A stretch of 35,542 bases of DNA from Bacillota bacterium. GTDB lineage: Bacteria; Bacillota; JADQBR01. A model generated the notes under the pieces. It was not told the DNA's origin. It worked only from the letters and a program-made list of their open reading frames with translations, and ran no database searches. This document shows positions 1 to 35,542 of the stretch, piece after piece (position 1 is the first letter of the stretch; every line of letters starts with the position of its first letter). The position numbers and the translations under genes were made by a program. Location: the NCBI GenBank assembly GCA_016278515.1, contig JADQBR010000127.1, positions 1 through 35,542 of the forward strand, given 5' to 3'.

Positions 1-625
1 CATTAGGCATCATGGCTCTATTTAGAATAGGTAGCGCAACCAATAAAATTAACATTGGAATTAGAGTGAACGGTGCGAATATGGTTTCAGAAGTTGAGAT
101 AATACCAATAGTTTCCTGCATAAAATGGCCCTCAGTTGCAATGGTTAAAGGAATCGAGCCTGAAAAACCCACGTGCCAAACAAGAAAACCGATATATCCG
201 CTGGCAACTAGAAGCCGGTAGTCTGCTCCTTTAACCTGTTTAGCCATTTCTTTTGCCATAAGGGCACCTATGACAAGTCCAAAGCCCCAGTTAACCCAAG
301 ATGCGACAACAGCAACTAAAGTAGTCACCATAATTGCTTGAGCAGGGCTCTTCATAGCACCAGCTATTGAGCCCAACAATTTTTGAAATGGCGGGCTGCT
401 TGCCAAAGTATGGCCTGTGACTAACACCAGTGCCATCTGCATTGCAAAGGCCAGTAAACTCCAGAAACCGCCACCCCAATGCTGTACCATCTGCCAAGGC
501 GTGCTGCCGGCAATAAGCATTCCCATAATAAACACAATAAAAGTTAAAATTACAGCAAATAGAAATGGATCTGGCAAGTACTTTTGCACAAGGCTAACAC
601 AAGCTTTTGTAAGCCTTTTAATCAT
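1..625 (-). CDS. atoE: Short-chain fatty acid transporter AtoE (3' end outside window)
   Basis: Inner-membrane permease of the AtoE/short-chain fatty acid transporter family, expected to import acetoacetate, butyrate or similar acids. The visible 208 codons match the family's N-terminal third: an opening rich in Lys/Arg followed by PDPFLFA, then WGGGFWSLLAFAMQMALVLVTGH and a later VNWGFGLVIGALMAKE, all close to E. coli AtoE as I recall it. Several hydrophobic membrane helices are evident. The ATG at 625 has a good AAAGGAGG-type site just upstream. The reading frame stays open to base 1, so about half of the protein lies outside the window. It follows atoB by 65 bases and is the last visible gene of the ato operon, supplying substrate to the CoA-transferase and thiolase. 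Confidence 0.93.
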   Translation of the reverse strand, partial: MIKRLTKACVSLVQKYLPDPFLFAVILTFIVFIMGMLIAGSTPWQMVQHWGGGFWSLLAFAMQMALVLVTGHTLASSPPFQKLLGSIAGAMKSPAQAIMVTTLVAVVASWVNWGFGLVIGALMAKEMAKQVKGADYRLLVASGYIGFLVWHVGFSGSIPLTIATEGHFMQETIGIISTSETIFAPFTLIPMLILLVALPILNRAMMPN

Positions 626-690
626 GGTTATTCCTCCTTTGTGCTTTTCAAATCATACTAACGGTTGACGGAAAATAATAATCTATTTAT

Positions 691-1872
691 TCATATTCTT
701 TCTACAATTGTAGCTACACCCATCCCCCCTCCTACGCATAGAGTGGCCAAACCTAAACCTACATCTCTCTTTTCCATTTCATGCAACAGTGTCACGAGTA
801 TTCTTGCGCCACTGGCTCCAACTGGATGGCCTAGGGCGATGGCTCCACCATTGACGTTTACTTTTTTGGCATCCCACTCTAATTCCTTGCCCACCGCTAA
901 TGCCTGGGCAGCAAAAGCTTCATTAGCTTCAATCAAGCCTAGCTCATCAATATTCAACCCAGCCTTACTTAGCGCTTTTCTGCTGGCTGGAACAGGACCA
1001 ATACCCATTATTTTCGGATCTACTGCCGCTGAAGAGTAGGATATAATTCTGGCCATAGGCTTAACACCCAACTGTTTTGCCTTATCAGCACTCATAACAA
1101 CCACAGCCGCCGCACCATCATTAATTCCGGAAGCATTTGCAGCTGTCACTGTCCCTCCATCTTTAAAAGCCGGTCTTAATTTCGATAAGCTGTCGGCATT
1201 AACACCCGAGCGTGGATGTTCATCCTGATCGAACATAAGGGCAGCGCCTTTTCTTTGGGGAATTTCCACCGGTATAATTTCATCCTTAAATCTTCCTTCT
1301 TTCATCGCTTTCTCCGCCTTTTGCTGACTCCAGGCAGCAAATTCGTCCTGCGCCTGGCGGCTAATACCGTATTTTTCTGCTACGTTTTCAGCTGTCACAC
1401 CCATGTGATAATTATTAAAAGCATCCATCAAAGCATCAGTGACCATTGAATCAACCAGTTTACCATCGCCCATGCGGTAACCCCAGCGAGCCTTGTCTAT
1501 CAGATACGGTGCCGCACTCATGTTTTCCATACCACCGGCAACAACCACATCTGATTCCCCGAGCATTACCATGGCAGCGGCAAGGTTTACTGCTTTCAGA
1601 CCGGAACCGCACAATTTGTTAATTGTTAGTGCGGGTACATAGTCAGGTAAACCGGCAAAAATTGCAGCCTGCCGCGCCGGCCCTTGACCGACACCCGCCT
1701 GCAAAATGTTTCCCATTATCACTTCGTTAACTTCTTCTGGAGGCACCCCGGCACGTCTTAGGGCTTCTTTAATTACCACCTTTCCCAGTTTAACTGCTGG
1801 AATTCCTGAAAGTTTTCCCCCATAACTTCCTACCGCTGTACGCACAGCACCAGCTATCACTACTTCATTCAA
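691..1872 (-). CDS. atoB: Acetyl-CoA acetyltransferase (thiolase II)
   Basis: Cytoplasmic thiolase that cleaves acetoacetyl-CoA with CoA into two acetyl-CoA, or runs in reverse. The 393-residue length is typical of biosynthetic-type thiolases. All catalytic elements are visible: nucleophilic Cys88 in [11 protein letters not shown], His349 in [10 protein letters not shown] and the second Cys379 in LCVGGGMG, plus [10 protein letters not shown]. The start is TTG at 1872, with GGAGG eight bases upstream; no in-frame ATG lies nearby. It sits 12 bases after atoA and before atoE, so it completes acetoacetate breakdown (CoA transfer, then thiolysis). In a fermenting anaerobe it could equally condense acetyl-CoA for butyrate formation; the AtoE and AtoDA neighbours favour the catabolic direction. 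Confidence 0.96.
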
Positions 1873-1884
1873 ATCTATCGCCTC

Positions 1885-2550
1885 CTATAATTCTATTACT
1901 TTAAGCTCAGGAGAAATTATCAGCTTAGCCTCCGTATTCTCCTGTACTTTTTCCACGGTTAACCCAGGCGCTATTTCTTTCAACACTAATCCTTCAGGCG
2001 CAACTTCTATTACAGCCATTTCTGTCACTATTAAATTTACCTGTTTCGATGCCGTCAAAGGTAATTGACATTGTTTCAGTATTTTGGGTTCACCTTTCTT
2101 AGTTAGGTGTTCCATGGAAACAATTACTTTTTTAGCTCCCACAACCAAATCCATGGCTCCCCCCATACCGGGGACAATTTTTCCGGGAATCATCCAGTTA
2201 GCCAGGTTACCCTGCTCGTCAACTTCCAGCGCGCCCAAAACCGTTACATCAACATGCCCGCCTCGAATTATTAAGAAGGAAAATGAACTGTCAAAGCACG
2301 CCCCTCCGGGTAAAATTGTTACAGGCTTACCACCTGCATTAGTTACATCTTTATCCTCTTCACCTTCTGGCGGTACAGGGCCTAATCCTAAGAAACCATT
2401 CTCAGATTGAAAAGTTATATTGATTTCATTAGGAATATAATTAGCTACCATGGTAGGCATGCCAATGCCTAAATTGACCACGTCTCCATCCTGTAACTCC
2501 TTGGCAACACGTCTCGCAATTAGTTCCCTTGAGTTCAATTTATTCGCCAC
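1885..2550 (-). CDS. atoA: 3-oxoacid / acetate CoA-transferase, beta subunit
   Basis: Beta subunit of a family I CoA-transferase, moving CoA between acetyl-CoA (or succinyl-CoA) and acetoacetate or another short acid. It is 221 residues, the family norm. The active-site glutamate that forms the glutamyl-CoA thioester is visible as Glu50 in the [11 protein letters not shown] motif, with [11 protein letters not shown] before it. The GTG start at 2550 overlaps the end of the alpha gene by 11 bases, implying translational coupling and one-to-one subunit production. AtoDA and the succinyl-CoA:3-ketoacid transferase ScoAB cannot be told apart from sequence alone; the atoB and atoE neighbours favour AtoA. 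Confidence 0.94.
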
Positions 2551-3193
2551 CCTTCACAATGGCATCTACGAAAATTCCGGGAAGCATCACTTCATCCGGA
2601 TCCATCCAATCTGACTCCAAATACTCTTCAACTTCTGCCACTACATAGGTAGCGGCGGTAGCCATAATGGGATTAAAATTCCTTGCAGCTCTGCGAAAGC
2701 GCAAATTACCTTTGCTATCGCCCTTAAAAGCTTTAATTATAGCAACATCAGCTTTTAAGGGAATTTCCAACAAATATTCCTTATTTTGAACTGTGATTTT
2801 TTTCTTGCCTTCCTCGGCGATAGTGCCTACACCCGTTGGTGTGAGAAAACCACCCAAGCCTGCGCCAGCGGCACGAATCCTTTCGACCAAAGTACCTTGG
2901 GGAATTAATTTGACTTCAGTTTCCCCGGAATTTAATTGGCGTCCCGTTTCCGGATTTGTGCCAATGTGAGAAGCTATCACTTTGCTTGCCACCTTATTTT
3001 CTACGAGTTTGGCGACGCCATTGCCCGGTGTACCTGTGTCATTGGCAATAATGGTTAGATTCTTTTTCCCAGTCTCCACCAACGCATCAATTAGTAAGTT
3101 AGGGACCCCAACGTCTATAAAACCGCCTATCATCACTACCATGCCATCTCTGATTCGGTTTGTTACCGCCTCTAAAGTTATCAATTTGCTCAA
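2540..3193 (-). CDS. atoD: 3-oxoacid / acetate CoA-transferase, alpha subunit
   Basis: Alpha subunit of the same family I CoA-transferase. The 217 residues include the family glycine motif [16 protein letters not shown] near residues 23-38, thought to contact CoA, and an [14 protein letters not shown] stretch. The start is TTG at 3193 with GGGAGG about eight bases upstream; no in-frame ATG gives a better fit. This is the first gene of the ato operon. The leader of about 60 bases runs back to a sigma-54 promoter at 3264-3279, so expression should depend wholly on an enhancer-binding activator, for which the product of the next gene upstream (3454-5190) is the obvious candidate. Confidence 0.94.
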
Positions 3194-3263
3194 AAGATAA
3201 CCTCCCCCAATATTATATATTTAGTTCTTTTGCATGCATTTAGTACTACTAACACCTAATATT

Positions 3264-3279
3264 GCAAAGTTTATGCCAA
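3264..3279 (-). promoter_or_regulatory. Sigma-54 (-24/-12) promoter of the ato operon
   Basis: On the minus strand the sequence reads TTGGCATAAACTTTGCA. It matches the RpoN consensus (TGGCAC-N5-TTGCW) at nearly every fixed base, with exactly 12 bases from the GG of the -24 element to the GC of the -12 element. The expected start of transcription is near 3252, about 60 bases before the atoD TTG. This was the only convincing -24/-12 element I found in the intergenic regions. Confidence 0.88.
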
Positions 3280-3285
3280 AGGGTT

Positions 3286-3328
3286 TAGATAACAGGAAAG
3301 CCGGTATTACAGGCTTTCCTGTTATCTA
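3286..3328. repeat. Perfect inverted repeat, 17-bp arms, 9-nt spacer
   Basis: The arms at 3286-3302 and 3312-3328 are exact reverse complements, separated by 9 bases. The element begins only 7 bases upstream of the sigma-54 -24 element, centred near -55 from the predicted start. Read on the minus strand it lies between the end of the activator gene and the ato promoter, so it could form an RNA hairpin at the activator's 3' end or act as a DNA site. It has no T-run behind it, so it is not a textbook terminator. Confidence 0.8.
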
Positions 3329-3371
3329 AGACACGCCTCTTGATGCACATGTGCATCAAGAGGCGTGTCTT
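3328..3371. repeat. Perfect 44-bp palindrome with no spacer
   Basis: The left half 3328-3349 is the exact reverse complement of the right half 3350-3371, with the axis between 3349 and 3350 and no loop. The core around the axis reads TGATGCACATGTGCATCA. It directly abuts the preceding 17-bp inverted repeat. Its centre is about 98 bases upstream of the predicted ato transcription start, within the usual range of activator (enhancer) sites for sigma-54 promoters. It may also serve as a factor-independent stop or 3'-end stabiliser for the activator transcript. Confidence 0.85.
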
Positions 3372-3453
3372 TCTTTCTGAAAAGTTTGAAACTTTAGGTT
3401 TCTATTACTTTTAGTGGCGAACCGCTTCTGCATCCGGCTGAACCGTATATGGA

Positions 3454-5190
3454 TCACTCACTAATTGTAATCCCATGCTTTCTTGCCTTTCTAACAACCG
3501 TTGACTGACTAACTCCTAATACCTTTGCAGCCTTACGCGTACTGCCATAGTCTTTCAAAGCTCTAATTATCAGCTGCTTCTCAACGGACAATACCGCGTC
3601 TTCAAGTTTTGGCTGCACACCTTGCAAAAAATAATTCATTTCTGAAGTCCTGTTATTTTGTAATTCTCTCAGATGGTACGGAGTTATGTCATCTTCATTA
3701 ATCATAATTACTATCCGCTCAATTAAATTCTTTAGTTCGCGTATATTTCCCGGCCAGGAATAACTCTTTAATACTTCTAATGCGTCAATATTTATTTTTC
3801 TATTTTTTTTGTATCTCTTATTAAAGATATCTAAATAATGCTTCGCAAGTAAAGAAATATCTCCCGGACGATGTCTAAGAGGCGGAATAACAATAGGAAT
3901 TACGTTTAATCGATAAAATAAATCTTCCCTGAATAAACCTTTGTTTATTTGCCGCTCTAAGTTCTGGTTCGTAGCCGCTATTATCCTTACGTCCAGGTTC
4001 TGAGAATGAGTGCCGCCAATTCGTGCCACCTCTTTTTCCTGAAGGACACGCAAAAGCTTCACCTGCAGAGAAAGAGGTAATTCCCCGATCTCATCAAGTA
4101 ATATCGTTCCGGAATTAGCTAACTCAAACAACCCCGGTTTGCCCTTATTTGATGCTCCGGTGAAAGCACCTTTATCATAACCGAACAATTCCGATTCCAA
4201 TAAATTTTCCGGGATAGCCGCACAATTAACCTTAATAAACGGCCCGTTACTTCTAGTGCTCTTTTTGTGAATCTCTCTAGCTATTACTTCTTTTCCGACA
4301 CCTGTTTCGCCCAAAATAAGAACGGTCGCATCAACTTCCGCAGCACGTTGAGCCAATTCCAGCACATGCTGCATTTCTAAACTTTGACCTACTGCGCCAC
4401 TTTTCTCCATTTGTTGTTTGCGCAAATGCTCCAGTTCTAAATGATAACGTCTGCTTAATTCTTCAGTTTGCTCTAATTTTTCCTTTAAATTAGTAAGCGT
4501 AGTCATGTCTCTTACATTTGCTACAACTTGAGTTATCTCCCCTTTTTCATTAAAGATAGGGTTGCCCGTAATCAGACATCTTTTTTCACCCTTGATTGTA
4601 TGCATGATAGTTACCGGTTCCTTTTTCTCCAGCACGATTAAGGTAACAGATTGGGAAAAATATCCTGCTTCTACTAACTCCTTCATGTGTCTTCCCAGCA
4701 CCTCATCCGGTTTTATTCCGGTCATTCTGGTATAAGAAGAGTTAATTCTAGTAGTAAATCCATGCCCATCGGTAATGTAAAGCCCATCGTAAACGGAATC
4801 AATTATGTCGTCTAACTCTTTGTTTAACTCCTTCGAAGCCTTAAGTTCAGCAGAAACGGCTTCTAAATCAGAAACATCCTGCAAAACAGCAACGGCGCCA
4901 ATAATCTTATTGTCTTTGATAATAGGTGCTCTGTTAGAAATAGCAGTTGCGCCTCCGAACTGCATTTTTTGGCTATACTTATAATCTCCAGTCTTTAATA
5001 TCTCAAGCAGACCTGTATTAGGAATAACTTCAGATACATGCCTCTGGATAGCTTTACCGGCGGGAATTCCCGTTATCCGTTCGGCAGCAGGATTAAAGAT
5101 TGTGATTATGCCGTGATCATCTACTGCCACAATAGCATTATAGACCGATTCTAAGATTGCCTTCAGCTTCTCAATGTCTTGTACGTTCAT
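3454..5190 (-). CDS. Sigma-54-dependent transcriptional activator (PAS-PAS-AAA+-HTH)
   Basis: Enhancer-binding protein that opens sigma-54 promoters using ATP. It is 578 residues from the ATG at 5190, chosen because GGAGG sits just before it; an upstream TTG would bury that site. Two PAS domains occupy roughly 5-115 and 125-240, followed by a short coiled linker. The AAA+ domain (about 268-500) has Walker A GETGVGKE at 294-301, the sigma-54 contact loop GAFTGA at 341-346 and Walker B LLDE at 364-367. A Fis/TyrR-like helix-turn-helix ends the protein. With no receiver domain, it probably senses a small molecule or redox state through PAS. Its gene directly precedes the sigma-54-driven ato operon, so it is the likely regulator. 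It follows the amidase gene by 48 bases. Confidence 0.93.
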
Positions 5191-5238
5191 AGGCCCCTCC
5201 AATTTAAAAAACGGAATACACCAAGATAGATTCTTAGA

Positions 5239-6666
5239 CTAAATCAATTGAGACTTAAAATGATTAGGGTTATTGCTTTCAAAAGCTTTAGCTATTTCAA
5301 AAATTCTTTTTTCAGAAAAGCGCGGGCCGACAATTTGCATCCCTATGGGCATACCGTCTGTCGAATATCCACAGTTAATGGAAGCAACAGGATGACCAGT
5401 TAAGTTAAACACCGACGTCAGCATCCAGCCAGTATAAGGATTTACAGACTGTCCATTGATAACTGACGGCCCCGGCCCATGGGGAAATGCCGGCACTGCT
5501 AAAGTAGGTGTAATAAGCAGGTCATACTTGGAGAATATATGTTCTATTTTAGAAAACACTTTCGATCTATTTCTTTCTAGACGCTTATAGTCAACTGCAG
5601 ATACACTTTGACCAGGTTTAATGGTAGCAATGAAACTTTTAGACATCTGATCAGACCATTTCGATAGTAAATGCTGATAAAAAGCAGCATAATAAACTGC
5701 CCATAGTTTTATAAATGTTTTTGTAATTAATTCCTCTCCGTCGGAAAGACCCATAACGACTTCATCAACCTGACAACCCATGCCCGCCAAGCTGCCTGCC
5801 GCTTTATTAACTGTTTCTTTTACTTCCGTATCCACCTCAAAGTAATCCAAATTTGGACTATACGCCACTCGCCATTTTTTAAAGTTCACTTCTTGAATGG
5901 GGTAATAGGTTTCATTGGTATCAGGCAGTGAATAAGGATCAGTTTTATCAGGCCCTTTCACTATATCTAACAACAGGGCAGCATCCTCAACTGTACGTGT
6001 TAAAGTTCCATGATGTAAAAAAGGCGTGTTGGAAGAAAAACCTGTTGGAGCACTGTCAAAAGGAATTCTCCCGTAGGTAGGCTTAAATCCAAAGACACCG
6101 CAGGCGCTGGCCGGAATACGAATGGATCCTCCGCCATCACTTCCTTCTGCTGCAGGAACCAGGCCGGCAGCAACAGCCGCCGCAGAACCACCGCTGGACC
6201 CGCCTGACGTTCTAGTTACATCCCAGGGATTATTGGTCCGGCCGAACAAAAGATTATCGGTAATCCCCGTATGGCCAAATTCAGGTGTGTTGGTTTTCCC
6301 GATGATTATAGCACCGGCCTGCTTGACCCGCCTCACAAAGCAGGCGTCACGGTCTGGAATGTGCTTGGCATATACTTTGGAACCGAATGTCGTCCGTATC
6401 CCCTTTGTTGGTGTTAAGTCCTTTATTGCCAATGGAATTCCCTGTAAAGGCAGCGACCTCTCTCCACGCACCAACTTGTTTTCCGCTTCTTGGGCGGCCG
6501 CTAAAGCCTCATCAGAAGCGATTGTACAAAAAGCATTAATCTTAGGATTATATTGCTCAATCCTACCGATAAACGCTTCCACCACTTCTACAGGGGAAAT
6601 CTGTTTATTTCTAATCTTTTTAGACAATTCGACTATATTTTCGCTAAAAATTTCACCCGCACCCAT
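5239..6666 (-). CDS. Amidase-signature family hydrolase
   Basis: Serine hydrolase of the amidase signature family (GatA, acylamidase, 6-aminohexanoate-dimer hydrolase relatives), releasing a carboxylic acid and an amine or ammonia. It is 475 residues from the ATG at 6666, which is preceded by GGGGGGAG; a longer reading upstream has no such site. The triad is visible as Lys82 in PLAIKDLTP, the cis-Ser near 157 in [11 protein letters not shown] and nucleophile Ser181 in [13 protein letters not shown]. It is unlikely to be the tRNA-dependent GatA subunit, because no gatB or gatC is adjacent. The substrate is unknown. Lying upstream of the PAS activator, it may feed acids to the ato pathway, but that is inference. 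Confidence 0.85.
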
Positions 6667-6706
6667 GTTTCTCCCCCCTCTACTAAATAAACCCCGACAT
6701 GATAAT

Positions 6707-7063
6707 TTAGCTAAATACGACTGCCAAAGCGAGTACGATAAGATGCCAGCTTTGGTCAACAGCAAGAGCCATCCACCGGGGGCTTTCCTTACCATTTACC
6801 GTTCTGACCCACCATTTGACAAAAGTTCTGTTATCCAAAATTATATGGCCAATAAATATTATTATGACAGACACGCTAGACAATCCGCCTGCCGGCAAAG
6901 ATACTAACAATACTGCAGCTGTATACACTGCCCCATGGACAAATAACGGAAATAAGCGTCGAGTTTTTTCTTCGGCCATCCATCTGGTTTGCAGTAAATA
7001 ATCTCCGGCAAAATGCCCTACTAAGAGCCAGCTTAGTAAGTTTGAATCAACCAACTTACACAT
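6707..7063 (-). CDS. DUF3307 family small membrane protein
   Basis: A 118-residue hydrophobic protein with four likely membrane segments and the [17 protein letters not shown] signature near residue 17, which marks the DUF3307 family; its function is unknown. A histidine in LFVHGAVYT and a [11 protein letters not shown] motif near the C-terminus are also typical. The ATG at 7063 overlaps the end of the preceding HD-GYP gene by 8 bases, but its G-run is jammed against the start codon. A TTG at 7054 lies nine bases from the same AAAGGGG and is an equally plausible start. The overlap implies co-expression with the cyclase and HD-GYP genes. Confidence 0.72.
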
Positions 7064-8186
7064 CCCCTTTGGTCTTTTGCATTCCCACTACAAAAATCTT
7101 GGCCAGTTCGGGGTCAAACTGGCTTCCGGCGCAGCGCGCAATTTCACTTAGCGCTATTTCCCTTGGCAGTCCCTTGCGGTAGGGACGGTCAGTTGTCATG
7201 GCATCAAACGTATCGGCGATAGCAATAATTCTAGCAGCAAGAGGAATCTCCTCCCCCTTTGCTCCCTGGGGGTAGCCCTTTCCATCATATCTTTCCTGAT
7301 GAAACAGGGCACCCAAACGCAGGGATTTTACTAATTCACCAGGGACAACCTCTCTTAATATACTTTCACCAATCTCAGGATGCTTTTTTAATTTTTCCCA
7401 TGCTTCATCGCTAAGGGGTCCTTCATGTAGAAGTACGTCATCCCTTACACCAATTTTGCCAATATCATGAAGCAGTGCGGCCTCCTGCAGCTTTTCCTTT
7501 TCCGTTCTGGAAAGACCCATTTGCTCTGCAATTACCAGGGAGTACTGGCTTACTCTTTCTGAATGACCACTAGTATATGGGTCTCGAGCGTCCAAGGCCA
7601 ATGCTAATGCTAATGCTTTGATCATGCTGAGAAATAAAGTTCTCTGATTGGTATATAAACGACTATTATCAATAACCATAGCTGCCTGGCCCGCAAATGC
7701 CCTTGCCAGGTTAAGGTCATCTTCGTCAAACAATCCTCCCTGCTTGTTTAATAACTGTAGACAGCCTATACTTTTCTCCTTAGCCTTTAATGGGACGCAC
7801 ATTATGGAAGTGGTGATAAATCCAGTTGACTGGTCAAAACGACTTGCCCACTGCGAATCGTTACGAACATCAGATATGAGCAAATGTTGCCCTTTTTCTA
7901 TCACCTGACCTGCTATTCCTTCGCCTCTTTTTAACTTAAGACCTTTTAACCCATCAGACCTGGGACCCATGGCGACTTTTGGCACAATATATTCTTCCTC
8001 CAACAGCCAAACACTACCTGCTTCCGCATTCAAAACAGTGATAGCCTTTTCCATGACCATCTGTAGTACTTCATCCAACCTAAGACTACTGTTCAATACG
8101 TGGGCAACCTCTAAGAGACTCTCCAATTGAGTAACTCGTAAAGATAATCGTTGATCCGAGTTACTATCTTCGTCTTTACTGGTCAT
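7056..8186 (-). CDS. GAF domain / HD-GYP cyclic-di-GMP phosphodiesterase-like protein
   Basis: A 376-residue cytoplasmic signalling protein. Residues about 25-165 form a GAF sensor domain; about 185-365 form an HD-GYP domain, known for hydrolysing cyclic-di-GMP (some members act on other dinucleotides). Metal-binding parts are visible: TSGHSERVSQYS, the HD pair in LLHDIGKIGV, KKHPEIGE, and the GYP signature in ERYDGKGYPQG. One detail differs from the common HHExxDGxGYP form: the second His is Gln (FHQERYDGKGYP). The ATG at 8186 overlaps the cyclase gene end by 11 bases with GGGGGTGG before it, so the two proteins are made together. Together they would link a cyclic mononucleotide made at the membrane to dinucleotide turnover. 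Confidence 0.88.
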   Translation of the reverse strand: MTSKDEDSNSDQRLSLRVTQLESLLEVAHVLNSSLRLDEVLQMVMEKAITVLNAEAGSVWLLEEEYIVPKVAMGPRSDGLKGLKLKRGEGIAGQVIEKGQHLLISDVRNDSQWASRFDQSTGFITTSIMCVPLKAKEKSIGCLQLLNKQGGLFDEDDLNLARAFAGQAAMVIDNSRLYTNQRTLFLSMIKALALALALDARDPYTSGHSERVSQYSLVIAEQMGLSRTEKEKLQEAALLHDIGKIGVRDDVLLHEGPLSDEAWEKLKKHPEIGESILREVVPGELVKSLRLGALFHQERYDGKGYPQGAKGEEIPLAARIIAIADTFDAMTTDRPYRKGLPREIALSEIARCAGSQFDPELAKIFVVGMQKTKGDV

Positions 8187-10029
8187 TTGCTGCCACCCCC
8201 TCTTCCTCTATTGTGTATATTGCTATTGGCTGCACCAGCCCCCTAACCTGGGCCTCCCCTAATTTGAGGCAATTTTCCCGTATCTCATCTGCCCGCTTTA
8301 GGTATGTAAAAGTTCTTTCACTGAAAATAATTCTGGTTTTATACTCCTTGTTCATGCTCTCCAAGCGAGCTGCCAGGTTGACCTCTTCCCCTATAGCGGT
8401 ATATTCCATCCTTTCGGGGCTTCCTACGTTCCCTACTACAACTTCGCCGCTGTTTAGGCCGATGCCAATGTCAAAGGTTAGTTCCCCCTTTTCCTGCCAG
8501 GATTTATTAAGTTCCTGTAATCTCACCAACATTTCCTTAGAAGCACCCAAGGCCCTTTCGGCATGATCATCCTGCTTAAGGGGTGCCCCAAAAACGGCCA
8601 TTATGCCATCACCCAAGTATTTATCCAACGTCCCTCCGTATTTAAATATCACTCTAGTCATAACCGTTAAATATTCGTTCAGCTTTGCCACAACTTCCTC
8701 TGGTCCTTTCCCTTCACTGAAAGAAGTAAACCCCCTAATATCAGAAAACATGATAGTAACTTCCCGCCGCTGACCGCCAAGCTGAATCTGGTCTTTGTTC
8801 TCCAACAAGTAATCCACTACCGACGGATTTACATATCTTCCAAATAAGCCTTGAACACGTCTACGTTCCATCTCTTCATTAATATAATTGTGTAATGTTG
8901 CAACTAAAAAGGTTAAAACAGTAGACACTACCGGCGTCATTACCGGCAGCCATAACCGCAGTTTCCACCAAATTAACCCAACCAAGCCAGTGTATCCTAT
9001 TAAAATGAGGCAAATGTATATTAAGGCCTTCATGGCCCGCCCTCTAGCACTAACTAATAATGCCAGAACTACCATCACTGCGATAATTATCATATCAATC
9101 CATCGAGGCGATTGCTCAAAATACGAATTAGTTAAGTAAGAAGCTAAGGCCGAAGCATGCAACTCCACACCGGGAGTTGGCAGAGCGGAATTCAGCACCA
9201 TATTGCCCCTGGTAAAAGGGGTGGGGAAATAATCCTGCTCCAAGGCCGTTGTCGGACCCACCAGTACAATCTTGTCCCGAAAATATTCAGCTGGAACCTC
9301 GCCGTTCAATACTTGGTAATACGGTACATAGTTAAAGGTTCGCGCCGGGCCCCAAAAGTTGATTAGGACTTGCAGGCCGACATCCAATGGCACACGCACC
9401 TCCCCGGCCAAAAGATCACCTTGAGCTGATGGTCTCATGTCGCCTGGCGTCAGCCCTCTGGCCGCCAGTGCGGTGGCCAAAGCAAATGACGGATAAGGCC
9501 TGTTGGACATGTTAACATCCATTGGTATTGTCCGCCTAACCACATTATCTTGTTCCGTTGGGAAGTTGATAAACCCGGTACCTTGGGCCCCTTTCAACAA
9601 CTCTGCCAGAGGTTGACGCAATACCTGGTACATCTCACCATTTTCTTCTTCAAAAGTAAAGCTGGTCGCCAATATCACTCTTCCATGCCTTCTCACTGCC
9701 TCTGCCAGTGCTTCATCTTCAGCAGGCCTTGTAGGGGCGGCAAATGTAAAATCGAAGGCCACCACCTTTGCATCTGCTAGCTTATCCAACAGCTTACCAT
9801 GGATATCTCGGGGCCAAGGCGGACGCCCCAGCTCCTGCACAGAGTTATCATCCATCTCAACAATTACGATATCCTCAGGTGATGTCGCCGGCCCCCGCAA
9901 ACGAAACCAGGCGTCATACGCCCCCGCCTCTAAGTTATTCCACCAACCTAAGTGATAGCTGGAAACTAGCAAAATGCAAAGAACTGCTATTATTAATAAA
10001 ATTTGTCTGCCAAACGTATTTTTTGGCAT
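8176..10029 (-). CDS. CHASE2-domain class III adenylate/guanylate cyclase
   Basis: Membrane-bound nucleotide cyclase of 617 residues. The ATG at 10029 is chosen for its AAAGGAAG site; the frame stays open upstream but without a start signal. An N-terminal membrane helix (about 8-26) is followed by an extracytoplasmic CHASE2 sensor (about 30-305), three membrane helices (about 311-328, 335-354, 360-385) and a class III cyclase domain from about 420. The two metal-binding aspartates are Asp430 (FSDIRGFT) and Asp474 (YLGDGIMAVFG), and Lys470 fits the ATP-selecting position. The Asn/Arg pair that stabilises the transition state appears in EEVNLAARLE. It is probably active and makes cAMP. The gene overlaps the HD-GYP gene that follows. 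Confidence 0.92.
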   Translation of the reverse strand: MPKNTFGRQILLIIAVLCILLVSSYHLGWWNNLEAGAYDAWFRLRGPATSPEDIVIVEMDDNSVQELGRPPWPRDIHGKLLDKLADAKVVAFDFTFAAPTRPAEDEALAEAVRRHGRVILATSFTFEEENGEMYQVLRQPLAELLKGAQGTGFINFPTEQDNVVRRTIPMDVNMSNRPYPSFALATALAARGLTPGDMRPSAQGDLLAGEVRVPLDVGLQVLINFWGPARTFNYVPYYQVLNGEVPAEYFRDKIVLVGPTTALEQDYFPTPFTRGNMVLNSALPTPGVELHASALASYLTNSYFEQSPRWIDMIIIAVMVVLALLVSARGRAMKALIYICLILIGYTGLVGLIWWKLRLWLPVMTPVVSTVLTFLVATLHNYINEEMERRRVQGLFGRYVNPSVVDYLLENKDQIQLGGQRREVTIMFSDIRGFTSFSEGKGPEEVVAKLNEYLTVMTRVIFKYGGTLDKYLGDGIMAVFGAPLKQDDHAERALGASKEMLVRLQELNKSWQEKGELTFDIGIGLNSGEVVVGNVGSPERMEYTAIGEEVNLAARLESMNKEYKTRIIFSERTFTYLKRADEIRENCLKLGEAQVRGLVQPIAIYTIEEEGVAANDQ

Positions 10030-10084
10030 AACCCACTTCCTTTCCGGCCAAGAAATCCACGACATGTATGTATGCTTCCCACGC

Positions 10085-10107
10085 GACGAAATACTTATTA
10101 TTTCGTC
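10085..10107 (-). repeat. 9-bp inverted repeat in the cyclase leader
   Basis: GACGAAATA at 10085-10093 and its exact complement TATTTCGTC at 10099-10107 enclose 5 bases. It lies 56-78 bases before the cyclase start codon. It could be a small leader hairpin or an operator; the sequence does not decide. Confidence 0.4.
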
Positions 10108-10158
10108 CAATTTCGAGTATAATCCTCTATCTGTGCCTAAACTTTTTTTACATTTTAG

Positions 10159-10187
10159 AGGATACTTTGAATTTTGGTAGAATTCAA
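10159..10187 (-). promoter_or_regulatory. Possible sigma-70-type promoter for the cyclase operon
   Basis: The minus strand reads TTGAAT (10187-10182), 17 bases, then TATCCT (10164-10159). Each box matches its consensus at four of six bases with ideal spacing. It would give a leader of about 120 bases. Other weak candidates exist nearby, so this is tentative. Confidence 0.25.
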
Positions 10188-10347
10188 AAAATATAACTGA
10201 ATTACTATTCATTTCATGCGAAAGCCAATCATAAACATTTTAGCAGCGACTATGTTACTATCCGAAGACCCCAATGAAATTTTGTAACCTTCTGACATTG
10301 ACCCAAACCCTATCTCAATAAAGTTCAAAATTAAGGAGAGGTTAAAT

Positions 10348-10416
10348 GTGAACAAGTCGGCTTTATCCCCATCATTATGGGCCCGCATCTATGATTCGGA
10401 GGTCGCTTATGACTGA
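10348..10416 (+). CDS. Possible 22-codon leader ORF upstream of the dehydratase genes
   Basis: A short frame starting GTG at 10348, eight bases after a strong AAGGAGAGG, and ending TGA at 10414-10416 inside the first codons of the next gene. Its stop overlaps that gene's start region (ATGACTGA), an arrangement typical of translational coupling. The predicted peptide is MNKSALSPSLWARIYDSEVAYD, shown here only to its 22-residue length. I know no family for it. The upstream ATG at 10346 is followed at once by a stop, so GTG is the only workable start. It may be a leader peptide, or the ribosome site may simply be spurious. Confidence 0.33.
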   Translation: MNKSALSPSLWARIYDSEVAYD

Positions 10417-11545
10417 AATTATAAAAAATCTAACCAAGTACCCTGAACTTGCGCTGCTTCTGGAAGAAGCGGCCTATAACGGCAGCAGGCGGCAGACACG
10501 CTGGCCTAACTACCAGTTTTTTGGCTATTTCTGCAGCTACTGGCCAGAGGAATTTTTGCTGGCGCTAGGATTGGAACCATTAAGAATTCTCCCTCCCGGC
10601 ACCAACAGTACTCCGGCGCTCCTGCCTGCTTACTGCTGCTCACTGGCCAGAAACAGTTTACAGGCTACAATAAAAAAGGATTTGGATGACCTAAAAGGCG
10701 TAGGCTTTGCCCACACCTGCGATACCATGCAGTGTTTGGGAAGTATTTGGAGCAGTGAGTATCAGCAACAGGTGCTAAGTCTTGTTCCACCGGTTAACCT
10801 AAAAGCCCCAGGCGCTAAGGACTATTTTAAAGAAGAGATGCTAGCTCTATTTCACCATCTAAGTGAGATAACCAATAAAAACCCTGCTTCCGTAGAATTA
10901 GACCAAGCCCTAGAACTAACTAATCACATCCGCAAATTAACTAAGAAACTAGACCAGATGAGAGCGCATCTTCCTTCCCAATTAACAGCAGACCTGCTGA
11001 GGGCCGGCCAAGTCATGCCTAGGGAAAAATACGCCCGGGCTTTGGAAAATGCCCTGCCAGTTTTAGAAGAACTAAGGGAAAATCGGCCAACCAAGCCTTT
11101 AATATTGGTGAGCGGCGCCGTATTAGAAAGTAACAGTCTCTTTGAAATGATCGAAACTCTTGGCGGGCGTGTGGCCGCAGACGATATCTGTACCGGATAC
11201 CGCCATTATGCTGAACCGGCAGAAGAAACTCAGTTTATTAAAGACCCACTTGAATTCGTTATTCAGCGTTATATGGAAATGCCGCCGTGCCCTTGCCGGC
11301 ACCGGCAGCTGGACGAAAGAATAGACTATTTGGCAGGGTTGGCTGTTGACCGAAAAATTTCAGGCGCCGTGTTGGTAATTCGCAAGTTCTGTGACCCCCA
11401 TGCCTGGGACTCTGTCCCCATAGCGAAAAGGCTTAAAGATAAAGGAATTAGCACCTTAGTATTGGAATTGGAAGGCTCAGCGGTAGGCGGACAAGAGCGT
11501 ACTCGCCTTCAAGCATTTCTTGAAAGCCTAGCGGAAAATAGTTAA
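10409..11545 (+). CDS. 2-hydroxyacyl-CoA dehydratase / benzoyl-CoA reductase type subunit (HgdB/BcrC-like)
   Basis: One of two Fe-S subunits of a radical enzyme of the 2-hydroxyacyl-CoA dehydratase (D component) and class I benzoyl-CoA reductase superfamily. It is 378 residues from the ATG at 10409, which has CGGAGG six bases upstream; an in-frame ATG at 10391 would swallow that site. Cysteine motifs that fit cluster ligation include PAYCCSLARN, FAHTCDTMQCLG and CPCRHRQ, and the C-terminal VIRKFCDPHAWDSVP followed by LELEGS is typical of the small subunit. It works with the next gene product as a heterodimer and receives high-energy electrons from the activator. Whether it dehydrates a hydroxyacyl-CoA or reduces an aromatic ring cannot be decided, because no CoA ligase, transferase or racemase accompanies it. 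Confidence 0.87.
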   Translation: MTEIIKNLTKYPELALLLEEAAYNGSRRQTRWPNYQFFGYFCSYWPEEFLLALGLEPLRILPPGTNSTPALLPAYCCSLARNSLQATIKKDLDDLKGVGFAHTCDTMQCLGSIWSSEYQQQVLSLVPPVNLKAPGAKDYFKEEMLALFHHLSEITNKNPASVELDQALELTNHIRKLTKKLDQMRAHLPSQLTADLLRAGQVMPREKYARALENALPVLEELRENRPTKPLILVSGAVLESNSLFEMIETLGGRVAADDICTGYRHYAEPAEETQFIKDPLEFVIQRYMEMPPCPCRHRQLDERIDYLAGLAVDRKISGAVLVIRKFCDPHAWDSVPIAKRLKDKGISTLVLELEGSAVGGQERTRLQAFLESLAENS

Positions 11546-11565
11546 GCATAAAGGAGCGATTAAAT

Positions 11566-12789
11566 ATGACGGAAAAACGCTACCGAAAATTAGATAGTAC
11601 CAAGCAATTGGAAAAAATAATGACTAGATATTATGTCTTATCCCGTCATCACCGTTTCTGGGGTAAGCCGATAAACCGCCCCTTAGCTTGGGTAACAAGC
11701 GGCGCACCCGTTGAACTGCTTCGCTCATTTGACATCCACCCTGTTTATCCAGAAAACTACGGGGCCATCTGCGGCAGTAGAAAAGCATCTTCTCAGTTGT
11801 GCCAAGTGGCAGAAAACGCCGGCTATTCCCAAGACCTTTGTTCATACGCCCGCTCTCATATAGGTTCAATCTTACGCCCGGATCTGGCTCCCATGAAAGG
11901 ATTACCCAGACCAGACTTGCTAATAACCTGCGGCAATATCTGTGGTACGGTATTAAAGTGGTACGAAGCATTAGCGCGCATTTTTGACGTGCCGCTTTTA
12001 ATTATCGATACACCTTATTTAACAGGTGATATGACTAATCGCGCGCAAGATTATGTTCATACACAGTTACAAGATATGGTAGCCACCCTAGAGAATATAA
12101 CCGGCCGTTCATATAACCAAACTAAAGTGGAGGAAGCAATATCTTTTAGCAAAGAAACCATCAGCCTTTGGACAGACATAAGAAGTCTTTGTAAGAATAC
12201 ACCGTCACCTTTAAATGCCCCTGACCTATTTATCCATATGGCTCCTATTGTAGTCCTACGAGGCACTAAACAGGCTGTAAACTATTATAAACTGCTTAAG
12301 GCAGAAGTACAGCAGCGGGTGGAACAGCGCGAAAGTGCCATTAATGGTGAAAAAATACGTTTGGTATGGGACAATATAGCTATTTGGTATAATCTTTACC
12401 CCTTTTTTAAAATGTTCTCTGAGCGCAGTGCCTGCTTTGTCACCGACACCTACAGCGGTGGTTGGGCTATGGAATTAGAGCAGGGCGACCCGCTGGAAAG
12501 CCTAGCCAAAACCTATACCGAAATATTTTTAAATCGGTCAGCTGAGTTCCGCGCCCAGCAGTTAATAAACTTTGTTACGGACTATAATGCAGACGGTTTC
12601 GTCATGCATTCAAACCGTTCATGTAAACCTTATTCTCTTGTTCAGGGAGTAATCCGTCGTAAAGTAATGGCGGAAACAGGCGTGCCAGGGTTATTAATAG
12701 AAGCAGATATGGCTGACCAGCGGGTGTTTGCCGAAGAACCCACTCGCAATCGGGTCCAAGCTTTTTTGGAAACAGTAGAAGCCATCTAG
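11566..12789 (+). CDS. 2-hydroxyacyl-CoA dehydratase / benzoyl-CoA reductase type subunit (HgdA/BcrB-like)
   Basis: Second Fe-S subunit of the same enzyme, 407 residues. Family traits are the WVTSGAPVELLRSFDIHPVY opening, LICG-like ITCGNICGTVLKWYE, the VMHSNRSCKPYSL segment near the C-terminus and the closing GVPGLLIEADMADQRVF. Cysteines in these motifs are the likely ligands of a [4Fe-4S] cluster. The ATG at 11566 is preceded by AAAGGAG, and the gene lies 20 bases after its partner and 15 before the activator, so the three form one operon. The cytoplasmic enzyme is expected to be destroyed by oxygen, fitting a strict anaerobe. Confidence 0.87.
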   Translation: MTEKRYRKLDSTKQLEKIMTRYYVLSRHHRFWGKPINRPLAWVTSGAPVELLRSFDIHPVYPENYGAICGSRKASSQLCQVAENAGYSQDLCSYARSHIGSILRPDLAPMKGLPRPDLLITCGNICGTVLKWYEALARIFDVPLLIIDTPYLTGDMTNRAQDYVHTQLQDMVATLENITGRSYNQTKVEEAISFSKETISLWTDIRSLCKNTPSPLNAPDLFIHMAPIVVLRGTKQAVNYYKLLKAEVQQRVEQRESAINGEKIRLVWDNIAIWYNLYPFFKMFSERSACFVTDTYSGGWAMELEQGDPLESLAKTYTEIFLNRSAEFRAQQLINFVTDYNADGFVMHSNRSCKPYSLVQGVIRRKVMAETGVPGLLIEADMADQRVFAEEPTRNRVQAFLETVEAI

Positions 12790-12804
12790 AGGAGGAAATT
12801 ACAT

Positions 12805-13575
12805 ATGCAGTATTGTCTAGGAGTAGATATTGGCTCCCTCACAACAAAAGTCGTTCTTGTAAATGAGGAAAGAAATATTGTTAGCTGGGCAACCAAGCGA
12901 AGCGGCTACAGTGGCAAAGAACATGCTTTTAAGCTAATTGATACTTTGTTAACTGAAGAAGATATTCCCCGGGATAAAGTCATTAAGACAATCGCTACCG
13001 GCTATGGGCGAATAACCTTTCCAGCTGACAGAGAAGTGTCGGAAATTACCTGCCAGGCAAAAGGCGTATCCCATCTTTTCAGCCAGGCACGAACCATTAT
13101 CGACATTGGGGGCCAGGATAGTAAGGTAATCAAGATTCTTCCCGGGGGCAAAGTCATTGATTTCGCCATGAATGACAAATGCGCTGCCGGCACAGGTCGC
13201 TTTTTGGAAGTGATGGCCAATGCTTTGGAAGTTGAAATTGACGAGTTAGGAGGGTTAGCCGACAAAGCCCAAAACACCTGCTCCATTTCTTCTTTCTGCA
13301 CTGTCTTCGCCGAGTCTGAAGTAATTTCACACGTCGCTGCTGGTGCGTCGAAACAGGACATCGTAGCAGGTGTAAGCTACTCTGTAGCTGAAAGAGTAGC
13401 AGCCATGACCGCCGGCATTGGGTTGGAACCTGAACTAGTATTCACCGGCGGTGTCGCTCGAAACGGCGGTGTCGCTAAAGCATTAAGCGATCATCTTAGC
13501 ACTGACATTAAAATACCTGAAAATCCCGTTATAACTGCGGCTTTAGGCGCAGCTTTAATTGGGATAGTAAGCTGA
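12805..13575 (+). CDS. CoA-substrate enzyme activator, ASKHA ATPase (HgdC/BcrD family)
   Basis: A 256-residue, ATP-driven electron donor (component A) for the dehydratase. Each homodimer holds one [4Fe-4S] cluster and uses ATP hydrolysis to push one very low-potential electron into component D. The nucleotide-binding ASKHA motifs are visible: GVDIGSLTTKVV at the N-terminus, IDIGGQDSKVI in the middle and VFTGGVARNGGV near the C-terminus. The two cluster cysteines are in NDKCAAGTGRFLEVMA and SSFCTVFAESEVISH. The ATG has AGGAGG eight bases upstream. There is a single activator gene, which favours a 2-hydroxyacyl-CoA dehydratase over the classical four-subunit benzoyl-CoA reductase with two ASKHA subunits. 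Confidence 0.93.
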   Translation: MQYCLGVDIGSLTTKVVLVNEERNIVSWATKRSGYSGKEHAFKLIDTLLTEEDIPRDKVIKTIATGYGRITFPADREVSEITCQAKGVSHLFSQARTIIDIGGQDSKVIKILPGGKVIDFAMNDKCAAGTGRFLEVMANALEVEIDELGGLADKAQNTCSISSFCTVFAESEVISHVAAGASKQDIVAGVSYSVAERVAAMTAGIGLEPELVFTGGVARNGGVAKALSDHLSTDIKIPENPVITAALGAALIGIVS

Positions 13576-13602
13576 AAGCACCCTCCCGGGTGCTTTTTAT
13601 TA
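13576..13602 (+). terminator. Intrinsic terminator of the dehydratase operon
   Basis: Immediately after the activator stop codon, AAGCACCC and GGGTGCTT pair around a TCCC loop, and TTTTTATT follows. This is a standard factor-independent stop and sets the end of the three-gene operon. Confidence 0.93.
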
Positions 13603-13724
13603 GTCACCCAACAAAAAGGAATTTTGGACTTAAAGCCGTTAAGCACTAGATAGGCAGCACTTTTTTGTTGCTCTCTAATACAATGTAGCAAGGAATAAAA
13701 ATAAGAAATGAAAAGTGGGATAAA

Positions 13725-14996
13725 ATGGAGACATTAGCTTTAGGTTCTAGAGGTCCAAACGTTAAACTAATTCAGAGCCTTCTTAATAGGATAGGCTATA
13801 ATGCCGGTCCGGTAGATGGAATATTTGGACCGCGAACGCAACAGGCAGTCATCGCTTTTCAAAGAGATAACGGACTAACTCCTGACGGTATTGTTGGTCC
13901 CGCGACATGGAGTGTGTTTGAAAGGCTACTCATTGGGTATGATACTTATACCATACGTGCAGGTGATACTTTATATAATATTGCCAGAAGGTATTACACT
14001 ACGGTAAACGCTATAGTGACTGCAAACCCGGGAATAGACCCTAATGCATTAACAATAGGGCAGCAAATTACAGTACCTTATGGTATTGACATTGTGTTTA
14101 CTGACATTGACTACACTTACGAGATAATGGAAAGACAAATACGGGCACTTAAGGCAAGATATCCATTTCTAGAGGTTGGTACTATCGGGAAAAGTGTCAT
14201 GGGTAAAAATTTGTATTATATACGACTTGGCAGAGGTCCCAATGAAGTATCATATAATGCATCCCACCATGCAAATGAATGGATAACGACACCTTTGCTA
14301 ATGAAGTTCATTGAGAATTTTGCAGAAGCTTATTCTGAGGGCAAGTCGATTAGAGGTTATAGCACCACTGAAATATGGAATCGCAGTAGTATTTACATTA
14401 TACCCATGGTTAACCCAGATGGGGTAGACCTTGTTAATTATTGGCCCAATTATACGAATCCTGTTTACAGCCAAGCAGCCCAACTGAATAATACCGGCCT
14501 TCCTTTGCCACGTGTCTGGAAAGCCAATATCAGGGGAGTTGACCTTAATTCGAATTATCCTGCCGGCTGGGCAGAAGAGCATCAGCAGGAAATTGAGCAA
14601 GGGATCACTGGCCCTGCCCCAAGAGATTACGGAGGTCCTGCGCCATTATCGGAACCTGAGACAACTGCTATGGTCAATTTTACTAATCAGCATAATTTCA
14701 GACTGGTCATTGCATACCATACTCAAGGCCAGGTAATATACTACGGGTACCAAGACCTGGAACCGCCTGAATCATTAAGAATTGCTCAGTTATTTTCTAA
14801 GGCCAGCGGCTATGCTATTTCAGGGAACCCTGTAGAAGCTGCTTATGCAGGCTACAAGGATTGGTTCATACAAGATTATAGACGTCCCGGGTTTACTATC
14901 GAGTTAGGAAGCGGTGTTAATCCTTTACCACTCTCCCAGTTTCCAATGATCTATCAGAACAATGAGGAGATTTTATTACTGGCACCATTAGTCTAA
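13725..14996 (+). CDS. Peptidoglycan-binding / LysM / M14 zinc peptidase (gamma-D-glutamyl-diaminopimelate endopeptidase-like)
   Basis: A 423-residue murein hydrolase. Domains in order: a PG_binding_1 domain (about 5-66, LGSRGPNVKLIQ ... DGIFGPRTQQAV), one LysM repeat (about 73-118, YTIRAGDTLYNIARRYY) and an M14 zinc carboxypeptidase domain (about 125-415). Zinc ligands His182 and Glu185 (HANEW) and His332 (AYHTQG), plus catalytic Glu393 (FTIELGSG), are all present. GVDLNSNYPAGW lacks the Arg used by digestive carboxypeptidases, as in the Bacillus endopeptidase I type acting on gamma-D-Glu-DAP bonds. There is no signal peptide, which in that family goes with action inside the sporulating mother cell or on released murein. 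It is a single gene after a terminator, with a weak ribosome site. Confidence 0.9.
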   Translation: METLALGSRGPNVKLIQSLLNRIGYNAGPVDGIFGPRTQQAVIAFQRDNGLTPDGIVGPATWSVFERLLIGYDTYTIRAGDTLYNIARRYYTTVNAIVTANPGIDPNALTIGQQITVPYGIDIVFTDIDYTYEIMERQIRALKARYPFLEVGTIGKSVMGKNLYYIRLGRGPNEVSYNASHHANEWITTPLLMKFIENFAEAYSEGKSIRGYSTTEIWNRSSIYIIPMVNPDGVDLVNYWPNYTNPVYSQAAQLNNTGLPLPRVWKANIRGVDLNSNYPAGWAEEHQQEIEQGITGPAPRDYGGPAPLSEPETTAMVNFTNQHNFRLVIAYHTQGQVIYYGYQDLEPPESLRIAQLFSKASGYAISGNPVEAAYAGYKDWFIQDYRRPGFTIELGSGVNPLPLSQFPMIYQNNEEILLLAPLV

Positions 14997-15081
14997 TTTT
15001 TTATGTCTAGCAACAGTTTAAAGACTTCACTGATAATTCTTTTTACTATTATATTCTTCGGCACATGGCAAACAAAGCGTC

Positions 15082-15101
15082 CCTATGGCTTCCTATGGCT
15101 T
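15082..15101. repeat. Tandem 10-bp duplication
   Basis: CCTATGGCTT occurs twice in a row at 15082-15091 and 15092-15101, in the short convergent gap between the M14 peptidase and the AbrB permease. Probably replication slippage; no function is suggested. Confidence 0.5.
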
Positions 15102-15104
15102 CTT

Positions 15105-16145
15105 TTAGTGAAGATACCACTGATAGATTTGGCTGATGATTAAATAAATAGTCATCAGCCTTAAGACGTGGAAATACGTCACCTTAACCATATCCACGCC
15201 TAAATCTGAAGCAACCATTATCATTTGCGAAACACCGGCAGGAGCTGTACATAAGAGAGTCGTGGAAAGATCCCACTTGGTTAGCTGTCCTAGTATTATA
15301 GCTAAAATTACTGACCCTAATACCACCAATATAGAAAACAACATCCCGGGTATCATCAAACTTAAAAATGCCGTGACTGTATCTGGCCTAAACTGTGTAC
15401 CAATAGTCAGGCCTATTCCTAACTGAGCAATTTTAAGGAAATATCCCGGCAACTCAACCCGCTTACCTAAATAAATACTAGCGGCACCCACGCCAATTGA
15501 AGTGCCAATGATTCCACCCGCCGGGAAGCCCAGGTAAATAGAAAGACCACCAATCAACAGCCCGCTGCCAATGATTTGCAACGAGGCTCTTAAATCCTGC
15601 TTCTCCACAACTTCGCTGTCAGCAGCAGATTCTATTGCTCCTACCTTCTTGTCTTCTACCTTAATAACTTTAGCGGCTATCAAGGGAACCAATATTAGCA
15701 CCATTACCAAACGCATAAACTGCAGCAAGCTGACAACCGCAATATCTGCATTATAGTTCAAGGCTATAATACTCATCTCAGCCATCCCGCCAGGCGTAGC
15801 ACCGAATAGAATTGTGGCTAGATCAAAATTGGTAGTGTAGGTTAAAAGTAATATGGGCGCTAATGTGAATACTATTGTCCAACCTACCACCAACAGCGAA
15901 GGAATTAGCATACCTTGTTTTAGAAATTCTATTTTCTCTCTGTCTATCCTTACCCCTACGAATAAGCCTAGGGTTAACTGAACTGCCAACAGTACTGTAT
16001 TGGGTAAAGGTGAAATAGGCAGCCCCATTATTTCTGCCGCCCCAATAAAAAGCATTGGTCCCAGCAGTGGTGCTGCCGGGACTCTTAATATCCGCATTAT
16101 TTGCCAACCGATGATTGTTAGTAATAGCGTAATAAGTAAATGCAT
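15105..16145 (-). CDS. AbrB-family membrane permease (PF05145), full length
   Basis: A 346-residue integral membrane protein made of two homologous halves, the duplicated AbrB (TIGR03082) repeat. Both halves carry the same signature: ATPGGMAEMSIIALNYNADI in the first and CTAPAGVSQMIMVASDLGVD in the second, each followed by a hydrophobic stretch with conserved FMR/HVLRL. The family was once labelled putative ammonia monooxygenase, for which there is no support here; it is more likely a transporter or regulator of unknown substrate. The ATG has AAAGGAA upstream. It is the last gene after isocitrate dehydrogenase (55-base gap) and may export or import a tri/dicarboxylate made by the operon, which is inference. 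Its 3' end converges on the M14 gene. Confidence 0.83.
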   Translation of the reverse strand: MHLLITLLLTIIGWQIMRILRVPAAPLLGPMLFIGAAEIMGLPISPLPNTVLLAVQLTLGLFVGVRIDREKIEFLKQGMLIPSLLVVGWTIVFTLAPILLLTYTTNFDLATILFGATPGGMAEMSIIALNYNADIAVVSLLQFMRLVMVLILVPLIAAKVIKVEDKKVGAIESAADSEVVEKQDLRASLQIIGSGLLIGGLSIYLGFPAGGIIGTSIGVGAASIYLGKRVELPGYFLKIAQLGIGLTIGTQFRPDTVTAFLSLMIPGMLFSILVVLGSVILAIILGQLTKWDLSTTLLCTAPAGVSQMIMVASDLGVDMVKVTYFHVLRLMTIYLIISQIYQWYLH

Positions 16146-16200
16146 AGAGGTTCCTTTCCGAACGGCTTACTACCTTTCTTAGCGAAAAAACATCACATCA

Positions 16201-17400
16201 TTACTTCATATTCCTTGCAATTTCCATTAAAAATTCTTCAGTATTAACGGCCCGCTTATTAGGAAGATTAGACAGTTGAACCAGGTCTTTGGTCATAACT
16301 CCATCTTCTATGGTCTTGATGGATACATCCTCCAGTTTTGAGGAAAATTCCACTAGTTCGTTGATGCCGTCTATTTCGCCTCGCTTCTTTAAAGCGCCGG
16401 TCCAGGCAAACAGAGTAGCCATTGGATTGGTGGAAGTCTCTTCGCCTTTCAGATGCCGGTAATAATGGCGTGTCACAGTACCATGAGCTGCTTCGTATTC
16501 AAAACAGCCATCCGGAGAAACAAGCACAGAGGTCATCATCGCTAAACTGCCAAAAGCTGATGCCACCATATCGGACATTACATCACCATCATAATTTTTT
16601 GCTGCCCACATAATACCGCCTTCTGATCTGACAATACGAGCAACTACGTCATCTATTAGGGTGTAAAAGTACTCAATACCCGCAGCCTCAAATTTGGCTT
16701 TATACTCATTTTCATAGATATCCGCAAAGACATCTTTAAAATGATGGTCATATGTTTTTGAAACAGTATCTTTCGTCGCAAACCAAACATCCTGTTTATT
16801 GTCTACAGCGTATTCAAAACATGCACGAGCAAAACTCGTAATAGATCGATCAGTATTATGCATACCCATGAGTATACCATCGCCTTCAAACTCATGGATA
16901 GTCGCTCGCTCCTCAGTCCCGTCTTCTCCAGTGAATAGCAGTTCAGCTTTGCCCCGGCCTTTTACTTTCATTTCCGCACTCTTATAGATGTCCCCGTAAG
17001 CATGCCTTGCAATAGTTATTGGCTTCTTCCATGAACTCACCAGCGGTTCAATACCTTTTACCATAATAGGGGTTCGAAAAACGGTACCATCTAAAATAGA
17101 ACGGATAGTTCCGTTAGGACTCTTCCACATTTCTTTCAAATTATATTCTTCCACCCTCTGTTGGTTAGGGGTAATAGTTGCGCATTTTACAGCAACACCG
17201 TATTTTTTATTAGCCTCAGCTGCCTCAACCGTAATTTGGTCATCAGTTTCATCTCTTTTTTTAAGAGCCAAGTCGTAATATTCCGTTTTCAGATCAACAT
17301 AAGGTTCCAGCAGCATTTCCTTAATCATCTGCCATACGATACGAGTCATTTCGTCGCCATCCATCTCAACCAGCGGTACTTTCATTGGAATCTTGCTCAT
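16201..17400 (-). CDS. icd: NADP-dependent isocitrate dehydrogenase, dimeric (type II)
   Basis: Cytoplasmic enzyme converting isocitrate to 2-oxoglutarate, CO2 and NADPH. At 399 residues it belongs to the dimeric subfamily II otherwise common in eukaryotes and some bacteria, not the E. coli type. Landmarks are [13 protein letters not shown] at the N-terminus, [19 protein letters not shown], the substrate loop [19 protein letters not shown] near 95-112, [15 protein letters not shown] and the NADP-site region [13 protein letters not shown]. The ATG at 17400 has AGAGGTG upstream. It follows aconitase by 33 bases, so citrate can be carried through to 2-oxoglutarate, feeding glutamate synthesis and NADPH supply. 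Confidence 0.95.
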
Positions 17401-17433
17401 TGTTGGAAGTCACCTCTCTAAAATGATTTTGTT

Positions 17434-19368
17434 TTATTTTATACTTTGCTCTTTCATCCAGTTAAGCATGCCTCCGGCAACAAGGATTCCCCTTTGTCTT
17501 GAGGAAAGTGTTAAAATAACCCTATATTCTTTGTCGTTGCTAACATCCTTAACAACCAGTGTCTCACTACCATTTTCCACACTTCCTCTGATATCCTCAA
17601 TTACCAATTCTGCTCCTTGATTGATACCATCATAATCATCAGAGTTTTCCAGCATCAAAGGCACGATGCCAAAGTTAACTAGATTATCATGATGAATCCG
17701 AGCAATAGACTTGGCTATTACCGCACTAACCTTAAGGTACATGGGCGCCAGCGCTGCATGTTCCCGACTGGACCCTTGACCATAGTTTTCGCCGCCAAGG
17801 ATAATTCCTCCTGCTTTTTCCTTAGCACGCGCAGGAAACGCGGGATCAATCGATTCAAAAACATGTTCAGCCATAGCAGGAATATTAGATCTAAGAGGTA
17901 GGATTTTAGCACCGGCCGGCATAATATGGTCCGTAGTAATATTATCACCAACTTTAATCAGCACTTCACCCTTGAGCACTGCTGAAAGAGCTTCGTTTTG
18001 CGGCAAGGATTTTATATTGGGTCCGCGGCGCACTTCATCCTGCTCACTTGCGCAGGCAGGCAAAATAATCATGCTGTCATCAACGGTAAAAATCTCCGGT
18101 TGTTCCACAGTAACAGCATCACCCAAAGTCCGCGGGTCGGTCAGAAAACCATTCACAGCGCTGACCGCAGCCGTTTCCGGGCTAACCAGGTACACTTCAG
18201 CATCTTTTGTGCCAGAACGTCCTTTGAAATTTCGATTACTTGTGCGCAAAGAGACACCTTGGGATTGAGGCGACTGACCCATGCCAATACAGGGACCGCA
18301 AGCAGTTTCTAACACACGAGCACCGGCTTCAATAATGTCGGCCAAGCTGCCGTCATCAGCAAGCATTTTCAATACCTGCCTAGATCCGCAGGCTAGCACT
18401 AGGTTTACGTCAGGATGTACTCGCTTCCCTTTTAATATTTTTGCTACTTTTGTCAAATCCATATATGAGGAATTAGTGCAACTACCAATCATCACTTGAC
18501 TAACTTTCATACCGGCCAGTTCTACCACCGTCTCGACGTTGTCTGGACTGTGCGGACAGGCTACCATAGGTTCGATCTGACTAAGTTCAATTTCTATCAC
18601 ATCATCGTATTCGGCATCAGAATCAGCACTCAGGGCTACCCAATCTCCCTCCCTGGCTTGAGCCTCTAAGAATTTCCTGGTAACTTCGTCACTGGGAAAC
18701 ACCGAAGATGTGGCTCCAGTTTCAGCACCCATATTGGTAATTGTTGCACGTTCCGGTACGCTAAGGTAATTTAGCCCTTCTCCCGAATACTCAAGTATTG
18801 CCTTTGTTCCGCCTTTAACCGACAAACGTTTAAGAACTTCTAAAATAATGTCTTTAGCAGTTATCCATGGCGCAGGCACTCCGTTTAACTTTATGTTTAT
18901 AATCCTTGGCATAGTTAAGTAGAAAGGTCCTCCACCCATGGCCACAGCCACATCCAAACCACCTGCTCCAATAGCCAAGCTGCCTAATCCGCCGCTGGTA
19001 GGTGTGTGACTATCAGCCCCTAATAACGTTTTAGCCGGCGCGCCGAAACGTTCTAGATGAACTTGATGGCAAATTCCATTGCCCGGACGCGAAAAATATA
19101 CTCCTGTATTTTTTGCCATATCCTGTAAAAACTTATGGTCATCAGCACTTTCAAACCCTGTTTGCAGTGTGTTGTGGTCAACGTAAACCATACTGCGTTC
19201 TGTCTTTACTCGTGGTATTCCCATCGCTTCAAATTGTAGAAATGCCATGGTTCCGGTTGCATCCTGAACCAAAGTCTGGTCTATCCTAATCCCAATTTCC
19301 TCTCCAGTTTTCATTCTGCCATCCACTAAATGCTGCTCAATAATTTTGGCTGCTACACTAAGATCCAT
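17434..19368 (-). CDS. acn: Aconitate hydratase (Aquifex-type, about 640 residues)
   Basis: Interconverts citrate, cis-aconitate and isocitrate using a [4Fe-4S] cluster. The length of 644 residues matches the short aconitase class rather than the 850-900 residue AcnA/AcnB. Cluster cysteines are visible in SCTNSSYMDL (about 296) and ACGPCIGMG (about 356 and 359). DSHTPTSGGLG and the C-terminal swivel-domain motifs DNITTDHIMPAG, GENYGQGSSREHAAL and RIHHDNLVNFGIVPL are all intact. It sits between the Fe-S/cytochrome b gene (57-base gap) and isocitrate dehydrogenase (33-base gap), strongly suggesting an operon that handles C6 tricarboxylates. Confidence 0.95.
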   Translation of the reverse strand: MDLSVAAKIIEQHLVDGRMKTGEEIGIRIDQTLVQDATGTMAFLQFEAMGIPRVKTERSMVYVDHNTLQTGFESADDHKFLQDMAKNTGVYFSRPGNGICHQVHLERFGAPAKTLLGADSHTPTSGGLGSLAIGAGGLDVAVAMGGGPFYLTMPRIINIKLNGVPAPWITAKDIILEVLKRLSVKGGTKAILEYSGEGLNYLSVPERATITNMGAETGATSSVFPSDEVTRKFLEAQAREGDWVALSADSDAEYDDVIEIELSQIEPMVACPHSPDNVETVVELAGMKVSQVMIGSCTNSSYMDLTKVAKILKGKRVHPDVNLVLACGSRQVLKMLADDGSLADIIEAGARVLETACGPCIGMGQSPQSQGVSLRTSNRNFKGRSGTKDAEVYLVSPETAAVSAVNGFLTDPRTLGDAVTVEQPEIFTVDDSMIILPACASEQDEVRRGPNIKSLPQNEALSAVLKGEVLIKVGDNITTDHIMPAGAKILPLRSNIPAMAEHVFESIDPAFPARAKEKAGGIILGGENYGQGSSREHAALAPMYLKVSAVIAKSIARIHHDNLVNFGIVPLMLENSDDYDGINQGAELVIEDIRGSVENGSETLVVKDVSNDKEYRVILTLSSRQRGILVAGGMLNWMKEQSIK

Positions 19369-19425
19369 TACTATTCCCCCAATCGTTTATCATTACATAT
19401 GAGCTAAAAATCTTGAGTCTGCTCT

Positions 19426-20412
19426 TTAACTTGTTACGTTGTGGGAAGTGCCACCCGCAACGGGTAATTCCTTCACACCTTCCTTTTGTCTCTTCTCCTG
19501 TGGCACTGGACTAAAAGGTATTGAGACATCTAAAATTTGCTTCACTTTTTTTATTGTGCGAACTAACAGCTTTCTGCCAAAGTGGTAAATAAAGCTTATG
19601 TCAATTACCAGTGCTGCAATGACATGCACCATAATAATGGTATTCAAAGTACCCACAGACATACTATCCTCCCAGAACCAGCGCATTATACCGGTGACTC
19701 CCAATACCAGCATGGTGCCGAGTACAATGATGTACCACGTCTTCTGTCCAGTATTGTATTCTCCCTGAAAGGGTGCTTCCTGTTTACCAAATAAAGAACG
19801 AAAAGCCTGTTTCCACCAAGTCATATCCTTGCTGCTAATGGACATAACGGCTTTTATAGTGCGATCAAAGTGGTAGCGGTCAAAAAAGAAAAACAATATT
19901 GGGGCCAGTAACCACATTAGGCCTCCAATCCTATGAGCGACACCAGCAATGGTTGTAAAGCTTTGTCCCCATTCAGCTCGGAAGTGATTAAGGCCGATAC
20001 CTGTTCCTGCGGTGAGAAGATAGGCTACCGCCATCCACCAGTGTACCATTTTTTCCGTCATCCTATGTTTGGCTGCCAACAGTTTCAACGGCCTATCCAC
20101 CTGAGGGCATACCTTAATGCACGAATAGCATCTTATACAACTATCCTCCACGATTGTTTCTAAATGCAGGGAAGTTCTATGCATCTGCAGGTCAATCTTA
20201 TCCTCTTTTCTTAATACTACCGGGCAGGCATCTATACAGTTCCCGCAGGACAGGCAGGACTTCTGCCCGACTATGTTTTCGGCTTTTTCCAACAGATGGT
20301 TGGGTGACACCCCGCCGGAGAGCAATCGAAACTTTGCGACGGGTGACCAACCAGTATCCAAAATGCTGGTCACTATTTCTCGATTTTGCGTTAATACATT
20401 TAATCCAGGCAT
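19426..20412 (-). CDS. Membrane anchor with two [4Fe-4S] clusters and a cytochrome b domain
   Basis: A 328-residue protein with an N-terminal dicluster ferredoxin domain (Cys 53, 56, 59, 63 and 92, 95, 98, 102) followed by four membrane helices (about 122-142, 155-178, 230-248, 258-280) of the hydrogenase/formate-dehydrogenase cytochrome b561 type. Heme-ligand candidates are His in KMVHWW (helix 1), AHRIGG (helix 2) and MVHVIAAL ... YHFGRK (helix 4). It would pass electrons between menaquinone or an outer donor and the two subunits encoded just upstream, serving as the quinone module of a fumarate-reductase-like complex. The layout also recalls TcuB/CitB of tricarballylate oxidation, although the domain sequences are not close. 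The stop of the flavoprotein gene lies 12 bases upstream. Confidence 0.8.
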   Translation of the reverse strand: MPGLNVLTQNREIVTSILDTGWSPVAKFRLLSGGVSPNHLLEKAENIVGQKSCLSCGNCIDACPVVLRKEDKIDLQMHRTSLHLETIVEDSCIRCYSCIKVCPQVDRPLKLLAAKHRMTEKMVHWWMAVAYLLTAGTGIGLNHFRAEWGQSFTTIAGVAHRIGGLMWLLAPILFFFFDRYHFDRTIKAVMSISSKDMTWWKQAFRSLFGKQEAPFQGEYNTGQKTWYIIVLGTMLVLGVTGIMRWFWEDSMSVGTLNTIIMVHVIAALVIDISFIYHFGRKLLVRTIKKVKQILDVSIPFSPVPQEKRQKEGVKELPVAGGTSHNVTS

Positions 20413-20424
20413 ATTTCCACCCCT

Positions 20425-22050
20425 TTAACTATAACGTCTTTTTTTCACTTCGTCGCGAATGTAATCAGGTAGCAGCAATGGGGATGCCATTTTGTTTTTT
20501 ATCCCGGCAGCGTCCAACTCTCGGTGGTATTCTCTAACGTGCTGCAATGTTAACTTTCCAACTTTAGCACTACTAATATAGTTAACGGCACTCGTAGCAC
20601 CTCTATGCCCAAAAACAAAAATATCCAGTAGAGAATTACCACCAAGTCGGTTGCGACCCTGAACACCACCGGAACACTCTCCCGCTGCAAACAATCCCGG
20701 TATGCTAGTCCTTGCTTCCGGATCTATTTCAATGCCTCCGTTTTGATAATGCTGTGTGGGGAAGACCATAATAGGCTCTTTCCTAACATCAATCCCGTAT
20801 TCAGTAAATCTATGCACTATGCCGGCAAACATCCTGTCAAGTTTACCCTCATCACCACGGATATTAATTAGCGGCGTGTCAAGCCAAACCCCCTCGCCTC
20901 CGGTTGGGGTCTTAATACCATTACCCCTGTCAATCACTTCTCTTAAAATAGCAGAAGACACTGTGTCCCTAGTTTCCAATTCATTAATAAAGTGCTCTCC
21001 GTTTTTATTAACCAAATGTGCCCCGTTACCACGGCAGGCCTCGGTAATCAATTGACCCAACATCTGTTCTGGCCACATCGCCCCAGTCGGGTGAAATTGG
21101 ATGGCATCCATATGCAGAAGGTTAGCCCCGCCTCGGTAGGCGATAATTAAACCGTCTGCCGTGGCCCCGTAGTGGTTTGTGGTTGGGAAATCATTGGGGT
21201 GTAATCGGCCTATACCGCCAGTAGCTAAAATAACTGATTTAGCTCGCACTACACTAAATTCTTCGGTTTCAAGGTTCAGTAGCACTGCACCAGCGCAGTT
21301 ACCTTGTTCATCCATCAGTAATTCCACTGCAGGACTAAATTCTGACACTGGAACACCTTTGTTATATAACTCGTCCCTTACTACACGCATAAATTCCATA
21401 CCACTTAAATCCTTACAAGAATGGACTCTCTTGCGATGGTGCCCACCTGCAAAGGAAACTACCAAATCACCATTGGGATGTGTATCAAACATACAGCCTA
21501 AGTCTTTTAGCCATTCAACAATTAACGGAGCGTCATTTACCAGCACACTAACCAAATCGCGCTTGTTTTCAAAACGTCCACCACCAATGGTATCTAAGAA
21601 GTGTCTTTCCAAAGAATCATCGGGCTGAGTAGCTGCCGCAATTCCACCTTCAGCCATAATGGTATTAGAATCGCCTATCCTCAACTTGGTTGCCAGCAGT
21701 ACATTAGCGCCTTGCTCATGGGCAATCATGGCCGCACTGACGCCGGCACCGCCACCGCCGATTACCAGTACATCTACATCAAAGTCTACCTGTTCCAAGT
21801 TAACTTTTTCGGGATCAAGGTAACTTTTTGCTTCCAAAAGATCTACCAGTTTATTAGTCAGCTTCTGGCCTTTGTTGGGTCCGATGCTTATTTGCCTAAT
21901 ACTGTCCTTTCGGTAATCAGGATGACACTCTTTCAAAAGCTTTTCCCTGCCTTCAAAGGAAAGGCGTGGAACATCCTGTCCAAGCCGAGAGGATCGTGTT
22001 TGTTCCAGTTTCTTGATTGTTTCCTGCATACTTACCGGATAACCTGACAT
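20425..22050 (-). CDS. Fumarate reductase / succinate dehydrogenase-like flavoprotein (non-covalent FAD predicted)
   Basis: FAD-binding reductase/dehydrogenase of 541 residues from the ATG at 22050, chosen for AGGGGGGG about nine bases upstream. An 80-residue N-terminal extension of unknown role precedes the Rossmann motif VIGGGGAGVSAA (about 97-108). Active-site elements of the succinate/fumarate family are present: QFHPTGAMWPEQ, ITEACRGNGAHL with the proton-shuttling Arg, QHYQNGGI and GGNSLLDIFVFG. Where SdhA/FrdA have Ser-His-Thr for covalent FAD, this protein has Ser-Asn-Thr (Asn129), so FAD should be non-covalent. The usual C-terminal helical domain is shortened. It is flanked by its Fe-S partner and a cytochrome b anchor and leads into aconitase. 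Substrate could be fumarate, cis-aconitate/tricarballylate or similar. Confidence 0.86.
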   Translation of the reverse strand: MSGYPVSMQETIKKLEQTRSSRLGQDVPRLSFEGREKLLKECHPDYRKDSIRQISIGPNKGQKLTNKLVDLLEAKSYLDPEKVNLEQVDFDVDVLVIGGGGAGVSAAMIAHEQGANVLLATKLRIGDSNTIMAEGGIAAATQPDDSLERHFLDTIGGGRFENKRDLVSVLVNDAPLIVEWLKDLGCMFDTHPNGDLVVSFAGGHHRKRVHSCKDLSGMEFMRVVRDELYNKGVPVSEFSPAVELLMDEQGNCAGAVLLNLETEEFSVVRAKSVILATGGIGRLHPNDFPTTNHYGATADGLIIAYRGGANLLHMDAIQFHPTGAMWPEQMLGQLITEACRGNGAHLVNKNGEHFINELETRDTVSSAILREVIDRGNGIKTPTGGEGVWLDTPLINIRGDEGKLDRMFAGIVHRFTEYGIDVRKEPIMVFPTQHYQNGGIEIDPEARTSIPGLFAAGECSGGVQGRNRLGGNSLLDIFVFGHRGATSAVNYISSAKVGKLTLQHVREYHRELDAAGIKNKMASPLLLPDYIRDEVKKRRYS

Positions 22051-22066
22051 AATATCATATCCCCCC

Positions 22067-22747
22067 CTATATCTTTTCAAACTGCCGTTGATCATATAGC
22101 TTTTTCAATTCTTCCGCACTCTTTTCAGCCAGTGCTTTAACCGCTAAATCGTATTGCCCGTTTCTTATATCTCGGTTACGATTTATTAAATGCTCAGGTT
22201 TTGGCCTTACCACCTTGGAAAAATAGCGGCGCACAAAAAGAGCGATGTTGTAAGGTACCAATTCGCCGGTACAACGGGACGCACATAACCCGCACATAAT
22301 ACAATCAAAGGACATTTCAGCCGTCTGTTCCCAATCACCCCTGAGAGCAGCAGCCACATAGTCTATGGGACGTAATTTTTGCGGACATGCTTTCACACAC
22401 GCCCCGCAACCGACGCATTTGGCAATCTCCGGAAAAACCTCAAGAATTGCTTTGGCTGGGTTCTCAATTTTGTTCAAATCATAAGCTGCCTTGGGATTAG
22501 GGTAAGAGGGTATCTGTGTCAAATACATAGACGACGTTATAGTCGTCTGACAGGCCAAACCAACCTGTAATTTATAGTCCCCAGGCATACGATATACTGT
22601 GCTGCATGCCCCGCAAAATCCACCGCGGCACCCGCATCCCCGTATGTACTTGTACCCAATCCACTCCATTGCCTTCATTATAGTTAGTCCTTCAGGGACA
22701 TCATATTTTTTCCCCATTACATAAATCGGCACTAACTGTTCATTCAT
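22067..22747 (-). CDS. Iron-sulfur subunit with [2Fe-2S] and two [4Fe-4S] clusters
   Basis: A 226-residue electron-transfer protein. The N-terminal 80 residues form a plant-type ferredoxin domain (Cys40, 45, 48, 66, with an extra Cys38 in GCGCRGGFCGAC); two [4Fe-4S] motifs follow at Cys 111/114/117/121 and 149/152/155/159 (CIMCGLCASRCT). The classical SdhB/FrdB has one [2Fe-2S], one [4Fe-4S] and one [3Fe-4S]; here the third site has four cysteines and should hold a full [4Fe-4S]. It begins the operon with GGGAGGAAGG before the ATG. It would link the flavoprotein (next gene) to the membrane cytochrome b subunit or to soluble donors. Confidence 0.85.
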   Translation of the reverse strand: MNEQLVPIYVMGKKYDVPEGLTIMKAMEWIGYKYIRGCGCRGGFCGACSTVYRMPGDYKLQVGLACQTTITSSMYLTQIPSYPNPKAAYDLNKIENPAKAILEVFPEIAKCVGCGACVKACPQKLRPIDYVAAALRGDWEQTAEMSFDCIMCGLCASRCTGELVPYNIALFVRRYFSKVVRPKPEHLINRNRDIRNGQYDLAVKALAEKSAEELKKLYDQRQFEKI

Positions 22748-23080
22748 TTTCCTTCCTCCCTACTAGAAAAAATAGTTTAATAACTGTAAAATATACTCCA
22801 AAGCGACTCCTCTTAGCCTGTATTTAAATAAAAAAACAGCCAGCTGGAAACGCACAACAACTGGCTGTTTAAATGCTTCTTTCGCCTGGTTGAAAGCCAA
22901 GACGAACACATATAAAACAGTTGCAAACTACACTAACTATTTAATTTATAATAAATAAAATTGGTTTTCATTTTTCAGGTTAAGCCTTACCATGAACTGT
23001 CTCAATCATGCTTTTTGTATAAACTATTATATATGAACGGTTTATACTAAAGTCCCCATTATCCAACTATTTTCCACCTT
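22748..23080. other. Intergenic region between the split AbrB pair and the fumarate-reductase-like operon
   Basis: About 333 bases without a gene. It contains the terminator at 22831-22870 for the upstream minus-strand transcript and must contain the promoter of the operon starting at 22747. I found no clear -35/-10 or -24/-12 pair in the 80 bases available. The stretch 22880-23080 is AT-rich with no recognisable element. Confidence 0.5.
22831..22870 (-). terminator. Intrinsic terminator after the split AbrB pair
   Basis: On the minus strand AAACAGCCAG (22870-22861) pairs with CTGGCTGTTT (22843-22834) around a 17-base loop, and the T-run of six ends at 22831. It lies about 210 bases after the last AbrB-half gene and isolates it from the operon beginning at 22747. 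Confidence 0.82.
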
Positions 23081-23587
23081 TTACATGAAATGAATAATAA
23101 TCTTTAAAATAATCGGTATCAATACAACTATGCTTATAAGACGTACCATGTGCATAGTGGTCACTGTCACAGGGTCCGCTTTGAAATCAGTTGCATTCAT
23201 ACTCATTTCCGATAACCCCGCCGGAAAAGAACTCAGCAGAGCATCTGTTATCCCAAAATTATATAATTTATGTAATATAACCACCATAAGAATAGTTAAA
23301 ACAAAAAGGGCTAGAGTAACAAACATGGCTGGCCATAAAATGAAACGCACTTGATAAAAACCTTCTGCTGTTATTCCTAAGCCAATCAATGTACCCATAC
23401 AGATTCGAACACTTTTTTTTACATTGTCAGAAATTATTAGTCTCTCTTCTGATTTTTTTCTAAGCTCTATTATAGCAGTAACGAGCATGGACCCTACCAG
23501 GGCACCTGCTGGAACAGAAAGGAAATAAAATAATAAACCACCTAGGATTGCAGTAAATATTGTTGGCCAATGACGAACAATTTTCAT
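23081..23587 (-). CDS. AbrB-family permease, second half (split gene)
   Basis: A 168-residue membrane protein equal to one AbrB repeat, with the signature SSFPAGLSEMSMNATDFKAD followed by TMHMVRLISIVVLIP. It corresponds to the C-terminal half of full-length AbrB permeases such as the one at 15105-16145. Its ATG overlaps the stop of the first half as TAATG, so ribosomes can reinitiate and make both halves in equal amounts. They probably assemble into one transporter. This is a natural split rather than a frameshift, since each half has its own start and stop and intact membrane segments. Substrate unknown; the neighbouring pathway suggests a carboxylate or related compound. Confidence 0.8.
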   Translation of the reverse strand: MKIVRHWPTIFTAILGGLLFYFLSVPAGALVGSMLVTAIIELRKKSEERLIISDNVKKSVRICMGTLIGLGITAEGFYQVRFILWPAMFVTLALFVLTILMVVILHKLYNFGITDALLSSFPAGLSEMSMNATDFKADPVTVTTMHMVRLISIVVLIPIILKIIIHFM

Positions 23588-24114
23588 TAAAGCTCCAACT
23601 CCTTTCCCTCATCTTTGTAAAAAATACGAAGTAAAGGAAGCATAACTAACATCACGAGTTGACTGCGCAAGAACTGTAAAACCAGAACTTTTTCTGTTGT
23701 CGCACCAACGCTCTCAGCAAAAAGAACCATTTCTGCCTGTCCACCAGGGGCAACGCTAAGAATACTAGTGGCTATGTCCCAACCTGTATAACGATAGATA
23801 ATAAACCCACCTACTAACCCCCCACCAACCATTATGAAACATATTGTAAGAGCAGGTTTTAGGAGGCCTTTTAAAGTAGATATGGATATATCAGCAAAAC
23901 TAACACCTAGAATAATCCCCACGGCAATCTGCACCCCAAAGCGAAACCACATTGGCCTACTAGCAAGACTGCCAAACAATACTTGGTAGGCACCCAGCAG
24001 CAAAACTGGCCCCAAAAACGGGGCAGCAGGAAACTTAAATTTGATAGCAATAACTGCTCCTACAGCTCCAATAGCTAAGGCTATAACAAGGCCTATAACA
24101 TTAGACAAAAACAT
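23587..24114 (-). CDS. AbrB-family permease, first half (split gene)
   Basis: A 175-residue membrane protein equal to the N-terminal AbrB repeat. Conserved parts are KFKFPAAPFLGPVLLLGAYQ, QIAVGIILGVSF, the signature SVAPGGQAEMVLFAESVGAT and VLQFLRSQLVML. The ATG at 24114 has GGAGAAG upstream. Its stop shares a base with the start of the second half (TAATG). With 103 bases to the preceding ferredoxin-fusion gene it may belong to that operon. The matching single-chain protein encoded 8 kb away shows the two arrangements side by side in one genome. Confidence 0.8.
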   Translation of the reverse strand: MFLSNVIGLVIALAIGAVGAVIAIKFKFPAAPFLGPVLLLGAYQVLFGSLASRPMWFRFGVQIAVGIILGVSFADISISTLKGLLKPALTICFIMVGGGLVGGFIIYRYTGWDIATSILSVAPGGQAEMVLFAESVGATTEKVLVLQFLRSQLVMLVMLPLLRIFYKDEGKELEL

Positions 24115-24217
24115 AAATCACTTCTCCATACATATTATGTACCCCTCCAAGCTAGATGCTTTCTTTTACAATCAGTTTTACTACCTTTGTGACTATCTTT
24201 AGTCAAAACACTATATT

Positions 24218-25018
24218 TTACATAGGTTGCCAAGGGATTCGCTTACGCGGCATACATATGATTTCCCTTAAACCAATATCAAAAAATTGAAGTGAATGGG
24301 CTGGCTGAATAACCATTGCAGTATCGAAACCCCTTATGGTACCGCCTAATGCAATTACTTCCTTATCAATCGGAATGGCCCCTGCATCCGCACCCACAAT
24401 AGTTACCTCAACACACACCTTTATCCCTTCTCCAAACAGTTTGAGGGTTTGTCTAACTATTAATGTACTAGACATGCCTCCCCACTCTCGGTATATTGCT
24501 CTGTCGACACCCGAGAAAAAATAGGGGGCAAAAATTACTGGTACATCTGCTTTACGCAATTTTTTTTCATATTCCGGCTCCAAAGTGTGCTCTCCCGGTT
24601 TAAACCTACCATACATACAGGGAATTACAACAATATTAAAATCTGGTCCAAAAAAATCTATGGCCTCCAGCGCTGATTTCCCCGTAGTAGTGGGTAATAC
24701 AACATCTCGAATATTTAAAGATAAAGCACGTTCTTTTGCTAATTCGAGTACCTTTGCAGTATTTTTTTTGCCAGCCTTTTCAAAAAAAACAATCGGTTTT
24801 TCAGTATATTGCAACCCCTTCGGAAGGTTCTCTGAAACCTTTTCTTCAGTTTTTACAATTGCGGTCATTGGACATACCGTCATGCATTTTCCGCAATTAC
24901 TACATTTAGTTTCGTCAATGTAGAAAAAATGTTCGCCTTCGTGTATTACGTTATTTCCAGAACAAATATCCTGACACTTTCCACACGATATACAGTTACT
25001 TCCCCTAATAACATACAT
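24218..25018 (-). CDS. Ferredoxin fused to a pyruvate-kinase C-terminal-like domain (COG1751-like)
   Basis: A 266-residue fusion. Residues 1-55 form a two-cluster [4Fe-4S] ferredoxin (Cys 9, 12, 15, 19 and 39, 42, 45, 49). Residues about 73-258 resemble the stand-alone pyruvate-kinase alpha/beta-domain-like family (COG1751) of archaea and anaerobes: FEKAGKKNTAKVLELAKERA, VLPTTTGKSALEAIDFFG, KLFGEGIKVCVEVTIVGADA, EVIALGGTIRGFDTAMVIQPAHS. The ATG at 25018 follows AGGAGG by six bases; an upstream TTG would overlap that site. The function of this domain is unknown. The fusion suggests a redox-linked or ferredoxin-fed step in the pathway encoded around it. It lies 95 bases after a 2-hydroxyacid dehydrogenase gene. 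Confidence 0.75.
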   Translation of the reverse strand: MYVIRGSNCISCGKCQDICSGNNVIHEGEHFFYIDETKCSNCGKCMTVCPMTAIVKTEEKVSENLPKGLQYTEKPIVFFEKAGKKNTAKVLELAKERALSLNIRDVVLPTTTGKSALEAIDFFGPDFNIVVIPCMYGRFKPGEHTLEPEYEKKLRKADVPVIFAPYFFSGVDRAIYREWGGMSSTLIVRQTLKLFGEGIKVCVEVTIVGADAGAIPIDKEVIALGGTIRGFDTAMVIQPAHSLQFFDIGLREIICMPRKRIPWQPM

Positions 25019-25113
25019 TTTCATCCTCCTTGACAATGAAAAATATTTTACATAATAAGGCTAAAAGAAATGGTCTTTCCATTATCGATGGGAATACAGC
25101 CAAATAATGGCAA

Positions 25114-26097
25114 TTAAATTTCATTTACTACAGTTTCGTTAACAATATTTCGAGGTAATTTTCCTGAAAACAAATCTATCATAGCTTGTGCAGTTTCTGT
25201 CGATAACATTTCTTCTGCATCATCAGAGTAAAATGCAGTATGCCCTGTTAAAATCACATTTTCGAAATCCATTAAAGGGTTATCAATTGTTGGCTCCTTT
25301 GCTGTGACATCCAATGCAGCTCCTGCTATTTCGCCATCTTCTAATACCTTTATTAATGCCTCTTCGTCCACAAGATTCCCCCTTGACGAATTGACTAAAT
25401 ACGCAGTTTTCTTCATCAAAGCCAATTCCTTAGAAGAAATAAGCGGTTTGTCGCTTCCAGGAACGTGTAACACAACAAAATCTGATGTTGTAAGCAACTG
25501 GTTAAAAGAAACCGGTTTCGCATTGTAAGACTGTATAGCATCTGGTTTGATAAAACTATCATATACAACAGCGTCCATTCCCAATGCTGTTACGTATTTC
25601 CAGGTGTTTCTACCTATCCGGCCAAACCCAACTATCCCTGCGGTTAATTTTGACAGTTTTCGAGTACCACTCATTAGGCTTCTTCTTTTTTTCCATTGAT
25701 TACTTCTTATTGTTTTATTCATCAAAACTATTTTTCTTGCTAATACTAACATTAATGAAACTGTATGCTCAGCAACTTCTCTACTTGAAGCATCGGGAAC
25801 GTTAGTGACTAATACGCCATTTTTTGTTGCAACACTAACATCGATATTATCAACCCCTATACCATATCGACTGATAATGCGACATCTTTCAAAGGAGCCA
25901 AGCACTCTTTCTGTAAACGGCTCGCGCGACCCGCAAATAATACCATCAACCTGCTTTGCTGCATTAATTAATTCTTCTTCATCTGTTATGGCCTTCTTCA
26001 TCACTTTAAAACCAGCATTATTTAGGATTTCTTCTTCTACTGAATTGACCTCCGATGTTTGTCGAGTTATTAAAATAACTTTATCGTCTACGCTCAT
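25114..26097 (-). CDS. D-isomer-specific 2-hydroxyacid dehydrogenase (SerA-like)
   Basis: NAD-dependent oxidoreductase interconverting a 2-hydroxyacid and a 2-oxoacid, 327 residues from the ATG at 26097 (GGGGAGG upstream). The NAD fold carries GIVGFGRIGRNTW and VVYD; catalytic residues are Arg in LVNSSRGNLVDEEAL, Glu in DVTAKEP and His in LTGHTAFYS. It lacks the ACT/regulatory domain of biosynthetic SerA. (S)-sulfolactate dehydrogenase SlcC belongs to this same family and also sits beside TctABC-type transporters in sulfolactate degraders, which makes it one candidate role, alongside malate-, glycerate- or other hydroxyacid oxidation. It lies directly after tctA, so it probably acts on the imported compound or its product. 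Confidence 0.86.
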   Translation of the reverse strand: MSVDDKVILITRQTSEVNSVEEEILNNAGFKVMKKAITDEEELINAAKQVDGIICGSREPFTERVLGSFERCRIISRYGIGVDNIDVSVATKNGVLVTNVPDASSREVAEHTVSLMLVLARKIVLMNKTIRSNQWKKRRSLMSGTRKLSKLTAGIVGFGRIGRNTWKYVTALGMDAVVYDSFIKPDAIQSYNAKPVSFNQLLTTSDFVVLHVPGSDKPLISSKELALMKKTAYLVNSSRGNLVDEEALIKVLEDGEIAGAALDVTAKEPTIDNPLMDFENVILTGHTAFYSDDAEEMLSTETAQAMIDLFSGKLPRNIVNETVVNEI

Positions 26098-26208
26098 AAT
26101 AATCCTCCCCACTTTATTCGACGGCTTCGTCAACTGTTAACATTTGATAATGCTGTTGGAAAACTGCCTGCTGTACAACAAAAAATAGAGTAAAAAATAT
26201 CAAACCAG

Positions 26209-27720
26209 TTACATTACCTGACTTTCTTCGTTTCTTGTTCTGCGTGACCTAATCGTAGGCAGCACTAACATTATTAAAGCAAGAAGTAAACAAAATGAGG
26301 CAATCGGAGTAAATAACTCGCCAACGCCACCTATCTTTAGTGCCAATCGTAAGTTTGATTCTAACCCCCCACCCAATACAAGTCCTAAAACTGTCGGTGC
26401 CACAGGGAAGTCAAAGTGTTTCATTAAGTAGCCAATAATTCCAAATAAAGCTACAATGTAAATATCCGTCAATGAATTTCTTAAAAAATAGGTCCCGGAA
26501 ACTGCCAGTACAAAAACTAATCCAGCAATAATAGGTTTTGCAATGTACATTAATTTTTCAAACAACGGAATAGACAATTGGAAAACAATAAAAGCAGCTA
26601 GCCCTCCGATAATATAAGATGCCGTTAGGTAGGATATCAAACCGGGCTGTTCAACAATTAATAACGGGCCTGGTAAAATATCATGCATCATCAAAGCAGC
26701 TAGCATTACGGCAGTAGTACTTGAACCCGGTATACCAAGAGACAACATAGGCACCAATGCCCCTGCTGATGCAGCATTATTTGCTGACTCACTGGCAGCC
26801 ACTCCTTCAATTGCACCCTTACCGAATTTTTCCGGCGTCTTAGACCTTTGCCTTGCTAAGTTCCACGACATCATACCGGCAACCGTTGCTCCAGCGCCTG
26901 GAATGCTACCAACTACAAACCCTACAATGCTCGAAATAATGTTTGTAGGTAACATCTTTGCACGTTCCAACAAAGTAGGACCATTTGCCTTAGTGTTTAG
27001 GGCTTTTTCTTCCTCCACTTTGTCTCCTTCAAACATTTTCCCTTTTTGAAGCAGCAAAATTGCCTCAGATATCCCAAACAATCCAATCATGGCAGGAACA
27101 AATGGAATACCTGAATACAGACCTATTTTTCCAAATGTATACCTGGGTACAGTAGTTAGGGGGTCTATCCCTATCGTAGTAATGGCAACACCAAAAGCTA
27201 AAGCAATTATACTCCGCCATATCGATCCTTTGCTTAATCCGGCAACACAGGCTAAGCCTAAAACCATCAGAGCAAAAGTTTCAGCGGGTCCAAAGGCCAA
27301 AGCAGCCTTTCCCACAACATTCGCTAAGAAATAAAACATAACAGCTCCGAGTATACATCCAACAAATGAGGAAAAATTTGAAACAAAAAGTGCCTCCTTA
27401 GCCTTACCTTTTACTGCTAAAGGATAACCATCTATGGCTGTTATAAATGCAGGGGGCGTACCTGGGGTATTTACCAGTATTGCCGGAATAGCTCCGCCAA
27501 AGTTCGCCCCAAAATAAATGCCAGCCAACATTACCATTGACACATCCGTTGGCATTAAAAACGTCAAAGGCAATAGCAATGCAACGGCGGTAGGCGAACC
27601 AAAAGCAGGTAAAAAACCAACAAAAACTCCTCCAAGAGCACCCAATAAGACTGCAATAATCATCTGAACATTTGAAGCCATGTATAAAACATTGCTGAAA
27701 AACGATACATCATTTCCCAA
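26209..27720 (-). CDS. tctA: Tripartite tricarboxylate transporter large permease TctA
   Basis: A 503-residue membrane protein with about 11-12 helices forming the translocation channel of a TTT-family secondary transporter. Family motifs are ALGGVFVGFLPAFGSPTAVALLLP near the N-terminus, YFGANFGGAIPAILVNTPGTP, GSIPGAGATVAGMMSWNLAR and SNNAASAGALVPMLSLGIPGS. The start is TTG at 27720 with GGAGGTG upstream; the first in-frame ATG is 12 codons later without a comparable site. It works with TctB (next upstream, 34-base gap) and periplasmic-type TctC. Transported acid unknown; TTT systems take citrate, tartrate, terephthalate, sulfolactate and many others. Confidence 0.95.
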   Translation of the reverse strand: MGNDVSFFSNVLYMASNVQMIIAVLLGALGGVFVGFLPAFGSPTAVALLLPLTFLMPTDVSMVMLAGIYFGANFGGAIPAILVNTPGTPPAFITAIDGYPLAVKGKAKEALFVSNFSSFVGCILGAVMFYFLANVVGKAALAFGPAETFALMVLGLACVAGLSKGSIWRSIIALAFGVAITTIGIDPLTTVPRYTFGKIGLYSGIPFVPAMIGLFGISEAILLLQKGKMFEGDKVEEEKALNTKANGPTLLERAKMLPTNIISSIVGFVVGSIPGAGATVAGMMSWNLARQRSKTPEKFGKGAIEGVAASESANNAASAGALVPMLSLGIPGSSTTAVMLAALMMHDILPGPLLIVEQPGLISYLTASYIIGGLAAFIVFQLSIPLFEKLMYIAKPIIAGLVFVLAVSGTYFLRNSLTDIYIVALFGIIGYLMKHFDFPVAPTVLGLVLGGGLESNLRLALKIGGVGELFTPIASFCLLLALIMLVLPTIRSRRTRNEESQVM

Positions 27721-27754
27721 ACCTTACACCTCCAAGGTAAAGTAGTACTCTATA

Positions 27755-28180
27755 TTATTGGATCCAAACGTAAGGAAGATGAAGCCACCAACCAAATACT
27801 AAATATATAGAAACGGTTGTTATGATGGGTATAAGAATTAAAAGAAATTTCCTGCGATAACCTCCAGCTGTTAATACTGCTGCAAAAGCAAGTCCACTAC
27901 CGATAGCGATACCTAAAAATTCCATTAAAAACACGACAAGAACAGTTAATGCGACTAGAAACGCACTCCATTTCAGTCCTTGAATTAATGTCTGCTTTCC
28001 ATTAACGGGAATCACCCCTTCGACAATGCACATAACCCCAGCTATAAGCGCGATTATACCTATTATAACCGGAAATAGACCTGGCCCGGGATTTCCTTCG
28101 GTCCAGAGTGACCATTTCAGAGCTCCGATAGTATACGCTAAACTCACGATGACAATTAACAATCCTACAATCCTATTCAA
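27755..28180 (-). CDS. tctB: Tripartite tricarboxylate transporter small permease TctB
   Basis: A 141-residue membrane protein with four helices, the small subunit of the TTT transporter. The GPGLFPVIIGIIALIAGV motif near residue 32 is the family signature. The TTG start at 28180 has GAGGAGGG upstream. It heads a run of minus-strand genes (tctB, tctA, hydroxyacid dehydrogenase, ferredoxin fusion, AbrB halves). Upstream lies a 584-base gap with a long hairpin, separating it from the M24 hydrolase and tctC, so the transporter genes are split over two transcription units or joined by a long internal spacer. Confidence 0.9.
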   Translation of the reverse strand: MNRIVGLLIVIVSLAYTIGALKWSLWTEGNPGPGLFPVIIGIIALIAGVMCIVEGVIPVNGKQTLIQGLKWSAFLVALTVLVVFLMEFLGIAIGSGLAFAAVLTAGGYRRKFLLILIPIITTVSIYLVFGWWLHLPYVWIQ

Positions 28181-28258
28181 AAGTGTCCCTCCTCACGTAA
28201 AAATATGGTTTAGAACGCAAAACCACAAAACATACAATTTCTACTTCCCACATTAAAC

Positions 28259-28333
28259 CTCAGGCCCTTTCCCGATACTATCAGTCATGCTCTTAAACTG
28301 TGAAGTCGCATCTAGAAGGAAACCGGGCCTGAG
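28259..28333 (-). repeat. Long imperfect hairpin upstream of tctB
   Basis: Outer arms CTCAGGCCC (28259-28267) and GGGCCTGAG (28325-28333) pair perfectly. Inside them TTTCC pairs with GGAAA after a 2-base bulge, and shorter matches (GAT/ATC, ACT/AGT, CAGT/ACTG) continue towards a terminal loop of about 11 bases. There is no T-run on either side, so it is not a simple terminator. It sits about 79 bases before the tctB start, in what would be its 5' leader, and could be a regulatory or processing structure. Confidence 0.5.
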
Positions 28334-28407
28334 TCTTTTAAACTATCGAAAACTCTTTCAACCTTTTAATTTTGAATTGAACCTTTCATGATATTCTTAG
28401 ATTACAA

Positions 28408-28413
28408 ATTATA
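28408..28413 (-). promoter_or_regulatory. Possible -10 box for tctBA
   Basis: A perfect TATAAT on the minus strand, about 230 bases before tctB. No matching -35 hexamer lies at 16-18 bases, so this is a weak call. If used, the transcript would contain the 28259-28333 hairpin. Confidence 0.22.
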
Positions 28414-28764
28414 CGATGATTGACTAAATATTATCTATACAAGCGCCATTACTAGAAATGCTACCAGTCACAAAACTGCATCTAAGTGAGAAAAACAGAA
28501 GATTAGCAATCCTTTAATCTACTCTGGGAACATCACGAAAAGTCCATTTCCTCATTGTCTTTAGTAAAAAGGAGGCGACCTCGCTAAATCTGTTTAATAT
28601 ATTCCCGAGCCCAAAGATCTCTATTTTGAACATCCATATAGTTTACTAGTATTTGCCTGTTAAATTAAATAAGTAATTAGGGCCACCCCAATGTAGTGGT
28701 TGTGTTTTTATTTGTATTCTTAAACCTCCGATGGCCCTTAATATGACAAACTGTTTTGGTGCTG

Positions 28765-29979
28765 TTATCTATTTCTGTATTGCGCAGTTCTACCGGTTGT
28801 CTTGTCAAGAGGATGTGTCTCTTTTAGCAGTCGCGCCTCAAATGGATACGTAGTCGTTATTTCTGGTTCATCGTCAATACGTGTATTGTTCTCTAGGCGG
28901 AAGCCTCCAGTTTCAGGTGTACCACCATAAGGCTCCGTATTGATAACCATATTCTTTCGTAAAGTTATCGGGTTTTTATGTGATACTCTACTAAAGAACG
29001 GTGGTTCCCAAGGGTTAACCCCTGCTCCATGTCCCAGGGAATCCCTTACGTAAGGTTCAGCAGCAGCTACTACATCCGCATTTGTGTTGCCAGGTTTTGC
29101 CGTCCCGCACGCCTCGAACAAGTGCCAGTAAACGTCTTGATGTAAGTCAATTTGCTCTTGTGTGGGTAAGACATCTCCGCAAATCCAAGTCCTTGTGAAA
29201 TCGCCCCAATATCCGTTATAACAACCGCCGATATCAATGATTACTAAGTCTCCGTGTCTCATAATCCTATCAGATGTAAATCTCCTATAAGGATGGGTAT
29301 ATGGGCCAGAAGCAACTATATTAGCACATTGAGTCCATTCACTGCCCATTGCAGTCATCGTACGCCAAGCTTCTGAAAGCACTTCGCACTCCCGAACTCC
29401 CGGTTTCAATACCCTTAATGCAGCATCCATACCAGCCTCAGTAATAGCAGTTGCTGCTCTAAGACACTCTATCTCATCCTCTGTCTTTATCATTTTTGCT
29501 TCTAAAAGAGTCTCGTAACCACTTACAAATTCCGTCTCTGGAAATTGTTCTTTGAAGATTTCTGCTATTATTGGGGTGTAAATATCTACACCTACCCGTT
29601 CACCTTTTAAATCACCCAAAAGTCCTTTTATTCTATCGCAAAAATCTACTATTCCCGCTGGTTCTCTAAAGTTTGCCCTCGGTTGAAACTGGTCTTTTGT
29701 CATCCACGGCATGGAACTAGCGCGTTTTATATCATGAGTAAATACTATTGGTTCCCCATCTTTCGGCAGTACTGTTGTTACGTTGCCCACGATAAATGCA
29801 GGACCTAAATGATGTCTAAAGCTAGTAAGGTAACGAGCATCCTCGGTTCTTAAAACCAATAACGCTGCAAGTCCTGATTCCTTAAGCGCCTTCTTTGCTT
29901 TATCTAACCTTTCACGACGAAGTCTGTCAAAATTAATTCGTTGTTCCCAATCGACTCCCATTAAACCAAATTGTGACAT
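28765..29979 (-). CDS. M24-family metallohydrolase (creatinase / Xaa-Pro peptidase-like)
   Basis: A 404-residue protein of the pita-bread fold family. An N-terminal creatinase-like domain (about 10-155) precedes the catalytic domain, where all five metal ligands are visible: Asp249 and Asp260 (DIGGCYNGYWGDFTRTW), His317 (SLGHGAG), Glu349 (INTEPYGG) and Glu363 (FRLENNTRI). The ATG at 29979 follows GGGAGG by seven bases. The family includes prolidases, creatinase, ectoine hydrolase and the DMSP lyase DddP, so the name peptidase is not safe. Lying between tctC and tctB, it more probably acts on the imported small molecule than on peptides. It lacks a signal peptide and should be cytoplasmic. Confidence 0.85.
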   Translation of the reverse strand: MSQFGLMGVDWEQRINFDRLRRERLDKAKKALKESGLAALLVLRTEDARYLTSFRHHLGPAFIVGNVTTVLPKDGEPIVFTHDIKRASSMPWMTKDQFQPRANFREPAGIVDFCDRIKGLLGDLKGERVGVDIYTPIIAEIFKEQFPETEFVSGYETLLEAKMIKTEDEIECLRAATAITEAGMDAALRVLKPGVRECEVLSEAWRTMTAMGSEWTQCANIVASGPYTHPYRRFTSDRIMRHGDLVIIDIGGCYNGYWGDFTRTWICGDVLPTQEQIDLHQDVYWHLFEACGTAKPGNTNADVVAAAEPYVRDSLGHGAGVNPWEPPFFSRVSHKNPITLRKNMVINTEPYGGTPETGGFRLENNTRIDDEPEITTTYPFEARLLKETHPLDKTTGRTAQYRNR

Positions 29980-30045
29980 GATGTGGCCTCCCAAATTAAA
30001 TTATGGCATTTTGTAATGCTAGATGTCTTATTGCAACTCATACTA

Positions 30046-31095
30046 CTATTCCGGTAACATACCCATATCCCCGTATACTTGCTTATAGTGATCCTGTCTT
30101 TCCTTAACTACCTCGGCAAATTCATTTGGCCCTTTGTAATCTATAATAGAATCTCTGTTTTCAAGGTAGCTTTGCCACTCATCAGTATTTGCGATCTTCT
30201 CAAACAAGTCTGCATAGTAGTCAATTGCCTCTTGTGGAATGTCTTTTGGTGCAGCTATACCACGAACGTGATAATAGTTAACATCTACGCCCAGTTCTTT
30301 CAATGTTGGCAAATCTGGAAAAGCATCGACTCTATCTTTATAGGTAGTAACTATCGGACGCAACAGTCCTGCTTCCACGTTCTTAAGAATTGAACCAGGA
30401 CCACGACCACCAAAATCTACATGACCGCCAATAAGGGCTTTAAGGGCATCCCCTCCACCTTCAAAAGGTACAACATTAAACTTAACTCCTTTAGCTTGCT
30501 CAATACCCTGTATAATCTCTAGTTCCGCAGATGTCGGCCCAGCTATTCCCCAACTAATTTTACCCGGGTTAGCTTTGGCCGCTGCTATTACATCATCGAA
30601 AGTCTTATATGGAGAATTAGCCGGTACTGCCAACACTGCAGTATCTGCAGCAAACGATGCCAGGGGCGTAAAATCTTTAGTTACATCTAATTTTACGTCT
30701 GCACTAAGAAGCGGAGTAAGCCACCACATACCACTAATAGGAACTAAACTGTAAGGATCTCCTACCTTTTGTGCAACTTCAGTGGAGCCAATCGCACCTC
30801 CTGCGCCAGGCTTATTAACTAAAGAAAACGGTTTGTCAATGAATCCTTTTTCTTCAGCAATTTGAGCCAATTTCCGAGCTATTTGATCGTTACCACCGCC
30901 TGTAGCAAAAGGAATAGTAATTTCTATCTGTCTTTCCGGTACCCATGCAGTTTCCTCTTGTGCTGGTTCCTGAGATTGCGCTTCCTCTTTAGTTCCCTGA
31001 TTATCCTGTGTTCCTTCTTGAACGCCGCAACCCATTACGGCAACCACAAGTAATGCCAAAACAATAAGAAATACACCAATTTTTACTTTTTTCAT
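30046..31095 (-). CDS. tctC: Tripartite tricarboxylate transporter substrate-binding lipoprotein TctC
   Basis: A 349-residue extracytoplasmic binding protein that hands substrate to TctBA. The ATG at 31095 is chosen because GGAGG lies ahead of it and it begins a classical lipoprotein signal: a Lys-rich start, a hydrophobic core and the lipobox AVMGC with Cys23 as the lipid-bearing residue. A Gln/Glu-rich linker (about 24-50) leads into the Bug/TctC fold with ITIPFATGGGNDQIARKLA and NKPGAGGAIGSTEVAQ, the loop that binds a carboxylate through water. As a Gram-positive-type lipoprotein it would be tethered to the outer membrane face. The M24 gene begins 66 bases after its stop. Confidence 0.93.
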   Translation of the reverse strand: MKKVKIGVFLIVLALLVVAVMGCGVQEGTQDNQGTKEEAQSQEPAQEETAWVPERQIEITIPFATGGGNDQIARKLAQIAEEKGFIDKPFSLVNKPGAGGAIGSTEVAQKVGDPYSLVPISGMWWLTPLLSADVKLDVTKDFTPLASFAADTAVLAVPANSPYKTFDDVIAAAKANPGKISWGIAGPTSAELEIIQGIEQAKGVKFNVVPFEGGGDALKALIGGHVDFGGRGPGSILKNVEAGLLRPIVTTYKDRVDAFPDLPTLKELGVDVNYYHVRGIAAPKDIPQEAIDYYADLFEKIANTDEWQSYLENRDSIIDYKGPNEFAEVVKERQDHYKQVYGDMGMLPE

Positions 31096-31274
31096 TTTTA
31101 GAAAACCTCCATTTTTTTTCTCGTTTTGGTCTGTCTTCAGAAAAGTTCTCCTTTTACTAATATCCTCTATCTTCACCCCCTTACTAAAACTAATTTACTT
31201 TATGAACCAGAGTATCCATAACTTTTAAAATATTCCACGCTAACTCTGTACTAGTAAGTCAACAAAAATTAGTT

Positions 31275-32498
31275 CTATTGTTTTGCTTGGACAGTTTCAA
31301 CAATTTGCTTAAATTCTGAGTCCGTTAGTTCTCTCTTTACTTCTAGCGCCATTTCCTTTATACGCCGCAGAACTTCACCAACCAACGCATCGTCCAAAGA
31401 CATACCTAACTCTTCGAGTTTCATAGTAACTGAGGCCTTTCCACTCTTTTTACCAATTGAAAACCTCAATTCTCTGCCTATAAATTTTGGCAGCAAAGGA
31501 AAGAGAACGGTCGGATTTTTTTTGACAATATCCATGCCCATCCCCGTTTCTTTTGTGAAAGCAACTTTACCGACAATTGGTTGGTTAAAACCCGTTTCTA
31601 TACCGGAGCACTCTGCAACCAACTTACTAACTGCGGCTATCTTTTCGAAATTAACTGGTAAATTTATACCATACAGCGTCCTTAATGTTACCATTATTTG
31701 TTCTAACGGAGCATTTCCGCATCTTGAACCTAAACCATTTATACACCCATGTACGACCTCAGCCCCTGCTTCCACTGCAGCCGTGGTACTTGCCACAGCA
31801 AGTCCAAAGTCATTATGTGTGTGCACCTCGATCGGTACAGATGGAATCCAAGTTTTAATGTTCTCAATCAAGTACTTAATTGATAATGGAATCGCCGATC
31901 CAGTTGTATCCACTACTGCCAAAGAATCCGGCGAAGTTTTTTCCCATGTACCCACAATCAGCTTTTTCAAAAAGTCAAGTTTTGCTCGCGTTGCATCCAT
32001 GGGGAAGAGCACAGTATAAAGCCCTAGTTCCTTAGCCAATTGCACACTTTCAATCGTTAACTTACATATATCATCTTCTGACCACTTGGTAAACTGGTGC
32101 AAGAGGCGCGGATAACCCGACGGTACTTCCAACACTATTCCCCATGCTCCTAGTTCCTTTGCCCTTTTAATGTCATCTTCTCTGGCGCGGCAAAACACCA
32201 TGATTTTAGCATTGAGGCCTAAACTTGCAATTGTTCTTATCGCATCTGCATCCTCTTCAGAAACCGCTGGCATTCCTGCTTCTATTCTGTCAACACCTAA
32301 TTCATCCAAGGCCTTCGCGATGGCTATCTTGTCATCCCGTGAAAATACAACGCCCGGGCTTTGTTCACCGTCCCTTAATGTTGCGTCATGTGTCATAATT
32401 CTTTGCGGAATATTCATGTTGTCTTTGACTTTAGCCGCAAAATTGTTTTCACTTATCCACCAGTTATCTGCTTTACCGTCTAGCATGTTACTTTTCAA
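31275..32498 (-). CDS. Homocitrate / isopropylmalate / citramalate synthase-like DRE-TIM enzyme
   Basis: A 407-residue HMGL-like enzyme that joins or cleaves an acyl-CoA and a 2-oxoacid. The DRE-TIM core is intact: HDATLRDGEQSPGV for metal and substrate, EAGMPAVSEEDA, the metal His pair in EVHTHNDFGLAVAST and NGLGSRCGNAPLEQ. It lacks the C-terminal allosteric domain of LeuA, so it is closer to NifV, archaeal AksA/homocitrate synthase or Re-citrate synthase. The start is TTG at 32498 with GGGGGG upstream; an ATG four codons on is possible. In this cluster, beside an ADP-forming CoA ligase, it may cleave or build an intermediate of an imported acid. Re-citrate synthase is a real alternative, given the nearby aconitase and isocitrate dehydrogenase. 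Confidence 0.82.
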   Translation of the reverse strand: MKSNMLDGKADNWWISENNFAAKVKDNMNIPQRIMTHDATLRDGEQSPGVVFSRDDKIAIAKALDELGVDRIEAGMPAVSEEDADAIRTIASLGLNAKIMVFCRAREDDIKRAKELGAWGIVLEVPSGYPRLLHQFTKWSEDDICKLTIESVQLAKELGLYTVLFPMDATRAKLDFLKKLIVGTWEKTSPDSLAVVDTTGSAIPLSIKYLIENIKTWIPSVPIEVHTHNDFGLAVASTTAAVEAGAEVVHGCINGLGSRCGNAPLEQIMVTLRTLYGINLPVNFEKIAAVSKLVAECSGIETGFNQPIVGKVAFTKETGMGMDIVKKNPTVLFPLLPKFIGRELRFSIGKKSGKASVTMKLEELGMSLDDALVGEVLRRIKEMALEVKRELTDSEFKQIVETVQAKQ

Positions 32499-32540
32499 AG
32501 ATATCCCCCCACAATTTAAATTTGTTAATTCAATTCGTGC

Positions 32541-33551
32541 TCATTTTTTTGGATTGATTACCACTCTAAACATATTCTTGTCTTTATTCGAAATAGCACT
32601 AAACGCCTCAGCAATATCTGATAAATTAAAAGTATGACTTATTAGCGGGGCAACTGATATGCTTTCATTTGCCAGTATGTTAACAGCAGAATCGTAATCA
32701 CCTCTTCCTCCTTTTGAGCCAACTATGGATATTTCTTTACTGTACAGTTTAGTAGCATCAAACTTTTCGATAGGCGATTTGTAAATACTGTAAACAACGA
32801 CGGTTCCTCCGGGTTTCACTACTTCTACTGCATTCTTAAATGCGGAAGTCGCCCCTGACGCTTCTACAACGACATCTGGTTCCATTGCGGCTAAAGATGC
32901 GATGTCCAAATCCGACCTACCAATAACTTCATCGGCCCCCAATTCAACAGCCGCCCTCAATCTAGATGCACGACTCCCTCCGACTACCACCACTTTATCT
33001 GCACCATAGGTCTTGAGTACTTGCAAAATGATAAGAGCAGAATGACCAGAGCCAAATACTATTGCCGATTGGCCAGCAGTAATTTTCGCTTTTCTTACCG
33101 CGTGACTCGCACATGCTATAGGAATAAATGATTGAGCATTATCCATATCAACATTTCCAGGCAATTTGTATACCACTTGTCTGGGAACATAAACAAATTC
33201 AGCCATTGCACCATTCAATTTACGCCCCATCGATTGTCTATCAGTGCAGAAAATTGGTTTACCAGTCCGGCAGGCTCTACATTTGCCACATGCCCAACTC
33301 CCACCTGCAGTTACCCTATCACCGGGCTTTAGGTCCTTAACTTCCTCTCCGACTTCGTCTACCACTCCTGCAAATTCATGACCGAGAACTATTGGTATAT
33401 TGCTTTCGTAAACTCCCTCATATACGAGAACATCCGTACCGCAAATCCCAACTTTCTCAACACGAATTTTTACCTCTTCTGCGGTCCTTGTCCTATCCGG
33501 AATTTCAACTACTTTTAAATCTTTACGTCCATACAAAACGGCAGCCCGCAT
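32541..33551 (-). CDS. Zinc-dependent medium-chain alcohol/polyol dehydrogenase
   Basis: A 336-residue NAD(P)-dependent oxidoreductase of the threonine/sorbitol dehydrogenase type. Catalytic zinc ligands are in GICGTD and LGHEFAGVV; the structural zinc site has four cysteines in ACGKCRACRTGKPIFC. The cofactor fold carries AIVFGSGHSALIILQVLK, in which the usual GxGxxG reads GSGHSA. It oxidises a secondary alcohol to a ketone or the reverse. It lies 42 bases upstream of the DRE-TIM enzyme gene and 26 bases after the ComA-like gene, so it very probably supplies or uses a 2-oxo or 3-oxo acid in the same pathway. Substrate unknown. Confidence 0.86.
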   Translation of the reverse strand: MRAAVLYGRKDLKVVEIPDRTRTAEEVKIRVEKVGICGTDVLVYEGVYESNIPIVLGHEFAGVVDEVGEEVKDLKPGDRVTAGGSWACGKCRACRTGKPIFCTDRQSMGRKLNGAMAEFVYVPRQVVYKLPGNVDMDNAQSFIPIACASHAVRKAKITAGQSAIVFGSGHSALIILQVLKTYGADKVVVVGGSRASRLRAAVELGADEVIGRSDLDIASLAAMEPDVVVEASGATSAFKNAVEVVKPGGTVVVYSIYKSPIEKFDATKLYSKEISIVGSKGGRGDYDSAVNILANESISVAPLISHTFNLSDIAEAFSAISNKDKNMFRVVINPKK

Positions 33552-33577
33552 CTATTTATCCACTCCCTTTGCATATG

Positions 33578-34375
33578 TTAATCTTTTTTTCCAATTTCCT
33601 TTAGCCATGTGTATCCTATCTCTCTGCCAAACGATCTTCGTATTCCTTCTAAATAACCTATCGCATGCGGATGTATATTCGGTCCTAGATTTACCTTGTT
33701 GCCATATCGTTTGATAAACCACGCTTGTTCTTCCAAAGTCTCTGCTTCGAATGTAAGATATTCCAACCCAACTTTTTCAACTATTTCATCAATTGTATCC
33801 AAACTGCTATCGTCCTCAGATTTTTCAAAGTATAAATCTATTTCGCCCTTCTCGATAATAATTAGATTAACTCCGGCACTAATCAAAACATTTACATCAT
33901 CTAATATTTCACTAGCTTGCAGTGGATGGTCAGGATATTTGCTTCCAACTTCCACGATCACCTTGAATCCATGATTAACTGCTAATTCCACCAATCTGAG
34001 TTTCTCTTCTAATGTATAAGAAATGATATTGTCGGAAACTTCTAACGTGTTAAATCCCATATCCTTTAGGACTTTTAAAGTCTCTACCGTCTTCCCAGTA
34101 GCTATTGCAGTTTCAAAAACTATTCCTCCGGGGAAAACATCTATTCCGCGATCTCTATAAAGCCTAACTTTTTTAACCAGCGATTGATTGTCTTGATGAT
34201 AAAGTACCGTGAAATGCAGCATTTTCATGTAATCTATGTACTCTCTAAAATCGACAACCAAATCTGATGCTGCGTTGTACCCTATTCCAAAATCCCTTAA
34301 AAGAGTTAAACCACTTTTTCTTGGTTTTCCTTCGCGTTCAGGCAAATTCAGAAAATCAAATGTTTTTTTACTCAT
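33578..34375 (-). CDS. Divergent phosphosulfolactate synthase (ComA) family protein
   Basis: A 265-residue TIM-barrel protein of the PF02679 family, whose known member ComA adds sulfite to phosphoenolpyruvate. Shared parts are LPEREGKPRKSGLTLLRDFGI, VFPGGIVFETA, GFNTLEVSDNIISYTLEEK, FKVIVEVGSKYPDH and NKVNLGPNI. Several motifs I remember as conserved in ComA are altered: the FVKFGWGTS region reads YMKMLHFTV, the EGRESG loop reads EKGEID and the APQKxQQ stretch reads AETLEEQ. A different substrate is therefore likely. The ATG at 34375 overlaps the ADP-forming CoA ligase beta gene by 8 bases, tying the two steps together. No ComB or ComDE partner is in the window. Confidence 0.75.
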   Translation of the reverse strand: MSKKTFDFLNLPEREGKPRKSGLTLLRDFGIGYNAASDLVVDFREYIDYMKMLHFTVLYHQDNQSLVKKVRLYRDRGIDVFPGGIVFETAIATGKTVETLKVLKDMGFNTLEVSDNIISYTLEEKLRLVELAVNHGFKVIVEVGSKYPDHPLQASEILDDVNVLISAGVNLIIIEKGEIDLYFEKSEDDSSLDTIDEIVEKVGLEYLTFEAETLEEQAWFIKRYGNKVNLGPNIHPHAIGYLEGIRRSFGREIGYTWLKEIGKKD

Positions 34376-35054
34376 ACTTTTTTACCTCCAATTCATCTTC
34401 ATCTTGATAAAAGAATTTAAAATCTAAAATTTGAACACCTTTGCCTTCCTCTAAAACTACAACCGGGTTAAAATCTGCCTCAACGAGCCATTCTTGTTCG
34501 TATGCGAATCGAGATATTTTCACAACACTATCGCAAAGCGCCTTTACATCACAAACAGGGTAAGCACGGTAACCGAAAAGTATTCTCTTCCCACGTATCT
34601 CCTTTAACATTTCCAAGACATCTTCATAGCTAACTGGGCACAAGCGAAATGTTATATCGTGCAGTAGTTCAACCATAATGCCTCCAAGCCCTAATGTAAT
34701 AACAGGTCCAAAAACAGGATCCTTTTTTATTCCAATAACCATTTCAACTCCGCCAGGGATTATTTGTTGGATGTAACAACCTATTATACTTGCGTCAGGG
34801 CATTTCTTCGTCACAGCTTCCCACATATTTCGAACTGTATCTGATAATTGTTCTCGCCCCACCCCTACTTTTACTCCCCCTACATCAGTCTTATGCAGTA
34901 TATCGGGTGATGAAATCTTTACTGCCACTGGAAACTCTAGTTTCTCAGTCACCATTGGCATATCTCCTGTTTGCTCAATCAATACACCGATTGGGTAATT
35001 TAAACCGTATTTATCTAGTATTCTTGTAGCTTCATCTTCTCGTAGAACTTTCAA
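34368..35054 (-). CDS. ADP-forming acyl-CoA synthetase, beta (ATP-grasp) subunit
   Basis: A 228-residue ATP-grasp_5 domain subunit of an NDP-forming acyl-CoA synthetase, converting acyl-CoA, ADP and phosphate into acid, CoA and ATP. Diagnostic motifs are FPVAVKISSPDILHKTDVGGV, with the histidine that relays phosphate, and DPVFGPVITLGLGGIMVELL. It overlaps the ComA-like gene downstream by 8 bases and the alpha-subunit gene upstream by 4 bases (ATGA type), so subunits are made together. In fermenting archaea and anaerobic bacteria this enzyme yields ATP by substrate-level phosphorylation, which suggests the cluster is catabolic and energy-conserving. The acyl group is unknown. Confidence 0.9.
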   Translation of the reverse strand: MKVLREDEATRILDKYGLNYPIGVLIEQTGDMPMVTEKLEFPVAVKISSPDILHKTDVGGVKVGVGREQLSDTVRNMWEAVTKKCPDASIIGCYIQQIIPGGVEMVIGIKKDPVFGPVITLGLGGIMVELLHDITFRLCPVSYEDVLEMLKEIRGKRILFGYRAYPVCDVKALCDSVVKISRFAYEQEWLVEADFNPVVVLEEGKGVQILDFKFFYQDEDELEVKKYE

Positions 35055-35542
35055 TGTTTCACACCTCCTTTAGACATTTCTTTATTGACGTATTCAGTGT
35101 AAGAATAAATGTTATCTAGCATCGGTCCAACATTTACTAGATTTGAAGCTACAGGTATACCGGCTGCTATACTTTGTTTAACCAATTCATTGCGGAAAGT
35201 TGTCATTTCAGTGCTTCCGCTCGAAACTAAGACTAGTACTTTTGCAGCTGTCGAATCCGCTTCATCAAAAGCCTGTATTATGTTTTGAAGAAACTTCTCA
35301 GGTTCAGGATAATTATAAAAGGACTCCATATTGAGATGTAATAGGATAACCCCAAATAGGTCGCGCGGAATTTCTTCAATAAGATCCTTAATTATTTTAC
35401 CGCGGGTCTTGTAGAGACCATTGGCAGGGATGTCAATGGGGTTTTTCAAACTACTCCCCGGTGGCAATCCAATAGCATTTGAAATTTCGATAAGTTGTAT
35501 AATTAAGTGCCCAAACACAGATAAAAAATGACTCACAGCTAA
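35051..35542 (-). CDS. ADP-forming acyl-CoA synthetase, alpha subunit (5' end outside window)
   Basis: C-terminal part of the alpha subunit. The frame is open to the window edge, so the GTG at 35536 is not a convincing start; the CoA-binding Rossmann domain and the phospho-histidine should lie beyond the end. The visible part matches the second succinyl-CoA-ligase-like domain: SSLKNPIDIPAN corresponds to the family's GNPVD motif, FGVILLHLN to the strand that follows, and VLVLVSSGSTEMTT and AAGIPVASNLVNV to the later core. The stop at 35051 overlaps the start of the beta gene by 4 bases. Separate alpha and beta genes are the arrangement of archaeal acetyl-CoA synthetases; many bacteria fuse them. 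Confidence 0.78.
   Translation of the reverse strand, partial: LAVSHFLSVFGHLIIQLIEISNAIGLPPGSSLKNPIDIPANGLYKTRGKIIKDLIEEIPRDLFGVILLHLNMESFYNYPEPEKFLQNIIQAFDEADSTAAKVLVLVSSGSTEMTTFRNELVKQSIAAGIPVASNLVNVGPMLDNIYSYTEYVNKEMSKGGVKH

Follow-up and report, generated by a model that had tools for sequence, protein, structure and literature searches.

An interrupted gene island in a Bacillota genome that probably takes up and degrades an aconitate-like tricarboxylate

The closest described counterparts of the locus presented here are the gene clusters for tricarballylate utilization (TcuA) and those of the PrpF-type aconitate isomerases, a family to which 3-methylitaconate Delta-isomerase, Mii, also belongs. 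Its individual enzymes further recall phosphosulfolactate synthase (ComA), whose chemistry is the addition of sulfite to an unsaturated acid; the two-gene ADP-forming acetyl-CoA synthetase (ACD); and the DRE-TIM enzymes IPMS, homocitrate synthase and Re-citrate synthase. The window, meaning the whole stretch of 35,542 nucleotides analyzed (contig JADQBR010000127.1 of Bacillota assembly GCA_016278515.1), is one entire contig, and its minus strand carries a run of genes that combines relatives of these enzymes (Table 1) and that probably serves to take up and degrade an aconitate-like tricarboxylate.

Table 1. Features of the gene run and of the adjoining contig end
Feature	Coordinates	Strand	Remarks
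Mobile-element terminus, also contig end	35489..35542	.	found at 7 further contig ends
15-bp target duplication, GAAATTTCAAATGCT on minus strand	35474..35488	.	second copy: end of contig C24
ACD alpha, C-terminal 146 codons (stop included), gene interrupted	35051..35488	-	
ACD beta subunit (ATP-grasp_5)	34368..35054	-	PF13549, 200 bits
ComA-like protein, uncharacterized branch	33578..34375	-	PF02679
Zinc-dependent medium-chain dehydrogenase, threonine-dehydrogenase-like	32541..33551	-	
DRE-TIM enzyme (IPMS/HCS/Re-citrate-synthase-like)	31275..32498	-	subfamily without conserved C-terminal-domain His
TctC substrate-binding protein	30046..31176	-	PF03401
M24 metallohydrolase	28765..29994	-	candidate metal ligands D, D, H, E, E from sequence
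TctB	27755..28180	-	PF07331
TctA	26209..27720	-	PF01970
D-2-hydroxyacid dehydrogenase (SerA-like)	25114..26133	-	
Ferredoxin domain + pyruvate-kinase-C-like domain fusion	24218..25036	-	
Two half-length AbrB-type membrane proteins	23081-23587, 23587-24114	-	PF05145 for 23081-23587
Fumarate-reductase-like complex	19426..22747	-	FrdB 22067-22747, FrdA 20425-22095, FrdC 19426-20412
Aconitate hydratase	17434..19368	-	NF005558, 951 bits over cut-off 612
NADP-dependent isocitrate dehydrogenase	16201..17400	-	NF006156, 667 bits over cut-off 335
AbrB-family membrane protein	15105..16145	-	PF05145

A preliminary description of this DNA had listed TctC, TctB, TctA, the M24 enzyme, two dehydrogenases, the DRE-TIM enzyme, the ComA-like protein, the ferredoxin fusion and the ATP-grasp beta subunit; all are real, correctly named and in place on the minus strand, neighboring genes do overlap at 34368-34375 and 35051-35054, and the TTT transporter is complete, with each of its three Pfam families above its cut-off. 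The run does not end at 24218, as had been thought, but goes on via AbrB, the FrdBAC-like complex, aconitase and isocitrate dehydrogenase to 15105. Nor is it evenly tight: the short gaps previously described hold for most neighbors (26-98 bp), whereas 584 bp with no convincing gene inside part M24 from TctB, and a gap of 333 bp precedes FrdB, so that the run may be split into several transcripts. Promoter and terminator scans stayed at chance level, the sigma-54 pattern showed no clear excess over chance, and an Rfam search gave no match.

The same two gaps favor viewing the run as unrelated adjoining units, namely ACD/ComA-like/ADH/DRE-TIM/TctC/M24, TctBA/hydroxyacid dehydrogenase and a TCA-type Frd/Acn/Icd group, as do the Frd homologs at 50-58%, found chiefly in other contexts, and the pyruvate-kinase-C-like second domain of the ferredoxin fusion, which is common in the phylum and mostly stand-alone. 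Such a division, however, would leave TctC in the first unit and TctB and TctA in the second when one transporter requires all three, and other families of the phylum show the same pairings of modules; we consider it unlikely.

The upper end of the window explains why part of the island was missed. The genome contains 9 left and 8 right ends of a mobile element, and each of the 8 right ends has its own left partner, with which it shares a target sequence of 14-17 bp. The partner of the window's end is contig C24, which holds the N-terminal part of ACD alpha (G000:C24, about 94735-95793) and, upstream of it, a PrpF-family isomerase; with a single target copy the alpha frame is open across the junction and encodes 498 aa from the start used. 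The mobile element has thus cut ACD alpha and parted PrpF from the remaining island, an example of half an operon concealed by a contig end. Both ligase subunits had been reported in the window; beta is indeed intact, but all that the window retains of alpha is the remnant listed in Table 1, and the disruption of that gene here weakens the idea of an ATP-yielding ligase. Separate alpha (CoA_binding, Succ_CoA_lig) and beta (ATP-grasp_5) genes with a 4-bp overlap are shared with ADP-forming acetyl-CoA synthetase, from which the locus differs in its alpha broken by the mobile element.

The PrpF protein restored to the island in this way has 3-methylitaconate isomerase (PDB 3g7k, 1e-117) as its closest solved relative and shares 49-55% identity with PrpF proteins from what look like nicotinate clusters of the phylum. 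This identity would fit a nicotinate-type (2,3-dimethylmalate) fermentation in which PrpF is a true methylitaconate isomerase. Against that, it appears to fall outside the clade of nicotinate-cluster PrpF in the PrpF tree, and the setting known for Mii is missing: the genes that accompany nicotinate-cluster PrpF (mutase, DmdAB-like, lyase-like and dehydrogenase) are absent from both the window and the C24 end, which makes this reading scarcely credible. The tree allows both joint and separate inheritance of PrpF and the ComA-like gene.

Relatives in the phylum point instead to tricarboxylates. Two genomes (G046 and G224) combine TctABC, PrpF, AbrB and an aconitase 61-62% identical to the window's, G046 also with CitE/CitF; LeuA-like and succinyl-CoA-synthetase-type genes occur together in G111 and G208, in the former with a hydroxyacid dehydrogenase. 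The earlier proposal of a carboxylate-utilization cluster matching no described pathway is supported by this conservation of modules, which extends to Proteobacteria; the neighborhood as a whole fared less well, since we found no second genome with the complete gene set in one place. The M24 enzyme, for its part, has no close relative among 249 genomes of the phylum or in plasmid searches.

Membership of the FrdBAC-like complex is suggestive only. Its flavoprotein is TfrA/SdhA-like but below cut-off, with TcuA not among the matches listed, and the link to PrpF clusters comes from two genomes of one family: G035 and G076 hold the nearest FrdB/FrdA/FrdC relatives. In G035 those at 58/71/49% lie beside PrpF, TctA/TctC and MmgE/PrpD, and in G076 those at 63/73/50% share a contig with PrpF/PrpD.

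The ComA-like protein adopts the ComA fold (AlphaFold pLDDT 84, pTM 0.83; Foldseek match to 1qwg at 1.5e-19, with 1u83 also matched) but has no ComB neighbor and falls short of phosphosulfolactate synthase in TIGR03849, with 152 bits against a cut-off of 280; the genome's own true ComA, on contig C93 and followed by a ComB-family gene, reaches 350, another of the same phylum (L010) 355, and the PrpF-linked branch 126-141. As the preliminary description had noticed, its motifs are altered, although most invariant ComA residues are kept (K17, R19, D28, K51, E88, E112, S114, E142, K146, E175, E178, E210, N233, E243 and R246). The near-invariant K29, T85, G116 and R177, which the PrpF-linked branch also lacks, are replaced by F, I, N and G, respectively; D164 is replaced by L, and the Gly after 178 is missing. 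The changes shared with that branch sit directly past strand ends, on the active-site face of the barrel, and the four near-invariant positions presumably bind the phosphate of PEP. Phylogeny places the protein in a PrpF/TcuA-linked proteobacterial branch (support 99/94 and 97/91), and a position inside the canonical Bacillota group is rejected (AU p = 0.006). Members of the branch in Proteobacteria lie beside TcuA, PrpF and MmgE/PrpD, and the two TcuA tested from such loci score above cut-off. The nearest ComA-like protein in the sampled phylum is 36% identical, and plasmid searches gave none close (best 35%). A contig scan relied on a single peptide pattern, which closer relatives differing there may escape.

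Two sulfur-based readings have to be weighed against these data. Sulfolactate catabolism (SlcC/ComC/SuyAB with SlcHFG), raised as an idea in the preliminary description, could draw on the TTT transporter and on the SerA-like hydroxyacid dehydrogenase, whose broader family includes SlcC, but it fails on its defining enzymes: neither SuyAB nor ComC is found among the genes of the run or at the C24 end, the SuyAB-like/altronate-dehydratase-like genes elsewhere in the genome have neighbors of their own, and PrpF, aconitase and the ComA-like branch would go unexplained. We hold it to be very improbable. Alternatively, the ComA-like protein could be a C-S lyase that takes sulfite off a sulfonated di- or tricarboxylate, leaving an unsaturated acid for PrpF to isomerize and sulfite to be respired by DsrAB. 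The sulfite chemistry of the family, the retained ComA residues, the DsrAB genes of this genome and an SsuA-family-like binding protein near the Hyphomicrobium ComA-like gene are in keeping with such a role; yet DsrAB lies on a different contig, neither a sulfite exporter nor any other known sulfonate gene was recognized in the cluster, elimination would reverse the known direction of ComA, and most proteobacterial copies adjoin TcuA-like genes rather than sulfonate transporters. Sulfonate degradation of this kind is, in our estimate, quite unlikely.

The ComA-like branch is thus probably something other than phosphosulfolactate synthase, tied to tricarboxylate metabolism. It might be a new enolate-type enzyme, common to Proteobacteria and this Bacillota island, whose substrates are not PEP but acids of the itaconate or aconitate type; as a new C-S lyase or synthase it could, for instance, add or remove sulfite. 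We find this proposal rather doubtful. Public annotation names these proteins "phosphosulfolactate synthase", and sulfonate pathways may be over-predicted because of this probable misnaming; a search of an open-access literature collection gave no paper linking that name to PrpF or tricarballylate.

The DRE-TIM enzyme shares its metal-site motifs DATLRDGEQ and HTHND as well as the NGLG motif with IPMS, homocitrate synthase and Re-citrate synthase but scores below every NCBIfam cut-off. The two conserved His of FVHESGIHQDG, as defined in IPMS and homocitrate synthase, are absent from it and from 8/8 relatives, and the subfamily has its own common N-terminal motif of the W[WFY]xSxxN type. CoA-dependent Claisen chemistry is therefore not assured; the His loss as an argument against CoA chemistry is in turn softened by the subfamily member L179, which may be a Re-citrate synthase and adjoins genes that look fumarase-like by sequence. 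Other relatives adjoin succinyl-CoA-synthetase-type genes (L172 and L177), a hydroxyacid dehydrogenase (L172 and L178) or TctABC with MmgE/PrpD (L175); plasmid searches returned no match at 1e-60.

Taken as a whole, the island is best read, tentatively and with slightly less than an even chance of being right, as a system for aconitate-type tricarboxylate utilization in which CoA-dependent cleavage and an ADP-forming ligase stand in for citrate lyase; we infer the substrate, the reaction directions and the participation of every gene as follows. TctCBA would import an aconitate/itaconate-type tricarboxylate, unsaturated or substituted, whose double bond the PrpF-family isomerase would shift; an unsubstituted product could then enter the TCA route via aconitase and isocitrate dehydrogenase. 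The DRE-TIM enzyme, probably Re-citrate-synthase-like, would split (or form) a citrate-type carbon bond with CoA, a role that the citrate lyase genes may fill in one of the two genomes sharing the core of TctABC, PrpF, aconitase and AbrB, and the ligase would exchange the acyl-CoA for ATP. Cleaving citrate-type acids by a retro-Claisen reaction runs energetically uphill, so the ligase might serve to activate an acid instead. Saturated and unsaturated forms could be interconverted by the FrdBAC-like complex. The ComA-fold enzyme would act by enolate chemistry, as an addition or an elimination at C=C, on a substrate that lacks the phosphate of PEP; both dehydrogenases, together with the M24 hydrolase, may deal with a substituent.

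Set against the tricarballylate utilization (TcuA) and PrpF-type aconitate isomerase clusters, the island is alike in its PrpF, tricarboxylate-type transporter, aconitase and dehydrogenase-type flavoprotein, but carries an FrdBAC-like complex instead of TcuA and adds the ComA-like, DRE-TIM, ACD and M24 genes.

All the genes named in the preliminary description were found in place and their families confirmed, and the run does not end at 24218, where it had been bounded: downstream, minus-strand genes continue to 15105 with AbrB halves, a FrdBAC-like complex, aconitase, isocitrate dehydrogenase and a further AbrB gene. Intergenic gaps are mostly below 105 bp, the two long ones lying between M24 and TctB (584 bp) and ahead of FrdB (333 bp). 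In the ferredoxin fusion protein (table), the pyruvate-kinase-C-like domain is one that occurs in the phylum mostly as a separate protein of ~190 residues.

The window is contig C108 of its genome (G000) in full, 35,542 bases, and its terminal 54 bases recur at seven further contig ends. The element's opposite (left) terminus is present at nine G000 contig ends, and each of the eight right ends has a left-end partner of its own, with which it shares a 14-17 bp target sequence; the assembly is broken at a mobile element with target duplications of roughly 14-15 bp. C108 shares GAAATTTCAAATGCT with its partner end on C24. If a single copy of this duplication is kept, the frame stays open through the junction (498 codons, counted from the start used), and the CoA_binding and Succ_CoA_lig domains lie on C24, the C-terminal part in the window. 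Together, duplication, open frame and domain split show that the element interrupts the ADP-forming ligase in its alpha gene, so that of the two subunits originally reported here alpha is present as a minus-strand tail only. Ligase paralogues on C59, C166 and C105 might stand in for it. On C24, a PrpF-family gene lies upstream of the insertion, followed 584 bp farther upstream by a DUF3870 gene; among solved structures this PrpF matches 3-methylitaconate isomerase best (3g7k, 1e-117), with PrpF methylaconitate isomerase behind it (1e-75). Because the element both separates PrpF from the remaining island and breaks the alpha gene, the pathway in G000 may not run as one unit.

Contig-end pairs and loci discussed in the text
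Feature	Location	Coordinates
Contig-end pairs matched by target duplication	G000: C108-C24, C156-C32, C99-C47, C69-C164, C62-C71, C50-C74, C68-C11, C130-C19	
Canonical ComA, then ComB-family gene	L198 (G000:C93)	7359-8976
DsrA and DsrB genes	G000:C153	119998-121786
SAF + GD_AH pair	L196 (G000)	8981-10470
SAF + GD_AH pair, apparently frameshifted	L197 (G000)	8784-10150
Related cluster: creatininase, cupin, hydroxyacid dehydrogenase, DRE-TIM enzyme (52%), succinyl-CoA-synthetase-type genes	L172 (G111:C48)	7782-13283
Ferredoxin and pyruvate-kinase-C-like domains in one protein	window	24218-25036
Putative: two 2-hydroxyacyl-CoA dehydratase subunit-like proteins, then activator-like ATPase	window	10391-13575

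The window's ComA-like protein has the ComA fold (structure model, fold match) and reaches 152 bits against the equivalog model for ComA, below the cut-off of 280, with controls at 350 bits (the second G000 copy, on C93) and 355 bits (a copy from the same phylum). The canonical C93 copy and the ComB-family gene next to it indicate that G000 probably makes sulfolactate, besides holding the divergent protein; sulfolactate degradation in its known form, an early idea for the island, did not hold up. Two further gene pairs in G000 are SuyAB-like or altronate-dehydratase-like, both with TRAP-type transporter genes nearby (L196, L197).

The ComA-like protein groups with a proteobacterial branch (support 99/94 and 97/91 in the large and small trees), and the AU test rejects its grouping with canonical Bacillota ComA (p = 0.006), the long window branch weakening tree and test alike. 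At positions 29, 85 and 116, window and branch share an aromatic residue, I and N where canonical copies have K, T and G; both also have G-R at 250-251 and Y at 255, and both lack R177 and the Gly after 178. Positions 29, 85, 116 and 177 are modelled after strand ends, on the active-site face of the TIM barrel, and we infer that phosphate-binding residues have been lost. Branch members neighbour PrpF and MmgE/PrpD (L034, L041, L053, L055, L092), PrpF (L038) and TcuA-type dehydrogenases, the two tested (L092, L044) scoring 584 and 599 bits, above the TcuA cut-off of 369. This unassigned branch is the island's most interesting part.

The DRE-TIM protein falls under every NCBIfam cut-off and keeps its metal motifs; it and 8/8 aligned relatives have an N-terminal W[WFY]xSxxN-type motif in common and lack both histidines of FVHESGIHQDG, the IPMS/HCS motif. 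Annotation is known to mislabel Re-citrate synthases as synthases of homocitrate or isopropylmalate (PMC12016533), which makes Re-citrate-synthase-type activity a live option. Relatives of the DRE-TIM enzyme adjoin succinyl-CoA-synthetase-type genes (L172, L177), hydroxyacid dehydrogenase (L172, L178) or TctABC with MmgE/PrpD (L175); a creatininase-like gene lies beside the DRE-TIM gene in L175-L177 too.

Among the genomes compared, the island's modules are found repeatedly, the complete set not. PrpF of the C24 kind occurs in 20 of 299 phylum genomes, G000 counted, about nine of the loci read lying in apparent nicotinate clusters, as named from sequence. G224 and G046 combine PrpF, TctABC, aconitase (61-62% identity to the window's) and AbrB, G046 with CitE and CitF as well; G035 combines PrpF, TctA/TctC, FrdBAC (FrdA 71%) and MmgE/PrpD, and G076, of the same family, has a related set.

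The proposed carboxylate pathway was borne out in part as an observation and supported in part as an interpretation. On the preferred reading, import via TctCBA would be followed by isomerisation via PrpF; aconitase and isocitrate dehydrogenase would handle the unsubstituted acid, and the ComA-like enzyme, dehydrogenases and M24 a substituent, while the DRE-TIM enzyme would carry out a CoA-dependent cleavage and the ligase would recover ATP. DsrAB in G000 makes a sulfonated substrate possible, and reduction of sulfite or sulfate may be within the organism's reach. The G046 cluster, comparable in its TctABC, PrpF, aconitase and AbrB genes, has genes for citrate lyase where the island would use DRE-TIM cleavage and the ADP-forming ligase; the island is a new variant among PrpF-linked tricarboxylate clusters.
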